DNA of 64,000 bases, taken from the NCBI RefSeq assembly GCF_000828675.1, contig NZ_AP014510.1:1445413-1509412 (forward strand), written 5' to 3'. This document shows, piece after piece, positions 1 to 64,000 of the stretch (within the stretch, counting starts at the first letter, position 1; the number at the start of each line of letters is the position of its first letter). The DNA is from Thermotoga profunda AZM34c06. Its GTDB lineage: Bacteria; Thermotogota; Thermotogae; Thermotogales; DSM-5069. The notes under the pieces are model-generated. The model was not told the origin of the DNA. It saw only the letters and a program-made list of their open reading frames with translations, and ran no database searches. The position numbers and the translations under genes were made by a program.

Positions 1-1448
1 TCGCCACGCGAAATGTTGGTTATATAGATCCAATGAATATTGAAGAATACATAGCAAGAGACGGTTATTTTGCTCTGGGAAAGGTTTTAAAAGAAATGAG
101 TCCAGAACAAGTTATTGAAGAAATCAAGAAGAGTGGTCTTCGTGGTAGAGGTGGAGCTGGCTTTCCAACGGGTCTCAAATGGGAATTGACCAGAAAGTCT
201 AAGGGTGAGAGAAAATATATAGTCTGCAATGCTGATGAAGGTGACCCTGGAGCTTTCATGGATCGTTCCGTACTTGAAGGAGATCCACATACAATCCTTG
301 AAGCGATGGCCATTGGTGGATATGCCATAGGTGCAAATCAAGGATACATATATGTCAGGGCAGAGTATCCATTGGCTATAGAAAGACTCAATATAGCAAT
401 CTCTCAGGCAAAAGAATTTGGTTTTCTTGGAGAAAACATCATGGGTAGTAATTTCAACTTCGATATTGAAATAAGGATCGGTGCAGGAGCATTCGTATGC
501 GGCGAAGAAACTGCTTTGATTGCATCAATCGAGGGAAAACGAGGCCAACCTCGAGTTAAGCCACCATATCCCGCACAAAGTGGAGTGTGGGGATGTCCAA
601 CGGTCATAAATAACGTTGAGACTTTTGCTTGTATTCCGCCAATCATAATCAAAGGGGCAGACTGGTTTAAAAATATAGGTACAGAAAAATCACCTGGTAC
701 CAAAGTCTTTGCACTCGCCGGTAAGATAACCAATACAGGTCTGGTTGAGGTCCCAATGGGTATAACCCTGAAGGAACTTCTCTATGAAATAGGCGGAGGT
801 TCATCAACTGGGAAGAAGATTAAAGCAGTACAAACTGGTGGACCAAGTGGTGGTTGTATACCCTCCGAATACTTTGACACACCAGTAGACTATGAATCTC
901 TCCAGAAACTCGGTGCGATTATGGGTTCTGGTGGAATGATAGTAATGGACGAAGATGACTGTATGGTGGATGTTGCCAGGTTTTTCTTAGAATTCACCGT
1001 TGATGAATCCTGTGGAAAATGTACGCCATGTAGAGAAGGTACACGGCAAATGCTCAAAATTCTCAATAAAATAACATCTGGAGAAGGAACAGAGGAAGAT
1101 CTCGAGGAGCTTGAACACTTGGCGAGTGTTATCAAAGATACATCTTTGTGTGGACTTGGCCAAACAGCCCCCAACCCAGTCTTGAGTACATTGAGATATT
1201 ATCGGAAAGAATACGAGGCACATGTGAAGGAGAAGCGTTGTCCATCGCTTAAATGTAAGCAATTGATCAGGTATGTTATAGATGCAGCAAAATGTGTAGG
1301 ATGTACTGCTTGTGCAAGAGTTTGTCCTGTAAATGCAATTTCTGGTGAAGTGAGAAAAGCACATCGAATCGATAACGAGATTTGTATAAGATGTGGCAGC
1401 TGTATCGAAGTTTGCAGATTTGGTGCTATAAGCAAGGTATCACCGTGA
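1..1448 (+). CDS. NuoF-type NADH-binding flavoprotein subunit with C-terminal 2[4Fe-4S] domain (5' partial)
   Basis: Flavin- and NADH-binding subunit of a soluble NADH dehydrogenase or NAD(P)-linked hydrogenase complex (NuoF/HndC/HydB family). The frame is open to the left edge (codons from base 3), and the residues before the ATG at 33 (RNVGYIDP) match the corresponding part of the paralogue at 1950-3578 (RNVGNIDP), so 33 is internal and the N-terminus lies outside the window. Counting from 33: FMN/NADH glycine-rich loop [13 protein letters not shown] at about 35-47, second loop [10 protein letters not shown], [4Fe-4S] motif ESCGKCTPC near 327-333 with a fourth Cys near 373, then a ferredoxin-like domain with two four-Cys clusters ([11 protein letters not shown] and [11 protein letters not shown]). 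It is followed by a NuoE-like gene and a second NuoF, all probably one operon. Which complex it serves cannot be decided because the upstream genes are not visible. Confidence 0.93.
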
Positions 1449-1464
1449 GAAGGGGGAGTTAGTT

Positions 1465-1953
1465 GTGATCGATCGCGAGAAGGTGGTTGCTCTTGTCGAG
1501 AAGGCAAAGTCCGAATCTTTAGAAGAAAGAGATATGCTGATCAACACACTCCACAAAATTCAGGATTATTTTGGAAATTATATACCCATCGAAGCTGCTG
1601 AAATAGTCGCCGAAGAACTTGATGTGCCAAAATCAAAAGTGTACGAAGTTTTGACCTTTTACACGATGTTCTCAACTAAACCCAGGGGCAAGTATGTGAT
1701 TCGCGTTTGTGTGAACCTACCCTGTCATGTAACTGGTGGTAGAGAGGTAGTCCAAACTCTACAAGAGATACTTGGAATCAAACTTGGTGAAACCACCAAG
1801 GATGGTTTTTTCACACTCGAAACAACAAGTTGCTTAGGTTTGTGTGGTGTGGCACCTGTGATAATGATCAATGATCAGTATTACGGCGATCTCAACCCAA
1901 AGAAAGTCAGAGAATTAATCGAAAACCTCCGAAATGGAGGTGAAGTGCGATGA
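1465..1953 (+). CDS. NuoE-like thioredoxin-fold [2Fe-2S] subunit
   Basis: 24-kDa-type subunit (NuoE/HndA/HydC) that carries a [2Fe-2S] cluster and normally docks on a NuoF subunit. The 162-residue protein has the usual alpha-helical N-terminal part and a thioredoxin-like C-terminal part with four cluster cysteines in the pattern CVNLPC ... CLGLC. The start is GTG at 1465, preceded by GGGGGAG. It lies 16 bp after the first NuoF and overlaps the second NuoF by 4 bp (ATGA), so the three are translationally coupled. The length is typical for the family. Confidence 0.93.
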   Translation: MIDREKVVALVEKAKSESLEERDMLINTLHKIQDYFGNYIPIEAAEIVAEELDVPKSKVYEVLTFYTMFSTKPRGKYVIRVCVNLPCHVTGGREVVQTLQEILGIKLGETTKDGFFTLETTSCLGLCGVAPVIMINDQYYGDLNPKKVRELIENLRNGGEVR

Positions 1954-3578
1954 AACCCATTTTAGTACTTGTATCGGTTGATTCTAACAGCGTATTGCTC
2001 GGCGCAAGGCATTTTGTAAATTATCTTAAAGAATTGATTGTAAGATATAACCTTCAAGACACAGTCGATGTTTTGGAGACTGGCACGATGGGTGTTTATA
2101 CACAAGGTGTTGTCATGGCAGTTTTTCCAGATGATATCTATTACTCAGTTCGTTCTACAGATGATATCCAAAAAATTGTAACCGAACACCTGTTAAAAGG
2201 AAGAACTGTTTTATCACTTGAGATACCAAGAGAAAGGCTGAAATTAGTTGTCGAAAAAGAAAAAATCAGTGCAGAAACAAGGATTGTCTTGAGAAATGTT
2301 GGTAATATTGACCCAAGAAATATAAATGAATATATAGCAAAAGATGGATATTTTGCACTCCACAAGGTTCTTTCCGAAATGAAGCCACAGCAAGTTCTTG
2401 AATGTGTAAAGGCTTCAGGGCTTCGTGGACGAGGTGGAGCGGGATTTCCAACTGGATTGAAATGGGAATTCACAGCCAAGGTTCAGGCTGATCAAAAATA
2501 TGTGGTTTGCAATGCCGATGAAGGTGAACCTGGTACTTTCAAAGACAGATTGATAATGGAAGGAGATCCACACTCTGTAATTGAAGCAATGGTTATCTGT
2601 GGATATGCCGTTGGAGCTACTAAGGGGTATATATACATACGTGGTGAATATTATGGCTCGGTGGAAAATATTCAGAAAGCTATCAAAGATGCTTATGAAT
2701 ATGGTTTTCTTGGAAAAGACATAATGGGTAGCGGTTTTAATTTTGATCTGACGGTTAGGCTCGGTGCAGGAGCTTATATATGCGGTGAAGAAACAGCTTT
2801 ACTCGAGTCAATCGAAGGAAAATCGGGGAGACCGAGACTGAAACCCCCATATCCTCCAACAAATGGATTATTCGGTAAGCCAACGGTGATCAACAATGTA
2901 GAAACTTTTGCCAATATTCCACCAATTATTTTGAATGGTCCAGAGTGGTTCAAATCCTTTGGAACTGCCGGTTCACCTGGAACAAAAGTTTATTCGTTAG
3001 TTGGCAATGTTGTCAGACGAGGCATTGTAGAAGTTCCAATGGGTACTACTGTTCGTGATTTGATTTACAGATTTGGTGGTGGATTGGTTGGAGGCAAGGA
3101 TCTGTATATTGTTCAAACTGGAGGAACGGCTGGTACCTTCATAGGTGTGGATAAACTCGATGTACCTTTGGATTACGATTCGTTCAAAAATTATGGAGTC
3201 TCCATAGGTTCTGGTGTAATATTGGCCATGTCTGACGATGTTTGTCCTGTAGATGTTGCACTCAATACGATGCAATTCTTCGCACATGAATCGTGTGGTA
3301 AATGTACACCTTGCCGAGAAGGCACAAGACTCGCAGTACAAATCCTTGAAAAGATGAGCAAGGGACAAGGTGAGTTAGAAGATATTGAGACATTGAGACA
3401 GATAGCATATATCACTCAAGAAGCGTCTTTGTGTGGTCTTGGACAGAGTATCAATGTTCCTCTATTATCTATTGTTGAAAACTTCAGAGAAGATTTTCTC
3501 AAACACATAAAAACTTCTTCTTGTCCACACGGTGTGTGCAAGTTCGTCAAGATTCAGAAGTCAAAGACGAAGGTTTAA
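1950..3578 (+). CDS. NuoF-type flavoprotein subunit with cysteine-less N-terminal thioredoxin-like domain
   Basis: Second NADH/FMN-binding subunit of the operon, 542 residues. Residues 1 to about 85 have the length and position of the thioredoxin-like [2Fe-2S] domain found at the N-terminus of HndC/HydB proteins, but contain no cysteine, so no cluster can be held there. The rest is intact: the FMN/NADH loop [23 protein letters not shown], and the [4Fe-4S] motif ESCGKCTPC near 449-455 with a fourth Cys in SLCGLGQ. It ends at CPHGVC and lacks the C-terminal two-cluster ferredoxin domain present in the first NuoF. The two NuoF copies are therefore structurally specialised: one has ferredoxin clusters, the other has a bare FMN/[4Fe-4S] core. 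The 3' end overlaps the convergent scpB by 32 bp. Confidence 0.92.
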   Translation: MKPILVLVSVDSNSVLLGARHFVNYLKELIVRYNLQDTVDVLETGTMGVYTQGVVMAVFPDDIYYSVRSTDDIQKIVTEHLLKGRTVLSLEIPRERLKLVVEKEKISAETRIVLRNVGNIDPRNINEYIAKDGYFALHKVLSEMKPQQVLECVKASGLRGRGGAGFPTGLKWEFTAKVQADQKYVVCNADEGEPGTFKDRLIMEGDPHSVIEAMVICGYAVGATKGYIYIRGEYYGSVENIQKAIKDAYEYGFLGKDIMGSGFNFDLTVRLGAGAYICGEETALLESIEGKSGRPRLKPPYPPTNGLFGKPTVINNVETFANIPPIILNGPEWFKSFGTAGSPGTKVYSLVGNVVRRGIVEVPMGTTVRDLIYRFGGGLVGGKDLYIVQTGGTAGTFIGVDKLDVPLDYDSFKNYGVSIGSGVILAMSDDVCPVDVALNTMQFFAHESCGKCTPCREGTRLAVQILEKMSKGQGELEDIETLRQIAYITQEASLCGLGQSINVPLLSIVENFREDFLKHIKTSSCPHGVCKFVKIQKSKTKV

Positions 3579-4071
3579 CAAAACCCGAGTGCTCGGTCGC
3601 CTGATCGAGCACTCCTTCTATCATTAGAAAATCTCTAAAACTTTCGTTGAGTTGATAGACATAAGTGTTTGATTGTTTCTTTCTCGTCAGAACTCCCGAT
3701 TTATGAAGTGATCTGACTATTGCACTTGAATCTTTCCCTCTTAATTCGTTCAGGGTTTGTATCGTAGAAGGACCGTTCAAGAGTATCGCTGCTACTATCT
3801 CCATTTGACTTGAAGAGAGTTTTGTATAGAAAGTCCTTACTACTTTGCTAATCACTGTTGAATATTCTGGTTTTGTGTAGAAACGATATACATCACCAAC
3901 TTTTTTCAATTCCACGCCATGATCTTCGTTATTATATTCTTTAACGAGATCATCTAAAACCTTTGTGATGGTTTCTGCATCACTTTCAGTTATCTTTACG
4001 AGTCTTTCCAGAGTCATACCACGAGCAGCAAAAATCAAAGCTTCTACCACAGCCTTAAGATTCAAGGTCAT
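3547..4071 (-). CDS. scpB: Segregation and condensation protein B
   Basis: ScpB binds ScpA and, as a dimer of winged-helix domains, regulates the bacterial SMC condensin complex in chromosome segregation. The 174-residue protein shows the family's tandem winged-helix layout: an N-terminal part beginning LKAVVEALIFAARG and a second domain with MEIVAAILLNGPSTIQTLNELRG. Start ATG at 4071 with GAGGA just upstream. The start overlaps the end of scpA by 17 bp, the usual scpA-scpB order. The C-terminal tail is read through a 32-bp overlap with the convergent nuoF and contains the hairpin at 3587-3614. Confidence 0.93.
   Translation of the reverse strand: MTLNLKAVVEALIFAARGMTLERLVKITESDAETITKVLDDLVKEYNNEDHGVELKKVGDVYRFYTKPEYSTVISKVVRTFYTKLSSSQMEIVAAILLNGPSTIQTLNELRGKDSSAIVRSLHKSGVLTRKKQSNTYVYQLNESFRDFLMIEGVLDQATEHSGFVKPSSLTSES
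3587..3614. terminator. Hairpin between convergent nuoF and scpB
   Basis: Perfect 9-bp inverted repeat, GAGTGCTCG (3587-3595) and CGAGCACTC (3606-3614), with a 10-base loop. It begins 8 bases after the nuoF stop and lies inside the last codons of scpB. Read on the minus strand the stem is followed by GGGTTTTG, and on the plus strand by a pyrimidine-rich but T-poor stretch. A bidirectional terminator is the simplest reading. It is not a canonical terminator on the plus strand. Confidence 0.55.
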
Positions 4072-4741
4072 TCCTCCTCAGGATGAGGTTACCATCGACT
4101 TCGAGAAAAAGAATTTTCTTGAAAAAAATCAATTCAAGAACCGCTAATAGATAGATTATCACTTGATAACGACTCTCACCTACCTTGAGAATATCATATA
4201 ATGTGGTATCTCCGTTTTCTGCCAACAAATCAAGTACTCTGTTCATGGCTTGTTCAACCGTCATAGCCTGCCTTTTTATCTTGTAAACAGTTCTACGGAT
4301 ATTCAGTTCTTGCAAAGCAGCTTGAAGGACTTTATTCAGTTTCTCTTGTTCAATTTGCGGTAATGATGGTAATCTCACTAACTGTCTGGACCCGATATCT
4401 TTGATTCTCTCTTTGATTTGCTCACTGAGTTCTTTTATTTTTTCATAAGTCTCGATTCTTCTATAGAGATCTTCTTCTTGTTGAGTCAATTGCCTTGTTT
4501 CCTTCTCAGTCAATGAAGGAAGAATGTATTTGGATTTCATCTCCATTAACTGAGTTGCCATTGCAATGAAGTCAGAAGTAACGTTTAAATCAAGTTTTTT
4601 CATTTGCTCAACATATGCAACGAATTCATCAGCTAACTGAGAAATGGAAACTTGACGCACGCTTATCTTGCGTCTTTTGACAAGATAAAGCAACAGATCT
4701 AAAGGACCTTCAAACTCTTGTAATCGAAATACAAGTTCCAA
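4055..4741 (-). CDS. scpA: Segregation and condensation protein A
   Basis: Kleisin subunit that bridges the SMC heads in condensin. The 228-residue protein begins with the diagnostic kleisin N-terminus (LQEFEGPLDLLLYLVKRRKI), has a helical middle with the signature region QLMEMKSKYILPS, and ends with a winged-helix (LYDILKVGESRYQVIIYLLAVLELI). The start is TTG at 4741, behind GAGGTGGTC. It lies 9 bp downstream of trpS and overlaps scpB, within the nine-gene minus-strand operon. Confidence 0.93.
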   Translation of the reverse strand: MELVFRLQEFEGPLDLLLYLVKRRKISVRQVSISQLADEFVAYVEQMKKLDLNVTSDFIAMATQLMEMKSKYILPSLTEKETRQLTQQEEDLYRRIETYEKIKELSEQIKERIKDIGSRQLVRLPSLPQIEQEKLNKVLQAALQELNIRRTVYKIKRQAMTVEQAMNRVLDLLAENGDTTLYDILKVGESRYQVIIYLLAVLELIFFKKILFLEVDGNLILRRNDLES

Positions 4742-4750
4742 TAGACCACC

Positions 4751-5737
4751 TCAGAAGAGTAAATTCATTCTTTCTCTAACCAACTTCATGGTTTTTTGAG
4801 CAATCGATCTTGCTTTTTCGTTACCTTCAGCTATAACATCGTCCACATAGTGTGGATCTGAATCAATCGCACGGTATCTTTCCCAAATTGGTTCAAATTC
4901 TTGTTTCATATTTTTCAAAAGCAACTTTTTGCAATCTATGCATCCAATTTTTGCTTTGGTACAACCTTCAATAACCCATTCACTGTCTTGTTGGCTTATT
5001 CCGAAAGCTTTATGATAATCCCAAACAGGACATTTTTGTGGATCTCCAGGGTCTGTTTTCCTTTTTCGGGCTGGATCTGTCATCATGGGAAGTATTGCCT
5101 TTTCAAGTTCGGCATAATTGTTTTCAAGTGGCACTATGTTACCATAGCTTTTACTCATCTTCCTACCATCTGTGCCTGGTAATTTGGGTACGATGGATAG
5201 CAAAGACTGTGGTTCAGGAAAGGTCTCTCCGTATAGAAAATTGAATCTCCTTGCGATTTCTCTTGTGAGCTCGACATGGTAAACCTGATCTTCTCCAACT
5301 GGTACTCCATCGGCTAAATAGATCAATATATCAGCAGCCTGTAGCACTGGGTACAATAGAAAACCTGTATTTGAAAGATCTTTTTCAGAGAGTTGTTGTT
5401 TCATTTCCTTATATGTTGGTACTCTCTCGAGCCACGAAATAGGAACTATCATGGAAAACAAAAGTGCTAATTCGGAGTGTTCTTTTATCGCTGATTGCAC
5501 GAATAATGTTGATTTTTCCGGATCAAGACCACAAGCAAGAAAAGATCTCATAACTTCCTTTGTATGAAAGCTCAACTCTTCAGTTTCATCATAAGAAGTT
5601 GTCAAGGCATGCCAATCAGCCACAAAATAGAAGCATTCATTTCCTTCATCTTGAAGTCTTTTCCAATTTCTCAGAGCTCCTACATAATTGCCTATGTGTG
5701 GCTTTCCAGTTGGCCTAACACCACTCAATATTCTCAA
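4751..5737 (-). CDS. trpS: Tryptophanyl-tRNA synthetase
   Basis: Charges tRNA-Trp using ATP. A 328-residue class Ic synthetase with the HIGH-type motif PHIGNYVGA near residue 13, a Rossmann core, and the KMSKS motif in RKMSKSYGN near residue 195. Length is normal for bacterial TrpS. It starts 4 bp inside the end of folD (ATGA-type overlap) and is cotranscribed with folD, fhs and scpA. No tryptophan-specific leader is visible, so it is probably expressed constitutively from the upstream operon promoter. Confidence 0.97.
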   Translation of the reverse strand: MRILSGVRPTGKPHIGNYVGALRNWKRLQDEGNECFYFVADWHALTTSYDETEELSFHTKEVMRSFLACGLDPEKSTLFVQSAIKEHSELALLFSMIVPISWLERVPTYKEMKQQLSEKDLSNTGFLLYPVLQAADILIYLADGVPVGEDQVYHVELTREIARRFNFLYGETFPEPQSLLSIVPKLPGTDGRKMSKSYGNIVPLENNYAELEKAILPMMTDPARKRKTDPGDPQKCPVWDYHKAFGISQQDSEWVIEGCTKAKIGCIDCKKLLLKNMKQEFEPIWERYRAIDSDPHYVDDVIAEGNEKARSIAQKTMKLVRERMNLLF

Positions 5738-6555
5738 GTCATATCACCTCTGAAAGCATTTTTCGCAACTCTATTCATCAAAATAGATGTCGTCACGATT
5801 CCTACTCCACCAGGAACCGGTGTAACGTGTGCCTTTTCCTGCACACTTTTGTCTACATCACCAAATATTTTTCCATCGACTACATTTATCCCAACATCTA
5901 TCACTACAGATCCATCGCAAACCATCTCTGGCGTCAAGAAACCAGCTTTACCAACGGCAACTACTATCACATCTGCTCTTTTGGTTATGCTCGGAATGTC
6001 TTTTGTTTTACTATGACACACTATAACAGTGGCACTTCTATCGCGTCTTAAGAGCATTATCGAAACGGGTAATCCAACTGTGGTGCTTCTTCCAATTATG
6101 ACGACATTCTTACCTACCAAATTTGTAACTGAACTGAGAATTGTCACAACCGCCATCGCAGTACAGGGTGCAAAATCCTCTATACCATATGCAAGATATC
6201 CCAAATTCAACGGATTTCTTCCTTCGATATCCTTGTCAGCTTTTATCAATTCGGCTATTCTCATTTCATCAACTCCTGCTGGCAAGGGATGTGCTACGAA
6301 GATTCCATGAATGGATTTGTCCTGTGAGACTTTTATTAAAGATTTTTCAAGTAAAGAATTATCTTCAAGATCGATAATTTCAAAATCAATTCCAAGAGAC
6401 TGCGCCTTTTTCTGTTGGCTTCGCAGATAAGAAATGGTACTTTGATCTGGTTTTACGGTAATGCTCACAAGTTTTGGCTTTACCAAGGATTTTTGCACAA
6501 AAGACAGAGTTTCACTATCTATAGATTGTGCTATCGATTTGCAATCGATCAGCAT
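5734..6555 (-). CDS. folD: Bifunctional methylenetetrahydrofolate dehydrogenase/methenyltetrahydrofolate cyclohydrolase
   Basis: Interconverts 5,10-methylene-, 5,10-methenyl- and 10-formyl-tetrahydrofolate. The 273-residue protein carries the active-site region SYLRSQQKKA (Tyr and Lys), the family signature around GIFVAHPLPAGVDE, and the dinucleotide-binding stretch VVIIGRSTTVGLPV, ending with the conserved TPVPGGVGIVT. It sits directly downstream of fhs with an 11-bp gap and overlaps trpS by 4 bp, giving a two-enzyme C1-folate module. Confidence 0.96.
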   Translation of the reverse strand: MLIDCKSIAQSIDSETLSFVQKSLVKPKLVSITVKPDQSTISYLRSQQKKAQSLGIDFEIIDLEDNSLLEKSLIKVSQDKSIHGIFVAHPLPAGVDEMRIAELIKADKDIEGRNPLNLGYLAYGIEDFAPCTAMAVVTILSSVTNLVGKNVVIIGRSTTVGLPVSIMLLRRDRSATVIVCHSKTKDIPSITKRADVIVVAVGKAGFLTPEMVCDGSVVIDVGINVVDGKIFGDVDKSVQEKAHVTPVPGGVGIVTTSILMNRVAKNAFRGDMT

Positions 6556-6566
6556 AAAGCCATCTC

Positions 6567-8228
6567 CTAAAACAGACCTGTGATATTTCCATTCTCATCG
6601 ATATCTATGTTAACAGCATTCGGTTTTTTACCAAGTCCGGGCATTAACATGATCTCACCGCAAACTGCAACAACAAAACCTGCACCTGCTGACAATCTCA
6701 AGTCTCTTACAGTGAAGGAATAATCGTTAGGTGCACCGAGTTTTGATGGATCATCAGATAATGAATATTGAGTCTTTGCAACAATCACAGGCAAGGATGA
6801 AAAACCTTCTTTTGAAAATCTTTTGAGTGAATCCAGTGCATCTTTGGTATAAACAACTTCCTTTGCGCGGTAAATTTCCTTGGCAAGAATTTCTATCTTT
6901 TTCTCAATTGGTAAATCCCAGTTGTAAATAGGTTTGAACTTAGATTCATCTGCAATCTCAATAACCTTTCTTGCTAAGTCTATGGTTCCTTCACTTCCTT
7001 TCGCAAAAGCTTCATTCAATGAAACCTTCACTCCGAGTTTTTCAACATAATTTATCAAATGTTGTATTTCTTTTTCAGTATCGGTATTGAATCTGTTTAC
7101 AGCTACAACGATTGGAAGGTTGTATTTTCTCATATTCTCTATGTGAATTTTAAGGTTTTCGATGCCTTTTGTGATAGCTTCTAAGTTTTCCACTTCAAGA
7201 TCTTTTATTGAGACTCCCCCGTGATATTTGATGGCTCTGATCGTTGCAACGATCACCACCGCTGCTGGTTTGAGATCAGCAAGTTGCGCTACAAAATCGA
7301 AGAATTTTTCTGCACCAAGATCTGAACCGAATCCCGTCTCGGTGACAACATATTCTGATAATCCAAGCGCCATTTTTGTGGCGATTATGGAATTTGTTCC
7401 GTGAGCAATATTTGCAAATGGACCTCCATGAACTAAGGCTGGTGTGTTTTCAATTGTTTGTACCAAATTTGGATCGATAGCGTCTTTGAGTATAACAGCG
7501 GCTGCACCATCGGCACCAAGTTCACGAACAGTGATCGGTTTACCAGTCCTTGACCAGCCAATGACGATATCACCCAATCTTTTTTTGAGATCAATTATAT
7601 CCTTAGACAAACACAGCACAGCCATTACTTCAGAAGCAGCCGTGATAACAAATTGATCTTGCCTTGGGTAACCGTTCGCATGGCCTCCGAGTCCAACAAC
7701 AATCTCTCTCAAAGCCCTGTCGTTCATATCCATAGTTCTTGGCCAAGTTATACGAGTCAAGTCGATATCAAGCTCATTTCCAAAACGTATGTGAGCATCT
7801 ATCATTGCAGAGATCAAATTATGTGCCGCTGAAACAGCATGTATATCCCCGGTGAAATGTAGATTTATGTCCTCCATTGGCAACACTTGTGAGTACCCAC
7901 CACCTGCCGCTCCACCTTTTACACCGAAAACTGGACCTAACGAAGGTTCTCTCAAAGTGACAAAGGACTTGTATCCAAGTTTGTTTAAAGCCATTGATAG
8001 ACCAATACTCGTCGTGGTTTTGCCTTCGCCGGCAGGAGTTGGGGTCATTGCAGTTACTATTATCAGTTTGCCTTTTTTAGAATTCAATGTATTCAAAAAT
8101 TTGTGAGATATCTTGGCAATGTAATCTCCATAGTTTTTGAAATATTCTTTTGGTATCGAGAGATTTTTTGCTATATCCGAGATAGGTTTTAATTGAGCAG
8201 ACCTTGCTATTTGCAAATCATTCAACAT
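6567..8228 (-). CDS. fhs: Formate--tetrahydrofolate ligase
   Basis: ATP-dependent formation of 10-formyl-THF from formate and THF (553 residues, normal length). Residues near 60-75 contain the P-loop-like [15 protein letters not shown], followed by the family-specific [20 protein letters not shown]. Start ATG at 8228 with GGAGGT 8 bases upstream. It is coupled to folD, and in a fermentative anaerobe the pair supplies one-carbon units for purine and formyl-Met-tRNA synthesis. No other Wood-Ljungdahl genes are in the window. Confidence 0.97.
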
Positions 8229-8243
8229 CCCCCTATACCTCCT

Positions 8244-8669
8244 TCAAATGAAGTATTTTGGTTCTGGTGCAAAAGACTTTGCTATCTTATCGAGTACACC
8301 ATTTACAAATCGACTACTGTTTTCTGTTCCATATCTTTTTGCCAATTCTACAGCTTCATCGAGAGTAACTTCTATTGGCACATCCTTTTCATACAAAAGT
8401 TCATACGTTCCCAGTCTTAAGACACATCTGTCAACAGATGATAATCTTTCAAGATGCCAATTCTCAAGGCAAGCTGAAATTTTCTCATCGATCTGTGTCA
8501 GATTGTCATAAATCCCGCGCACATATCTTGCAACATCATCTTTAATGGAAACCTCTTTTTCATGTTCCATAATTTCTTTCAAAAGAGTCTCTACTGATTC
8601 ATTCCGAAATTCATTTTGGAAAATCGTTTTGAAAACAGTATCTCTCATCTTGCTACGACGTGTTGTCAC
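8244..8669 (-). CDS. nusB: Transcription antitermination factor NusB
   Basis: RNA-binding component of the NusB/NusE (S10) antitermination complex for rRNA transcription. The 141-residue all-helical protein begins RRSKMRDTVFKTIFQNEF and has the typical LSSVDRCVLRLGTYELLYEKDVP and NSSRFVNGVLDKIAK segments. The GTG start at 8669 has GGAGTG about 11 bases upstream, so the exact start is slightly uncertain. It lies between the Asp23-like gene and fhs. Confidence 0.93.
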   Translation of the reverse strand: MTTRRSKMRDTVFKTIFQNEFRNESVETLLKEIMEHEKEVSIKDDVARYVRGIYDNLTQIDEKISACLENWHLERLSSVDRCVLRLGTYELLYEKDVPIEVTLDEAVELAKRYGTENSSRFVNGVLDKIAKSFAPEPKYFI

Positions 8670-8678
8670 AGGGCATGA

Positions 8679-9017
8679 TCACTCCTTTTCTTCTGTTCTC
8701 TGCTCTTCTCCTTCTTCGATATCTTCAATAGTTACATTCACTGCAACCACTTGTAACTCTGTCATTCTCTCGATATCCATTTTCACCCTCTCCATGATCT
8801 TTTGCCCTATCTCCACAAGGGGTTTACCAAATGGAACGCTTATTTTCAAGTTGATCGTTATATTATCTTCGGGAGAGCGATCGATTTCAAGTGATTTTCT
8901 GATCCTCTTTTGTTTTCTCTCATCTGCAATTTCAAGCGCAGAGAAAACACTTCTTAACGCGATTTCTCTTATTGCGTTGTCAGAAATGTCTATATTTCCC
9001 ATCCCTTTTGTCTCCAT
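8679..9017 (-). CDS. Asp23/Gls24-family (DUF322) protein
   Basis: Small protein of the Asp23/Gls24 (YqhY-like) family, which in Firmicutes is linked to envelope stress or fatty-acid metabolism. The function here is unknown. It has the family's helix-strand core beginning GNIDISDNAIREIALRSVFSA and an acidic tail (EDIEEGEEQRTEEKE). I place the start at ATG 9017 because AGGAGG sits 8 bases upstream; the GTG three codons earlier overlaps that site. Its position between efp and nusB matches the yqhY-nusB neighbourhood common in Gram-positive bacteria. Confidence 0.85.
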   Translation of the reverse strand: METKGMGNIDISDNAIREIALRSVFSALEIADERKQKRIRKSLEIDRSPEDNITINLKISVPFGKPLVEIGQKIMERVKMDIERMTELQVVAVNVTIEDIEEGEEQRTEEKE

Positions 9018-9029
9018 TCTTGTCACCTC

Positions 9030-9587
9030 CTACGCACGTTCAACATACTCACCCGTTCTGGTGTCAACCTTTACAAATTCACCACTTTCGACGAAGAAAG
9101 GAACGGTAATTTTCAGACCTGTTTCCAAAGTAGCTGGTTTACCTCCTCCTGAGACGGTATCACCTTTGAAGGTCGGTTCAGTCTCAACAATTTTTAATAC
9201 CACGACATTTGGCAACTGTATACCTATGGGTTTGTCTTCCAAAAACACTATACTGACTTCCAGATTCTCAATCAGATACCACTTTGCATCTTGAATATCA
9301 TCTTCTGTGAGAGCATATTGTTCGTAATCGTCCAAGGTCATGAAGTGGTAGTGATCACCGTCACTGTATAGATACTGTGCTGCTCTAAAAGTCAAGTTTG
9401 CCTCGTCAACACGCTCTCCACTGCTAAAATTGGCTTCTTTGACCAAACCGGTTTTGACGCTCTTCAATCTCGTTCTGATGATACCTCTTCCCATTGCCAT
9501 GTGATGTTTGTTCACATCGATAACACGATAAGGTTCTCCATCGACCATTATGACCATACCCTTTTTCAGATCACCAACTTCTACCAC
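9030..9587 (-). CDS. efp: Elongation factor P
   Basis: Relieves ribosome stalling at polyproline stretches. The 185-residue protein has three beta-barrel domains; the KOW-like N-terminal domain starts [19 protein letters not shown]. The modification loop reads [18 protein letters not shown]: the residue at the usual modified-Lys position is within HHMAMGRG, so any modification would differ from E. coli beta-lysylation at a Lys. Start GTG at 9587 behind GGAGGTG. It lies immediately downstream of the M24 peptidase gene, a very common pairing. Confidence 0.96.
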
Positions 9588-9602
9588 AGTTTCACCTCCG
9601 AA

Positions 9603-10679
9603 TCAAATAACCATCAATTCCCTTGATAAATTTGTGAGTTTTTCAAGAGAATCTCTCTTTACCAAAACATCTTCTTCTATTCTAACCCCATACTTGCCTT
9701 CTATATAAATCCCCGGTTCTATCGTAACCACAGCAGATTCTGGCAGCAATTCCTCATTGGTAGAATTCACTCTTGGCGATTCATGAACTTCGAGGCCTAT
9801 CCCATGTCCCAAGCCATGGCCGAAATACTGACCATAACCCTTTTGGATAATGTGATTCCTCGCAAGTGCATCAACAGATTTACCTTTCATCCTTGCACTT
9901 CCGCCATTTAAAGCCAAAGTTTGGGCTTCATAAACTGTTTGATAGATTTTCTTGAATTCGTCATCGGGTTTTCCAAAGAAAATTGTACGTGTTATGTCTG
10001 CACAATAACCGTTCACAACAGCTCCAAAATCAAAGGTGATCGGTTCACCAGGGAGTATTTTTTTGTGTGATGGTCTACCATGTGGTAAAGACGTTCTGGG
10101 ACCACTGATCACTATCGTTTCGAAGGCAGTTCCATCAGCGCCGAATTTCTTCATGTTGTACTCAAATTCAGCCGCAATTTCTTTTTCAGTCACATTCTCT
10201 TTTATCGATTCTATTGTTTTCAGAAAAGCCTTCTCGCTGATTGAAATTGCCTTTCTAATATTCTCTATCTCTTGAGGTTCCTTAACTGATCTCATTGATT
10301 CCATTACTGAGTCTATGGGTATGAAGTTTGCCTTGATTTTTTCACTGATCTTGAGAAAAACATTGTGGCTGACTCTTTGAAACTCAAGACCTATCGTCTT
10401 GGGTTTGAATTCTTCAACCACGGTTTTTATGTTTTCAAATAAATCGCCATTTCTGTACTCGATCAATTGGAATTTTGTCTGCTGTTTTGCCTGCTCGAAA
10501 TATCTCGAGTCGGTGATTATGAACTGCTTGTCCCTGTTCAATACTAAAATACTGAAAGAGCCAGTAAAACCAGAAAGATAATAAGTGGAAGGCTTAGAAG
10601 TATACTCTACATTATAAACGAGAGCCACATCAACACCAATTTGCTCAATTTTTTCAAAGAATCGATCCAATCTATTCAA
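9603..10679 (-). CDS. M24-family Xaa-Pro peptidase (aminopeptidase P/prolidase type)
   Basis: Cytoplasmic metallopeptidase that cleaves the bond before or after proline in peptides. It has 358 residues: a creatinase-type N-terminal domain followed by the pita-bread catalytic domain with the five metal ligands in FDFGAVVNGYCADITR (two Asp), GLGHGIGLEVHES (His), TIEPGIY and RIEEDV (two Glu). Start TTG at 10679 behind AAGGAGGTG. It heads the nine-gene operon. A second, clearly related copy lies in the arabinose locus (36863-37948), which suggests this one is the housekeeping enzyme. Confidence 0.93.
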   Translation of the reverse strand: MNRLDRFFEKIEQIGVDVALVYNVEYTSKPSTYYLSGFTGSFSILVLNRDKQFIITDSRYFEQAKQQTKFQLIEYRNGDLFENIKTVVEEFKPKTIGLEFQRVSHNVFLKISEKIKANFIPIDSVMESMRSVKEPQEIENIRKAISISEKAFLKTIESIKENVTEKEIAAEFEYNMKKFGADGTAFETIVISGPRTSLPHGRPSHKKILPGEPITFDFGAVVNGYCADITRTIFFGKPDDEFKKIYQTVYEAQTLALNGGSARMKGKSVDALARNHIIQKGYGQYFGHGLGHGIGLEVHESPRVNSTNEELLPESAVVTIEPGIYIEGKYGVRIEEDVLVKRDSLEKLTNLSRELMVI

Positions 10680-10738
10680 ACCTGTGCACCTCCTTTATCA
10701 TTGTACAATAATCAGGGGAGGTATGCAAAACGGATCAA

Positions 10739-11365
10739 ATTAAAATAATACAAATAGCAAAAAGGATAGTTGAACTCTTTCCCCGTGAAAAGTTTACGGA
10801 TGATCCATTCAAGATACTGATATGTACAATTTTGAGTCAAAGGACACGTGATGAGAACACAGAGATAGCATGCCGAAAGCTTTTTTCAAGGTATTCTGAT
10901 CCATTCACTCTTGCAAAAGCCAGTCCCGACCAACTCTACGAATTGATCAGGGTTTCTGGCATGTACAAACAAAAAGCCGAAAGAATAGTAATCGTATCAA
11001 GGATAATCGTTGAAAAATATCAAGGAAGGGTCCCATCAGATCTTGAAGAACTTTTAAAGTTACCTGGAGTTGGTCGGAAAACAGCGAATATAGTTTTGTA
11101 CCATGGTTTTGACAAACCCGCATTAGCAGTCGACACACATGTACATCGAATATCTAATAGAATAGGATTTGTCACGACAAAAAATCCTGAAGAAACAGAG
11201 ATAGAACTCAGTAGATTAATTCCAGCCGAACTTTGGGGACCACTTAATGGTTCGATGGTTGAGTTTGGAAGGAAGGTTTGTTTGCCGCGTGTACCATTAT
11301 GTAATAAATGTTATTTCACAAAAGAATGTAACTTTTTCAAACAGAAAAACAGTAGTTTTACTTAG
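10739..11365 (+). CDS. nth: Endonuclease III, start codon unclear
   Basis: DNA glycosylase/AP lyase for oxidised pyrimidines. It has the helix-hairpin-helix LPGVGRKTANIV with the catalytic Lys, the catalytic Asp in AVDTHVHR, and the C-terminal [4Fe-4S] cluster with C-X6-C-X2-C-X5-C spacing (CLPRVPLCNKCYFTKEC). The frame is open back to a stop at 10709-10711, and the protein clearly extends upstream of the first canonical in-frame start, TTG at 10832, which lies in the middle of a conserved helix. No ATG, GTG or TTG exists in frame between them. The coordinate given is an in-frame ATT; ACG at 10730, 8 bases after AGGGGAGG, or a one-base frameshift from ATG at 10723 are alternatives. The 3' end overlaps convergent rnhC by 8 bp. 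Confidence 0.85.
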   Translation: MKIIQIAKRIVELFPREKFTDDPFKILICTILSQRTRDENTEIACRKLFSRYSDPFTLAKASPDQLYELIRVSGMYKQKAERIVIVSRIIVEKYQGRVPSDLEELLKLPGVGRKTANIVLYHGFDKPALAVDTHVHRISNRIGFVTTKNPEETEIELSRLIPAELWGPLNGSMVEFGRKVCLPRVPLCNKCYFTKECNFFKQKNSSFT

Positions 11366-12260
11366 AGATTAGATTTCGCACGTTCGAAAAATTCATCTTC
11401 GCTATTCTTTCCAATTCTTTTAAACCATGGTTTTTTAAAAAATTCATGGCAAACTCGGTTGCTCTTTGCCCGGCTCCAAGCGGTATCTTCACATCGTACT
11501 GTCTTGAGACATTATCGATCCAGGACAAAAATTCTGCTCTTGCAATAATCGAAGCAGCTGCAACTGCTGGGTTTACTTCAGCTTTTTTAAAACCAAGGAC
11601 TGTCAAATCATCACAAATCTCCAATTTTTCTTTCAGACCCTTTGCTCCAAAGTCGTCATAAATCGCAATGAATGATTTTTTCTTCGTAAGAACGTTTCTT
11701 ATACAATGAGCATGCAGATCTTCTAATAGTTCATTCATATTCTCAACGTTGACAAGATCTTTTGGCTCTACGATTGCAATTGAATATTCACATGATGATT
11801 TTATTCTATTGGCCAAGTCCGAGATTTTTTTATCGCTCAATAATTTGCTATCCTTCAATTTTTTACCAAAGTTATCATATTCAACCTTACCAATGTAAAC
11901 CGCAGCTACAACAAGAGGTCCAAAGATATCTCCTTTTCCTGATTCATCTGAACCTATTGCCGGTAAGATCATTTTAGGATCATCGGGAAGATTGTCGAGG
12001 ACCTTTTTTTGAATCTCAAGGTCATCTTGCATCTCAAATATCCTTTCATCCAATTTGTTCAAGATATCGTTCAATTTCTGCAGGCAAGAAGATTTGATTT
12101 GTGATAGATCAATCGTTGTTTGACCATCTTTACGCCAATAAATCCTCAGATGTCCACAATTTTTTATACGAAATTGGATACCGTTTTGTATAATTTTTTC
12201 AGATTCTATTTTAAGGCCACTTTGCTGTATCTTTTGTTTGATTTGGTTCAAGTTTTTCAC
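11358..12260 (-). CDS. rnhC: Ribonuclease HIII
   Basis: Cleaves RNA in RNA:DNA hybrids. The 300-residue protein has an N-terminal TBP-like substrate-binding domain (about residues 1-85) and an RNase H2-like catalytic domain starting at GSDESGKGDIFGPLVVAAV. The acidic DE..G motif with a Ser/Lys-containing GKGD loop is characteristic of HIII rather than HII. Start GTG at 12260 overlaps the flavodiiron gene stop by 4 bp, so the two are cotranscribed. Confidence 0.93.
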   Translation of the reverse strand: MKNLNQIKQKIQQSGLKIESEKIIQNGIQFRIKNCGHLRIYWRKDGQTTIDLSQIKSSCLQKLNDILNKLDERIFEMQDDLEIQKKVLDNLPDDPKMILPAIGSDESGKGDIFGPLVVAAVYIGKVEYDNFGKKLKDSKLLSDKKISDLANRIKSSCEYSIAIVEPKDLVNVENMNELLEDLHAHCIRNVLTKKKSFIAIYDDFGAKGLKEKLEICDDLTVLGFKKAEVNPAVAAASIIARAEFLSWIDNVSRQYDVKIPLGAGQRATEFAMNFLKNHGLKELERIAKMNFSNVRNLISK

Positions 12261-13459
12261 GGTTGTTCCATTATTTTTCTTGCAAAATCATAGCCGAATT
12301 CTTCTATTTTCTGTAAATCCTCATTTGTGGGACTACCATTGATATCAAAAACGCCCACGATCTGCCATTTGAGTGGTTCTATTATTTCTCTTATTCTTTT
12401 TGATGCACCACCACTCCAACCGTAACTTCCAAAAATTGCCGCTGTCTTGAACTGTACATGCTTTACACTTGCCATGTGAAGTACATCTGCCATTGGGGGG
12501 AAGAGAGATCCTTCATACGTTGGAGCTCCAATTACCACGCCTCTATTTTTCCAAAGTGATGCGAGTATGTAGCTCACATGTGTCTGAGTAACATTGAAGA
12601 CATCAACTGCTATCCCCGATTTTGATATCCCATTGAGTAGAGAACTCATAATTCTCTCTGTGTTACCATACATTGAACCATAGAGCAAAGTCACACCTTT
12701 TTCAGCAGGAGAAGATGCATATTGTGCCCATTTTTTATATAAATCTACGACTATACCTGGGTTCTCTCTCCAGATCAAACCATGTGAAGGAGCAATGATT
12801 TGAACTGGCAGACTTGACAATTTTTCTATAGCCTTGAGAACAGGTGTACTGAAGGTAGCAACGATATTAGCATAATATCTGAGCATCTCCTTTATGTAGA
12901 AGTCCTTGTCTTTACATTCATCATCGAATAAAACACCTCTGAGCGCACCATAACCGCCGAAACCATCACAAGAAAACAACACCTTGTGAGTCACTTCGTA
13001 TGTCATCATTGTTTCGGGCCAATGAACAAATGGCGTATAATAGAATTTCAAAAGTTTCTCTCCAATTCTCAATTCTTCCAAATCTTTCACTGGTTTGACA
13101 TTCTCATCGATATGATAAAAAGCCTTGAGCATTTTCACTCCTTTTTCACTTATTAAGATAGTCGCATGTGGTGCGATCTTTTTCAAAACGGTGAGAATCC
13201 CTGTATGATCCGGTTCCATGTGATTTATCACTACATAATCTATCTTTGATACGGGTATGATCTGTTCAATTTGTTCAAAAAATTCATCCGTCTTGATCGA
13301 TTTTGCGAGGTCGATTAGAACATTTTTTTCATCGACAAGGAGGTATGAATTGTATGAGACACCTTCCTCACCTATCGGCCAGAGTCCTTCAAAGAATTGA
13401 GTAAATCTGTCGTTCACTCCAACCCAATAGATACCGGGTTTGATCTGTACAGATCTCAT
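12257..13459 (-). CDS. A-type flavodiiron protein (oxygen/nitric oxide reductase)
   Basis: Cytoplasmic protein that reduces O2 (or NO) to protect anaerobes. The 400-residue protein has a metallo-beta-lactamase-like diiron domain (about 1-250) with the ligand motif NHMEPDHTG (H-x-E-x-D-H), a further ligand His in TPFVHWPET, SCDGFG with Asp, and SHGLIWR, followed by a flavodoxin domain with the FMN loop LLYGSMYGNTERI. Start ATG at 13459 behind GGGGG. The electron donor is not encoded nearby. It fits an organism that carries an oxygen-sensitive glycyl radical enzyme and several FeS enzymes. Confidence 0.95.
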   Translation of the reverse strand: MRSVQIKPGIYWVGVNDRFTQFFEGLWPIGEEGVSYNSYLLVDEKNVLIDLAKSIKTDEFFEQIEQIIPVSKIDYVVINHMEPDHTGILTVLKKIAPHATILISEKGVKMLKAFYHIDENVKPVKDLEELRIGEKLLKFYYTPFVHWPETMMTYEVTHKVLFSCDGFGGYGALRGVLFDDECKDKDFYIKEMLRYYANIVATFSTPVLKAIEKLSSLPVQIIAPSHGLIWRENPGIVVDLYKKWAQYASSPAEKGVTLLYGSMYGNTERIMSSLLNGISKSGIAVDVFNVTQTHVSYILASLWKNRGVVIGAPTYEGSLFPPMADVLHMASVKHVQFKTAAIFGSYGWSGGASKRIREIIEPLKWQIVGVFDINGSPTNEDLQKIEEFGYDFARKIMEQP

Positions 13460-13676
13460 GATAATACCCCCTTTGCTATATAAATGTTACCACGCAAACG
13501 AGAATTATAAAAGTGTGGTTGATTGTGTTGTGAGAGTTTAGTTTATGAATTAAATAGTTTCTGGTGTTTAGTTAAGACTTAGATCTGTTTTATTCGTTCA
13601 AGAAAATACAATTATATTCTTGACATGATTTTCTTATAATAAATCCTTGTACGCAGGTTAAAGTGAGGTGAGAGAT

Positions 13677-14813
13677 ATGTTCGAAGAATTGTTCTTGGGT
13701 GTATTCTCTTTAACTTTTGGAAATGTAATTATGATAATCATCGGGTTATTGCTCATTTACCTGGCTATCGCAAAGAAATATGAACCCGCTTTACTGCTAC
13801 CAATAGGTTTTGGTACGATCTTGGTCAATATCCCATTATCATCAGCTATTGATCAATTACTCGAAGGAGTATTACACAGAGGGGTTCTCAGTATTTTCTT
13901 TGACATAGGTATTGCAACCGAGATTTTTCCTTTGTTGATATTCATTGCTGTTGGAGCTATGATTGACTTTACACCTTTACTTGAGAATCCCGTGATGTTT
14001 CTTTTTGGAGCTGCAGCACAGTTTGGTATATTTGGAACGATGGCTGTTGCAACATTGCTTGGATTTGATCTAAAAGAAGCAGCATCAATAGGAATAATTG
14101 GTGCTGCCGATGGACCAACATCTATCTATGTAGCTTCTCGTTTTGCAAGACACATGCTCGGACCAATCTCAGTCGCTGCCTATTCTTATATGTCCTTGGT
14201 TCCAATTATTCAACCACCAGTGATAAGAGCTTTGACATCCAAAGAGGAAAGATCTATAAGAATGCAACCCAAGGCACAGAAGATACCAAGAATGGTAAAA
14301 ATAATATTTCCAATAACTATAACCGTTGTTGCGAGTATTTTGGCTCCCACCTCTGCTGCGTTGATAGGATTTTTGATGTTCGGGAATCTTTTGAGAGAAT
14401 GCGGCGTTTTAGATAGTCTTTCAAAATCTGCGCAAAATGAGCTTGCCAATCTTGTTACGATCTTGCTCGGTCTCACTATTGCTTCTACGATGACCGCCGA
14501 CAAGTTTCTAAAGCCACAAACACTTGTGATACTTGGCTTGGGATTGGTTGCTTTCATTTTCGATACAGCGGCTGGTGTATTATTTGCAAAGTTTTTAAAT
14601 CTCTTTCTCAAGCAAAAAATCAATCCAATGCTCGGAGCTGCAGGGATTTCGGCATTTCCCATGTCGGCACGAGTCATACACAAGATGGGGTTAGAGGAAG
14701 ATCCTATGAATTTTTTACTGATGTACGCCGCTGGTGCAAATACCGCCGGACAGATTGGCTCAGTACTGGCCGGTGGAATCCTGATAGCCCTTGTGGGAGG
14801 TAACGCGTTATGA
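13677..14813 (+). CDS. Na+-translocating decarboxylase beta subunit (OadB/GcdB/MmdB family)
   Basis: Membrane subunit that couples decarboxylation of a carboxybiotin carrier to Na+ export. The 378-residue protein is strongly hydrophobic with about ten membrane segments and the family's conserved regions, including GAADGPTSIY (Asp needed for Na+ coupling in the family) and the C-terminal GANTAGQIGSVLAGG. I place the start at ATG 13677, 6 bases after GAGGTGA, rather than the GTG three codons earlier. It is followed, with ATGA overlap, by a 45-residue membrane protein. No carboxyltransferase alpha subunit or biotin carrier is encoded in the window, so the substrate is unknown. Confidence 0.9.
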   Translation: MFEELFLGVFSLTFGNVIMIIIGLLLIYLAIAKKYEPALLLPIGFGTILVNIPLSSAIDQLLEGVLHRGVLSIFFDIGIATEIFPLLIFIAVGAMIDFTPLLENPVMFLFGAAAQFGIFGTMAVATLLGFDLKEAASIGIIGAADGPTSIYVASRFARHMLGPISVAAYSYMSLVPIIQPPVIRALTSKEERSIRMQPKAQKIPRMVKIIFPITITVVASILAPTSAALIGFLMFGNLLRECGVLDSLSKSAQNELANLVTILLGLTIASTMTADKFLKPQTLVILGLGLVAFIFDTAAGVLFAKFLNLFLKQKINPMLGAAGISAFPMSARVIHKMGLEEDPMNFLLMYAAGANTAGQIGSVLAGGILIALVGGNAL

Positions 14814-14947
14814 TGGAAACCTTTTTAACTGCTGTCAAGTTGGGAATTGTTGGATATCTTTTTTTGGTTGGTCTCTTACTCGTCCTTTTTGTTTTTGTGA
14901 AGATTTTTTTGAAAGCTTTTACAAAAATCAGAAAGTCAAAAACATAA
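14810..14947 (+). CDS. 45-residue single-pass membrane protein, possible OadG-like gamma subunit
   Basis: Small gene starting at ATGATG in a 4-bp overlap with the beta subunit stop. The product is MMETFLTAVKLGIVGYLFLV followed by a continuous hydrophobic segment and a basic tail (KAFTKIRKSKT), so it is one transmembrane helix with a cytoplasmic positive end. Position, size and topology match the small gamma (OadG) subunits that hold Na+-decarboxylase complexes together, but there is not enough sequence to prove homology. It lacks the Pro-rich or His-rich tail seen in some OadG proteins. Confidence 0.6.
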   Translation: MMETFLTAVKLGIVGYLFLVGLLLVLFVFVKIFLKAFTKIRKSKT

Positions 14948-15001
14948 AATGAATGTAGTAGAATTTTGTTGCATCAATCGAATGAAAGGGGGCTGATTTT
15001 G

Positions 15002-16549
15002 GTGAAGAAGATTTTTACAATCGTACTGATTTTGGCAACGATTCTGAGCTTTGCGACTAAGTTGACCATCTTGCACATCAATGACACACACGGACATGCC
15101 TGGAGTTTCAGTGAAACTAATAACCCAAATATCGGTGGTTTCGCTGCAATAGCAACAATTGTAGAAGAGGTTAGAAAAGAAGTAGAATCGCAAGGAGGAC
15201 ATGTGATCTTTTTACATGCTGGAGATATCAATACAGGTGTACCCGAGTCAGATCAATTAGATGCGGCTCCTGATATAGTCGCTTTGAATCTCATGAAACT
15301 CGATGCTGCAACCTTTGGAAACCACGAATTTGACAAACCAAAAACGACTCTCGCAAAGCAAATGGCACTTGCGAACTTCCCATTTGTATCAGCCAACTTC
15401 ACAGATCCCGAAGGTGTTGTGAAAGCTAAATCCTACATAATTAAAGATTTTGGAGACTTGAAAGTTGCAATCTTTGGTCTCACAACAGAAGAAACTGCCA
15501 TCCTTGAGCCGATCTATCTCAATGGCGCGACCTTTGCAAATGCCGTTCAGGTGAGTAAAGCCTTATTGCCAGAAATGAGAGCAAAGGCTGATGTGATCAT
15601 CGCTTTGGCTCATTTGGGATGGGAACCCGAAGGGGAAGGTAAGACAACCAGCAAGCAATTGGCTCAGCTTGTAGATGGTATTGATGTGATAATCGACGGA
15701 CATAGCCACACGAAATTCGAAAACGCTCAATTTGTGAACAACACAATTGTAGCTCAAGCATGGGAATGGGGAAAATACGTTGGAAGACTGGATCTCGATA
15801 TCGAGAATGGAAAGATTGTTTCCTGGAATTGGAAACCGATACCTGTCAATCTTAAGAATTACAAAGGCAAAGACGCCGAAGGTAAAGATGTGTATGAATT
15901 TGTTGGTAAACCATATGAAGAAAACTTCTATGTAAAAACCGTTCTTAACTACTTCAAATCACTGGGAAGTGAAAAGCTCGATACAGTAATCGGTGAGACT
16001 AAAATACTACTCGACGGAGAAAGAACTAATGTCAGATCTAAAAGTACAAATCTCGCAAACATGATTTGTGATTCCATGATCTGGAAAGTAAACGCAGATA
16101 TAGCACTCACAAATGGTGGTGGGATCCGAGCATCGATAAAACCAGGAAAGATCACAGTTAGAGATGTTCTAACGGTACTTCCTTTTGGAAACACGTTGTA
16201 CGTGATCAAAATGACTGGCGAGCAGGTTATGAAAGTACTCGAGTATGCCGCAACAATCAAAGAAGGACAAGGCGCATTTTTGCAAACGGGCGGTTTGATC
16301 TGGAAGAGCGTCGGTGGTAAGGTAGTTGAAGCAAAGGTCAAAGGAGAGCCATTGGATCCTAGTAAAATATACACAGTGGTTACAAATGATTACATGGCAC
16401 AAGGTGGAGACGGTTACACTATGTTGAAGGGTCTACCTGGATATAATACAGGATTTACAATGGACAGTGTCCTGGCACAATATATCCAACAAGTCTTGAT
16501 GGGTACTGTGCAAGATTACGATTCCCAGCTCAGATATATCAGACAGTAA
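15002..16549 (+). CDS. Secreted 5'-nucleotidase/2',3'-cyclic phosphodiesterase (UshA family)
   Basis: Exported metallophosphoesterase that hydrolyses nucleotides or related phosphate esters. The start is GTG at 15002 (GGGGG 9 bases upstream) and gives a clean signal peptide, KKIFTIVLILATILSFA. The N-terminal calcineurin-like domain has metal ligands in HINDTHGH, HAGD, FGNHEFD and IDGHSHT. The C-terminal 5'-nucleotidase domain has the substrate loop ALTNGGGIRASI and the motif VTNDYMAQGGDGY. About 515 residues, normal for the family. It is followed by a strong terminator, so it ends the Na+-decarboxylase transcription unit. Confidence 0.93.
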   Translation: MKKIFTIVLILATILSFATKLTILHINDTHGHAWSFSETNNPNIGGFAAIATIVEEVRKEVESQGGHVIFLHAGDINTGVPESDQLDAAPDIVALNLMKLDAATFGNHEFDKPKTTLAKQMALANFPFVSANFTDPEGVVKAKSYIIKDFGDLKVAIFGLTTEETAILEPIYLNGATFANAVQVSKALLPEMRAKADVIIALAHLGWEPEGEGKTTSKQLAQLVDGIDVIIDGHSHTKFENAQFVNNTIVAQAWEWGKYVGRLDLDIENGKIVSWNWKPIPVNLKNYKGKDAEGKDVYEFVGKPYEENFYVKTVLNYFKSLGSEKLDTVIGETKILLDGERTNVRSKSTNLANMICDSMIWKVNADIALTNGGGIRASIKPGKITVRDVLTVLPFGNTLYVIKMTGEQVMKVLEYAATIKEGQGAFLQTGGLIWKSVGGKVVEAKVKGEPLDPSKIYTVVTNDYMAQGGDGYTMLKGLPGYNTGFTMDSVLAQYIQQVLMGTVQDYDSQLRYIRQ

Positions 16550-16563
16550 AAACAAATGATTAA

Positions 16564-16600
16564 AAAACTGGGAGGCTTAAAAACCTCCCAGTTTTATTTT
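16564..16600 (+). terminator. Rho-independent terminator after 5'-nucleotidase
   Basis: Perfect 12-bp stem AAAACTGGGAGG / CCTCCCAGTTTT (16564-16575 and 16584-16595) with an 8-base loop, followed by ATTTT. It lies 14 bases after the stop codon and separates this gene from the Nqr/Rnf operon. Confidence 0.92.
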
Positions 16601-16676
16601 ATCTATTTTATCTTTGAACTTCTATATTATAATTAAATAAAATGACAGAAATCTTTAAATTGGGGGGAGATAAGAA

Positions 16677-17552
16677 TTGGCTTTTTTTCAAAAACAACCT
16701 CTTATGAGAAAAGTTTTGTATTCGCTTATACCGATCTATGTTTTTTCATTTTATCTTTATGGGTTAAGGGTATTGTGGATTGGTTTTTTTGTGTTCGGTA
16801 CTGGAATTTTTACAGAATATGTAATGGAAAAACAAAAAAAGAAACCAGTAAGTGAAGCTGTTTTGGTGACCTGTTCACTTTTGTTGTTATCTTTACCTCC
16901 ATCAATTCCTTGGTGGATCGCCGTTATTGGTTCTTTCTTTGGAGTTTTCTTTGCCAAAGAGGTGTATGGAGGATTTGGAAGAAATATCTTCAATCCGGCG
17001 ATTGTGGGAAGGTTATTCATCTATATATCTTTCCCCGTAGCCATGACAAGCAAATGGCTGTTGCCCAGAGTTGATGCATCGACATCGGCAACACCTCTTG
17101 ATCTTCTTAGAAATGGACAGGATGTTGATTTGAAAAATCTCTTCTTGGGAATCAGACCAGGTTCTATTGGTGAAAGCTGTATACCTTTGATTATAGCCGC
17201 TGCGATTTACTTGGTACTTACTAAAACTGCAAGTTTTCGAATAATCATTTCCACCTTTTCTTCTGCAACAATCTTAACGGTCCTTTTGAAAATGACTGGG
17301 ATAGGTCCTTCGCCTTTCGCAATGCTCTTGTCTGGAAGTTTTCTTTTCGTGACTGTTTTCATGGCTACAGATCCTGTCACAGCGCCAAAGAAAAAGATTT
17401 CCCAGTGGATCTATGGAGTCATCATTGGTGTTTGCACTGTATTGATAAGAAACTTCTCTCTGTTTTCGGAAGGAACGAGCTTTGGTGTTTTGATTGGTAA
17501 TACATTTGCCTCACTTCTTGATGAAATATCATCAAAGAAGGTGAAACAGTGA
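16677..17552 (+). CDS. RnfD/NqrB-family membrane subunit with flavinylation motif
   Basis: Integral membrane subunit of an ion-pumping Rnf or Na+-NQR complex. The 291-residue protein has about ten membrane segments, the conserved GGFGRNIFNPAIVGR region, and the covalent-FMN motif in VDASTSATPLD, where the Thr of SAT is the expected attachment site. The start is TTG at 16677 behind GGGGGGAG. It is shorter than typical NqrB (about 400) and closer to RnfD. First gene of a tightly packed operon with the RnfG/NqrC, RnfE/NqrD, RnfA/NqrE and NqrF homologues. A flavin transferase (ApbE), needed to attach FMN, is not in the window. Confidence 0.9.
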   Translation: MAFFQKQPLMRKVLYSLIPIYVFSFYLYGLRVLWIGFFVFGTGIFTEYVMEKQKKKPVSEAVLVTCSLLLLSLPPSIPWWIAVIGSFFGVFFAKEVYGGFGRNIFNPAIVGRLFIYISFPVAMTSKWLLPRVDASTSATPLDLLRNGQDVDLKNLFLGIRPGSIGESCIPLIIAAAIYLVLTKTASFRIIISTFSSATILTVLLKMTGIGPSPFAMLLSGSFLFVTVFMATDPVTAPKKKISQWIYGVIIGVCTVLIRNFSLFSEGTSFGVLIGNTFASLLDEISSKKVKQ

Positions 17553-18157
17553 ACAAAGAAGGTAAGTTCTACACAATATTATTCAGTTTCATCACAACTT
17601 TTGTTTTTGTATTGTTACTGTCTTTGCTCAACGCATCGACAATTCAAAGAATTCAAGATAATGAACGTTTATTCAAAATCAAAGCGATCCTGAAGGCTTT
17701 CGGTGTCGAGTATAAAAATGACCAAGAGGCATTGTCAAATTTTGAAAAATATGTGAAAACCAAAAGAATTAACAATGTTGATCTCTACTATATAACCTCC
17801 GATGCACAAACTCTTTATGGTATTGTCTTCAATGGCAGTGGTTTGTGGAGTAATATATCAGGTTTTATCTCAACAGATGAAAATGTCGAGAAAATTGTAG
17901 GAATAGAATTCATCTCACAAGCCGAGACACCAGGACTCGGTGGTCGCATTGAAGAAGAATGGTTTAAAAATCAATTTCGGTCCGAAAAATTGGTCAACGG
18001 AACAATAACAATCCAGATTGGTGGTACTGGCGACTATGATCATGAAAATGGCAAGGTAGATGCTATCACCGGTGCAACACAGACATCCAAGTCCTTGGAG
18101 AGGATAATCAATGACCATTTGAGCATTCTACGTGATATTTTGGGGGTGCGACAATGA
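17549..18157 (+). CDS. RnfG/NqrC-family FMN-binding subunit
   Basis: Membrane-anchored, outward-facing flavoprotein subunit of the complex. The 202-residue protein has one N-terminal transmembrane helix (FSFITTFVFVLLLSLLNA), then a soluble FMN-binding domain with ETPGLGG and the flavinylation motif DAITGATQTS near the C-terminus, where the last Thr of the GATxT motif takes the FMN. GTG start overlapping the preceding gene by 4 bp. Confidence 0.92.
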   Translation: MNKEGKFYTILFSFITTFVFVLLLSLLNASTIQRIQDNERLFKIKAILKAFGVEYKNDQEALSNFEKYVKTKRINNVDLYYITSDAQTLYGIVFNGSGLWSNISGFISTDENVEKIVGIEFISQAETPGLGGRIEEEWFKNQFRSEKLVNGTITIQIGGTGDYDHENGKVDAITGATQTSKSLERIINDHLSILRDILGVRQ

Positions 18158-18759
18158 ATGAATTCACAAAGATCTCCAAAAACAATTTGATAAAAGAGAA
18201 CCAAATACTGATTCAAGTTCTTGGTATTTGTTCAACTCTTGCAGTAACGAATAATTTAAGAAATACCATGATAATGGCGATCGGTGTTACCTTGGTTACT
18301 GGGTTGTCTAATTTGACAGTTTCTTTTTTAAAAAAATATATACCCCGTAAAGTTAGGATGATGGTTGAAACCCTTATAATTGCATTTTATGTGATAATTG
18401 TCGATATCATACTGAGGGCTTACTTACCCGATGTAAGTAAAGCACTTGGACCATATGTTGGGCTGATTATCACCAACTGTATAATCATGGGCCGAGCTGA
18501 AGCATTTGCTCAAGCAAATACTCCATTGATTTCTCTTTGGGATGGTCTTACAGCTGGAGCTGGTTATGCATTAGTTTTGGTGATTGTGGCATTCATTCGT
18601 GAATTGCTTGGCTTTGGAACGATTTTCAACATCCGTATTATGCCAAAGAGTTTCACACCATGGACTATCATGGTTATGGCACCGAGCGCCTTTTTCATAG
18701 TCGCATTGCTCATGTGGGTGGCAAAGTCAATGTCTCTCAAGGCAGGTGGAAAGAAATGA
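18154..18759 (+). CDS. RnfE/NqrD-family membrane subunit
   Basis: Six-helix membrane subunit. It carries the two cysteines that contribute to the intramembrane iron-sulfur centre of Rnf/NQR complexes, in LGICSTLAVTN and ITNCIIMGRAEAFA. 201 residues, normal length. ATG start overlaps the previous gene by 4 bp, and its stop overlaps the next gene's ATG. Confidence 0.94.
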   Translation: MNEFTKISKNNLIKENQILIQVLGICSTLAVTNNLRNTMIMAIGVTLVTGLSNLTVSFLKKYIPRKVRMMVETLIIAFYVIIVDIILRAYLPDVSKALGPYVGLIITNCIIMGRAEAFAQANTPLISLWDGLTAGAGYALVLVIVAFIRELLGFGTIFNIRIMPKSFTPWTIMVMAPSAFFIVALLMWVAKSMSLKAGGKK

Positions 18760-19343
18760 ATATCAATCCAGTTGTTCTTTTTTTCGCTTCAGTTTTCACG
18801 AGTAATATTTTGTTGACAAATTTCTTAGGTATGTGCTCTTATATTTCAATATCAAAAGATTTGAATTCGTCAAATGGTCTTGGCATGGCAGTCACTTTTG
18901 TAATGACAGTTACAACTGTTCTCAATTGGTTTGTTTATCACTACATCATAGTACCTTTTGGTTTGGATTATTTGAGATACATAATCTTTATAATTGTCAT
19001 AGCTGCTGTGGTACAAATTTTGGAGATGGTGATCGATAGAATTTCACCCTCACTGTACATGACATTAGGGATCTTTTTGCCATTGATCACTGTGAACTGT
19101 GCAATACTTGGTGTGACACTTTTTATGCAACTGAGAAATTATTCATTGCTTCAATCTCTATTTTATGGACTTGGTTCAGGACTTGGTTGGTGGCTTGCAA
19201 TAATTCTTTTGGCTGCGATAAGAAAGAAAATAGACAATGCACCGGCACCAGCAGGTTTGAAGGGAACAGGTCTTACATTCATAACAATTGGAATCATGGC
19301 AATGGCATTCATAGGCTTCTCTGGGATGATACGAGTTCAGTGA
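18756..19343 (+). CDS. RnfA/NqrE-family membrane subunit
   Basis: Pseudosymmetric partner of the RnfE/NqrD subunit; together they hold the membrane FeS centre. Cysteines occur in TNFLGMCSY and TVNCAILGV, as expected. I place the start at ATG 18756 (ATGA overlap with the preceding stop), giving 195 residues beginning MNINPVVLFFASVFTSN. The longer open frame from 18660 adds a hydrophilic stretch unlike the family and overlaps the preceding gene by about 100 bp. Confidence 0.94.
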   Translation: MNINPVVLFFASVFTSNILLTNFLGMCSYISISKDLNSSNGLGMAVTFVMTVTTVLNWFVYHYIIVPFGLDYLRYIIFIIVIAAVVQILEMVIDRISPSLYMTLGIFLPLITVNCAILGVTLFMQLRNYSLLQSLFYGLGSGLGWWLAIILLAAIRKKIDNAPAPAGLKGTGLTFITIGIMAMAFIGFSGMIRVQ

Positions 19344-19352
19344 GGTGAAAAG

Positions 19353-20468
19353 ATGTCACTCGTTTTGATAACGACATTAATTACTTCCGCAATTAGTGCG
19401 CTCTTAGCAGGTGCTATAGTATTGATCGATTCCTTTGTCAATAACTATGGGTTGGTTAAAATCACTATTAACAAAAGAAAGACCATCGAAGTCAAGGGTG
19501 GTTCGCCGCTCCTTTTTACTTTGGCATCCCAGGGAATATTCATACCCTCGGCTTGTGGGGGAAGAGGTAGTTGTGGGGTGTGCAAGGTGAAGGTTTTGAC
19601 CGATGTTGGAGCGTATCTTCCCACTGAGACACCTTATATTTCAAAAGAACAAATGAAGGAAAATATCAGACTTTCTTGTCAAGTCAAGGTCAAGAAGAAT
19701 CTTGAAATAGAGATTCCAGATGAACTTCTTTATGCTAAAAAATTCAAAGCCATTGTTGAAAAGATAAAGAATGTTACCTACGATATAAAAGAATTGACAC
19801 TACAACTTATAGAACCACAGACGATTGATTTCAAGGCAGGACAGTATGTTCAATTATCGATACCACCATATGGCAAGATCGATCAGATCACTCAGAGGGC
19901 ATATTCGATCTCTTCTGTTCCAAGTCAAAAAAATAAAATAGAGCTCCTGATAAGACTTGTACCTGGTGGTGCGGCAACCACTTATGTACACAATTACATG
20001 AAAGAGAAAGAGATAATCGAATTCACAGGACCATTTGGGGAATTTTACGTTCGTGAAACCGATGCTACAATGATCTGTGTTGCTGGTGGTTCTGGGATGG
20101 CACCAATAAAGTCAATAATCTTCGACTTGTATGAAAAAGGTACTAGCAATCGAGAGATATGGTATTTCTTTGGAGCAAGATCGTTGAAAGATCTTTTCTA
20201 TGTTGATATGTTCAAAGATTTAGAAAAGAAATGGAATAATTTCCACTTTGTACCAGCTCTCTCGAATCCTCTTCCTGAAGATAACTGGAATGGTGAAACT
20301 GGATTGATAACAGATGTCTTGGATAAATATCTCAAAAATAAAATAGAAAAATCTAAACCAAAAGAAGGATATCTATGCGGTAGTCCAGGTATGATCAATG
20401 CCTGTATTCAAGTGATGAAGACCAATGGTATTCCAGAAGAAAAGATCTATTATGACAAATTCGCTTGA
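19353..20468 (+). CDS. nqrF: NqrF-type NADH-oxidising subunit
   Basis: Electron-input subunit of Na+-NQR. The 371-residue protein has an N-terminal membrane helix (VLITTLITSAISALLAGAIVLI), a plant-type [2Fe-2S] ferredoxin domain with CGGRGSCGVC and a fourth Cys in LSCQV, an FAD domain with RAYSISS, and an NAD-binding domain with VAGGSGMAPI and YLCGSPGM. This is the NqrF architecture, not RnfB or RnfC. It is followed by an uncharacterised gene. With the upstream membrane subunits it suggests an NADH-oxidising sodium pump that lacks both NqrA and RnfB/RnfC at this locus. Confidence 0.93.
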   Translation: MSLVLITTLITSAISALLAGAIVLIDSFVNNYGLVKITINKRKTIEVKGGSPLLFTLASQGIFIPSACGGRGSCGVCKVKVLTDVGAYLPTETPYISKEQMKENIRLSCQVKVKKNLEIEIPDELLYAKKFKAIVEKIKNVTYDIKELTLQLIEPQTIDFKAGQYVQLSIPPYGKIDQITQRAYSISSVPSQKNKIELLIRLVPGGAATTYVHNYMKEKEIIEFTGPFGEFYVRETDATMICVAGGSGMAPIKSIIFDLYEKGTSNREIWYFFGARSLKDLFYVDMFKDLEKKWNNFHFVPALSNPLPEDNWNGETGLITDVLDKYLKNKIEKSKPKEGYLCGSPGMINACIQVMKTNGIPEEKIYYDKFA

Positions 20469-20480
20469 TGGGGTGGTTGA

Positions 20481-20930
20481 ATGAAAATGTCCCCGGAGTA
20501 TGTCGAAGCTCAAAAAAATATGAAACCAGGTGTGATAAGTTCTGTTGGTTTTCTTGGCGATGATACACGCAATTTAGTTCAAATAATTGAAGAAGACGAG
20601 CGAATAATGAGTCAGTTGGGATTGGATTTTGAAAAAGTTGCAGCATGGATGAAAAAAATGATGAGCAAAGCAATAAAAGGGCTCGGAGAAACTGTGTTGA
20701 TCGACGATAAATGGGAAGCGACTATTTATGAGGCGCGCGGTTTTATTCCATGTCCATTCAAAGATGGAATTTTCAGAAAAAGGTTAGTTCATGTAAGAAA
20801 TACAGTGAACAATGCCCAAATCGATTTCAGTGAGTTGTCAATACACCTTTTGGAGAAACACCATTTCTTGCAAGGGAAAGGCTCACCTTTCAGAATAGAA
20901 CCACATGTACTAAAACAGGTACTTGAATGA
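20481..20930 (+). CDS. Uncharacterised protein, last gene of the Nqr/Rnf operon
   Basis: 149 residues, not recognised. It is soluble, with no membrane segment or signal peptide. It contains a helical acidic region (IIEEDERIMSQLGLDFEKV), a basic helix (AWMKKMMSKAIKG), then a mixed C-terminal half with one Cys in GFIPCPFKD and a His-rich stretch LLEKHHFLQGKG. ATG at 20481 follows GGGGTGG, 12 bp after nqrF, so it is almost certainly in the operon. A role in assembly, in replacing a missing subunit or in regulation is possible but unproven. Confidence 0.8.
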   Translation: MKMSPEYVEAQKNMKPGVISSVGFLGDDTRNLVQIIEEDERIMSQLGLDFEKVAAWMKKMMSKAIKGLGETVLIDDKWEATIYEARGFIPCPFKDGIFRKRLVHVRNTVNNAQIDFSELSIHLLEKHHFLQGKGSPFRIEPHVLKQVLE

Positions 20931-20931
20931 T

Positions 20932-21603
20932 CTATCTTTCGGTAATGATCGTTCCCGGTATTCGCAGTTTTTTCTCAAGATTCGAGAAGACAAAAGACAT
21001 AATCCAGACGATTGACAGATAAATAAGAGCGGTGAGCAAATAGACTTTGAAAAATTCAAAGTTTCTGCTGGCTATAAACTTTGCTTGTGCCATCATCTCT
21101 GGTGCACCGATTATATAAGCCATCGAGGTATATTTCAATAAATAAATGAACTCATTGGTCCAGGCTGGGATGACTCGCCTGAGTGCTTGTGGAAGGATTA
21201 TGAATCTAACTGCTTGCCATTTTCTCATTCCTATAGATAGCGCTGCCTTCATCTGGCCTGAGCCGATTGATTGAATTGAGCCCCTTAAGTATTCCGCTTG
21301 ATAAGCTGCGCTGTTTATAGAAAAGCCTATCAACGCCGCTAAAAGCGGTGTTAAGCGAATTCCATAGACTGGCAACCCATAGTAAAGTATGAAAAGTTGA
21401 ACCAACATCGGTGTTCCACGTATTAATTCAATAAATCCTGTGCTAATTAGACTCACAAATCTGTTCCCATAGACTTTACATAGACATAATACAGTTCCCA
21501 AAATAAGACCAATGACTGCTGTGAAAACAGTCATATATAGAGTTACAACCAAACCATTGAGAAGTTTTGGCATCGAAACGAGTATTATCTGCCAAAAACT
21601 CAT
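20932..21603 (-). CDS. Polar amino-acid ABC transporter permease (HisM family)
   Basis: Membrane subunit for amino-acid uptake, 223 residues with five to six helices. It has the family EAA-loop region around QAEYLRGSIQSIGSGQMKAALSIGM. ATG start overlaps the ATPase gene by 4 bp. The operon carries two non-identical permeases on either side of the ATPase gene, consistent with a heterodimeric transmembrane unit. The 3' end meets the convergent Nqr-operon gene with one base between stops and no visible terminator. Confidence 0.93.
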   Translation of the reverse strand: MSFWQIILVSMPKLLNGLVVTLYMTVFTAVIGLILGTVLCLCKVYGNRFVSLISTGFIELIRGTPMLVQLFILYYGLPVYGIRLTPLLAALIGFSINSAAYQAEYLRGSIQSIGSGQMKAALSIGMRKWQAVRFIILPQALRRVIPAWTNEFIYLLKYTSMAYIIGAPEMMAQAKFIASRNFEFFKVYLLTALIYLSIVWIMSFVFSNLEKKLRIPGTIITER

Positions 21604-22355
21604 TTGATCTTTTCCTCTCCATACAACTCTGTGAGTTTTCTGAGAAATTGCCTTGTTCTGTCTTTTTGAGGATTGGTGAATATTGAAGATGGTGGACCTT
21701 GTTCGACGATGATTCCATTTTCCATAAAAATGATTTCGTCTGCAACTGTCCTTGCAAATCCAAGTTCGTGTGTAACAACCAACATGGTCATACCCGATTT
21801 TGCAAGGTCGGTCATCACCGAGAGAACTTCCCCGATGAGTTCAGGATCAAGTGCAGATGTTGGTTCGTCAAAGAGCATTAATTTTGGCCTCATTGCAAGC
21901 GCTCTTGCGATTGCTACGCGCTGTTTTTGTCCACCAGATAGTTGCGAAGGATAAAGTTCTGCTTTTTGTGAGAGGCCTACCTTAGATAATTGTTCTAACG
22001 CGATCTGTGTCGCTTCTTCTTTTGGTAACTTCTGAACTTTTATTAAACCAATTCTCACATTATCAAGAGCTGTTAAGTGATTGAACAAGTTGAAATCCTG
22101 AAAAACATATCCTATTTTTTGTCTCATTTTATGTGCATTGTGTGAAGTTATTTCCTCACCTTCGAGCCAAATTCTTCCATAATCTGGCTCGACCAATCTG
22201 TTTATACAAGCAAGCAATGTACTCTTGCCTGTACCACTTGGCCCTATTATGACCTTTGTTTCACCCTTTTTGAGTTCGAGTGAGATACCTTTTAAAATCT
22301 CATTCTTGCCATAACTTTTCTTGAGATCTTCAATCTTTAAAATGATCTGGATCAA
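21600..22355 (-). CDS. Polar amino-acid ABC transporter ATP-binding protein
   Basis: ATPase of the amino-acid importer (GlnQ/HisP family), 251 residues. Walker A IGPSGTGKST, signature LSGGQKQRVAIARAL, Walker B LMLFDEPTSALDPE and switch His in VTHELGFA are intact. Start TTG at 22355 behind AGGAGG, overlapping the preceding permease by 4 bp. Confidence 0.96.
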   Translation of the reverse strand: MIQIILKIEDLKKSYGKNEILKGISLELKKGETKVIIGPSGTGKSTLLACINRLVEPDYGRIWLEGEEITSHNAHKMRQKIGYVFQDFNLFNHLTALDNVRIGLIKVQKLPKEEATQIALEQLSKVGLSQKAELYPSQLSGGQKQRVAIARALAMRPKLMLFDEPTSALDPELIGEVLSVMTDLAKSGMTMLVVTHELGFARTVADEIIFMENGIIVEQGPPSSIFTNPQKDRTRQFLRKLTELYGEEKIK

Positions 22356-22975
22356 TGTGAAACCTCCTTGGTCTCAAAACCAGGTATTTGCATTTTCTTT
22401 TCTATATATCCCATTAATTTGTTTGCTGAAATAGTCATTACAAGATATATAGCTGCACAGGTGAGAAAGATAATCATTGGTTCATAGGTTGTCGAGATGA
22501 TGTAACTCCCCTGTCTTAACAATTCAACTACCCCAAGCGCATAAGCCATAGATGAATCTTTCAGAACCACTGTGAATTCATTCGTCCAAGGAGCGATGGA
22601 GAACCTCAGCGCCTGTGGAAAAACTATGTATCTGAAACTTTCAAATGGCGTCATTCCAATCGATAGAGCGGCTAACGTCTGACCCTTTCCAACAGAGAGA
22701 ATAGCCCCTCTGAAAATCTGAGATTGATAGGCAGAGCTTCTTATACCCAGACCGAGGACACACGATACGAATGGGGCAAATTTGATTCCAATCTCTGGGA
22801 GTCCGTAGAAAATCAACATCAATAGGACAAGAAGAGGGATACTTCTGAACGTTCTTTCATAAAGAGAACAAACAAAACGGGCAACACGGCCACCATAAAC
22901 TTGAGCAAAACTCACTGGTACCGCGATCACAAAACCAAGTCCAAGACCAAGAATTGTCAATTCAACAGTGACCAA
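22352..22975 (-). CDS. Polar amino-acid ABC transporter permease, N-terminal start uncertain
   Basis: Second HisM-family permease, 207 residues from TTG at 22975, with EAA-loop region SAYQSQIFRGAILSVGKGQTLAALSIGM. The open frame continues upstream for 18 more codons that look like a normal family N-terminus (KLSLIVSSLPVLLKGT before TLVTVEL), but contains no ATG, GTG or TTG. The only strong G-rich ribosome site, GTGGGGGG at 23044-23037, lies 7 bases before an in-frame GTA at 23029. Deleting one A in the run at 23025-23021 would also connect a TTG at 23036 to the frame. The true start is therefore probably upstream of the coordinate given. Confidence 0.88.
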   Translation of the reverse strand: MVTVELTILGLGLGFVIAVPVSFAQVYGGRVARFVCSLYERTFRSIPLLVLLMLIFYGLPEIGIKFAPFVSCVLGLGIRSSAYQSQIFRGAILSVGKGQTLAALSIGMTPFESFRYIVFPQALRFSIAPWTNEFTVVLKDSSMAYALGVVELLRQGSYIISTTYEPMIIFLTCAAIYLVMTISANKLMGYIEKKMQIPGFETKEVSH

Positions 22976-23047
22976 TGTGCCCTTGAGAAGAACAGGTAAA
23001 GAGCTGACGATTAATGATAGTTTTTCTACTGTTCAACCCCCCACTTG

Positions 23048-23773
23048 CTAAAAATACTTGTCAATCAATTCTGCCATTTTTCCTGTTTCATTCAAAATCT
23101 TGATAGCACTGTTGATTTTGTCCAGTAATTCTTTATTCCCCTTCTTTACAGCTATTCCATACTGTTCCCCCGTAACAATGATACCCACAACCTTGACGGG
23201 TCTTATAACTGCAAACCTGTTAGCAACTGGGGAATCTAAAACAATCGCGTCTATGTTCCCGTTCAAAAGATCACTGAGAGCGAGTACAAAAGTATCATAT
23301 CTCTTGAGATTTTTCTCTGGAAGTAAACCTTTACCTACTAAATTATCAGTACACCACAAATCTCCAGTTGTACCAGTTTGAACACCTATTCTACCTTTCT
23401 GATACAAGATGGTTATTGTCAAATCACTGTCAGCTTTCACAATGATACTCTGATCTGCTGTCCAGTATGGTATTGAAAAATCCACTACTTGTTTACGTTC
23501 ATCGGTTATCGTCATGGCTGCAGCAACTACATCAACCTGGCCTGCTCTCAATGCTGGTATTAAAGAATCAAAACTCATATCAACAAACTTCAGTTCGAAA
23601 TCAGCCAATTTTGCAATTTCACGCATCAAATCCATATCAAAACCCACAAATTGTCCGTTTTCGATATACTCAAAAGGTGGAAAATCAGCACTGGTTCCAA
23701 GGGTTACAGTTTTTGCATAAACAAAACTAACCACTAAAAGTAAAAAGATCATAATACATTTGGTTAATTTCAT
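23048..23773 (-). CDS. Amino-acid ABC transporter substrate-binding protein
   Basis: Exported family 3 solute-binding protein, 241 residues, with signal peptide KLTKCIMIFLLLVVSFVYA. Conserved features are GTSADFPPFEY at the mature N-terminus, GFDMDLMREIAK, and the DERKQVVDFSIPYW hinge region. First gene of the transporter operon, with a good promoter 24 bases upstream of the start. Specificity (polar amino acid) cannot be read from sequence alone. Confidence 0.94.
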   Translation of the reverse strand: MKLTKCIMIFLLLVVSFVYAKTVTLGTSADFPPFEYIENGQFVGFDMDLMREIAKLADFELKFVDMSFDSLIPALRAGQVDVVAAAMTITDERKQVVDFSIPYWTADQSIIVKADSDLTITILYQKGRIGVQTGTTGDLWCTDNLVGKGLLPEKNLKRYDTFVLALSDLLNGNIDAIVLDSPVANRFAVIRPVKVVGIIVTGEQYGIAVKKGNKELLDKINSAIKILNETGKMAELIDKYF

Positions 23774-23796
23774 TCAATCCCTCCCTTCAAAACTAC

Positions 23797-23826
23797 ATTA
23801 TACTATAACACCAAGATCGTTTTCAA
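23797..23826 (-). promoter_or_regulatory. Sigma-A-type promoter of amino-acid ABC operon
   Basis: On the minus strand, TTGAAA at 23826-23821 and TATAAT at 23802-23797, with an 18-base spacer. It ends 24 bases before the ATG of the binding protein, next to GGGAGGG. Confidence 0.7.
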
Positions 23827-23827
23827 T

Positions 23828-24604
23828 TCATAATTGCTTTGCATACTTAGTAAACCACAAAGAAAAAAGAAAACTAAAAAGAATCACACCAGACAATAAA
23901 AAATATCCATAAAAACTGAAGGTCTGTTTATCAAACGGTTGTATCTTCAAAAGCGATGCTACTACCAAGCCGAAAACGAAATTTTTGGTTTGATTAGGAA
24001 ATCTCTCATACAGATATTTCATAAACAATGTGCAAGCAGCTATACCAAATACAACACCTACACCAAACGGAATTAGAACAGCAAAATTCAGAGCGCTAAC
24101 TGCGTTTATTATATCTTTATATACCCCAAAGATGAGCATAACAAGAGAACCACTCAAACCTGGCATAACCATAGCAAATGCCGCAACAAAACCTGCAATT
24201 GGTAGAAAGATACCAGACACCTTGAATGAAAATTTGATATTTTCAACAAAGACAAAAAGAAAAATTCCAACAAAGATATAACCGAATTTAATTTTACCAA
24301 GGCTCTTGAACAAAAAAGGAATCGTACCAAGAACAAGCCCAAAAAATGCGGCATAGGTAAACCCCGTAGCTTTATCCAATGCCAAGCTCATCAGTTTTGA
24401 ACCCATTAAGAGTGCGCTTAAAAGCCCTATGCCGACCATTATGATAAATCTAAATTGTTCTTTATTCAACTTGAATCTAACCGTATCAGCAATAGTTCTT
24501 ATCAATTTTTCATAGATTCCAAGTACAACGGCGATCGTCCCACCGCTGATTCCAGGTACAAGATTTGCTAAACCAATCAATATTCCTGAGACTACCTCTC
24601 TCAT
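23828..24604 (-). CDS. DUF368 membrane protein (PopT-type undecaprenyl phosphate transporter)
   Basis: Polytopic membrane protein of the DUF368 family, members of which were recently shown to recycle undecaprenyl phosphate across the membrane for cell-wall synthesis. 258 residues, eight or so helices, with the family's duplicated motifs GLANLVPGISGGTIAVVLG near the N-terminus and AMVMPGLSGSLVMLIFGVY in the middle. It is divergent from araR and separated from the amino-acid transporter by its own promoter region. The role is inferred from family membership. Confidence 0.9.
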   Translation of the reverse strand: MREVVSGILIGLANLVPGISGGTIAVVLGIYEKLIRTIADTVRFKLNKEQFRFIIMVGIGLLSALLMGSKLMSLALDKATGFTYAAFFGLVLGTIPFLFKSLGKIKFGYIFVGIFLFVFVENIKFSFKVSGIFLPIAGFVAAFAMVMPGLSGSLVMLIFGVYKDIINAVSALNFAVLIPFGVGVVFGIAACTLFMKYLYERFPNQTKNFVFGLVVASLLKIQPFDKQTFSFYGYFLLSGVILFSFLFSLWFTKYAKQL

Positions 24605-24717
24605 AGTTCTAATTAATCCCTCCTTGCAAATTCTACACTCAATTTGTGTATCAATGAATATCGATTTTTTGCATAGCTCAAAGAAATCATTGAGAATATT
24701 TAAAAATATTTGTAAAC

Positions 24718-24758
24718 TTGACTTGCCTTTGAAATGAGCGTAAAATAATGTACGTACC
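24718..24758 (+). promoter_or_regulatory. araR promoter with AraR operator
   Basis: TTGACT (24718-24723), 17-base spacer, TAAAAT (24741-24746). Immediately downstream is TGTACGTACC (24749-24758), one base from the palindromic core TGTACGTACA of the Bacillus AraR operator. An operator over the predicted transcription start indicates autorepression. Confidence 0.8.
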
Positions 24759-24763
24759 TTTGC

Positions 24764-25837
24764 TTGGAGGTGAAAGCCATAGTCCCAAAATACAAACTAA
24801 TTGAACAGTCCTTAATAAAGGAACTTAAATCAGGAAGATATTCTTTAGGTGTCAAGTTGCCAACGGAAAAAGAACTGATGGAGAAATTTGACGCAAGTAG
24901 AGAAACTGTGAGAAAGGCCCTCGATAGACTTGCTGTGAAGGGATTCATCGTTCGAAAACCTGGCGTTGGAACATTTGTAAATGCTGAAAGAGAAAATCAA
25001 ACTGTGGGAATAATCGTTCAACAAATAACCAGTTATATCTTTCCCTATGTTGTTCTTGGGGCAGAGGACTACTTGTTTAGAAATGGATACAAAATGTTGT
25101 TAGGAAACGCTTCGGAAGATCCAAATAAAGAAAGACAAATAATAACAGAATGGGTAGAATCTGGCGTAACTGGTTTGATAATAGATCCAGTGTGCAGTGC
25201 AACGAAAAGATCGAACAAAGATTATGTGGAGACACTGGTAAAAGAAGGTATAAAGGTTGTCTTGGTCCACAGTAATTGGAAAATAGATGGTGCAGGTAGT
25301 GTCACTCTGGATGATGCATATGGTGGTGCAAAAGCCGCTGAAATTTTTCACCAATTCGGCCATAAAAGAGTTGCAGTTCTTTACAAGTCTATACATCTAC
25401 CGAGTGTTGTGAGAGCTTCAAGTTTTATCGATTGCGCAAAACAACTTGGTTTTGAAAAAATTTATGAGAAATCATTCAACGTCTCTGAATTTACTGGAGC
25501 TCCGATGCAAAGTGCATATGAACTTCTGAATATGCCTAAACAGTTGCGACCAACGGCCATTTTTTGTTATAACGATGCCACAGCCTTGCAAGTTCAATTG
25601 GTGGCAAAAAGACTTGGGTTGAACATACCAGATGACATATCCGTGATTGGTTTCGATGATGCACCCATAGGTGATTTCAGAGAAATGCTCACAACCTTTG
25701 CCCATCCAAAGGAAGATGTGGGAAGAAAAGCCGTGGAAATCTTGTTGGGAATGCTGCATGGTCAGAAGTCCGAAAGGTATGTAATGCAACCTGAATTGAT
25801 AGAAAGAAGTTCTGTTTGTAGTCCTAAGACCACTTGA
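24764..25837 (+). CDS. araR: AraR-type repressor (GntR DNA-binding domain, LacI-type sensor)
   Basis: L-arabinose-responsive repressor. Residues 1 to about 75 form a GntR-type winged helix (KLPTEKELMEKFDASRETVRKALDRL, seen in two parts). The remaining 280 residues are a LacI/GalR-type periplasmic-binding fold (TVGIIVQQITSYIF ... ISVIGFDDAPIGDF). This GntR-LacI fusion is the AraR architecture known from Bacillus. It is followed after 13 bp by araD, and operators of the AraR type lie in five promoters of the window. The coordinate uses the first canonical start (TTG). However, GGAGG at 24766-24770 points to an in-frame ATA at 24779, which would give an N-terminus (I/M)VPKY that aligns with the MLPKY start of B. 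subtilis AraR. Confidence 0.92.
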   Translation: MEVKAIVPKYKLIEQSLIKELKSGRYSLGVKLPTEKELMEKFDASRETVRKALDRLAVKGFIVRKPGVGTFVNAERENQTVGIIVQQITSYIFPYVVLGAEDYLFRNGYKMLLGNASEDPNKERQIITEWVESGVTGLIIDPVCSATKRSNKDYVETLVKEGIKVVLVHSNWKIDGAGSVTLDDAYGGAKAAEIFHQFGHKRVAVLYKSIHLPSVVRASSFIDCAKQLGFEKIYEKSFNVSEFTGAPMQSAYELLNMPKQLRPTAIFCYNDATALQVQLVAKRLGLNIPDDISVIGFDDAPIGDFREMLTTFAHPKEDVGRKAVEILLGMLHGQKSERYVMQPELIERSSVCSPKTT

Positions 25838-25850
25838 ATGGGGTGATCAT

Positions 25851-26498
25851 ATGTATGAAATGGAAAAGCAGTTACTTTACGAAGCTCATTTGACACTTGA
25901 AAAATATGATTTAGTTGCTTATACAAGTGGAAATGTGAGTTTGAGAATTAAAGATCATGTGATAATCAAGCCTTCTGGTGTGGCATATTCAGTTTTGAAG
26001 CCTTCTGACATGATTATTGTAGATCTGTATGGCAATGTCATAGAAGGAAATATGAAACCATCTGTTGATACTGCAACCCACTTGTATTTATACAGAAATA
26101 TAGAATGGGCAAAATCCATCATACACACACATTCTACCTTTGCAACTGTTTTTGCAGTACGCGAAAAATGCATACCAGTTTTGTGCACAGCGCACGCAGA
26201 TGTTTTTGGCGAAGAGATCCCAGTTACAGAATATGCCCCAGTGGGATCTGAAGCAATTGGTAAAGCTGTGCTAAAAGTGATCGGAAAATCTGGAACAGTT
26301 TTACTCAGAAAACATGGAGTAATAGTGGTGGGTAAATCCTTAGATGACGCCGTGAAAAAGGCGGTGTTTCTGGAAGAAATATCAAAGATGAGTTATTTTG
26401 CAATGGCAAATCATCATGTAGAACCTTTAGACCCTTCCGAAGTTGACAGATTGAACAAACAATACCACACAAAATATGGACAGGCAAATAACTTATAG
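25851..26498 (+). CDS. araD: L-ribulose-5-phosphate 4-epimerase
   Basis: Class II aldolase-fold enzyme that converts L-ribulose 5-phosphate to D-xylulose 5-phosphate, the last step of arabinose catabolism. 215 residues. Metal-binding HTHST and the later His in LRKHGVIV, substrate-phosphate loop SGNVS and KPSGV, and CTAHADVFGEE are all as expected. ATG at 25851 behind GGGGTG. Cotranscribed with araR. A related fuculose-phosphate aldolase cannot be excluded by motif alone, but the araR context favours AraD. Confidence 0.9.
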   Translation: MYEMEKQLLYEAHLTLEKYDLVAYTSGNVSLRIKDHVIIKPSGVAYSVLKPSDMIIVDLYGNVIEGNMKPSVDTATHLYLYRNIEWAKSIIHTHSTFATVFAVREKCIPVLCTAHADVFGEEIPVTEYAPVGSEAIGKAVLKVIGKSGTVLLRKHGVIVVGKSLDDAVKKAVFLEEISKMSYFAMANHHVEPLDPSEVDRLNKQYHTKYGQANNL

Positions 26499-26664
26499 AG
26501 AAGAGTTTCTGTGTTTTCATTTGCCTTTTCTGAAAACAGCAAAATTCCCGTTGAGATTTTCCTGATATGAAAGATAAGTCGTCAATTTGATGAATTCAGT
26601 TCAAATATACAACACAATTAAGAACATTTGTGTGACATTTTCTTGTTCGATCAGAAGATTATTC

Positions 26665-26689
26665 AAGAGAAATAGAGAAAATGAAAGAA
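26665..26689 (+). promoter_or_regulatory. A/G-rich upstream element, copy 1
   Basis: Starts 134 bases before the AraR operator core at 26799. It contains AGAGAAAATGAAAGAA (26674-26689), identical to 46277-46292. The full 25-base element matches the copies at 41307 and 46268 in 22 of 25 positions each. It might be an activator site or an UP-like or DNA-bending element. No known protein is assigned. Confidence 0.6.
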
Positions 26690-26758
26690 ATCAAACGAAA
26701 TAATAAAATATCTACTAATGTTTTGCCTTTTTATGTCATACACATCTGTTTTTAGCAT

Positions 26759-26808
26759 TTGAGCATAATCTTGCAGCTGTGTATAATTGTCATGATAATG
26801 TACGTACA
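26759..26808 (+). promoter_or_regulatory. Promoter and AraR operator of sugar ABC operon 1
   Basis: TTGAGC (26759-26764), 17-base spacer, TATAAT (26782-26787), then the exact operator core TGTACGTACA at 26799-26808 flanked by AA and AAT. The operator covers the start of the transcript, so AraR should repress. Confidence 0.85.
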
Positions 26809-26877
26809 AATAACACTCTTCTAAACGCCGCGATTTTTGTTGTGTTCTTCAGTGGAAATAGTTGATCAATCATTTCA

Positions 26878-26892
26878 TTGTGTTGAACACAA
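26878..26892. promoter_or_regulatory. Perfect dyad TTGTGTTGAACACAA in 5' leader
   Basis: Seven-base arms around a single G, ten bases before the GGGGGAGG ribosome site of the binding-protein gene. It is too tight for an RNA hairpin, so it looks like a protein-binding operator. A shorter related dyad, TGTTAGAACA, lies at 30366-30375 in the next operon's leader. Confidence 0.45.
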
Positions 26893-26916
26893 AAAATCTA
26901 AGGGGGAGGTGTTATC

Positions 26917-28239
26917 ATGAAAAAAGTTTTGCTTTTTATCTTGATAGTGTTGAGTGCACTTGTCTTTGCAGAGATCACCGTAAGTGTAGTTGCATGTTCC
27001 GATAATGCCGATTCATTAAAATGGTTGGCAGAAGAATTCATGAAGAAAAACCCAGATATCAAAGTTGAAGTCACCACACTGTCTTGGGAAGTACTGTATC
27101 CAAGAATTCTCGCAGATATAAGTGCAAAATCCGGTGCCTTTGACGTCTTCAACTGGGATGTCATGACAGCAGGGGCAGTCAGCCAAGGTTGTGTAGATCT
27201 GTTTGAATTCATTAAGCAAAATCCAGATCTCGTGGATCCAAATTATGATATGGATGATTTATTGCCACTCGCGAAGAATCTGGGCATTTGGGATGGTAAG
27301 CTCGTTGGCTTTCCGTATTTCAACAACACTATGTTGTTTTACTACCGAAAAGATCTCTTTGAAAACCCAAAGTACAAAGAAGAGTTTGAAAAAATGTTTG
27401 GCAGACCGTTAAGAGTTCCAACCACTTGGGCAGAAGCTGTGGACGTTGCAAGATTTTTCACAAAATCTTATAACAAAAATTCTCCAACACAATATGGTAT
27501 AGCCTTGATGTTCCCAACAACACATACAATGTTCTATATGTATTTGATTTTCTTTGGACCGTACAGAAGAAGTGTCGAAGGTTTAAATCGTTTTGGACCA
27601 GTCGATCTTGACTATGGAGATTATTTCACTGCCGACAAAAAACCTGCGTTTGCAAGTGATTTAGGCTTAAAAGCATTTGAAGATATGAAGGCTCTCATGC
27701 CGTATTCACCGGACCCACTTGGATCAGATTATGGAGAAACACTTGAGTACTTTGCAAAAGGTGTAGTTGCGATGGTACCACAATGGACTAATCCATATCT
27801 ACAATTTAAATCTTCACCAGCATTGCAGCCAGCAGATGAAAAGATCGGTATCGCACCAATGCCAGGACGTTCTGTGGCTGGTAACTGGGCTCTTGGCATA
27901 AATAAATTCATCTCACCTGAAAAACAAAGAGCCGCTTTCAAATTCATTCAGTTTGCCACATCAAAATGGGCAGATAAAGAAAAGCTCATCAGATTCGCAA
28001 TCGCTCCTGTGAGAAAATCCACCCTTGAAGATATAGAAGCACAAAAGGCTATACCATGGGTAAAAGTTCTTCCATCGATTTATGCCGATGAAACATTCAG
28101 GCCCAGAATACCAGAAGAACCAAGACTTGAGGATATCAGTAACATTAATTTTGCAAAAATCCTTTCTGGTGAACTTCCTCTAACGCTTGACACACTAAAT
28201 AAGCTGGCAGCCGAGTGGGAAAAAGTCCTTGCAAAGTGA
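26917..28239 (+). CDS. Sugar ABC transporter substrate-binding protein (operon 1)
   Basis: Exported family 1 solute-binding protein, 440 residues. Signal peptide KKVLLFILIVLSALVFA, then the typical VSVVACSDNADSLKWLAEEF start of the mature protein, and the C-terminal APMPGRSVAGNWALGINKF region of carbohydrate-binding members. ATG behind GGGGGAGGTG. It opens an AraR-controlled operon with two permeases. The ligand is probably an arabinose- or xylose-containing sugar, inferred from regulation. No ATPase is encoded with it, so it probably shares a common MsmK/MalK-type ATPase encoded elsewhere. Confidence 0.92.
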   Translation: MKKVLLFILIVLSALVFAEITVSVVACSDNADSLKWLAEEFMKKNPDIKVEVTTLSWEVLYPRILADISAKSGAFDVFNWDVMTAGAVSQGCVDLFEFIKQNPDLVDPNYDMDDLLPLAKNLGIWDGKLVGFPYFNNTMLFYYRKDLFENPKYKEEFEKMFGRPLRVPTTWAEAVDVARFFTKSYNKNSPTQYGIALMFPTTHTMFYMYLIFFGPYRRSVEGLNRFGPVDLDYGDYFTADKKPAFASDLGLKAFEDMKALMPYSPDPLGSDYGETLEYFAKGVVAMVPQWTNPYLQFKSSPALQPADEKIGIAPMPGRSVAGNWALGINKFISPEKQRAAFKFIQFATSKWADKEKLIRFAIAPVRKSTLEDIEAQKAIPWVKVLPSIYADETFRPRIPEEPRLEDISNINFAKILSGELPLTLDTLNKLAAEWEKVLAK

Positions 28240-28250
28240 ATGTGAACTTG

Positions 28251-28280
28251 GGGTAGGCAGCAAGTGCCTACCCTTTATAT
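28251..28280 (+). terminator. Intra-operon hairpin between binding protein and permeases
   Basis: Perfect 9-bp stem GGGTAGGCA / TGCCTACCC (28251-28259, 28265-28273) with a 5-base loop, followed by TTTATATTCTTTTT. It lies just after the binding-protein stop and before the permease. Partial termination here would give more binding protein than permease. Confidence 0.75.
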
Positions 28281-28311
28281 TCTTTTTCCTTTCAAGGAGG
28301 GGACGAAGTTG

Positions 28312-29196
28312 ATGACAGCGCGCAGAAAAACTGGTCTGTTCATGGTATTGCCAGCTATTATTCTTTTTCTCGTTATGACTATTTATCCCTTTGTATATAT
28401 GATCTACAATTCCTTCACAAATCTTGATCTTTCAAAAGCTGGCACAGGTCAATTCATCGGGTTTAAAAATTACACAGACATTATCCGTGATCAACTCGCT
28501 CTTTCTTCAATAGAATTCACTGCTTTAATGGTTTTGATAGCTGTTCCAGTAGAGATGGTTCTGGGTCTGGGGCTTTCTTACTTGATTCGCGGCTTATTTG
28601 CCGAGAAAACTTTGAGATCATTGTTCTTGATTCCCATGATGGTACCTGCGGCAGTCGGAGGTTTTGGTTGGAAAATGTTGTTCAACTTCATATTTGGTCC
28701 TATAAACTACTTTCTAAGTCTCTTTGGGCTACAACCAATCGAATGGTTTGGCAAAATCAACAGCGCTCGCACAGCAGTGATGATCGTCGAAATCTGGCAG
28801 TGGACACCTTTTGTATTTCTTATATTGTACGCCGCTTTGCAAGCCCTGCCAAAAGACATACTTGACGCTGGAAAAGTTGATGGTGCAAGTGGATGGAGGT
28901 TGTTTTTACACATTGAACTACCACTCCTAAGGCCCATACTTTATGTAACTTTATTACTGAGAGTGATAGATGTTTTGAGAACTTTTGATAGTGTTTATAT
29001 GACAACCTATGGTGGTCCGGGTTCGGCAACTTCAACGTGGAGTTTTTACGCTTACAAAGTAACTGTCTCGTATGGTTGGAACATAGGATACGGTTCAGCG
29101 CTTTGCGTAATTCTTGTCATTGTCAGTGGTATTTTGATAAATACTTTAACAAAAATTCTGAACATAGGTAGAGAACTTGGACTTTCCAAGGAGTGA
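28312..29196 (+). CDS. Sugar ABC transporter permease, MalF type (operon 1)
   Basis: Six-helix membrane subunit of a carbohydrate importer with the EAA loop LPKDILDAGKVDGASGWRLF. I start at ATG 28312 after AAGGAGGGG; a TTG one codon earlier is equally possible. The longer frame from 28264 begins inside the terminator hairpin and is rejected. About 294 residues. Partner of the next gene, which overlaps it by a few bases in the longer reading. Confidence 0.92.
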   Translation: MTARRKTGLFMVLPAIILFLVMTIYPFVYMIYNSFTNLDLSKAGTGQFIGFKNYTDIIRDQLALSSIEFTALMVLIAVPVEMVLGLGLSYLIRGLFAEKTLRSLFLIPMMVPAAVGGFGWKMLFNFIFGPINYFLSLFGLQPIEWFGKINSARTAVMIVEIWQWTPFVFLILYAALQALPKDILDAGKVDGASGWRLFLHIELPLLRPILYVTLLLRVIDVLRTFDSVYMTTYGGPGSATSTWSFYAYKVTVSYGWNIGYGSALCVILVIVSGILINTLTKILNIGRELGLSKE

Positions 29197-29201
29197 TCGG
29201 T

Positions 29202-30053
29202 GTGAGTCGAAAAAGAATTATCCAAGTTGTAAGATTTTGTGTGGCATTGATTGTTCTTGCAATTTTTCTGTTTCCCATATACTGGCTTGTTATAACTGCA
29301 TTTAAGCAAGAATCTGAATGGTTCACAGCACCCCCTACATTCTGGCCATCGAAATTCACATTGTCGAATTTCCTTGGCACTGGTTCAACTACTTTTGGTA
29401 CTACAACAACATCAATAGCAGGTATAATTCCTTTTCTGCGTAACAGCGTTGTAGTTGCCACTACAACTTCTTTAGTATCAACTATTATTGCAGCATTTGC
29501 TGCCTATGCAATTTCCAGAACAAAGATAGGTGGTACAGGCCTTGCTGGTTGGTTCATTTCAATGAGATTCTTACCGCCTATAGCGAGTGCTATACCCCTG
29601 TATGTTATCTTTTCAAAGATTTCACTCCTGAACACTTGGTGGGCACTCATCCTTCCTTATCTTGTACCAACTACTGCTCTTTCAATCTGGTTGTTGATAT
29701 CCTTCTTCAACGAAATCCCTCAGGAAATTGAAGAGGCTGCTTACATAGATGGAGCATCGCGAACAAAAGCATTTCTGCAGGTAGTCTTACCTTTGAGCGC
29801 ACCCGGTCTTGCCGCCGCGGCAATTTTGGCTTTCATACAGAGCTGGGGAGAATTCTTGCTCGCACTCGTACTGACAAGTAACGCTTCAGCCCAAACCTTA
29901 CCCGTTTACCTTGGCAGATACATAACTGGCTGGCGAGTTGCCTGGGGACCTCTCTCCGCTGCAGGATTGGTTACAATGTTACCAGTTATAATCTTTGCCC
30001 TTATAACGCAACGCTATTTGATTAGAGGATTAACTCTCGGTGCGGTAAAATAG
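29202..30053 (+). CDS. Sugar ABC transporter permease, MalG type (operon 1)
   Basis: Second permease, about 283 residues, with the EAA loop IPQEIEEAAYIDGASRTKAFLQVVLP and the characteristic MalG-type end (RYLIRGLTLGAVK). GTG at 29202 chosen because AAGGAG ends 8 bases upstream; the GTG at 29193 overlaps that site. Last gene of operon 1. No terminator is visible after it. Confidence 0.93.
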   Translation: MSRKRIIQVVRFCVALIVLAIFLFPIYWLVITAFKQESEWFTAPPTFWPSKFTLSNFLGTGSTTFGTTTTSIAGIIPFLRNSVVVATTTSLVSTIIAAFAAYAISRTKIGGTGLAGWFISMRFLPPIASAIPLYVIFSKISLLNTWWALILPYLVPTTALSIWLLISFFNEIPQEIEEAAYIDGASRTKAFLQVVLPLSAPGLAAAAILAFIQSWGEFLLALVLTSNASAQTLPVYLGRYITGWRVAWGPLSAAGLVTMLPVIIFALITQRYLIRGLTLGAVK

Positions 30054-30396
30054 GCTCAATTTGAACTATTCAAAAATAACTACAATCAGTCCTTTTCACA
30101 TTAACGTATAGTAAAAACTAAAGCAATCACGAGTAAAAACAAGTAACCTGGATCATATCAATAAAGAATCGCTTATTTTGAATTATTTTTACTAAAATCC
30201 ATTTTATACTGGATTTGACTGGTAAAACAGTATTAATGTAGAGTCATATATGTACGTACGTATTCTCTCAAGATCCGCGCGGATTTTTAGGTTCTTTTGC
30301 ATATTTTTCAACTATTTATTTTGATATGTACATTTTATACAGACTCAAAAGTGTAGTGAGGGGAATGTTAGAACACAGAGAGGAGGGATAAAATCC
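30054..30396. other. 343-bp regulatory region upstream of the hydroxyproline-glycopeptide operon
   Basis: No gene seen. It holds the AraR-controlled promoter listed separately and a short dyad TGTTAGAACA (30366-30375) just before the ribosome site. GAGTAAAAACAAG at 30131-30143 is only loosely like the A/G-rich element of the other operons and is not at the same spacing. Confidence 0.75.
30215..30262 (+). promoter_or_regulatory. Promoter and AraR operator of the eight-gene operon
   Basis: TTGACT (30215-30220) and a weak -10 TAGAGT (30239-30244) at 18 bases, followed by the operator TGTACGTACG (30251-30260). The core GTACGTAC is perfect and the outer base differs from the consensus. It places the following GH127/peptidase/glycyl-radical operon in the AraR regulon. 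Confidence 0.75.
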
Positions 30397-31737
30397 ATGA
30401 GAGTTCTGAGAAATCTTTTCATCTTTGTTATGTTATTAGCACTTGCGACTGGAATATTCGGGGCTAAGGTTATCGAATTAACGTTTACCTTCTGGGGAAC
30501 TGATCTTGAAGCACAGGTTGTCAACGAAGCTTGTACAAAATTCAATAAATCGCACCCTAATATTAAAGTAGTACCAATGCACATTCCCGCAAACTATATT
30601 GAAAAACTCACGGCTATGATCGCAGGTGGTACACCACCACACATAGGATATTTATACGAGCCAAATGTTTTGGACTGGGCTTCTAAGGGTATTCTTTACG
30701 ATTTAACAGAAGCAATTAAACAGGACACCCTTCTTTCAAACAAACTAACAGAGTTATACTGGAAATACGATCAGGGAAAGAAAATAGCAGGTATCACGGT
30801 TGCCGCAGAATTTATGATCACATACTACAACAAAGATTTGTTTGACAAGGCAAAAGTTCCATATCCACCAACAAAACCAGAGGAATGGACATGGGACAAA
30901 TTTGTTGAGACTGCCAAGAAGTTGACATTTGACAACAAAGGTAGAAGACCTACTGACCCAGGATTTGACCCCGATAATATTGTACAGTATGGAGCAGTTA
31001 TACCATTATGGTGGTGCCCGTTGATACCATTGATTTGGTCCAATGGTGGAGACATCGCAGATGAGACTGGAACAAAACCGATGATAAACTCTCCCGAAAC
31101 TATGGAAGCTCTTCAAAAGATTTATGATCTTATCTATAAAGATCATGCTGCTGCCCCACCAACTGTGTCCGATGCGTTTCCAAGCACAAACATAGCTTTA
31201 CAAACTGGCCAGGTAGCAATGGTGATCGATGGACAATGGTCAATGCAAGAAGCAGGAGAAATGGTTAAAGAAGGGTCACTCAAACTCGGTTTAGCGCCAC
31301 TCCCATATTTCAAGAAGCCTGTTACTGGTGTAATCGGTACTCCCATAGTTATCTTCAAAGATGCCGTGAAAAGTCCTGAAGTCCTTCAAGCAGCTTTGGA
31401 GTTTCATAAGTTCATTCAAGACCCTGAGAATGTTTTACCGCTTATAAGATGCGGTTTGTGGCAACCCACGACTATCGAGTGGTATACGAAAGAAGAATAT
31501 ATCAAAAAATGGATGGATCCAAAAATACATCCATCTGAGTACAAGGCAGCTGTTATTGACTATTATCCTTATGCAAGAAAATACCCAGTGGCATATTTGA
31601 AAAATTCCGCGGAGATCAACACGATTTTTGGTCAGGAAATGACAAGAATCTTCTATGGAAATGAAGATATCCAAAAAGTGTGCAATGAAGCCGCTGAAAA
31701 ATTAAAACCACTACTCGTCGGAAGGTATGATAAGTAA
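30397..31737 (+). CDS. Sugar/glycopeptide ABC substrate-binding protein (tandem copy 1)
   Basis: Exported family 1 solute-binding protein, 446 residues, signal peptide RVLRNLFIFVMLLALATGIFG, mature start VIELTFTFWGTDLEAQVVNE. ATG behind AGGAGGG. Homologous along its whole length to the next gene, which also encodes a binding protein. A 172-bp stretch in the middle is nearly identical between them (see finding). Two binding proteins feeding one permease pair suggests two related ligands. Ligand inferred, from the operon, to be an arabinosylated hydroxyproline compound or arabino-oligosaccharide. Confidence 0.92.
   Translation: MRVLRNLFIFVMLLALATGIFGAKVIELTFTFWGTDLEAQVVNEACTKFNKSHPNIKVVPMHIPANYIEKLTAMIAGGTPPHIGYLYEPNVLDWASKGILYDLTEAIKQDTLLSNKLTELYWKYDQGKKIAGITVAAEFMITYYNKDLFDKAKVPYPPTKPEEWTWDKFVETAKKLTFDNKGRRPTDPGFDPDNIVQYGAVIPLWWCPLIPLIWSNGGDIADETGTKPMINSPETMEALQKIYDLIYKDHAAAPPTVSDAFPSTNIALQTGQVAMVIDGQWSMQEAGEMVKEGSLKLGLAPLPYFKKPVTGVIGTPIVIFKDAVKSPEVLQAALEFHKFIQDPENVLPLIRCGLWQPTTIEWYTKEEYIKKWMDPKIHPSEYKAAVIDYYPYARKYPVAYLKNSAEINTIFGQEMTRIFYGNEDIQKVCNEAAEKLKPLLVGRYDK
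30800..30971 (+). repeat. Gene-conversion tract, copy 1
   Basis: 172 bases identical to 32180-32351 except for one synonymous change (T30912 against C32292). It codes for AAEFMITYYNKDLFDKAKVP and following residues. The flanking coding sequence is clearly diverged. Confidence 0.9.
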
Positions 31738-31785
31738 TCGGTGTTACTATTTATTCCATTTCAAATTGAAAGGTAGGTGGGTAAT

Positions 31786-33129
31786 GTGAAGTTGAGGTTT
31801 GTCATGATAGTTATGTTAATTTTCACGATACTGGTCTCGGCAAAGGTTATTGAATTGAAGTTTGCCTTTTGGGGAGATGAACTCGAGGCAAAAATCGTGA
31901 CGCAAGCCTGTGAAAAATTCAACCAACTTCATCCTAATATCAAAGTCATACCGATGCACATTCCACAGTATTTGGAGAAACTCTCGGCGATGATTGCTTC
32001 TGGTGAACCACCGCACTTGGCATATCTTGTAGAAAGTCGTGCACTTGGATGGGCAGCACAGGGAATTCTAGTAGATCTGAATGAATTACTCCAGAAGGAT
32101 CCAGATCCAATAATTGTGAATAAATTACCTCAGCTGTACTGGAAGTTCGATGGCGGCAAAAAATTAGCAGGTGTGAGTTTTGCCGCAGAATTTATGATCA
32201 CATACTACAACAAAGATTTGTTTGACAAGGCAAAAGTTCCATATCCACCAACAAAACCAGAGGAATGGACATGGGACAAATTTGTTGAGACCGCCAAGAA
32301 GTTGACATTTGACAACAAAGGTAGAAGACCTACTGACCCAGGATTTGACCCAAAGAATATCGTTCAGTATGGTGCAGCAATCGGTGGTGGAGGAACAAGT
32401 CCGTGGGTTTTGTATCCTCTCTTATGGTCTAACGGCGGAGATATAGTGAGTGAAGATGGAAAACAGGTTATGTTAGATTCCCCTGCAACTATTGAAGCTA
32501 TTCAGAAAATATACAATTTGATTTATAAAGATTATGCTGCCATAGCACCAGCTGCAGCAGATGCCTTTCCGAGTCTGAATGTCGCTTTACAAACTGGTCA
32601 AGTCGCCATGGTCCTTGATGGTCAATGGGCGATGCAAGAAGCTGCACAGATAGCCAAAGAAGAAGGTATGAGATTTGGTGTAGCGCCACTTCCATACATG
32701 AAGACTCCTGTCACCGGAGTGGAAGGGGCACCGATTGGTATATTCAAAGATGCTGTCAAAAATGACCCAGAAGTGTTACAAGCCGCGTGGGAGTTTTATA
32801 AATTCATTCAGAACCCAGATCAAGTTGCAGAAGTGGTCAGAAGCGGTTTGTGGCAACCAACTACACTTGACTGGTACACAAAGGAAGAATACATCAATAA
32901 GTGGCTGAATCCACAGGTACATCCTAAAGAATACAAAGATGCAGTTGTGAATTATTACAAGTATGCAAAACCATATCCAAATGCATATTTGAAGAATGTC
33001 GCAGAAATCAATACAATAGTTGTTCAAGAAATGAGCAGAATTTTCTATGGACAAGAAGATATCGCTAAGGTCTGTAAAGAAGCTGCTGAAAAGATTAGAC
33101 CACTCTTGGCCGGAAGGTATGATAAGTAA
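31786..33129 (+). CDS. Sugar/glycopeptide ABC substrate-binding protein (tandem copy 2)
   Basis: Second binding protein of the operon, about 447 residues, signal peptide KLRFVMIVMLIFTILVSA. GTG at 31786 chosen because AGGTGG ends 5 bases before it; GTG at 31777 overlaps that site. Compared with copy 1 it has a short insertion, IGGGGTSPW, in the ligand-cleft region where copy 1 has IPLWWCP, so specificity probably differs. Confidence 0.92.
   Translation: MKLRFVMIVMLIFTILVSAKVIELKFAFWGDELEAKIVTQACEKFNQLHPNIKVIPMHIPQYLEKLSAMIASGEPPHLAYLVESRALGWAAQGILVDLNELLQKDPDPIIVNKLPQLYWKFDGGKKLAGVSFAAEFMITYYNKDLFDKAKVPYPPTKPEEWTWDKFVETAKKLTFDNKGRRPTDPGFDPKNIVQYGAAIGGGGTSPWVLYPLLWSNGGDIVSEDGKQVMLDSPATIEAIQKIYNLIYKDYAAIAPAAADAFPSLNVALQTGQVAMVLDGQWAMQEAAQIAKEEGMRFGVAPLPYMKTPVTGVEGAPIGIFKDAVKNDPEVLQAAWEFYKFIQNPDQVAEVVRSGLWQPTTLDWYTKEEYINKWLNPQVHPKEYKDAVVNYYKYAKPYPNAYLKNVAEINTIVVQEMSRIFYGQEDIAKVCKEAAEKIRPLLAGRYDK
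32180..32351 (+). repeat. Gene-conversion tract, copy 2
   Basis: Partner of 30800-30971, offset 1380 bases, 171 of 172 bases identical. Both ends are sharp. Confidence 0.9.
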
Positions 33130-33145
33130 TCATTTTGTTTTTATT

Positions 33146-33172
33146 CAGAGGGGGATATTCCCCCTCTGTTTT
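33146..33172 (+). terminator. Intra-operon hairpin after binding proteins
   Basis: Perfect 9-bp stem CAGAGGGGG / CCCCCTCTG (33146-33154, 33160-33168), followed by TTTTAT. It lies 16 bases after the second binding-protein stop and 24 bases before the permease start. Probably partial termination or a 3' stabiliser, as downstream genes have no other promoter. Confidence 0.8.
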
Positions 33173-33195
33173 ATATGGAAGGGGTGTGAAGAAAT

Positions 33196-34077
33196 TTGAG
33201 AAAATTTGAGACAAAATGGGGTATTATGCTCGCTTTACCGGGAATTCTTGGATATTTTCTGTGGGTACTTGGACCGACAATTGCTGCGATATTCATGAGC
33301 TTCACAAACTGGTCACTCGCAGGAAAACCTCAATGGATAGGATGGGAAAACTACACAAAACTTTTCAACGATTTCATATTCAGAAAATCACTTTTTGTCA
33401 CTTTTTATTACGCAATTGGGAGTGTAGTAGCCAGTTTGGTTGTCAGCTTTTTCTGGGCATTGTTATTAAATGTGAAGGTTCCAGGGAGATCACTTTTTAG
33501 AACATTTTTCTTTATACCATCGATTACACCATCTGTTGCAGTTGCAATGGTGTGGTTGACTTTGTATCATCCTCAGTTTGGTTTACTAAATTATATTTTC
33601 AAATCGATAGGTCTACCGGCATTGAAATGGATATACGACGAGAAACAAGTGATACCCGCGTTTATTGTAATGAGTACCTGGACTGTGGGTTATACAATAA
33701 CTATTTTTCTTGCAGGTTTACAGGGTATACCAGAATATCTCTATGAAGCGGCTATGCTTGACGGCGCAACATGGTGGCACAGGCTTTGCCATGTCACAAT
33801 CCCCATGATGACACCTACCATATTCTTTAATTTACTCATGGGTATCATAGGTGCATTGCAAGGTGGATTTACGCAAGCGTACATCATGACCAGTGGTGGG
33901 CCAAATTATGCGAGTATGTTTTACACATACTATATCTTTCTCAATGGATTTCAGTATGGAAAGATGGGGTATGCGTGTGCATTGTCGGTGATTATCTTTG
34001 CAATAATAATATGTCTGACCGTTATTATATTCAGAACATCTCGATACTGGGTTTATTACGAAGCTCTGAGAAAATGA
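33196..34077 (+). CDS. ABC transporter permease, MalF type (eight-gene operon)
   Basis: Six-helix sugar-transport permease, 293 residues, with EAA loop IPEYLYEAAMLDGATWWHRL. TTG start at 33196 behind GAAGGGGTG. Paired with the next gene. No ATPase in the operon. Confidence 0.93.
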   Translation: MRKFETKWGIMLALPGILGYFLWVLGPTIAAIFMSFTNWSLAGKPQWIGWENYTKLFNDFIFRKSLFVTFYYAIGSVVASLVVSFFWALLLNVKVPGRSLFRTFFFIPSITPSVAVAMVWLTLYHPQFGLLNYIFKSIGLPALKWIYDEKQVIPAFIVMSTWTVGYTITIFLAGLQGIPEYLYEAAMLDGATWWHRLCHVTIPMMTPTIFFNLLMGIIGALQGGFTQAYIMTSGGPNYASMFYTYYIFLNGFQYGKMGYACALSVIIFAIIICLTVIIFRTSRYWVYYEALRK

Positions 34078-34095
34078 ATCTTGGGGGTGTATGAA

Positions 34096-34932
34096 GTGGC
34101 AAGAAAAACAAACCTTCTCACAGGTAAGGCTGTTACTTTCATCATATTGGTACTTGGTTCAGTAGTATATTTATTGCCTTTCATTTGGCTTATCAGGAGT
34201 TCCTTGATGTCTTCTGGTCAAATCTTCAGAATGCCACTTGAGTGGATCCCTAAACCGTTCAGATGGCAGAACTATCCGCAAGCCTTGACAGCAATGCCAT
34301 TCTTCAGATATCTGCTCAACACATTGATCGTGTTGTTCTTTGTAGAAGCTGGTACTTTGTTGACAGCTCCAATGGCAGCCTTTGCGTTTTCCAGATTACG
34401 TTGGCGTGGTAGAGATTTGTTATTTTTTGTGATTTTGACTTCTTTAATGATACCTTATGCAGTTACATTAATTCCAACGTTTATCCTGTGGAAATCACTT
34501 GGTTTTGTGAATACTTATCTACCCTTAACAGTCCCTGCTTGGTTTGGTGGTAGCGCCTATTACATCTTTATGTTAAGACAGTTCTTTGCGGGATTACCAA
34601 TAGAACTCGATGAAGCAGCTTACCTTGATGGTGCAACACCCTGGCAAGTTCTGTGGAAAATAGTTGTACCACTTTCAAAACCGGCATTAATAACTGTAGC
34701 TGTTTTCACTTTCTTAGGAGTCTGGGGAGATTTAATGGGACCGATCATCTATTTAAATGACGCAAACAAATACACATTGGCAGTTGGTTTGACAATATTC
34801 CGTGGTGCTTACAGTACAAAGTGGAATCTGTTAATGGCAGCTTCTTCAGTGATAATGATTCCGCCTATCCTGATATATTTCATCGGACAAAATTATTTCC
34901 AGCGCGGTATAGTGATGACTGGAATGAAATAA
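34096..34932 (+). CDS. ABC transporter permease, MalG type (eight-gene operon)
   Basis: Second permease, about 278 residues, EAA loop LPIELDEAAYLDGATPWQVLWK and terminal QRGIVMTGMK. GTG at 34096 chosen because GGGGGTG lies 6 bases upstream; the TTG at 34081 overlaps that site. Directly followed by GH127. Confidence 0.93.
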   Translation: MARKTNLLTGKAVTFIILVLGSVVYLLPFIWLIRSSLMSSGQIFRMPLEWIPKPFRWQNYPQALTAMPFFRYLLNTLIVLFFVEAGTLLTAPMAAFAFSRLRWRGRDLLFFVILTSLMIPYAVTLIPTFILWKSLGFVNTYLPLTVPAWFGGSAYYIFMLRQFFAGLPIELDEAAYLDGATPWQVLWKIVVPLSKPALITVAVFTFLGVWGDLMGPIIYLNDANKYTLAVGLTIFRGAYSTKWNLLMAASSVIMIPPILIYFIGQNYFQRGIVMTGMK

Positions 34933-34954
34933 TTGTGAGGGAGGGAGAGTAAAT

Positions 34955-36847
34955 ATGCAAAATAAAGTACCTGTTGACACACGGAAAAGTCCGTATGCAG
35001 TTTTGAGGGGTGTAGAGATATCTGATGTTCAGATATCTGGCTTTCTTGGTGGTTATCTTGAAAGAGCAGCTAATGTAACTCTGCCGAGTATGTATGAAAT
35101 GCTCGAAAAAACAGGAAGGATAGACAATTTGAGATTTGCATCTGGTAAAAAGAAAGGTACTTTCCAGGGGTTTCGCTTCAACGACACTGATGTACACAAA
35201 TGGGCTGAAGCAGTTTCGTATCTTTTTGCAACAAGAAAAGATGTGAGACTTGAGAAAGTCCTTGATACAGCTATCGAGGAAATCAGAGATGCTCAGGATG
35301 ATGATGGTTATGTAGATAGCTATTATCCCAAAGATAAAAGAAACGAAAGATGGACAGAACTTGGCTGGTCTCATGAAATGTACTGCGCAGGCCATTTGAT
35401 CCAAGCTGCTGTTGCACACAAAAGAGTCACAGGCAATGATTCACTATTCAAGATAGCCAAAAAATTTGCAAACCACATAGACAGCCTCTTCGGACCAAAT
35501 AAGAGACCAGAGCTCGATGGCCATCCAGAGGTTGAGATGGCTCTTGTTGAATTGTACAGGGAAACAGATGATCTCAGATATCTGAAGCTTGCAGATTATT
35601 TTGTACGCGCGCGTGGAAGAGGTTATGCAAGTAGCTCAAAGTATCCTGGAATAACACCAGAATATTTTGTTGATCATAAACCTTTTATTGAACTTGAAGA
35701 ATTGGTCGGTCATGCTGTTAGAATGTTGTATTTATGCTGTGGAGCCGCCGATGTTTATCTTGAAACCGGTGCAAAAGATCTCTGGCAAGCTCTTGAAAGA
35801 TTGTGGAATGATCTTGTTCAAAAGAAAATGCATATCACTGGCGGATGTGGGTCCCGATCTGAGTGGGAAGCCTTCGGCAAAGAATATGAATTGCCGAATA
35901 AGAGAGCATACACAGAAACCTGCGCGGCGATTGCAAGTTTTATGTGGAATTATAGGATGTTTCTGGCAACTGGTGATGGTAAATACGTAGACACCATGGA
36001 ACAGGTACTTTACAACGGACTACTTTCGGGTATTTCTTTGGATGGAAAGCATTATTTCTACGATAACCCATTGGAGAACGATGGTACTCATAGGAGAAAA
36101 GAATGGTTTGAATGTGCTTGTTGTCCTCCGAATATCGCAAGACTCATTACTTCGTTACCTGGGTATATGTATTCGGTGTCAAAAGATGAATCAAAAATCT
36201 TTGTCAATTTTTACGAAAGGAATAAAGCAAATATCAGTACGCGCTTTGGAAACATAAAAATGATAATGGAAACAGATTATCCATGGTCTGAGGAAGTGAA
36301 CATACATTTTGATAAGTGTGAAGTCACAAAAGAAATATCAATCTGCTTGAGGATACCTGGCTGGGCTGAAGATTTCTCGATTAAACTGAACGGCGAAACG
36401 ATAAATGCTAAGCCCAAGAACGGTTTTATTGAACTGAAAAAGGCTTGGGGAAAAGGAGACTCTATAGATTTATTCTTCTCAATGCCTGTTGAAATGATTC
36501 GAAGTCATCCATTTGTGGAAGAAAACAGGGGCAGAGCCGCTGTCAAGAGAGGACCTGTTGTTTATTGTGCAGAAGGTGTAGATAACAATTTCGAGGTCCG
36601 TGCCTTGAGATTGAATCATGAGAAACCAGACTTACATGCCGAGTACGGGAATATTACCAATTTGGGCAAGATCGTCTCAATTTCCGGAAAAGGGTTTGCC
36701 TGTGATATGGATGACTGGAAGGGGAAACTCTATGTACCGATGAGAAAGTTGAAAGTCGATAAACCCGTTGAATTCAAACTCGTTCCATATTGTTTGTGGG
36801 CTAACAGAGATCCAAAGCCAATGGTTGTTTGGATAAGATTGATATAG
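34955..36847 (+). CDS. GH127 beta-L-arabinofuranosidase
   Basis: Hydrolyses terminal beta-L-arabinofuranosides, in the founding member (HypBA1 of Bifidobacterium longum) those attached to hydroxyproline of plant extensin. 630 residues, whole DUF1680/GH127 length. The zinc-thiolate active site is visible: E321 and C323 in TETCAA, and the Cys pair C389-C390 in FECACCPPNIAR, matching the Glu-x-Cys and Cys-Cys ligands of the family, in which the first Cys of the pair is the nucleophile. No signal peptide, so it acts in the cytoplasm on imported material. ATG behind GAGGGAGAG. It sits between the permeases and an Xaa-Pro peptidase. Confidence 0.93.
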   Translation: MQNKVPVDTRKSPYAVLRGVEISDVQISGFLGGYLERAANVTLPSMYEMLEKTGRIDNLRFASGKKKGTFQGFRFNDTDVHKWAEAVSYLFATRKDVRLEKVLDTAIEEIRDAQDDDGYVDSYYPKDKRNERWTELGWSHEMYCAGHLIQAAVAHKRVTGNDSLFKIAKKFANHIDSLFGPNKRPELDGHPEVEMALVELYRETDDLRYLKLADYFVRARGRGYASSSKYPGITPEYFVDHKPFIELEELVGHAVRMLYLCCGAADVYLETGAKDLWQALERLWNDLVQKKMHITGGCGSRSEWEAFGKEYELPNKRAYTETCAAIASFMWNYRMFLATGDGKYVDTMEQVLYNGLLSGISLDGKHYFYDNPLENDGTHRRKEWFECACCPPNIARLITSLPGYMYSVSKDESKIFVNFYERNKANISTRFGNIKMIMETDYPWSEEVNIHFDKCEVTKEISICLRIPGWAEDFSIKLNGETINAKPKNGFIELKKAWGKGDSIDLFFSMPVEMIRSHPFVEENRGRAAVKRGPVVYCAEGVDNNFEVRALRLNHEKPDLHAEYGNITNLGKIVSISGKGFACDMDDWKGKLYVPMRKLKVDKPVEFKLVPYCLWANRDPKPMVVWIRLI

Positions 36848-36862
36848 AAGGGAGAAACATGT

Positions 36863-37948
36863 ATGAACAGAGCACAAAAATTGTTAGATTCTCTTAGATC
36901 TTCTGTATGTAAAGATATCGACACAGTGATGATTTGGAATTATGAGAGCTCGTCAACTGCTAATACCTTTTATTTATCTGGTTTTAGAGGTTCGTGTAGT
37001 ATCTTGATAATTCGCGATGATTGTAATTACATAATCACTGATTCAAGATATTTTGAACAAGCGGAACAGGAAAGTGATTTTGTTCTAATTAAACATACCG
37101 AGGGTAAACTGATCAAAACTGTCGCGGATTTTTTGGATAAATTATCCGCAAAAGTGATAGGTTTTGAGGCTGAAAGACTTGATTGTAAGACTTATAATGA
37201 ATTAAACGAGAAATTGAACGTTAGATTCGTACCAATTGATGGAATGCTCTATAGTATGCGCTCAATAAAAACCGAGGAAGAAATAGAAAAGATACATGCT
37301 GCAAGTAGGATAGCTGAAAAAGCCTTCTTAGAGACACTCAATTTTATAAAAGAGGGCGTATCGGAAATTGAAATATGCGCTGAACTGGAGTACAGAATCA
37401 AGAAACTCGGTGCTCAGGTTGGATTTGAGACTCTTGTTGGTTCTGGAGCAAGTACTTCAAAACCACATGTAAAACCAGCAGAAAAAAAACTGAGAAATGG
37501 CGAATTGATTCTATTTGATTTCGGCGCTCGAGTAGATGGTTATTGTTGTGATATAACAAGAATGGTATTTTTGGGTAAACCTTCCAAAGAAATAATAGAG
37601 TGTTATAATCTTGTGAATGAATCACTCCAAAAGGCTACAAATGAAGGTAAAGCTGGAGTAATTGCGAAGCATATCGATCAGGTAGCAAGACAGGTTATTC
37701 TTCAAAGTAAGTATGCCCAATACTGTTTCAAATATGGCTTGGGACATGGAATAGGACTTGAAGTTCATGAATCACCGAGAATGGGACCACTGTTTGATGA
37801 ACCATTACCATCAGGAGCTGTGATCACTGTGGAACCAGGTATTTATATACCAGGAAGATTTGGTATAAGGATTGAAAATGATGTAATTGTTCGCGATAGT
37901 TGTTTTGAAAAAATAACAGCTTTGAGCGAGGATCTCATCAGTCTCTGA
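36863..37948 (+). CDS. M24-family Xaa-Pro peptidase, operon-specific paralogue
   Basis: Cytoplasmic metallopeptidase of the aminopeptidase P/prolidase type, 361 residues. Metal ligands are intact: FDFGARVDGYCCDITR (two Asp), GLGHGIGLEVHES (His), TVEPGIY and RIENDV (two Glu). Clearly related along its length to the housekeeping copy at 9603-10679. ATG behind AAGGGAG, 15 bp after GH127. A second prolyl peptidase inside a sugar operon is unusual. Between GH127 and a hydroxyproline dehydratase it most simply cleaves Xaa-Hyp or Hyp-Xaa bonds. Substrate preference for Hyp is inferred, not visible in the sequence. Confidence 0.92.
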   Translation: MNRAQKLLDSLRSSVCKDIDTVMIWNYESSSTANTFYLSGFRGSCSILIIRDDCNYIITDSRYFEQAEQESDFVLIKHTEGKLIKTVADFLDKLSAKVIGFEAERLDCKTYNELNEKLNVRFVPIDGMLYSMRSIKTEEEIEKIHAASRIAEKAFLETLNFIKEGVSEIEICAELEYRIKKLGAQVGFETLVGSGASTSKPHVKPAEKKLRNGELILFDFGARVDGYCCDITRMVFLGKPSKEIIECYNLVNESLQKATNEGKAGVIAKHIDQVARQVILQSKYAQYCFKYGLGHGIGLEVHESPRMGPLFDEPLPSGAVITVEPGIYIPGRFGIRIENDVIVRDSCFEKITALSEDLISL

Positions 37949-37973
37949 AAATTTTTCATAGGAGGTGATCATT

Positions 37974-40385
37974 TTGGAAACAAAGATTTATGAAGAAATC
38001 GAGCAAAGACGTTTGAGTATAAAACCTATGAATGATCGAGTCAAAAAACTGAGAGAAGAGAGTATAAAATCCAAAGAAAAGATATCTGTTGAGCGCGCAA
38101 AATTGATAACAGATTTCTACAAAACCAAAGCACCTAAGAACGTTTCCTATCCAGTGCTGCGCGCAATGGCTTTCAAATATCTCATGGAAAATTGCAGCCT
38201 TCCAGTTGAAGATGGACAGTTAATAGTTGGCATCAGAGGGACAGGACCAAAAGAAGTTCCCACTTATCCAGAAATATGCGTTCATACCTTGGAAGATCTC
38301 AAGACACTGGCAACAAGAAAAAATATGCCGTTTCAGGTCGACAATCAGACACGTAAGGTATACGAAGAAGAAATAATACCCTTCTGGCAAGGACAGGCGA
38401 TGAGAGATATTATTTTTGAAAACATGACTCAGGAATGGAAAGATGCATATGAAGCTGGCATTTGGACGGAGTTCATGGAGCAACGGGCACCAGGTCACAC
38501 TTCTGGAGGTGGCAAAATCTTCAAGGTAGGAGTTCTTGATATAAAAAGGAAGATAAAAGAACAAATTGAAAAACTGAACATTTCTGACCCAGATTATCTT
38601 GAAAAGATAGAAGAACTAAAAGCCATGGATATAGCCGCTGATGGAATATTAATATATGCTAAGCGATATTCACAAAAACTCAAAGAACTTGCTGAGAATG
38701 AAGTGAATAAAGGAAGGAAAGAAGAACTCTTAGAAATGTCTAAGATCTGTGAAAAGGTCCCTGCACATGCTCCGGAAAATTTCTGGGAAGCACTTCAACA
38801 TTATTGGTTCATTCATGTTGGAATAACATATGAAACGAACCCATGGGATTCCTTCACACCCGGAAGGTTGGATCAGCATATATACAAACTTTTTGAAAGA
38901 GATATGAATTCAGGTAGATTGACGCGCGAAAGAGCAAAAGAGCTTCTGCAAGCTTTCTGGCTTAAATTCAACAACCAGCCTTCAGTGCCAAAGGTAAAGA
39001 TAACAGCGGAAGAAAGTTTTACATACAACGATTTTTCTAAAATCAACATTGGCGGTCTGAAAACAGATGGCTCAAATGCAGTGAATGAGTTGTCATATCT
39101 AATACTTGAAGTGCTCAATGAAATGAGAACATTACAACCAAACACAGCAGTTTTACTCAGCGACAAAAATCCAGATGATTTTCTTTTAAAGGCTTTAGAA
39201 GTTCTCTCACCTGGTTTTGGTGAGCCACCTTTGTTTAATTACGATAGAATCATTGTTAAAATGTTGCGGCAAGGGAAAACACTTGAAGACGCAAGAGAAT
39301 CAGGTGTTAGTGGTTGTGTTGAAACAGGAGCTCTTGGAAAAGAAGCGTATATTCTTACTGGATATTTGAATTTGCCTAAGATATTTGAAATAACACTCAA
39401 TGGTGGAGTAGATCCAAGAACTGGTAAACGCATTGGAGTTGAGACTAAAGAGCCGAGTAGTTTTGAAGAACTCTGGGAATCTTTCATGACTCAACTGAAG
39501 TATTTTTTAGATATTAAAATGAAAGGCAACGATATCATTGAGGCTTTGTATGCGAAATACTTACCTGTTCCATTTCTATCTTTGTGGATTGAGGATTGTG
39601 TAGAAAATGCAAAGGATTACAACGCTGGTGGAACTCGCTATAATACTCAGTACATCCAGTTGGTTGGACTTGGTACAGTTGTGGATTGTCTTGCGTCTAT
39701 GAAGTGGAATATTTTTGAAAAAAGACTATTCAGCTACTCAGAGTTGATGAAAGCCCTGAGACAGAACTTTGAAGGTTATGAATACATGAGGCAGGTATTT
39801 TTGAATAAAACTCCAAAATTTGGGAATGACGATGATTACGTTGATAACATTGCCAAAAAGTTTGTTGATCAAATTGTTTATATGGTTGAATCTTATCCTG
39901 CTTCGCCCATCAGAAAGGCATCTAAAAGATGTTACTTTTTACCAACGACAGTTCATGTTTATTTTGGAAGTGTCACAGGTGCCACACCAGATGGCAGAAA
40001 AGCTGGTACACCGGTTTCAGAGGGTATCTCACCGGTTCAAGGCGTCGACAAAAAAGGTGTAGCTGCTGTTTTCAGATCTGTTTGTAAGTGTGATTGGGAT
40101 AAAACTGGTGGGGCTTTGTTGAATCAGAAACTCACGCCTGATTTAGTCAAGAAGAAAGATAATTTGGAAAAACTCGGTAAATTAATAAGGACATATTTCA
40201 GAATGGGTGGACATCACGTGCAATTCAATGTGGTCTCTTCGGAATTATTAAAAGAAGCACAAAAGCGACCAAATGATTTTGAAGATTTGATGGTAAGGGT
40301 TGCAGGGTACAGTGATTATTTTGTGAGCCTTCCGAAAGGATTACAAGATGAGATAATCGCCAGAACAGAACAAGGAGAATTTTGA
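37974..40385 (+). CDS. hypD: Glycyl radical enzyme, probable trans-4-hydroxy-L-proline dehydratase
   Basis: Oxygen-sensitive radical enzyme, 803 residues. Radical Gly778 lies in RVAGYSDYF; the thiyl radical Cys448 and catalytic Glu450 are in SGCVETG. This G-C-V-E-T-G context followed by GKEAYILTGYLNLPK, together with FMEQRAPGHT (His175), WDSFTPGRLDQH, ESFTYNDF and LPTTVH, matches the substrate-site blocks I recall for Clostridioides difficile HypD rather than pyruvate formate-lyase (Cys-Cys pair) or glycerol and choline dehydratases. HypD removes water from trans-4-hydroxyproline, giving pyrroline-5-carboxylate. TTG start at 37974 is set by AGGAGGTG six bases upstream. Activase follows after one base. 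No proC (P5C reductase) in the window. Confidence 0.85.
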   Translation: METKIYEEIEQRRLSIKPMNDRVKKLREESIKSKEKISVERAKLITDFYKTKAPKNVSYPVLRAMAFKYLMENCSLPVEDGQLIVGIRGTGPKEVPTYPEICVHTLEDLKTLATRKNMPFQVDNQTRKVYEEEIIPFWQGQAMRDIIFENMTQEWKDAYEAGIWTEFMEQRAPGHTSGGGKIFKVGVLDIKRKIKEQIEKLNISDPDYLEKIEELKAMDIAADGILIYAKRYSQKLKELAENEVNKGRKEELLEMSKICEKVPAHAPENFWEALQHYWFIHVGITYETNPWDSFTPGRLDQHIYKLFERDMNSGRLTRERAKELLQAFWLKFNNQPSVPKVKITAEESFTYNDFSKINIGGLKTDGSNAVNELSYLILEVLNEMRTLQPNTAVLLSDKNPDDFLLKALEVLSPGFGEPPLFNYDRIIVKMLRQGKTLEDARESGVSGCVETGALGKEAYILTGYLNLPKIFEITLNGGVDPRTGKRIGVETKEPSSFEELWESFMTQLKYFLDIKMKGNDIIEALYAKYLPVPFLSLWIEDCVENAKDYNAGGTRYNTQYIQLVGLGTVVDCLASMKWNIFEKRLFSYSELMKALRQNFEGYEYMRQVFLNKTPKFGNDDDYVDNIAKKFVDQIVYMVESYPASPIRKASKRCYFLPTTVHVYFGSVTGATPDGRKAGTPVSEGISPVQGVDKKGVAAVFRSVCKCDWDKTGGALLNQKLTPDLVKKKDNLEKLGKLIRTYFRMGGHHVQFNVVSSELLKEAQKRPNDFEDLMVRVAGYSDYFVSLPKGLQDEIIARTEQGEF

Positions 40386-40386
40386 T

Positions 40387-41283
40387 ATGCATGGATTGAT
40401 ATTTAACATACAGAGATTCGCCATTCATGATGGTCCTGGTATAAGAACAACGATTTTCATGAAGGGTTGTCCTTTATCTTGCTGGTGGTGTCACAATCCA
40501 GAAGGTATATCCCCATTTGCTGAGTTGATGTGGACAAGATATAAATGCATTCATTGCCAATCTTGTGTTACAACTTGTCCAAATAAGGCTTTGAACTTTG
40601 AAGAGACTAAACTCATATTGAATAAAGATCAATGTTCATTTTGTGGTAGATGTGCACAAATTTGTCCGACAGATGCTTTGAAATTGATAGGAAAATACAT
40701 GGAACCCGGAGATATCCTGGAAGAACTTGAAAAAGATACTATGTACTTTGATCAATCTGGTGGCGGCGTCACCTTTTCTGGTGGCGAGCCGCTTTTTCAG
40801 ATCGATTTTTTACTTGAAGTTCTTCCCAAAATCAAATCACGTCATATTCATGTAACAATTGACACCTCTGGTTACGCGAACACAGAAGACTTAGAAAAGA
40901 TTTTGCCATACGTTGATCTGTTTCTTTACGATATAAAAATCATTGATAAGACAAAACACGTACAAAATACAGGTGTTGAGAATGACATTATAAAGAAAAA
41001 TCTGAGATTTCTAATCTCAAAGAAAAAAGAGGTCATAATACGTGTGCCAGTAATACCCAAAGTGAATGATTCACAGCAGGATATTGAAGAACTCACAAAA
41101 TTTGTGAAATCTTTGGATGGCGATCTGGAAGTAGACTTACTGCCATATCACGATGTTTCAGAAAAATATCAAGCACTGTGGAGAAAAACAAAAAATGCCT
41201 CCACAGATGATCTTGCCCAGATCGTTCATAAAATAAAAACCGAACTACAATCGCAAGGATTATATGTGAAAATAGGTGGATAG
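40387..41283 (+). CDS. hypE: Glycyl radical enzyme activase (radical SAM, two extra [4Fe-4S] clusters)
   Basis: Generates the glycyl radical on the preceding enzyme using SAM. 298 residues: radical-SAM motif C28-x3-C32-x2-C35 in KGCPLSCWWCHNPEG, a ferredoxin-like insert with two four-Cys motifs (CIHCQSCVTTC and CSFCGRCAQIC), then FSGGEPL and VTIDTSGY of the TIM barrel. The insert is typical for activases of dehydratase-type glycyl radical enzymes. It follows the enzyme gene by a single base. Last gene of the operon; no terminator is evident. Confidence 0.93.
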   Translation: MHGLIFNIQRFAIHDGPGIRTTIFMKGCPLSCWWCHNPEGISPFAELMWTRYKCIHCQSCVTTCPNKALNFEETKLILNKDQCSFCGRCAQICPTDALKLIGKYMEPGDILEELEKDTMYFDQSGGGVTFSGGEPLFQIDFLLEVLPKIKSRHIHVTIDTSGYANTEDLEKILPYVDLFLYDIKIIDKTKHVQNTGVENDIIKKNLRFLISKKKEVIIRVPVIPKVNDSQQDIEELTKFVKSLDGDLEVDLLPYHDVSEKYQALWRKTKNASTDDLAQIVHKIKTELQSQGLYVKIGG

Positions 41284-41306
41284 AATTGATCCAAAAATAA
41301 ACTTGA

Positions 41307-41334
41307 AAGAGATATAGAGAAAATCAGAGAAAAT
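41307..41334 (+). promoter_or_regulatory. A/G-rich upstream element, copy 2
   Basis: Starts 134 bases before the AraR core at 41441, the same distance as copy 1. The first 18 bases differ from copy 1 at a single position. AGAGAAAAT occurs twice with a 10-base period (41316-41324 and 41326-41334). Confidence 0.6.
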
Positions 41335-41409
41335 CCATAAAAATCAGCAAAATTCTGTTATCATCCCTTCAAAGGCCATCAAATGAGGAAAAGTTCCTAA
41401 TTATTAACC

Positions 41410-41453
41410 TTGACTTTGCATATTTTGTTACTTCATAATATGTACGTACATAT
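41410..41453 (+). promoter_or_regulatory. Promoter and perfect 16-bp AraR operator
   Basis: TTGACT (41410-41415), 18-base spacer, CATAAT (41434-41439). The operator ATATGTACGTACATAT (41438-41453) is a perfect palindrome that overlaps the -10 box. A degenerate second site lies 80 bases downstream at about 41518-41533. Confidence 0.88.
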
Positions 41454-41603
41454 CACTTCTCTAGTAATGAATGCCCCTTTCATATCACATATATAAAATC
41501 ATGATAAAAATGCCTCTTTACGTAAGTACAAATATGAGCTGTCTAACTGAAAAAGCTCTGTGCCCAGAAACCCGGAGGTTCACTCTTAAAATTGGGGGTG
41601 ATT

Positions 41604-41639
41604 ATGATGATTTTATTACCAGCTTTCTGTTTTACTTAG
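41604..41639 (+). CDS. 11-residue open frame with strong ribosome site (possible leader peptide)
   Basis: ATGATG at 41604-41609 follows GGGGGTG (41594-41600) and encodes MMILLPAFCFT before a stop. It lies in the long 5' leader of the binding-protein gene, 80 bases before its ATG. It may be a leader peptide or a relic of a signal-peptide start. No attenuator hairpin is obvious after it. Confidence 0.3.
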   Translation: MMILLPAFCFT

Positions 41640-41718
41640 ACACCTAACTACATTTCTCAAAAACGAAAATTTACCTTTAAGCAAATATCACGTGGAAAGT
41701 TTGGGGGAGGTGAAGGTT

Positions 41719-42960
41719 ATGAATTTTAGGAAAATGATTTTGACAGTTATTATGTTGTTGTTTGTTATATCAATTGTGAACGCCAAGATCACTTTGACAT
41801 TCATGACGCCTCTTGCAGGTGAAGATGGCGCATATATGGACAGAATTATCCAGAAGTTCAATGCTGAAAACCCAGATGTTGAAGTCGTTCATCTGGTTTT
41901 GGTAAATGATCTTGAGTACAAAATGAAATTGTCAACGGGAGTTTCGACAAGACAAGCACCACAGGTCTTGTTCACTAGAAAATATGTGTTACCCGCCTTC
42001 AAGGATTTGTTGAAAACATTCACTGCTCAAGAACTCAACCAATATGGTATTGATGTGAATGATATCTATCCAGGTTTGATCGAAGGCTTGGTGGAAAATG
42101 GAAAGATCTACGGAATACCACTCGATTGTTGGATATTTTACTTGGCGTACAATCGTGGCAATTTTGCCAAAGCCGGTCTGGATCCGAATAAACCACCAAC
42201 AAACAGAGAAGAATTTTTAGCTGCATTGGAAGCTCTCAAAAAGATTACACCACAAGGTGTTACTCCTTACTATGAAAACCCATCATGGAGCTGGATATGG
42301 GTACACTATCTGTGGCAATTTGGTGGAGACCTCTTAACACCAGATTTCAAGGAACCGGCATTCATGGAAGCTGGTGCTAAAGCACTCAGATTTATGATGG
42401 AACTTCAAGATAAAGGTTATTTGCCAAAAGCCAGCGTTGATCCAGGTCCAGTATTTCTTGGTGGTCAATCGACATTTCTGATCACTGGAATTTGGACAGC
42501 AGCTGCTTTTAAAGAGGCTCTTGGTGAAAACTTTGGTGCTGCGCCTGCTCCACAACTCGGTACTCACAAGGCTGTTTTCGGCGGATCTCATGTTCTTGCC
42601 TTAACAAGAGTCATGGTTGAAGATCCAAAGGTTCTCGATGCTGCTATGAAATGGGTTAAATATCTGTGGGATCATGCAATTGAATGGTATGCGGCAGGAC
42701 AAACACCGGCAAGAATATCAATTGCGCAGAGCCAAGAATTGAAAGAAAAACTACCGCACATTTATGCTGTGGCACAACAATTACCATACGTGAAAACATT
42801 CCAGATGTTCCCACTGTTGTCTGAAGTTGTTGATGCTGTGGCTGTTCATTTGGAAGATGTTTTGATAACACGCCGTGTGACTCCAGAAAAGGCTATGGAA
42901 CAAGCAGCAGAAGAGGTTAGAGATATACTCGAGGATTATTGGTCAAGCGTTAAAAAATGA
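41719..42960 (+). CDS. Sugar ABC transporter substrate-binding protein (operon 3)
   Basis: Exported family 1 solute-binding protein, 413 residues. Signal peptide NFRKMILTVIMLLFVISIVNA, divided by a few polar residues, mature start KITLTFMTPLAGEDGAYMD. ATG 41719 is set by GGGGGAGGTG six bases upstream; the longer frame from 41692 reads through that site. Cotranscribed with two permeases and a secreted xylanase, so its ligand is probably a xylo- or arabinoxylo-oligosaccharide. Confidence 0.92.
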   Translation: MNFRKMILTVIMLLFVISIVNAKITLTFMTPLAGEDGAYMDRIIQKFNAENPDVEVVHLVLVNDLEYKMKLSTGVSTRQAPQVLFTRKYVLPAFKDLLKTFTAQELNQYGIDVNDIYPGLIEGLVENGKIYGIPLDCWIFYLAYNRGNFAKAGLDPNKPPTNREEFLAALEALKKITPQGVTPYYENPSWSWIWVHYLWQFGGDLLTPDFKEPAFMEAGAKALRFMMELQDKGYLPKASVDPGPVFLGGQSTFLITGIWTAAAFKEALGENFGAAPAPQLGTHKAVFGGSHVLALTRVMVEDPKVLDAAMKWVKYLWDHAIEWYAAGQTPARISIAQSQELKEKLPHIYAVAQQLPYVKTFQMFPLLSEVVDAVAVHLEDVLITRRVTPEKAMEQAAEEVRDILEDYWSSVKK

Positions 42961-42987
42961 AAAAACGTAGGGAGGAGATGAGATTCG

Positions 42988-43893
42988 ATGAAATCTTCTT
43001 TGCCTAAACATGTTCGCAAGGGGGTTGGAGCTTATCTGTTTCTCCTCCCTCATCTTTTCTTTTTTGCTCTATTTGTGGCTGCACCGTTGATATACGGTAT
43101 GATTATGAGTTTTCACGATTGGCGTCTTCTTGGAGAGCCACGTTTTCTTGGATTAGAGAATTTCGTACGTGTTTGGAAAGATTCGAGGTTTTGGGACACG
43201 GTAAAAAATACAGTAATCTTTGCAGTAATCAGTGTGCCCACAACGGTTGCGTTGGGAATAATGTTGGCGCTTATCTTAAATCAAAAAATGTATGGGAAAC
43301 TATGGCCTCTTGTTGCGTTTGTCTCGCCTGCCTTCTTTGGTTCAATAGGTATCCTGTTTTCATGGGATTGGATACTTGGCTCTCAACCTGCTGCCTTGGC
43401 CAATTATTATTTACAAAAGATCGGTTTGATAAACGATCCCATGTCATGGTTTAAGAGCGCGACTTTGGCATGGACTTGGATCATAATCATCACAGCTTGG
43501 TGGATAGTTGGATTCAGTGTCCTTTTGTACATTGGTGCTTTACAAAGAATCCCCCCTGAGCAATACGAGGCTGCCAAGATAGATGGTGCAGGACCATGGA
43601 AAAGGTTTGTGAATGTCACGTTACCATGGATACGAAATGTCATGTTTTTTGACGTGGCGAGACATGTGTTGCTGGCCTTCGGATTGTTTGATCAAGTCTA
43701 TATTCTAACCGCGGGAGGACCGGCTGGTAGCACTCGAACAATGGTTTACTATTTGTACTTAGTCGGTTTTGAAAGACAACAACTCGGTCGTGCCGCGGCT
43801 ATATCTTGGTACATCTTCATGATTGTGATAATTTTTGGCTTAATTCAACTGGCACTCTTGACGCAGTCTGTCAGATCAGCGGAGGTGGAATAG
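42988..43893 (+). CDS. Sugar ABC transporter permease, MalF type (operon 3)
   Basis: Six-helix permease, 301 residues, EAA loop IPPEQYEAAKIDGAGPWKRF. ATG behind GGGAGGAG, 27 bp after the binding protein. Followed by its MalG-type partner after one base. Confidence 0.93.
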   Translation: MKSSLPKHVRKGVGAYLFLLPHLFFFALFVAAPLIYGMIMSFHDWRLLGEPRFLGLENFVRVWKDSRFWDTVKNTVIFAVISVPTTVALGIMLALILNQKMYGKLWPLVAFVSPAFFGSIGILFSWDWILGSQPAALANYYLQKIGLINDPMSWFKSATLAWTWIIIITAWWIVGFSVLLYIGALQRIPPEQYEAAKIDGAGPWKRFVNVTLPWIRNVMFFDVARHVLLAFGLFDQVYILTAGGPAGSTRTMVYYLYLVGFERQQLGRAAAISWYIFMIVIIFGLIQLALLTQSVRSAEVE

Positions 43894-43894
43894 G

Positions 43895-44758
43895 GTGAAC
43901 CACAAAAAGAAGATTCGACGTTCTACCATTAGGAAGATTATATATTCCGTGGTTGTTTGGCTTATTGGCATACTGTGGTTCGTTCCAATTTTTTGGATGT
44001 TGACCACTTCACTCAAACCAACAACAACCGCTATTACAGAAAATCCCCCACGATGGATACCAAATCCGATCACTTTTGATAATTACAAAGCTGTTGCAAA
44101 AGCAGCTGGAGGTATAAATGTTGGGAGATCTGTCTGGAACAGTCTTGTTGTTGCTGTAGTAGCAACAATCGCTGGTCTATTAGTTTCAATACCTGCTGCC
44201 TATGCCCTTGCAAGACTCAAGTTTCCTGGACAAAAGATTATTTTCTGGTCATATGTTGCGATATTGGCATTTCCATCTGTGTTGTTTTTGGTACCAAATT
44301 TTTTCATAATCAATCGATTACACTTGATGAACACATTTTCTGCCCTGATATTGCCGGGACTTGGTGGAACCTTTGGTGTTTTCATGCTTCGACAATATAT
44401 GCTTGGGATACCAAGAGAACTTGAAGAAGCAGCCGTTATTGACGGTTGTTCTCGTTTTCGCATTCTGACAAATATCATCGTGCCACTGATAAGACCAGCA
44501 CTCGTAACACTTGGCATAATGACATTCTTAGGTTCCTGGAATAGTTTTCTATGGCCTTTGATAGTACTCACATCGTCGAGTAAGTTCACTTTGCCAATAG
44601 CACTTGTTAGATTCAGTGCAGGATGGGGTGATCCTTATAGAGGTATAGGTCCATCTATGGCTGCTGCATTCATATCAGTTGCACCTGTGCTGATTATCTT
44701 TGTCGTATTTCACAGATATCTCATGCGAGGTGTATCGCTCAGTTCTATTGGCAAATGA
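43895..44758 (+). CDS. Sugar ABC transporter permease, MalG type (operon 3)
   Basis: Second permease, 287 residues, EAA loop IPRELEEAAVIDGCSRFRIL and terminal YLMRGVSLSSIGK. GTG start at 43895 behind AGGTGG. Followed 10 bp later by the xylanase gene. Confidence 0.93.
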   Translation: MNHKKKIRRSTIRKIIYSVVVWLIGILWFVPIFWMLTTSLKPTTTAITENPPRWIPNPITFDNYKAVAKAAGGINVGRSVWNSLVVAVVATIAGLLVSIPAAYALARLKFPGQKIIFWSYVAILAFPSVLFLVPNFFIINRLHLMNTFSALILPGLGGTFGVFMLRQYMLGIPRELEEAAVIDGCSRFRILTNIIVPLIRPALVTLGIMTFLGSWNSFLWPLIVLTSSSKFTLPIALVRFSAGWGDPYRGIGPSMAAAFISVAPVLIIFVVFHRYLMRGVSLSSIGK

Positions 44759-44768
44759 GGTGGATTTT

Positions 44769-46157
44769 ATGAAATTCTCGGGAGTACTTTGGTTCTTTTT
44801 GGCTGCACTGACTCTTGTGCTATTTGAAGAAACTGTTGTGAATGCTCAAGAGATATTACTTAACGTGGATCTTCAGATATATCAAAAGTTAATCGAGAAA
44901 AACAGAAAAGTTCCTGTGAGCATCACAGTTATTGACTCATCAAGTAAAGTTTTGAAAAATGCTTACCTGGAATGTAATCAATTATCACATGAATTTCTAT
45001 TTGGGAACGCCCCAGAATACCTCATTTTTGCGTATGCTCCTTATTTTTATAGGAGAGGTTCGAGGTTTGGAACAAGACCAATCTCAGAAAATGATTTAGA
45101 AGTCTACAAGAAATACTACATAGAATTGTTCAATTGCGCAACTGTCCCGGCATTCTACTGGGCTGATTATGAACCAGCTGAGGGATTTTTACCTCTGATT
45201 GATGCAACGAAAAAGATAGTTCAATGGCTCAATGATAATAATATCGTTGTGAAAGGTCATACTTTGGTTTGGGGAAACGCACCCGGTGTAGGTGTACCTG
45301 GCTGGGTGCGAGCAAAAGGAGCAAATGATGAATGGAAAGAGGTTGAAGAATTACTACACAAGAGAATTGTTCGAGAGGTAAATGAATTCAAAAATGAAAT
45401 ACACATGTGGGACGTCGTAAATGAACCGATTGTTCAAAGGTGGTTTGACAATCTTGGTAAAAACTATATTGCTGAGAGTTATAAACTTGCAAAGCAAGTC
45501 GATCCAGACGCCGAACTTATACTCAACGAATTTGGATTATTAACCAACAACGATACACGTCAAAAATTCATTACCCTTGTTCGTAAATTGATAGATGAAA
45601 AAGTTCCAGTTGATATCATTGGAGTTGAAGCGCATATCTTTAATGCAAATGATATAAAAAATCAACTTACCAACTTGGATAAAATCTACAGTGCGTTAGA
45701 TGAGATCGCAGAACTCGGTAAACCGATACACATCACAGAATTTCAAATTCCTTTATCCGCAGTGATAGAGGCTTTCAATGTAGACGTCAATACTGCTGAA
45801 CAACTTCAAGCAGAGATTGCTAAGATATTTTATACAGTCTTTTTCAGCCATCCTACCGTTGAAGCAATTGTATACTGGAATTTCTACAGAGCCTGGCAAG
45901 TTGGGAGTGGTTTTCTCAGAGATGATTTGACATTGAAACCCATCTACTATGTTTTAAAAGATCTCATTCACAAGGAATGGAAGACATCGATTAGCACCCA
46001 AACAGATACAAATGGCATAGTTATCTTCACAGGATTCCCAGGATTATATCGAATAAATATTAAATACGCTCATCAAGAAAGGACTCTCGACATAAATGTA
46101 TCCAAGAATAAACCAAACGATTTTGTGATTGTTTTGGATAAAAGTGACCAAGAATGA
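44769..46157 (+). CDS. Secreted GH10 endo-beta-1,4-xylanase
   Basis: Cleaves xylan backbones outside the cytoplasm. ATG 44769 (GAGGTGG upstream) gives a signal peptide (KFSGVLWFFLAALTLVLF ... VNAQE); the frame from 44700 overlaps the permease and hides it. 462 residues: a small N-terminal beta region, then the GH10 barrel with WDVVNEP (acid/base Glu219), GHTLVWG and ITEFQIP (nucleophile Glu324), then a C-terminal beta-sandwich-like tail (TNGIVIFTGFPGLYRINI). In the same AraR-controlled operon as a sugar importer, so AraR links arabinose to arabinoxylan breakdown. Confidence 0.93.
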   Translation: MKFSGVLWFFLAALTLVLFEETVVNAQEILLNVDLQIYQKLIEKNRKVPVSITVIDSSSKVLKNAYLECNQLSHEFLFGNAPEYLIFAYAPYFYRRGSRFGTRPISENDLEVYKKYYIELFNCATVPAFYWADYEPAEGFLPLIDATKKIVQWLNDNNIVVKGHTLVWGNAPGVGVPGWVRAKGANDEWKEVEELLHKRIVREVNEFKNEIHMWDVVNEPIVQRWFDNLGKNYIAESYKLAKQVDPDAELILNEFGLLTNNDTRQKFITLVRKLIDEKVPVDIIGVEAHIFNANDIKNQLTNLDKIYSALDEIAELGKPIHITEFQIPLSAVIEAFNVDVNTAEQLQAEIAKIFYTVFFSHPTVEAIVYWNFYRAWQVGSGFLRDDLTLKPIYYVLKDLIHKEWKTSISTQTDTNGIVIFTGFPGLYRINIKYAHQERTLDINVSKNKPNDFVIVLDKSDQE

Positions 46158-46267
46158 CTAAACTCTATGTTTTAACCGCGAAAGAATCAAAGACAATTGA
46201 AAAAATAACATGTCAATCTGAAGAGATTGTCATTTCTGATAGATTTGTTAACCTGATATAAAATAAC

Positions 46268-46292
46268 GAGAAAAACAGAGAAAATGAAAGAA
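46268..46292 (+). promoter_or_regulatory. A/G-rich upstream element, copy 3
   Basis: Starts 136 bases before the operator at 46404. Shares AGAGAAAATGAAAGAA exactly with copy 1, and 22 of 25 bases overall. Confidence 0.6.
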
Positions 46293-46360
46293 GATATGAG
46301 CATTTTGTGGTTTTATGTATCTACATTCTATTAACTGTGATTTATGACTTTTCATTGGAC

Positions 46361-46413
46361 TTGACTGGGTTGATCAATTAGTATAATGATAATAGTGTGT
46401 ATATGTATGTACA
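46361..46413 (+). promoter_or_regulatory. Promoter and AraR-like operator of Opp-type operon
   Basis: TTGACT (46361-46366) and TATAAT (46382-46387) with a short 15-base spacer, followed by TGTATGTACA (46404-46413), one base from the AraR core. Confidence 0.65.
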
Positions 46414-46521
46414 AAAGAAATATTTTTGAGTTATCTGAATATTCAAATCTTTTCCTATTAGAAGTAGATTTTTTGTTATTGGGAATATAGTACGTATGTT
46501 ACAAATGGGGGGCATTCAACA

Positions 46522-47493
46522 GTGGACAATGTTTTACTTCGCTTTGAAGGTGTGCATAAAACTTTTCGCCTGGGACATTTTTTTTCAAGAAATAAGATAC
46601 ACGCTGTTTGGGATGCAAATTTCAAAATAGAAAATGATCCTATTGTTTTCACTTTGGTCGGAGAGAGCGGTAGTGGGAAGACCACAATAGCAAATCTTTT
46701 GTTGAGGACTATTAAGCCAACGAAGGGTACAATCTGGTTCATGGGTAAGAACATAGAGAATTATCCCAAATCAGAATTCATAAAACAGATTCAACCTGTT
46801 TTTCAAGATCCCTTCGAGACGTTCAATCCTTTAAAAAAACTGGAGACTTATTTTCAGATAATGTTGAAAAAGATGATAAATTCCAAAAATAAAGTCAAAG
46901 GTCTTTCCTTGTTTGAGAAATCTTTGAATGCAGTTGGATTGACTATTGAGGATATTAAGGGAAGATATCCACATGAACTCTCTGGTGGACAGTTACAAAG
47001 ATTGTCCATAGCCAGGTCTCTTCTTGTAAATCCAAAGATTCTTGTAGCCGATGAGCCTGTTTCAATGCTGGACGTTTCTTTAAGAATATCGATCTTGAAT
47101 CTATTCAGAAAATTACGCGATGAGAAACTTCTCCATGTTTTCTATATAACTCACGACCTTGCTACGGCGTATTACATAAGTGACTACATCGCAGTTATTC
47201 TAAAAGGAAACATTGTGGAGGCAGGACCAGCAGAGAAGCTCCTAATGACTCCGTTGCATCCTTATACACAATTACTGAAAGAATCAGTGCCAGATTTGCT
47301 GGATAAAGAGAAAAAAACATATAAATTGGTTAATCGAAGTGTTGAATCTCCACGAGAATATTCAGAACAACTCTGTAAGTTCATTCTTAGATGTCCTCAA
47401 AAGAAAGATATATGTGACAAAAAAGCCCCACCTAACTTTACCGTCGACAACACGGTAGTCAGGTGTTGGCTTTATCAAAAGGGAGGGGTGTAG
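46522..47493 (+). CDS. Opp-type oligosaccharide/peptide ABC transporter ATP-binding protein (OppF position)
   Basis: ATPase of a family 5 importer, 323 residues. Walker A VGESGSGKTTIA, Q-loop QPVFQDPFE, signature LSGGQLQRLSIARSL, Walker B ILVADEPVSMLD, and the C-terminal Opp/Dpp extension with cysteines (CKFILRCPQKKDIC) that can bind an FeS or metal centre. GTG at 46522 behind GGGGGG. It is unusually the first gene, with its OppD-type partner last. Confidence 0.93.
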   Translation: MDNVLLRFEGVHKTFRLGHFFSRNKIHAVWDANFKIENDPIVFTLVGESGSGKTTIANLLLRTIKPTKGTIWFMGKNIENYPKSEFIKQIQPVFQDPFETFNPLKKLETYFQIMLKKMINSKNKVKGLSLFEKSLNAVGLTIEDIKGRYPHELSGGQLQRLSIARSLLVNPKILVADEPVSMLDVSLRISILNLFRKLRDEKLLHVFYITHDLATAYYISDYIAVILKGNIVEAGPAEKLLMTPLHPYTQLLKESVPDLLDKEKKTYKLVNRSVESPREYSEQLCKFILRCPQKKDICDKKAPPNFTVDNTVVRCWLYQKGGV

Positions 47494-47494
47494 T

Positions 47495-49408
47495 GTGAGG
47501 TACATCAAGTGGGTAGTTGTGGTTGTTCTGGCAATCGCGGGGATAATCAGTTTTGCACAAGAAGTTCTTCCTGGAATTCCTAGAAATGAGGTTATCATCA
47601 TTGAAGATCCATCGGGTCGTTCTCTGAATCCTACAAGATTCAATCTCTGGGGAGGCGGCGTTTCAAGCTGGTCAACAGGTATCCAGCAGTTGTGTTTAGG
47701 AGCACTATGGTACATAGATCCAGATGCTGGAATTGAAGGAAACACATGGATCAATCTTTTGGCAGCCGACGCACCTGTGTACAACGATAACAAAACAGAG
47801 ATGACTGTGAAATTGAGAAAAGGGATTTATTGGAGCGATGGTGTACCGTTCACTGCAGACGATTTAATATTCACAGTCGAAACACTGAAAAATCATCCCG
47901 AAATGACTTGGGGAGCATATATGCAGGTCAATGTCCAAGAAGTGAAAAAGATCGATGACTACACAGTCTTATTCAAGCTCGTAAAGTCAAATGGAAGATT
48001 TCACACAATTTTTACTGTGAGATGGTCTGCGTGCTATATCATGCCCAAACACATCTTTGAAAAAGTCCAAGATCCTGTCGCCTTTGATTTCTACCCACCG
48101 GTAGGAACTGGTCCATATGTTTTGAAATCATACGATCCGAATGGTTACTGGTTCCTGTGGGAATTGAGACAAGATTGGGAAAGGTCAGATCTTGGTGTGG
48201 TATTTGGAAAGAAACCTGGTCCAAAATACGTTCTGTACAAAGGAATAGCTTCTCCTGAGAAAAAGGTTATGGATCAGATGGCTCATGAACTCGATATAAT
48301 CCATGATTTACCACCGGAAGGAGCGATAACCCTTCATCAAAACAATCCATATTGCGTCACTTGGTTTGATGGTTGGCCATGGGCACATCCAGACCCAACA
48401 CTACCATCTTTGATTATGAATCATGAGCAGTTCCCATACAATTTGAAAGAAGTCCGCTGGGCTCTCACACTTGCCATTGATATTGTTCAAGTCGTATTGC
48501 AATCATACAACGGATGCGCAACTATATCACCAATCCATGTTCCACCAACAGGTAAGGATCCAGAATGGTACTTCGACAAGATAGAACCATGGTTGAAAGA
48601 TTTCACAATTAAGGTAGGATCTGAGACATTCAAACCATATGATCCGACTATACCTACGAAGATAGCCGATGCCGTTAAGTATGCCTATGGCTATAAAGTT
48701 CCAGAAGATCCCTCAGAAATCAGGAAAATGGTTGGATATGGATGGTGGAAATATTCACCTGATGTAGCTGAAAAACTTTTAAAGAGCGTAGGGTTCAAAA
48801 AAGAAAAGGGAAAGTGGTTATTACCTGATGGTAAACCTTGGAAGATCTCTATACTCTGTGAGGCTGCGACGAGATCTGTTATGACAAGAGCAGCAGCAGC
48901 AGTTGCTGAACAATGGCGCAAATTTGGCATAGATGCTCAAATAGAAGCCGTAGAACCATCCATGTTGTGGACAAGGATGAATTATGGAGAAGACAAAGAT
49001 ACCATATATTGGGCATGGTGTATCGAAACATGGGGTGGTCATCCTGATTTATTCTGGTTCTTAGAGTCTTGGCATTCCGATTATTATAGACCAACTGGTC
49101 AGACTGTCGTAGCCAAGAACCCCATGAGATACAAGAGTGATAAAATTGACAAAATTATAGATTCGTTGAGACAAACCGACTTCTTTAAAGACACAGATAA
49201 AATGATCGATCTGGGTTTGGAATATGTGAAGACTTGTGTAGAAGATATGCCCATAATTCCTGTCTTCTCTTATAACGTATTCACAGTTTGTGACGGATAT
49301 TACTGGACTGGTTATCCAACAGCAGAGGATCCTTACACAGATCCAGTACCAAACTGGGGAAATACGAGATTCATGTTTATAAAATTGCAGCCAACGGGAA
49401 GGAAATAG
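47495..49408 (+). CDS. Family 5 (OppA-type) substrate-binding protein
   Basis: Exported binding protein, 637 residues, signal peptide YIKWVVVVVLAIAGIISFA. It has the family-5 core LRKGIYWSDGVPFTADDLIF and GTGPYVLKSYD. In Thermotogales many OppA-type proteins bind oligosaccharides rather than peptides. The AraR promoter and the downstream GH51 arabinofuranosidase argue for arabino- or arabinoxylo-oligosaccharides. GTG start at 47495 behind GGGAGGGGTG. Confidence 0.92.
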   Translation: MRYIKWVVVVVLAIAGIISFAQEVLPGIPRNEVIIIEDPSGRSLNPTRFNLWGGGVSSWSTGIQQLCLGALWYIDPDAGIEGNTWINLLAADAPVYNDNKTEMTVKLRKGIYWSDGVPFTADDLIFTVETLKNHPEMTWGAYMQVNVQEVKKIDDYTVLFKLVKSNGRFHTIFTVRWSACYIMPKHIFEKVQDPVAFDFYPPVGTGPYVLKSYDPNGYWFLWELRQDWERSDLGVVFGKKPGPKYVLYKGIASPEKKVMDQMAHELDIIHDLPPEGAITLHQNNPYCVTWFDGWPWAHPDPTLPSLIMNHEQFPYNLKEVRWALTLAIDIVQVVLQSYNGCATISPIHVPPTGKDPEWYFDKIEPWLKDFTIKVGSETFKPYDPTIPTKIADAVKYAYGYKVPEDPSEIRKMVGYGWWKYSPDVAEKLLKSVGFKKEKGKWLLPDGKPWKISILCEAATRSVMTRAAAAVAEQWRKFGIDAQIEAVEPSMLWTRMNYGEDKDTIYWAWCIETWGGHPDLFWFLESWHSDYYRPTGQTVVAKNPMRYKSDKIDKIIDSLRQTDFFKDTDKMIDLGLEYVKTCVEDMPIIPVFSYNVFTVCDGYYWTGYPTAEDPYTDPVPNWGNTRFMFIKLQPTGRK

Positions 49409-49458
49409 TTACAGGTTTTAATTAGATAACTTGTTAGAAGTCCACGGGAGGAGATCGT

Positions 49459-50487
49459 GTGAAAGATTTTTTGAAATTCATACTGAAATATTTCATAACA
49501 AGATTATCAATAAGTTTGCTTGTGATCTTCATAGGTGTTTCGATTATCTTCTTGATCCCACGACTCGTTCCAGGTGCAAATCCTGCAGAAATGGCAATCA
49601 GGCGATTGCAAATGGCAGGTGCTTATCTACCAGCAGATAGTATCGAAAAAATGAGACAAGCCTTACTGAAACTTTATGGTTTGGAAGGCTCCATCTTCAG
49701 GCAATATATAACATTCTGGAGAGAATTATTAAAAGGAAATTTAGGGCCTTCATTTGCCTCTTTTCCAACACCTGTTATAACGCTTATAGCTCGATCCCTC
49801 CCGTGGACTGTTGGTTTACTTGCTTTGACAGCGTTGATATCTTGGGTTTGCGGAACGATTCTTGGAGGGATTGCCGGTTACAGGAATAAGGGATTGTGGG
49901 TAAGAATTCTTGAAATTGTTTCAAATGCCGTGAGACCTGTCCCATATTATATCCTTGCTTTACTTTTGCTCATACTGTTTGCCTATGTACTACATTGGTT
50001 CCCAACTGGTGGTGCATACCAAATCGGATTGACGCCGACTTTGAATTGGGCTTTTGTCAAGAGCGTCATAAGATACGGTTTTTTACCAGCACTCTCGTTG
50101 ATAATAATCGGTATAGGTGCATGGTTTTTGAATATGCGTAACCTTGTATCGAATATCACAGGTGAGTACTTTGTAACTTTTGCACATCAAATGGGACTGA
50201 AAGACTCAATTATACTTAAAAGTTATGTCATAAGACTTGCAATGCCCGCACAATTAACTGGTCTTGCTTTACAACTTGGGTTTATCTTCAATGGCACGAT
50301 AATAACAGAAATCGTATTCAATTATCCCGGTTTAGGGACTTTAATTTATACAGCTATAATGCAATCTGACTACAATTTGGTCATGGGAACAACACTATTT
50401 TCAATAGTGGCTGTGGCATTTGCAACTTTATTTGTGGATCTTTTGCTGCCTTTTATAGATCCCAGGATTCAATATGTATCTGGATAA
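49459..50487 (+). CDS. Opp-type ABC transporter permease (OppB position)
   Basis: Membrane subunit, 342 residues, with an N-terminal helix (LSISLLVIFIGVSIIFLIP) and a transport domain ending in the family pattern FNYPGLGTLIYTAI. GTG at 49459 behind GGGAGGAG. Fifty bp after the binding protein. Confidence 0.93.
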   Translation: MKDFLKFILKYFITRLSISLLVIFIGVSIIFLIPRLVPGANPAEMAIRRLQMAGAYLPADSIEKMRQALLKLYGLEGSIFRQYITFWRELLKGNLGPSFASFPTPVITLIARSLPWTVGLLALTALISWVCGTILGGIAGYRNKGLWVRILEIVSNAVRPVPYYILALLLLILFAYVLHWFPTGGAYQIGLTPTLNWAFVKSVIRYGFLPALSLIIIGIGAWFLNMRNLVSNITGEYFVTFAHQMGLKDSIILKSYVIRLAMPAQLTGLALQLGFIFNGTIITEIVFNYPGLGTLIYTAIMQSDYNLVMGTTLFSIVAVAFATLFVDLLLPFIDPRIQYVSG

Positions 50488-50521
50488 AAACACATGATTA
50501 ACGGGAAGGAGAACAAGAGAG

Positions 50522-51397
50522 ATGAATTCATTCATCGGTGTTGTCAAGAAGATGTTCAAAAATGATAGGAGATTTAAATTTGGTATAATCATTTTCGCAT
50601 TTTTGCTGATTTTTGTGGTGTTATCGTTTTTTTCACCATATGATCCCCGCTCAAGCTATTATGCTCCCATCTGCCGTCCACCTTCTTTGAAACATCTTTT
50701 TGGTACTAACGGCAGAGGTCAAGACTTATTTTGGTTACTCACCTTTGCCTTGGGGAATTCATTGGTATTTGGTCTGGAGGTTGCCCTTTTATCCCGTGTA
50801 CTGGCGATAATCATAGGTGTTATAGCTGGATATAAAGGCGGAAATGTGGTTGACAACATATTGATGTTGTTGTGTGACACATTTGTTGTTTTGCCAATTT
50901 TTCCAATATTGGTTTTTTTGCGCTTAATTGCACGCAGTATGAGCTTTTCTACTTTGGCAATTGTTTTAGCATTGTTTGGCTGGCCATGGGATGCAAGGCT
51001 CATAAGATCTCAAGTATTGAGTTTAAGAGAGCAAAAATACACGGTTACTGCGGTGTTTTCTGGTAGGAGCATTTTTGGTCTGATTTTCTCGGAATATTTT
51101 CCTCACATACTTCCAATCATACTTGCAACTACAATTAACAACATGCTTTGGTCTTTGGGTTTAGAAATAACCCTATCTATCTTAGGATTAGCTCCTTTAG
51201 ATATTCCAACGATGGGGACTGTAACTTACTGGGCTATACAACAACAGGCGATGGTTACTGGTGCATGGTGGTGGATACTATTTCCAATCGTTTTTATAGT
51301 TTTGCTATTCACCTCTTTGTACCTTCTTTTCACCAGTATAACGTCTTTCATCAATCCACGTTTGAGGGCGGTTGGTGCCGGGGAGGTCAGCCGATGA
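50522..51397 (+). CDS. Opp-type ABC transporter permease (OppC position)
   Basis: Membrane subunit, 291 residues, with one N-terminal helix, the OppC-type segment HLFGTNGRGQDLFW, and the EAA loop SLREQKYTVTAVFSGRSIFG. ATG at 50522 behind GGAAGGAG. Overlaps the next gene by 4 bp. Confidence 0.93.
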   Translation: MNSFIGVVKKMFKNDRRFKFGIIIFAFLLIFVVLSFFSPYDPRSSYYAPICRPPSLKHLFGTNGRGQDLFWLLTFALGNSLVFGLEVALLSRVLAIIIGVIAGYKGGNVVDNILMLLCDTFVVLPIFPILVFLRLIARSMSFSTLAIVLALFGWPWDARLIRSQVLSLREQKYTVTAVFSGRSIFGLIFSEYFPHILPIILATTINNMLWSLGLEITLSILGLAPLDIPTMGTVTYWAIQQQAMVTGAWWWILFPIVFIVLLFTSLYLLFTSITSFINPRLRAVGAGEVSR

Positions 51398-52359
51398 CTC
51401 GTGTACAGGTAAATGACTTAAAAGCATATTATGTAATCGAGCAAAATGGATCCCTTAAAAATATCAAAGCTGTGGATGGTGTGTCTTTGAACATAGAAGA
51501 ATATGACTTTCTGGCTATAGTAGGTGAATCTGGATGCGGTAAAACGACTCTCGCTAAGGTGTTATATGGCGCGTTGGATCCGGCGTTATCGATAGTTGCC
51601 GGGAATGTGCGTTATAACTATGAGGATTGCGAATATGAGATTTCTCCCACTCGTAATACTCTTCCAAAAATGTGGTGGAAAAAGATTTCTTACATTCCTC
51701 AGGGCTCGCTGAGTGCTTTAAATCCTATAAGAAAAGTGGGTCAAATCTTTCGTGATCTTTTATCATCGCATGATATACCATTTGAAATCGAGGAAATAGA
51801 AAAACATATAGGGTTAGTTAATTTATCTGGTCAAGTTCTTCAAATGTATCCTTTTGAACTTTCGGGTGGTATGAAGCAGAGAGTTGTAATGGCATTGGCA
51901 ACTTTTTTGAGCCCTCAGATAATAATCGCCGATGAACCTACATCTGCTCTTGATGTTGTCACTCAACGCGACATTCTCGGACTTCTCAGTTTTCTTCATA
52001 AATCAAAACAAATCAGTTTTGTGTTTATTACTCATGATATATCTTTGATACCAGGTTTGGCAAATGTTGTGGCTGTAATGTATTGCGGATGTATTGTGGA
52101 ATATGGTCTTGTGGATGAAGTATTTTCTAACCCTCTGCATCCGTATACGAAATTTCTGCTTTCTTCAATTCCAAGGATAGGCGACAAGAGCGAAAAAAAA
52201 CCTATACCTGGAGCAGTAGTCAGTTTGGTCAATCCTCCATCAGGTTGTAGATTCCACTCAAGATGTCCCTACAAAGGCGACTCGTGTGAGAATTCAAAGC
52301 CCAACATGATCAAAGTTGGTTCTGGTAGACATGAAGTTGCCTGCTGGTTGTACAAGTAA
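51394..52359 (+). CDS. Opp-type ABC transporter ATP-binding protein (OppD position)
   Basis: Second ATPase, 321 residues from ATG 51394 (ATGA overlap, GGGAGG upstream). Walker A VGESGCGKTTLA, signature LSGGMKQRVVMALAT, Walker B IIIADEPTSALD, and the C-terminal Opp extension CRFHSRCPYKGDSC. The longer open frame from 51148 runs inside the permease gene in another frame and is rejected. Confidence 0.93.
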   Translation: MTRVQVNDLKAYYVIEQNGSLKNIKAVDGVSLNIEEYDFLAIVGESGCGKTTLAKVLYGALDPALSIVAGNVRYNYEDCEYEISPTRNTLPKMWWKKISYIPQGSLSALNPIRKVGQIFRDLLSSHDIPFEIEEIEKHIGLVNLSGQVLQMYPFELSGGMKQRVVMALATFLSPQIIIADEPTSALDVVTQRDILGLLSFLHKSKQISFVFITHDISLIPGLANVVAVMYCGCIVEYGLVDEVFSNPLHPYTKFLLSSIPRIGDKSEKKPIPGAVVSLVNPPSGCRFHSRCPYKGDSCENSKPNMIKVGSGRHEVACWLYK

Positions 52360-52396
52360 CGATATTTGAGTTTAACTCAGAAAGGGGTGAGTTGTC

Positions 52397-53839
52397 ATGA
52401 CGTTCAGTATCCATGTTAATCCAAAAAAGATTTTGAAGCAAGTCAGTAAGTATATCTATGGACATTTCACAGAACATCTTGGAAGGTGTGTTTATGGTGG
52501 TTTATACGAAGAGGATTCTCCTCTCTCTGATGAAAGAGGTTTCAGAAAAGATGTACTCAGTGCTATAAAAAAGATCAGAGTCCCTGTTCTCAGATGGCCG
52601 GGTGGTAACTTTGTGTCCAATTATCACTGGCAAGATGGAATAGGTCCCAAAGATCAAAGACCTGCCAGATTTGACCTTGCTTGGCAACAGGAGGAATCCA
52701 ATAGATTCGGTACAGATGAATTCATTGAATATTGTAGGGAAATAGGAGCTGAACCATATATATGCTTGAATATGGGTACAGGTAATCTCGATGAGGCATT
52801 GCATTGGTTGGAATATTGTAATGGGAATGGAAATACCTATTTTGCCAAGTTGAGAAGAAATTACGGTCATCCGGAGCCATACCATGTGAAATTCTGGGGT
52901 ATAGGAAATGAAATGTATGGGGAATGGCAAGTTGGTCACATGACCGCCGAAGAATACGCAAAGAATGCAAGAGAATACGTAAAATGGATGAAAGTTTTCG
53001 ATCCTTCCATAGAAACTGTGGTAATCGGTTGTGATGATGCAGATTGGAATGTGAAGATTCTCAAAGCAACTGGTGACATAACGGATTACATCTCATATCA
53101 TTTCTACACGGGCTCTGAAGATTATTATGAAACGGTATCTACTGTCTATCTGCTCAAAGAAAGACTTATCGGTGTCAAGAAATTGATTGATATGGTTTGC
53201 AAAAGGAATGTCAAAATAGTTCTGGATGAATGGAATGTATGGCATAGGGTAATGGACAACAAATTGGAAGAACCATACACTTTGAAAGATGGGATATTTG
53301 CTTGTGGTGTCTTGATTCTTCTTCAGAAGATGAGTGATATTGTACCGATAGCAAACCTCGCACAATTAGTCAATGCACTTGGAGCAATCCACACTGAGAA
53401 AAATGGGCTTTATCTCACACCGGTTTATAAGGCTTTCGAACTCATTGTGAATCACTCTGGTGAAAAACTCGTGGAAACGAATATCGAGACGGAGAGATAT
53501 GATATCGATGGCAAGATGTTTTTCAACAAGACACCGTTTTCATTGTCAGAGGTTCCCTACATTGATGGTGCTGCGACCATTTCTCAAGATGGAAAGAAAT
53601 TGTACATTTCAACTGTCAATTATAAGAAAGAAGAACTCATGATAAATGTTAGAATAGAAGGAATGGGCAAGAAAATCGGAACACTTTATGTTCTCACTGG
53701 ACCAGATGTAAACGCACAAAATACTCTGGCAAAACCAAATGTGGTTGATATTACCAGTCGATCGATTAATGTCGATACAGAATTCAAATTAAAATTAGAC
53801 GCTTCTTCTTGTACAACATTAGAGATACAACTTGAATAG
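52397..53839 (+). CDS. GH51 alpha-L-arabinofuranosidase
   Basis: Releases alpha-L-arabinofuranose from arabinan or arabinoxylan fragments. 480 residues, no signal peptide, so it works on imported oligosaccharides. The GH51 catalytic pair is visible: acid/base Glu172 in GIGNEMYGEW and nucleophile Glu278 in VLDEWNVW, with RWPGGNFVSNYHW in the N-terminal barrel. ATG behind GGGGTGAG, 37 bp after the Opp-type ATPase, so it belongs to that operon and supplies arabinose to the isomerase and kinase downstream. Confidence 0.96.
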   Translation: MTFSIHVNPKKILKQVSKYIYGHFTEHLGRCVYGGLYEEDSPLSDERGFRKDVLSAIKKIRVPVLRWPGGNFVSNYHWQDGIGPKDQRPARFDLAWQQEESNRFGTDEFIEYCREIGAEPYICLNMGTGNLDEALHWLEYCNGNGNTYFAKLRRNYGHPEPYHVKFWGIGNEMYGEWQVGHMTAEEYAKNAREYVKWMKVFDPSIETVVIGCDDADWNVKILKATGDITDYISYHFYTGSEDYYETVSTVYLLKERLIGVKKLIDMVCKRNVKIVLDEWNVWHRVMDNKLEEPYTLKDGIFACGVLILLQKMSDIVPIANLAQLVNALGAIHTEKNGLYLTPVYKAFELIVNHSGEKLVETNIETERYDIDGKMFFNKTPFSLSEVPYIDGAATISQDGKKLYISTVNYKKEELMINVRIEGMGKKIGTLYVLTGPDVNAQNTLAKPNVVDITSRSINVDTEFKLKLDASSCTTLEIQLE

Positions 53840-53886
53840 TTGTTATGAAAAAATGAGCAAAGTGTACAACATTTGAGTTTTTGATA

Positions 53887-53914
53887 TTGACACATTTGGT
53901 AATGCTTATAATAA
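53887..53914 (+). promoter_or_regulatory. Promoter upstream of isomerase-kinase genes
   Basis: TTGACA (53887-53892) and TAATAA (53909-53914) with a 16-base spacer; a TATAAT at 53907 is only 14 bases away. No convincing AraR palindrome; only a GTACAACA half-site at 53864-53871. It may give AraR-independent expression. Confidence 0.5.
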
Positions 53915-53964
53915 ATAAAAGAGTCGTAAAATAAATACAAACAAATTCTTAGGAGGGAATAACT

Positions 53965-55389
53965 ATGGAGAAACAAATGACAATCGGCTTGATAGTTGGT
54001 AACAGAGGCTTTTTCCCTGGTTCATTGGTGGAAGAAGGGCGCAAAAGAATACTCACCGTACTTGAGAAAAATGGTGTAACAGTAGTGACACTATCACCTG
54101 AGCAAACCAAATACGGAGCTGTGGAGAATCTCGAAGATGCGGAAAAGTGTGCAAAGTTGTTTAAAGATAACGCCGATGAAATCGATGGTATCATCGTGAC
54201 GCTTCCAAACTTCGGTGATGAACGTTCTGCCGCGGCAGCATTGAGATTTTCTGGGTTGAATGTACCCGTTTTGGTTCATGGTTTTCCAGATGAATTGGAA
54301 AAACTCGATGTCAAAAACAGAAGAGATTCATTCTGCGGAAAGATCTCTTTGTGCAACAACCTTGTTCAGTATGGTATCAAGTTTTCAGATACAACTTTGC
54401 ATGTTGAAGATCCAGAGAGTGCCGAATTCAAAAAAGATTTGGAACGTTTTCTTGCGGTGTGCAAAATAGTCAAAGGATTGAAGAATCTCAGAATAGGGGC
54501 GATCGGAGCCAGGCCTGCGGCTTTCAATACAGTGAGGTTTAGTGAAAAAATTTTAGAACAATATGGCATAAGTGTCGAGACAATCGATCTTTCTGAGATC
54601 ATAGCGCGTGCAAAAAGTTTCGATTCAAAGGCAAATGAAGTCGTTCAAGAGCTGCAGAGATTGAAAGATACATTTAAACCCAAGAGAGTTCCTTCAGAGG
54701 CTTTAGATAAAATGGCACGGTTGGCTGCTACGATGAGAGAGTGGATAGAACAAAACAAGATAAAAGCCCTTGCCTTCCAATGTTGGACAGCTTTGGAGGA
54801 AATTTACGGTATTGTACCATGTGCAGTGATGAGCATGTTTTCTCAATCACTCATTCCAAGTGCTTGTGAGATGGATATCATGGGTGCTTTGTCTATGTAC
54901 ATCTTGCAACTTGCATCTGGTACTCCTTCTGCTTTGATGGACTGGAACAACAACTTTGGAAATGATCCTGAAAAAGCCATCATGTTTCATTGTAGTAATC
55001 TCCCAATTTGTTTCTTTGAAAAATGTGAAATGTCTTATCAGCAGATTATCGCTGGTACTGTTGGAAAAGAAAACACATATGGTACATGTGTTGGTAAGAT
55101 AGCAAAGGGACCAGCTACATTCTTGAGACTCTCGTCTTTCGACACTCAAGGAACTATAGCAGGAGTCGTAGCCGAAGGAGAATTTACCAACGATAATCTG
55201 AAAACTTTTGGTGGATATGGAGTTGCTCACATCCCTAATTTAAGACAACTCTTGAGCATAATCACGCAATATGGATTCGAACATCACGTGGCGGTGAATA
55301 AGAGCCTTGTTATGGAAGCAGTTAAGGAGGCACTTGAAAAATACATGGGCTGGGAGATACTCACAACCGTTTGCTGTGATTGCCACTAA
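53965..55389 (+). CDS. L-fucose isomerase-family sugar isomerase, probable L-arabinose isomerase role
   Basis: Aldose-ketose isomerase of the FucI/AraA superfamily, 474 residues. Metal-site residues expected for the fold are visible in ACEMDIMGALS (Glu/Asp), ALMDWNNNFG (Asp) and MFHCSNLP (His). Sequence features (THF-free N-terminus, FGDERSAAAALRFSG) place it in the FucI-like branch rather than classical AraA. Placed beside an FGGY kinase, GH51 and araD, it is the only candidate in the window for arabinose-to-ribulose isomerisation. ATG behind AGGAGGG. The substrate is inferred from context. Confidence 0.8.
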   Translation: MEKQMTIGLIVGNRGFFPGSLVEEGRKRILTVLEKNGVTVVTLSPEQTKYGAVENLEDAEKCAKLFKDNADEIDGIIVTLPNFGDERSAAAALRFSGLNVPVLVHGFPDELEKLDVKNRRDSFCGKISLCNNLVQYGIKFSDTTLHVEDPESAEFKKDLERFLAVCKIVKGLKNLRIGAIGARPAAFNTVRFSEKILEQYGISVETIDLSEIIARAKSFDSKANEVVQELQRLKDTFKPKRVPSEALDKMARLAATMREWIEQNKIKALAFQCWTALEEIYGIVPCAVMSMFSQSLIPSACEMDIMGALSMYILQLASGTPSALMDWNNNFGNDPEKAIMFHCSNLPICFFEKCEMSYQQIIAGTVGKENTYGTCVGKIAKGPATFLRLSSFDTQGTIAGVVAEGEFTNDNLKTFGGYGVAHIPNLRQLLSIITQYGFEHHVAVNKSLVMEAVKEALEKYMGWEILTTVCCDCH

Positions 55390-55407
55390 TCAAAGGAGGT
55401 ATCAGCT

Positions 55408-56928
55408 GTGTATTTGATAGGCAGTGATATAGGCACGCAAGGAACGAAGAGTGTGATCGTCGATGAATCCGGAAATGTCATCTGCGAGGCTTCAAGAGAG
55501 TATGATGTTATAAAACCCAAACCCAATTGGGCTGAACAATGGCCTGATCCATGGGTCAAGGCGGTTTTTGAAACCATAAAGGAAGTAGTTGAGAAATCCA
55601 AAGTGCCAAAGAAAGAAATCGCTGGAGCAGCCATCAGTGGTTTGTTTGGTGGAGCGGGTATCCCTGTTGATAAAAACATGGAAGCCCTATACCCTTGTCT
55701 AATCTGGATGGATAGAAGGGCTGTGAAAGAGACTGAATGGGTTAAGGAAAACATACCCAAGGAAGAGATCTTTGGCATAACTGGAAATTATGTTGATTCA
55801 TATTTTGGATTTCCGAAGATGATGTGGATAAAAAACAACGTACCTGAAGTTTGGAAAAAGATCTACAAATTTGTCACACCAAAAGATTATGTGATCTATC
55901 AATTGACAGGTGAATTGGCAATTGATTATTCTTCGGCAGGCAATATAGGTGGTCTGTTTGATATTCGAAGACTCACCTGGTCTGACCATATGTGCAAAGT
56001 ACTTGGAATTCCTAAGCAATACCTACCAGAGCGAATCGTCAAATCATCTGACATCGTTGGCAGAGTTACCGCTAAAGCAGCTCCACTTTGTGGACTTCTG
56101 GAGGGTACACCTATTGTAGCTGGTGGTATCGACGCACCCGTGGCTCAGCTTTCCGCAGGCGCTCTTGAAGAAGGAGAGCATGTGGCGATGGTAGGCACTT
56201 CTACCTGCTGGGGAACGGTACACGATGGGAGCAAGCTTGCATTTAATTTGGTGAGTTATCCATATGTGGTTTACGATACTGAGCGCATTTATACCTTTGG
56301 TGGCTCTGCAACGACAGGGGCACTTGCAAAATGGTTCAAAGAACAATTTGGTGAGTCTGAGACTGTGGTTGCAGAAAGAATAAACACTTCGCCATTTCAA
56401 TTGTTTGACAAAGAAGCTGAAAAAATTGCACCAGGCAGTGATGGTATAGTCATACTCCCATATTTCATGGGTGAAAGATCACCAATTTGGGACCCATTTG
56501 CAAAAGGAGTCGTCTTTGGATTGAGTCTTTTCCACACTCGCGCACATCTTTACAGAGCTTTAATGGAAGGAGCTGCTTATGCTTTGAGACACAACATGGA
56601 AGAAGGTCTAAAAGCAGGATTGAAGCTCAACGATGAGTGTTGGATCGTGGGTGGGGTTGCAAAATCAAATCTTTGGGTGAAAATCTTTGCAGATATAACA
56701 GGTTTTAGAATGCGACAAGTGGCAAGTTTGGTAGAAGCTCCTTTTGGTGATGCGTTTCTGGCGGGTCTCGGCACCGGTGTTATTGGTAAACCAGAAGTAA
56801 TTAAAAACTGGGTTAGATTCAAAGAAGCGATTGAACCAAATCAAGAAGCAAAGAGAACGTATGATAAGTACTATGAAATCTTTCTTGAATTGTACAACGA
56901 CACCTCATCTCTGATGAAAAAACTCTGA
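55408..56928 (+). CDS. FGGY-family carbohydrate kinase, probable L-ribulokinase
   Basis: Phosphorylates a ketose with ATP. 506 residues, two actin-like domains, with the phosphate-1 loop SDIGTQGTKSV at the N-terminus, the catalytic Asp in GGIDAPVAQL, and the C-terminal adenosine motif WIVGGVAKSNLW. More like xylulokinase-type members than classical AraB, as in the alternative ribulokinase (AraK) type described in some arabinose regulons. It follows the isomerase by 18 bp with GTG behind AAAGGAGG. It is followed by a terminator. Confidence 0.88.
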   Translation: MYLIGSDIGTQGTKSVIVDESGNVICEASREYDVIKPKPNWAEQWPDPWVKAVFETIKEVVEKSKVPKKEIAGAAISGLFGGAGIPVDKNMEALYPCLIWMDRRAVKETEWVKENIPKEEIFGITGNYVDSYFGFPKMMWIKNNVPEVWKKIYKFVTPKDYVIYQLTGELAIDYSSAGNIGGLFDIRRLTWSDHMCKVLGIPKQYLPERIVKSSDIVGRVTAKAAPLCGLLEGTPIVAGGIDAPVAQLSAGALEEGEHVAMVGTSTCWGTVHDGSKLAFNLVSYPYVVYDTERIYTFGGSATTGALAKWFKEQFGESETVVAERINTSPFQLFDKEAEKIAPGSDGIVILPYFMGERSPIWDPFAKGVVFGLSLFHTRAHLYRALMEGAAYALRHNMEEGLKAGLKLNDECWIVGGVAKSNLWVKIFADITGFRMRQVASLVEAPFGDAFLAGLGTGVIGKPEVIKNWVRFKEAIEPNQEAKRTYDKYYEIFLELYNDTSSLMKKL

Positions 56929-56933
56929 TCTTA

Positions 56934-56964
56934 AAGGTGAGGCGGTTGCCTCACCTTATTTTTT
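56934..56964 (+). terminator. Terminator between kinase and convergent gnd
   Basis: Perfect 10-bp stem AAGGTGAGGC / GCCTCACCTT (56934-56943, 56948-56957) with loop GGTT, followed by ATTTTTT on the plus strand. It may also stop minus-strand transcription from gnd, though the T run there is weaker. Confidence 0.9.
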
Positions 56965-58378
56965 ATTCCAGCTCCTGCCATTCGACATGGAAGGTACCTT
57001 CTTTGTCAATTCGCTCAAAGGTATGTGCTCCAAAAAAGTCTCTCTGTGCTTGTATTAAATTTGCAGGCAGATTTTCTTCTGTAAGACTAAATAGATAATC
57101 AATAGAATTATTCAAAACAGGAGTTGGTAAACCTGATTCTCTTGCTATTGAACTCACTCTCAAAACCGATGGAAGTTTTTCTTTGACAAAATTCATTGCG
57201 AGATCACTTGCGAGCAAGTTGATATTTTGCGGATTATCTTTGAGGATATTCCTGAGAAAGTCCAGGAGTTTTGCCCTAATAATACAACCACCTTTCCAGA
57301 TTCTCAAGACTTCGAGCAAATCTATATTGTAATTGTATGCATTTGAAGCCTCATGGATAAGCCACAAACCTTGAGAAAATGAGAGAAACATATTAAAAAG
57401 CAATGACTTTTCGAGATCTTTAACAATTGATTTGTCCACATGAGCCATCTTTTTCTCTCCAAAAATCTTAGATAACTGTATTCTCTGTTCCTTAAAATGA
57501 GAAATAGTTCTTGCAAAGACAGCAACATTCAAAGATGGTGTTGGAACGCCAAGATCAAGAGCTGCCTGGGCAGTCCATTTACCGGTACCTTTCTGCTCTG
57601 CCTTATCGAGTATTAGTTCAACCAAAGGTCTGTTCGTTTCCTCATCCATATAATTCATAATCTTGTAGGTTATTTCTACGAGAAACGATCCAAGTTCACC
57701 TTTATTCCATTCTTCAAAGACACGACCTATTTCTGCGCTGTTCATTTTCAGAACTTTTCTCATAATATCGTATATCTCAGAAATTGACTGCATTATCGAA
57801 TATTCTATTCCATTATGCACCATCTTGACAAAATGTCCTGCTGAGCCATTTCCTACATAAGTACAACAGGGACCATCCTCTGTTTTTGCCGCTATTTTTG
57901 TTAAGACATCCTGTACCATTTTATAAGCCTCAAGGCTGCCTCCTGGCATTATCGATGGTCCATGAAGCGCACCATATTCTCCACCTGAGACACCCATTCC
58001 CAAGTAGAGAATCCCATGATGCGAGAGTCTTTCGAGCCTTTCATTTGTATCTGCATAATGAGAGTTACCGGCATCAATGAGTAGGTCACCTTTCTCAAGA
58101 TATGGCAACAGTTCTTCAATTATTTCATCAACGGGTGATCCAGCCTTTACCATGAGAATTATCTTTCTTGGCTTTTCAATAGAATCAACAAAATGTTGAA
58201 TGTCAAAGGATGGGAAAATCTTTTCTCCCTTGACTCTTTCCTCGACAAATTTTTTGGTTCTCTCAGCTGTTCTGTTATAAACGGCTACGGCATAACCATT
58301 TCTCGCGATATTCAGAGCAAGATTTTGACCCATCACTGCAAGACCAACGACTCCGATATTGGCTTTCACTTTTCTCAC
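56963..58378 (-). CDS. gnd: 6-phosphogluconate dehydrogenase (decarboxylating)
   Basis: Oxidative pentose-phosphate enzyme that converts 6-phosphogluconate to ribulose 5-phosphate, CO2 and NADPH. 471 residues, full length. Rossmann motif GVVGLAVMGQNLALN, GVSGGEYGALHGPSIMPGG, catalytic Lys/Asn in GHFVKMVHNGIEY, and the C-terminal region RDFFGAHTFERID. Convergent with the arabinose locus. It gives pentose phosphates that meet the same pool as arabinose catabolism. Confidence 0.97.
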   Translation of the reverse strand: MRKVKANIGVVGLAVMGQNLALNIARNGYAVAVYNRTAERTKKFVEERVKGEKIFPSFDIQHFVDSIEKPRKIILMVKAGSPVDEIIEELLPYLEKGDLLIDAGNSHYADTNERLERLSHHGILYLGMGVSGGEYGALHGPSIMPGGSLEAYKMVQDVLTKIAAKTEDGPCCTYVGNGSAGHFVKMVHNGIEYSIMQSISEIYDIMRKVLKMNSAEIGRVFEEWNKGELGSFLVEITYKIMNYMDEETNRPLVELILDKAEQKGTGKWTAQAALDLGVPTPSLNVAVFARTISHFKEQRIQLSKIFGEKKMAHVDKSIVKDLEKSLLFNMFLSFSQGLWLIHEASNAYNYNIDLLEVLRIWKGGCIIRAKLLDFLRNILKDNPQNINLLASDLAMNFVKEKLPSVLRVSSIARESGLPTPVLNNSIDYLFSLTEENLPANLIQAQRDFFGAHTFERIDKEGTFHVEWQELE

Positions 58379-58404
58379 CTCCTAAAGCAGTCTCACTTTA
58401 TATT

Positions 58405-59112
58405 CTACATGCCAAGGTACGCTCTTTTCACAAGATCACTTTCAAGTAACTCTCTACCAGTACCATGAGCAACAATTTTTCCAGTTTGAAGTATATATCC
58501 CCTATCGGCTATTTCCAAAGCCTCTTGTACTTTTTGCTCTACCATTAGTATAGTTACACCTTTTTTCTTGTTCACTTCTTTGAGAATTTCAAGCACCTTG
58601 TCAACCATCAAAGGCATTAAACCCAAGGACATTTCGTCAACCAAGATTAATTTTGGTTTTGCCATCAAAGCCCTTGCTACAGCCAGCATTTGTTGTTCTC
58701 CACCAGACATTGTCTCAGCTTTTTGATTTTCTCTCTCTTTCAATCTTGGAAATAGTTCATACATTTCATCCAGAAGTTTTTGGATCTCATTTTGATCATT
58801 TATTGTATATGCACCCATCAGTAGATTGTCTTTCACCGACATTTTTCCAAAGACATGTCTACCCTCCGGGACATGTGCTATACCGAGTTTTACTATTTCA
58901 TGAGCTGGCAGTCTATCTATTCTTTTACCCATGAACTCAATTGTGCCAGAAAAAGGTTTCAAGAGACCAGATATTGTTCTCAAAATGGTTGATTTACCCG
59001 CACCATTAGAGCCAACTATTGAGACTAATTCTCCTTCTTCAACGCTAAAAGAAACGTCGAAAATAACCGGCACACTGTCATATCCTACTGTTAGCCTGTC
59101 GACTTTTAGCAT
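58405..59112 (-). CDS. livF: Branched-chain amino-acid type ABC transporter ATPase LivF
   Basis: ATPase, 235 residues. Walker A VGSNGAGKSTILR, signature MSGGEQQMLAVARALM, Walker B LILVDEMSLGLMP, switch region MVEQKVQEAL, which are typical of LivF. ATG at 59112, overlapping livG by 35 bp. Last gene of the operon (livK-livH-livM-livG-livF). Confidence 0.95.
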   Translation of the reverse strand: MLKVDRLTVGYDSVPVIFDVSFSVEEGELVSIVGSNGAGKSTILRTISGLLKPFSGTIEFMGKRIDRLPAHEIVKLGIAHVPEGRHVFGKMSVKDNLLMGAYTINDQNEIQKLLDEMYELFPRLKERENQKAETMSGGEQQMLAVARALMAKPKLILVDEMSLGLMPLMVDKVLEILKEVNKKKGVTILMVEQKVQEALEIADRGYILQTGKIVAHGTGRELLESDLVKRAYLGM

Positions 59113-59833
59113 AGTATCTCTCCCCCAAATAAGCCTTTATGACTTCATCGTTATTTATTATCTCCTCTGGGCTTCCTTCGGCGATTTTCTTGCCGGCGTT
59201 GAGAACTACGACTCTATTCGATATGGGCATGATAGCCTCCATAACATGCTCAACTATCAAAAGTGTTATACCATCTCTGTTGAGATTCACACAGAGCTCC
59301 ATTGCCTCCTTCACTTCTGTTTTGTTCAATCCAGCCATGGCTTCATCGAGCATTATCATTTTTGGTCTTGTTGCCAATACCCTTGCGACTTCGAGTCTTT
59401 TCTTGTCGGCTATTGTTAAACTTCCAGCCGGCATATCCCTCTTTTCCCAAAGATGAGTCATATTTAGAACTTGATCTGCTATACTTTCAGCTTCCTTTTT
59501 ACTGGACGCATGAAGAAATGCCCCAGTCAAAACATTTTCTTTGACTGTCATATCCTTTAATGGCTTTACTATCTGAAAAGTTCTTGTCAAACCCATTGTA
59601 GTAATCTCATGTGTACTTCTGCCAGTTATATCTATTCCACCAAACAAAACTCTTCCAGAAAAAGGTTTGTAGAAACCACTGATACAATTAAAAAGTGTTG
59701 TCTTTCCAGCACCATTGGGACCTATCAGACTGACTATCTCTCCTTCATTCACTGTAAAAGAAACATTATCATTCGCAATGAGACTGCCAAATTTCATCGT
59801 CACACCTTGAATTTCAAGCAGTGGTTTTGGCAT
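59078..59833 (-). CDS. livG: Branched-chain amino-acid type ABC transporter ATPase LivG
   Basis: ATPase, 251 residues from ATG 59833 behind GAGAGGTG; the longer frame to 59899 adds 22 residues unlike the family. Walker A IGPNGAGKTTLFN, Walker B MIMLDEAMAGLN, VEHVMEAIM switch. The usual LSPGQQ-type signature is replaced by AGSLTIADKKRLEVARVLA, a noticeable difference in the ABC signature (LTIADKK in place of LSYGQQR). Overlaps livM by 20 bp. Confidence 0.93.
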   Translation of the reverse strand: MPKPLLEIQGVTMKFGSLIANDNVSFTVNEGEIVSLIGPNGAGKTTLFNCISGFYKPFSGRVLFGGIDITGRSTHEITTMGLTRTFQIVKPLKDMTVKENVLTGAFLHASSKKEAESIADQVLNMTHLWEKRDMPAGSLTIADKKRLEVARVLATRPKMIMLDEAMAGLNKTEVKEAMELCVNLNRDGITLLIVEHVMEAIMPISNRVVVLNAGKKIAEGSPEEIINNDEVIKAYLGERYYAKSRQANSRI

Positions 59834-60797
59834 ATTGTGCACCTCTCTTTTTGAATCTCTTGAACAAACCAAGTACACCACGAGGCTCAAAACATGCAAC
59901 TATGACAATTAAAGCACCGTAAATCATCAAATCTATACCTTTACCAGTTCCACCAAGAAAGGCACGCGTGTACTCAGAGAGTGGTATGAGAATAGCGGCT
60001 CCTATGATTGGGCCATAGATGTTACCAAGACCTCCAAGGACTGTGAGCAAGACAATTTTCATAGATATATCCAGTCCAAAAACCATGAATGGATCTATGT
60101 AAAGAATATATTGAGCGTAGAGGGTTCCAAACAAAGCTGTGATAGCAGAACTTATCATCATCGCGTAGAGTTTGTATCGTGTTGTATTTATTCCCAGTGC
60201 TTCTGCGGCTTCATGGCTCTCGCGTATCGCTTTTAGATAATACCCGATTTTGTTTCTTTCGATCAAAATCGCAATGATTACACTTATCGCAAATAGTATA
60301 TATGCGATCAAAAAATACGGTATCTTTGATTTATGAAACTGCATGACCCAAAAACTATCAGGTTTTACAGGAATTGATATCCCCGTTGCTCCCTCAACAT
60401 AATCCCAACTGACAAAAAGTTGCTTTATAATCTCCGCCACGGCTAATGTTGCTATGGCAAAATAATGTCCCTTCAAACGAAAACAAGGATAACTAACAAT
60501 GGCAGACACTAATGCGGCAAATAGAGCACCTAAGATCATTCCAATCCATGGAGAAGCGCCAAATTTGTAAAACAATATCGTTGATGTATATGCGCCTATC
60601 CCAAAGAAAGCTGCATGACCAAAAGAAGTCTGACCAGCAAAACCCGTTATTATATTCCAACCTTCTCCAAGTCCGGCAAAGATCAAGAACATTATCATAA
60701 TATGTTGAAAATTCACATTGCGAAAAATAAACGGAAGAACTAAAATAATTACAAAAATCAGATAAAGCATACGATTTCTCATTATCCCATTCACCAC
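59814..60797 (-). CDS. livM: Branched-chain amino-acid type ABC transporter permease LivM
   Basis: Membrane subunit, 327 residues, with the family region FAGQTSFGHAAFFGIGAYTS and IRESHEAAEALGINTTRYKL. The exact start is uncertain: GTG at 60797 or 60794, or ATG at 60782 behind GGTGG. It overlaps livH by a few bases. Confidence 0.93.
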   Translation of the reverse strand: MVNGIMRNRMLYLIFVIILVLPFIFRNVNFQHIMIMFLIFAGLGEGWNIITGFAGQTSFGHAAFFGIGAYTSTILFYKFGASPWIGMILGALFAALVSAIVSYPCFRLKGHYFAIATLAVAEIIKQLFVSWDYVEGATGISIPVKPDSFWVMQFHKSKIPYFLIAYILFAISVIIAILIERNKIGYYLKAIRESHEAAEALGINTTRYKLYAMMISSAITALFGTLYAQYILYIDPFMVFGLDISMKIVLLTVLGGLGNIYGPIIGAAILIPLSEYTRAFLGGTGKGIDLMIYGALIVIVACFEPRGVLGLFKRFKKRGAQYAKTTA

Positions 60798-61645
60798 CCG
60801 AATAGACCCTTAGGTCTAAACTGAAGGACCAAAAGGTATATGAGAAAGGCAAGGGCATATTTAAACTGTGTTCCTAAGTAAAAACCTCCAAGAGCTTCTG
60901 TTAAACCGATGAGAATGCCCGCATAGAAGGCTCCCCAAATATTTCCAAAACCTCCAAGTGCCACTATCACAAAGGCGAGTAATCCATACATGGCACCGGA
61001 TTCTGGATACACTGGAAAGATTCCCGAAAGAAGCGTTCCAGCTACACCAACACATATTCCCGACAGAGCAAATGTTATCGCATATACCTTTTCGGTATTC
61101 ACACCCATCAATTCCGCAATATCTCTGCTCTGTGCAGTTGCCTGTATGGCTTTTCCTGTTTTGGTCTTCTTTATGAACAGGGCTATCAGCAATGTCATCA
61201 AAATACTACCCAAGGCTGCTATCAACTGTGGTAATCCTATAATCAGATCTGCAAAAAGTATTCTCTTTCCCGATAGAATTGAATCACCAACAAATCTATA
61301 GTTTGGTGTCCACAAAAATTGTGCAAAGTTTCTGATGAAAAGGCTCAGCCCAAAGGTAGCCAAGAGCGCCATTAAACCAGGTGCATTGATCACACGTTTG
61401 ATCACAAATTTGTAGATCAAAATTCCCAACAGGGCCGTTATTCCAGCAGATATCGGTAAAGAAATAAGAGGGTCAAATTTCAAAAGTGTGTACAGCCAAA
61501 AAACCGTGTACATAGATATCATCATCATATCGCCGTGGGCAAAATTTATGATGTCCATCAAGCCCCATACAAGTGTCAATCCCACTGCTACAAGTGAATA
61601 AACAGACCCTACGAGTGCACCTGTCAAAAGAACTTGTAAAAACAT
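60791..61645 (-). CDS. livH: Branched-chain amino-acid type ABC transporter permease LivH
   Basis: Membrane subunit, 284 residues, beginning FLQVLLTGALVGSVYSLVAV with the LivH-typical GLTLVWGLMDIINFAHGDMM and the loop TAQSRDIAELMGVNTEKVYA. ATG at 61645. Confidence 0.94.
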   Translation of the reverse strand: MFLQVLLTGALVGSVYSLVAVGLTLVWGLMDIINFAHGDMMMISMYTVFWLYTLLKFDPLISLPISAGITALLGILIYKFVIKRVINAPGLMALLATFGLSLFIRNFAQFLWTPNYRFVGDSILSGKRILFADLIIGLPQLIAALGSILMTLLIALFIKKTKTGKAIQATAQSRDIAELMGVNTEKVYAITFALSGICVGVAGTLLSGIFPVYPESGAMYGLLAFVIVALGGFGNIWGAFYAGILIGLTEALGGFYLGTQFKYALAFLIYLLVLQFRPKGLFGW

Positions 61646-61675
61646 TAATCATCCCCTCTTTGCCATAATCTTTAA

Positions 61676-61693
61676 AGGGGGCTCACGCCCCCT
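61676..61693 (-). terminator. Hairpin between livK and livH
   Basis: Seven-bp stem AGGGGGC / GCCCCCT with a four-base loop, followed on the minus strand by TTAAAG. It has few Ts, so it is more likely partial termination or an mRNA stabiliser that raises livK over the rest of the operon. Confidence 0.55.
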
Positions 61694-61697
61694 GAAT

Positions 61698-62942
61698 TCA
61701 TCTTTTACTCCATTCTGGAAATTGTGGTACAGGTTCTTTGGTCTGATACTGTTCAGGCCATACTGCCTCGTAGATACCGCCTAAAATCTGAGTCATAACA
61801 GAAGCAGAGTAAATATTCTGACCATCTGGCCCAAATTTTATCCTACCAGAGACAAAATAAGGAGCCATGAAAGTACCTGTTTTGAGGATGTTCAGAATCT
61901 TTTGAGGTTCAGTAGATCCAGCCAAGTTAATAGCTTCTGCGATAACAATAGCCGAAGCAAAATCTTCCAATGTTGGTCCATCTATATCTACTCCCGATTT
62001 TGCCTTGTACATCTCATTGATCTTTGCCAATATCGCCATCTTTTTAAACAAAGCCGACGTTGTTGCATTTGGACCAGCGAAGTAATCGGCATCTTTCCCA
62101 AGATTAATCACAAACTGTGGATCTTGGTAACCACCACAGTATGAAAGCACAACCTTCGGTACGACATTGAATTCTTTATATTTCTTTACGAACATTGTCA
62201 TATCTCCGATGTAAGAAGCATGGAATATGGCATCGGGTTTTGCACCTTTGATTTTCTGAACTTCGATATCTACGTTAGTTGCATTGGCTGGGTATTTTAC
62301 ATCAGCAACAATACTAAAACCATCGGCTTGATAATCTTTTATCTTTTCCTTCACCATCTGCGCTGCATGGACTCCATACTCGTTGTCTATATAGACTACG
62401 GCTACCTTCTTTATATTCGCATTGTATTTTTGATTCAAATATTTAAGATATTCGAAGAAAAACACCGTTTCCATACCATCGTGTGGTGCTATTCTGAAGA
62501 ACCACTGTAATCCTCTTTCGGTCAGTGCCGCAGAACTTGATGAACCAGCAATGAACGGTATTCCATATTTCTCAGCAACTTGGCTTGCGGGTTTTGTCGC
62601 CGATGAATGATAACATCCTATCAATGCAACAACACCTTCGTTTCTAATTAACCTTTCTGCTTCCGCCATGGCAAGTTCCGGGTTTGCTTGGTGGTCTGCG
62701 AAAACAAACTGAACTTTAGCACCGTTGAGATTTGGGAGACCTGCACTCTTTCCAAGTAACAGCTCGATCTCTGGATGCTCACCATTGATGATTTCTTGTG
62801 CTACCTCAATCGCATATTTGATCTTTACACCTGTTGCGGCTGCAGGTCCGGTCAATGGAAAAATAGCTCCAATCTTTATGACTTCTTCTGCGAAAACTAC
62901 AAAGGCTAACAAAATTCCCAGGATTACGAACAACTTCTTCAT
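61698..62942 (-). CDS. livK: Branched-chain amino-acid type substrate-binding protein LivK
   Basis: Exported family 4 (type I fold) binding protein, 414 residues. Signal peptide KKLFVILGILLAFVVFA, mature start EEVIKIGAIFPLTGPAAATG, then VALIGCYHSSATKPASQVAEKYGIPFIAGSSSS in two conserved blocks. ATG behind AAGGAGG. The ligand may be a branched-chain amino acid, but this fold also binds other small molecules. Confidence 0.95.
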   Translation of the reverse strand: MKKLFVILGILLAFVVFAEEVIKIGAIFPLTGPAAATGVKIKYAIEVAQEIINGEHPEIELLLGKSAGLPNLNGAKVQFVFADHQANPELAMAEAERLIRNEGVVALIGCYHSSATKPASQVAEKYGIPFIAGSSSSAALTERGLQWFFRIAPHDGMETVFFFEYLKYLNQKYNANIKKVAVVYIDNEYGVHAAQMVKEKIKDYQADGFSIVADVKYPANATNVDIEVQKIKGAKPDAIFHASYIGDMTMFVKKYKEFNVVPKVVLSYCGGYQDPQFVINLGKDADYFAGPNATTSALFKKMAILAKINEMYKAKSGVDIDGPTLEDFASAIVIAEAINLAGSTEPQKILNILKTGTFMAPYFVSGRIKFGPDGQNIYSASVMTQILGGIYEAVWPEQYQTKEPVPQFPEWSKR

Positions 62943-63056
62943 TTCTACACCGCCTCCTTTAAAAGAGTGTGAGAAGTTTATACCTCACGTTAAGCCAATG
63001 TACTATTAGTAAACGTTTTCTTTCTACGTTGTGTGAATTTTTTCTCAACTTTTTCA

Positions 63057-63085
63057 ATTATATCATTCAGGTTGCAGATTGTCAA
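63057..63085 (-). promoter_or_regulatory. Consensus promoter of livK operon
   Basis: On the minus strand TTGACA (63085-63080), 17-base spacer, TATAAT (63062-63057): a perfect sigma-A consensus. It leaves a leader of about 110 bases before the livK ATG. Confidence 0.9.
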
Positions 63086-63368
63086 CAAAAGCGTGGAGTT
63101 ACATGGAATTTCATTTAGCAAGATTAATCAAGTAGGAGTTCATTTATAGTTTCGTAAATGACAGTTTAATTTGTTGTTTGTGGTAGGATGAAAATAACTC
63201 TTCAAAAGCCAATGACAGTTAACTTTCAAAAGTTAGTCTCAACAAAGTTCTGTTACAGCGATGAATAGTGAAACAAAATGAGTTTTCTATACCAAAGTAT
63301 CATCAGAAAGGCAAAAACGAGAAATTGTTACAAACAAAAAATCGTATACTATATAATGGACAGCGCTG

Positions 63369-63382
63369 ATCCACCGGTGGAT
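63369..63382. promoter_or_regulatory. 14-bp perfect palindrome downstream of a -10 box
   Basis: ATCCACCGGTGGAT, 12 bases after TATAAT at 63352-63357. GC-rich in an AT-rich region. No gene follows for nearly 200 bases. It may be an operator, or the 5' hairpin of an untranslated RNA. Confidence 0.35.
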
Positions 63383-63571
63383 AAAATACCCCTTCGTATA
63401 TTGCCATAGGTCTAATCTTTTTGTTGTTCAATCTTTTTATACTAATCTTCATTTTTATCACAAGATATAGAGATAAAAAATAGACTCGAACTTAATTTTG
63501 CTATCACTCGTCCATGTTTTTAAGATAATTGAAATGATGAATAGTTTATAATGAAAATGGAGGTGTATCAT

Positions 63572-64000
63572 TTGAAGCAATGGAAAGTGACTTATCTCAT
63601 ATTGGCTATAAACATAACCGTTGTGATATTGATGTTTTTTGTTCAGAGTTTTTCAAGCCTGCGAAATCAGGCATATTTGTATATTAGATTTGGTGCGCAG
63701 TATGGACCCCTGGTGAGTAATGGTGAATGGTATAGATTGATCACAGCGATTTTTGTTCATGGTGGTTTTTTGCATCTACTTTTTAACTCCTATGCGCTTT
63801 TTTATTTTGGCAGTATAGTTGAATCAATATATGGTGTTGAAAAATTTGTATTCGCCTACCTTCTGACAGGTGTCATTGGAAATCTTGCAACACATCTTCT
63901 CTATTATCGAGCCATATCTGTTGGTGCGAGTGGATCCATCTTCGGTCTTATTGGTATGCTTTTTGCACTGGGTTTTAGGCGCGATACACCTTTCTTCATG
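63572..64000 (+). CDS. Rhomboid-family intramembrane serine protease (3' partial)
   Basis: Membrane protease, first 143 residues visible; the gene runs off the right edge. Start TTG at 63572 is set by GGAGGTG six bases upstream. It has a first helix (VTYLILAINITVVILMFFVQ), the rhomboid pattern VHGGFLHLLFNSYALFYFG with the conserved His and Asn, and the catalytic Ser in GASGSIFGLIG. The catalytic His of the later helix lies beyond the window. Confidence 0.92.
   Translation, partial: MKQWKVTYLILAINITVVILMFFVQSFSSLRNQAYLYIRFGAQYGPLVSNGEWYRLITAIFVHGGFLHLLFNSYALFYFGSIVESIYGVEKFVFAYLLTGVIGNLATHLLYYRAISVGASGSIFGLIGMLFALGFRRDTPFFM

Follow-up and report, generated by a model that had tools for sequence, protein, structure and literature searches.

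A glycyl radical hydroxyproline dehydratase (HypD) encoded in one operon with a GH127 beta-L-arabinofuranosidase and an M24 peptidase: a candidate pathway for arabinosylated hydroxyproline

The locus and its genes

The gene under study is found within a row of eight co-directional genes at 30397-41283 of the window (the whole stretch of 64,000 nucleotides that was analysed), which encode two sugar-binding proteins, two permeases, a GH127 protein, an M24 peptidase, HypD and its activase, in this order. The intergenic gaps are 39, 66, 3, 22, 15, 25 and 1 bp, and 408 bp follow the activase gene. The features of the operon and its surroundings are as follows.

24764-25837, + strand: GntR/LacI-type regulator with 41-42% identity to the one encoded directly 3' of the HypD and activase genes in loci L102 and L103
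25851-26498, + strand: AraD-like L-ribulose-5-phosphate 4-epimerase (NF005123, 312 bits, cut-off 251)
30397-31737, + strand: sugar-binding protein 1 (PF01547), 68% identical to sugar-binding protein 2
31777-33129, + strand: sugar-binding protein 2 (PF01547); 6rjy is the second-best PDB match (E 2e-21)
33146-33168, + strand: terminator- or attenuator-like hairpin between sugar-binding protein 2 and permease 1, a 10-pair stem followed by TTTTATATGG (consensus match only)
33196-34077, + strand: ABC sugar permease 1 (PF00528)
34081-34932, + strand: ABC sugar permease 2 (PF00528)
34955-36847, + strand: GH127 beta-L-arabinofuranosidase (PF07944, PF20736 and PF20737 over cut-off)
36863-37948, + strand: M24 metallopeptidase of the Xaa-Pro dipeptidase/aminopeptidase P type (PF00557, 200 bits; best PDB match 2zsg, an aminopeptidase P)
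37974-40385, + strand: HypD-type glycyl radical enzyme (predicted Cys448 thiyl, Glu450 of the CXE motif, Gly778 radical site)
40387-41283, + strand: radical-SAM activase of HypD, with CPLSCWWC at residue 28 and two 4Fe-4S ferredoxin motifs
46522-52359, + strand: Opp-type ABC transporter (two ATPases, SBP_bac_5, two permeases), with an Opp homologue next to HypD in the archaeal locus L035
52397-53839, + strand: GH51-type alpha-L-arabinofuranosidase (PF06964; NF051901, 380 bits, below cut-off)
53965-55389, + strand: L-fucose/arabinose-type isomerase (PF02952)
55408-56928, + strand: FGGY sugar kinase (PF00370, PF02782)

The frame at 37974-40385 is open for 803 residues, and the antisense strand over the same positions holds short, stop-interrupted frames only. 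The TTG at 37974 is preferred as the start because a strong Shine-Dalgarno-like AGGAGGTGAT is placed immediately 5' of it; a longer version starting with the GTG at 37965 was ruled out since this codon would fall within AGGAGGTGAT and thereby overlap the ribosome-binding site.

The two adjacent sugar-binding proteins (30397-33129) share one permease pair, and the distant PDB relatives of the second include an arabino-oligosaccharide-binding protein. The strong hairpin with its T-run between the second of them and the first permease may act as an attenuator that raises the level of the binding proteins over that of the permeases.

In the GH127 protein the catalytic, middle and C-terminal domains are all present, and its PDB matches include 4qjy (E 7e-137) and, third-ranked, HypBA1 (3wkw, E 1e-103). 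The motifs ETC (321-323, Glu-x-Cys) and CACC (387-390, Cys-Cys) are intact; by motif, as in HypBA1, they are taken to form the zinc-bound cysteine nucleophile site. No signal peptide is visible by eye, and this is the sole GH127 protein of the genome. The M24 peptidase has a second copy in the window, at 9603-10679 on the minus strand, with 47% identity to it.

The region as a whole constitutes an arabinose/hemicellulose island comprising AraD, GH51, GH10, the isomerase and the kinase. The Opp-type transporter, which is nearest to the HypD-activase pair in locus L101, shares 32% identity in its binding protein and 47% in its ATPase with its counterpart in L035.

Identity of the glycyl radical enzyme

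A sequence-only reading of this DNA had proposed a HypD-type enzyme from its motifs, all of which (APGHT, WDSFTPGRLDQH, ESFTYNDF, SGCVETG, GKEAYILTGY and LPTTVH) were found in the frame, and the assignment is borne out, as is its start codon at 37974. PFL-like and glycine radical domains were detected with Pfam, and the NCBIfam equivalog for HypD, NF043068, was passed by a narrow margin (1123.5 bits versus a cut-off of 1100), the second-best family reaching 630 bits. The top PDB match is HypD of C. difficile (6vxc, E 5e-274, 915 bits, 51% identity over 777 positions), with weaker matches to glycerol dehydratase (516 bits), choline lyase (468) and HplG (377). A fold comparison with the AlphaFold model (mean pLDDT 83.8, low at 344-348 and 657-690) again gave 6vxc as the best hit, with a TM score of 0.93 and 51% identity. 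The closest characterised homologue is thus HypD by sequence as well as by fold; a closest homologue with another substrate, which the sequence-only reading had named as a refutation, was not found.

The active site was inspected by aligning some 90 homologues and HypD of C. difficile to the window protein; the catalytic and Hyp-pocket residues were those listed for the C. difficile enzyme (PMC7077986). Twelve substrate-contacting residues of C. difficile HypD (Phe152, Arg156, His160, Trp277, Asp278, Lys326, Ser334, Asp339, Phe340, Glu436, Tyr450 and Thr645) were considered together with Cys434 and Gly765; all 14 are identical in the window protein, and they are unchanged also in every aligned homologue covering them. 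A difference in the substrate-binding residues, which the earlier reading had named as a refutation, was therefore not observed, and the residue pairs that it had given (Cys448 for Cys434, Gly778 for Gly765) are confirmed by the alignment. In the numbering of the window protein the catalytic residues C448, E450 and G778 are all present, and the identical pocket residues are F167, R171, H175, W291, D292, K340, S348, D353, F354, Y464 and T658. Glycerol dehydratase keeps the Cys, Glu and Gly only and differs at all 11 pocket positions.

On the basis of scores, residues and fold, identities as a glycerol, choline, propanediol or isethionate lyase or as HplG were ruled out. The NCBIfam, PDB, residue and fold evidence together make it almost certain that the gene encodes a HypD, with the activity being a predicted one, and by all sequence tests the protein is an ordinary member of this family.

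The activase was correctly placed at 40387 by the earlier reading. Its gene starts 1 bp 3' of HypD, and the protein has the radical-SAM CxxxCxxC motif along with the two ferredoxin motifs. The best NCBIfam model is that of the HypD activase (NF043069, 375.6 bits, under the cut-off of 425), and the more general family TIGR02494 scores over its cut-off.

Relatives of the enzyme

A scan of species genomes yielded 80 HypD loci. Fifty-two sequences, including the window HypD, form one fully supported clade that leaves out the HypDs of C. difficile and of the Asgard archaea, and this clade was also recovered in a smaller mixture-model tree. The labels within it include Thermotogota, Thermococcales, Methanodesulfokora, Terraquivivens, Bipolaricaulota, Acetomicrobium, Thermosediminibacteraceae and Desulfofundulus. 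Thermophiles account for many of the names, but a bog bin, Halobacteroidaceae bins and Thermoplasmata bins are included as well, so that "thermophile clade" is used here as a label and not as a proven trait. For the window itself the term rests on kin, namely tree neighbours from the Thermotogota and records with mostly thermophilic names. A HypD from a thermophile, which the sequence-only reading had regarded as new, is not unique, since this clade comprises 50 or more sequences from both Archaea and Bacteria. To our knowledge, none of its HypDs has been characterised.

The clade is separated from C. difficile HypD by a long branch, and the cut-off of NF043068 cuts through it, the HypD of L035 scoring 1089. 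Among the Thermotogota the distribution is patchy, with a HypD over cut-off in 11 of 103 genomes.

Proline racemase-family proteins are found near HypD in L004, L011, L023 and L053, and OCD/mu-crystallin-family proteins in L004, L026, L028, L062, L076 and L080 (both at the Pfam level); M24 peptidases and oligopeptide transporters likewise occur near the HypDs of relatives. No protein reached the cut-off of an NCBIfam equivalog for Hyp epimerase, T3LHyp dehydratase or Pyr2C reductase. The neighbour families would agree with a role in hydroxyproline or proline metabolism, which falls short of proof.

Association of GH127 with HypD

Five Thermotogota genomes carry a HypD of the thermophile clade, and four of the five have a GH127 gene in the same gene row. 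Three of these are the source genome and two relatives of the same genus with the same block. The fourth (G035, locus L103) belongs to another family (f10) and has the order GH51-GH127-M24-HypD-activase-GntR regulator. Its HypD adjoins Acetomicrobium in the tree, its GH127 falls among those of its own family, and the M24 peptidase is of a different, larger subfamily (593 aa). L102, from a further Thermotogota relative, contains GH51, M24, HypD and the activase without GH127. An Atribacteria-labelled bin (L003) shows permease-GH127-M24-HypD-activase as in the window, its GH127 containing a stretch of N; since it clusters with the window in the two trees, it is not counted as independent. In the archaeal L035, GH127 is located about 6.6 kb from HypD and is divergent from an Opp importer running into the HypD and activase genes.

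The HypDs and the GH127s of these three lineages fall into different clades. A single clade was rejected by AU tests both for the window-type HypDs with L102/L103 (p 6.7e-5) and for the window-type HypDs with L035 (p 2e-103), the groups having been picked on gene content after the first tree had been seen. A single origin of the GH127-linked HypDs was rejected by these tests, and, as judged from the sequences, the layout arose separately in three or more lineages.

The phylum set around G129, with 227 genomes, served as a control. Thirty-five of them combine a HypD over cut-off with a full GH127, and the two are never within 20 kb of each other in these 35, in an intersection made by hand in which contig fragmentation could hide some neighbouring pairs. 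G126 carries both genes about 14.5 kb apart, and in G127 they are on different contigs. Most genomes with a thermophile-clade HypD have no GH127 at all, which is why we regard the link as a speciality of some lineages and not as a property of the enzyme.

A proposed pathway and its alternatives

The operon probably encodes a pathway for arabinosylated hydroxyproline that comprises uptake, removal of arabinose, release of Hyp, its dehydration to 1-pyrroline-5-carboxylate (P5C) and reduction to proline. The ABC importer with its two binding proteins and two permeases would bring in beta-arabinosylated Hyp or Hyp glycopeptides, possibly with the participation of the downstream Opp-type importer. 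In the cytoplasm, GH127 would strip beta-L-arabinofuranose from Hyp, and the M24 peptidase would liberate Hyp from Xaa-Hyp peptides; these two genes likely provide HypD with a specific source of substrate, a link that the sequence-only reading had missed. The adjacent activase is predicted to install the radical on Gly778, upon which the Cys448 thiyl radical of HypD would dehydrate trans-4-hydroxy-L-proline to (S)-1-pyrroline-5-carboxylate. This would be the final step of the operon itself, with P5C being reduced to proline, at the expense of reductant, by a ProC encoded elsewhere, and the arabinose could be processed by the flanking isomerase, kinase and AraD.

A P5C reductase gene (ProC) is indeed present at C1:1151104, about 330 kb from the operon. 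Neither a proline racemase nor a PutA-type proline dehydrogenase was found in the source genome, which fits a scheme in which proline takes up reductant and is either the end product or a building block. A Stickland-type route via D-proline was considered unlikely, since the genome has no detectable racemase; PF09338 (glycine/proline reductase subunit) had no match in the source genome nor in any control genome. Read from sequence are the enzyme families, the apparently intact active sites, the operon layout, the repeated GH127-HypD association and the presence of ProC, while the substrates of the importer, the GH127 and the peptidase as well as the flow through the pathway are what we infer.

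There is a smaller yet considerable chance that HypD uses free Hyp or Hyp from any peptide (collagen-like or general protein) and that GH127 is part of a neighbouring arabinose/pectin island, in which case the promoter would be common and the substrate would not. GH127 enzymes can also act on beta-arabinobiose and pectic beta-arabinofuranose, which makes a purely sugar-related role possible for this GH127, and the whole region can be described as an arabinose/hemicellulose island. General peptide-derived Hyp would fit as well because most HypDs of the clade are found without GH127 and near peptide ABC transporters, M24 peptidases, members of the proline racemase/Hyp epimerase family and OCD-family reductases. 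Three separately assembled GH127-HypD neighbourhoods (two of them with M24), the tight spacing of 15-25 bp in the window operon and the absence of co-localisation from all 35 genomes of the control set speak against this reading.

That the HypD fold has drifted to another substrate within this clade, e.g. to another hydroxyproline isomer or N-methylated Hyp, seems quite unlikely. The long branch towards C. difficile HypD and the closeness of the score to the cut-off, with one clade member below it, would allow for such a drift, and the PDB contains glycyl radical enzymes for N-methyl-4-hydroxyproline (8iof, 8id1). However, the 14 active-site residues are constant in every full-length homologue examined, HplG and the N-methyl-Hyp dehydratases are only 29-30% identical to the window protein, and the gene neighbours of the relatives come from families of Hyp and Pro metabolism. 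Finally, a relic acquired by transfer and now unexpressed or non-functional, as the patchy occurrence in Thermotogota might suggest, is highly improbable given the open frames, the intact active sites and an operon order that has been kept in three genomes of the same genus (84-88% HypD identity).

Returning to the arabinosyl-Hyp pathway, its layout suggests an oxygen-free route for the consumption of plant cell-wall glycoproteins. We lean slightly towards an even wider reading, namely a dedicated anaerobic operon for the arabinosyl-Hyp of extensin that was independently assembled at least three times in Bacteria and Archaea of hot environments and by which the cell would use the imino acid as well as the sugar.

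Comparison with known systems

Earlier work on HypD dealt with a gut and clostridial enzyme and with Hyp of the collagen type; for the C. difficile enzyme a kcat of 45 per s is reported (PMC7077986). The window protein resembles C. difficile HypD in fold, sequence identity, all catalytic and Hyp-pocket residues and the adjacent radical-SAM activase, but it belongs to another deep clade and to a thermophilic host, and its partners are GH127 and M24 instead of a P5C reductase, which is included in the HypD operons of gut Clostridiales. HplG and the N-methyl-hydroxyproline dehydratases (PDB 7vua, 8iof, 8id1) are likewise glycyl radical enzymes for hydroxyproline-type substrates, although they are far weaker matches than HypD.

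HypBA1, a GH127 family member, works inside the cell in the B. longum pathway for extensin Hyp-arabinosides, its gene following those for a binding protein and two permeases (PMC7263609), and related members of the clan act on Araf-beta-Hyp (PMC10850190). The window operon shares with the HypBA1/HypBA2/HypAA system a binding protein, two permeases and a putatively intracellular GH127 in one cluster. Whereas the pathway in Bifidobacterium takes the arabinose (PMC7263609, PMC10850190), the window operon adds a peptidase and HypD, so that Hyp itself could be used. An extracellular GH121 beta-L-arabinobiosidase is present in B. longum, and none was identified near the window operon.

In the hyperthermophile T. 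litoralis, a proline/hydroxyproline cluster contains the racemase/epimerase TlProR, for which action on hydroxyproline has been shown; the accessible part of this account mentions no glycyl radical enzyme (PMC4364671). L004, a Thermococcales bin, has OCD-family, Pro_racemase-family and sodium symporter genes in a row with a HypD of the window clade and its activase (532-7980). This row resembles the T. litoralis cluster, as far as the latter is described there, and no GH127 was found in the genome of L004 (G104).

No description of the combination of GH127, M24 and HypD was found in the open-licence literature, and an earlier report may exist elsewhere; in the accessible part of the same literature no account of a thermophilic HypD or of an archaeal glycyl radical Hyp enzyme was found. 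If the proposed pathway holds true, the operon would show what becomes of hydroxyproline after the deglycosylation of extensin in some anaerobes, and the use of plant glycans and of amino acids would be tied together within one transcription unit. For work on the radical mechanism, the clade of thermophiles and Archaea is a source of candidate heat-stable enzymes, and its cultured organisms make this reading of the operon testable.

Further observations on the relatives

In Asgard-type genomes (e.g. L057-L081), a HypD over cut-off is present in 91 of the 227 genomes of the archaeal phylum set that includes Lokiarchaeota, and anaerobic use of Hyp may be widespread among these archaea of sediments. 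L035 is labelled Crenarchaeota and is found in the same phylum set as the Lokiarchaeota genome. The HypD regions of L032 and L033 are nearly identical in bins labelled Aigarchaeota and "bacterium", which is probably due to a binning error.

An FAD-oxidoreductase-like protein (cluster 7) has homologues 4-9 kb from HypD in L013, L018, L025, L026, L028, L041 and L045, which are accompanied by small ferredoxin-like proteins in L026, L028, L041 and L045; the set possibly represents a proline or Hyp dehydrogenase complex. Hydantoinase/oxoprolinase (HyuA) homologues are found near HypD in L032 (a HyuAB-like pair at 5968-9801) and in L017, suggesting another fate of the ring product in these organisms.
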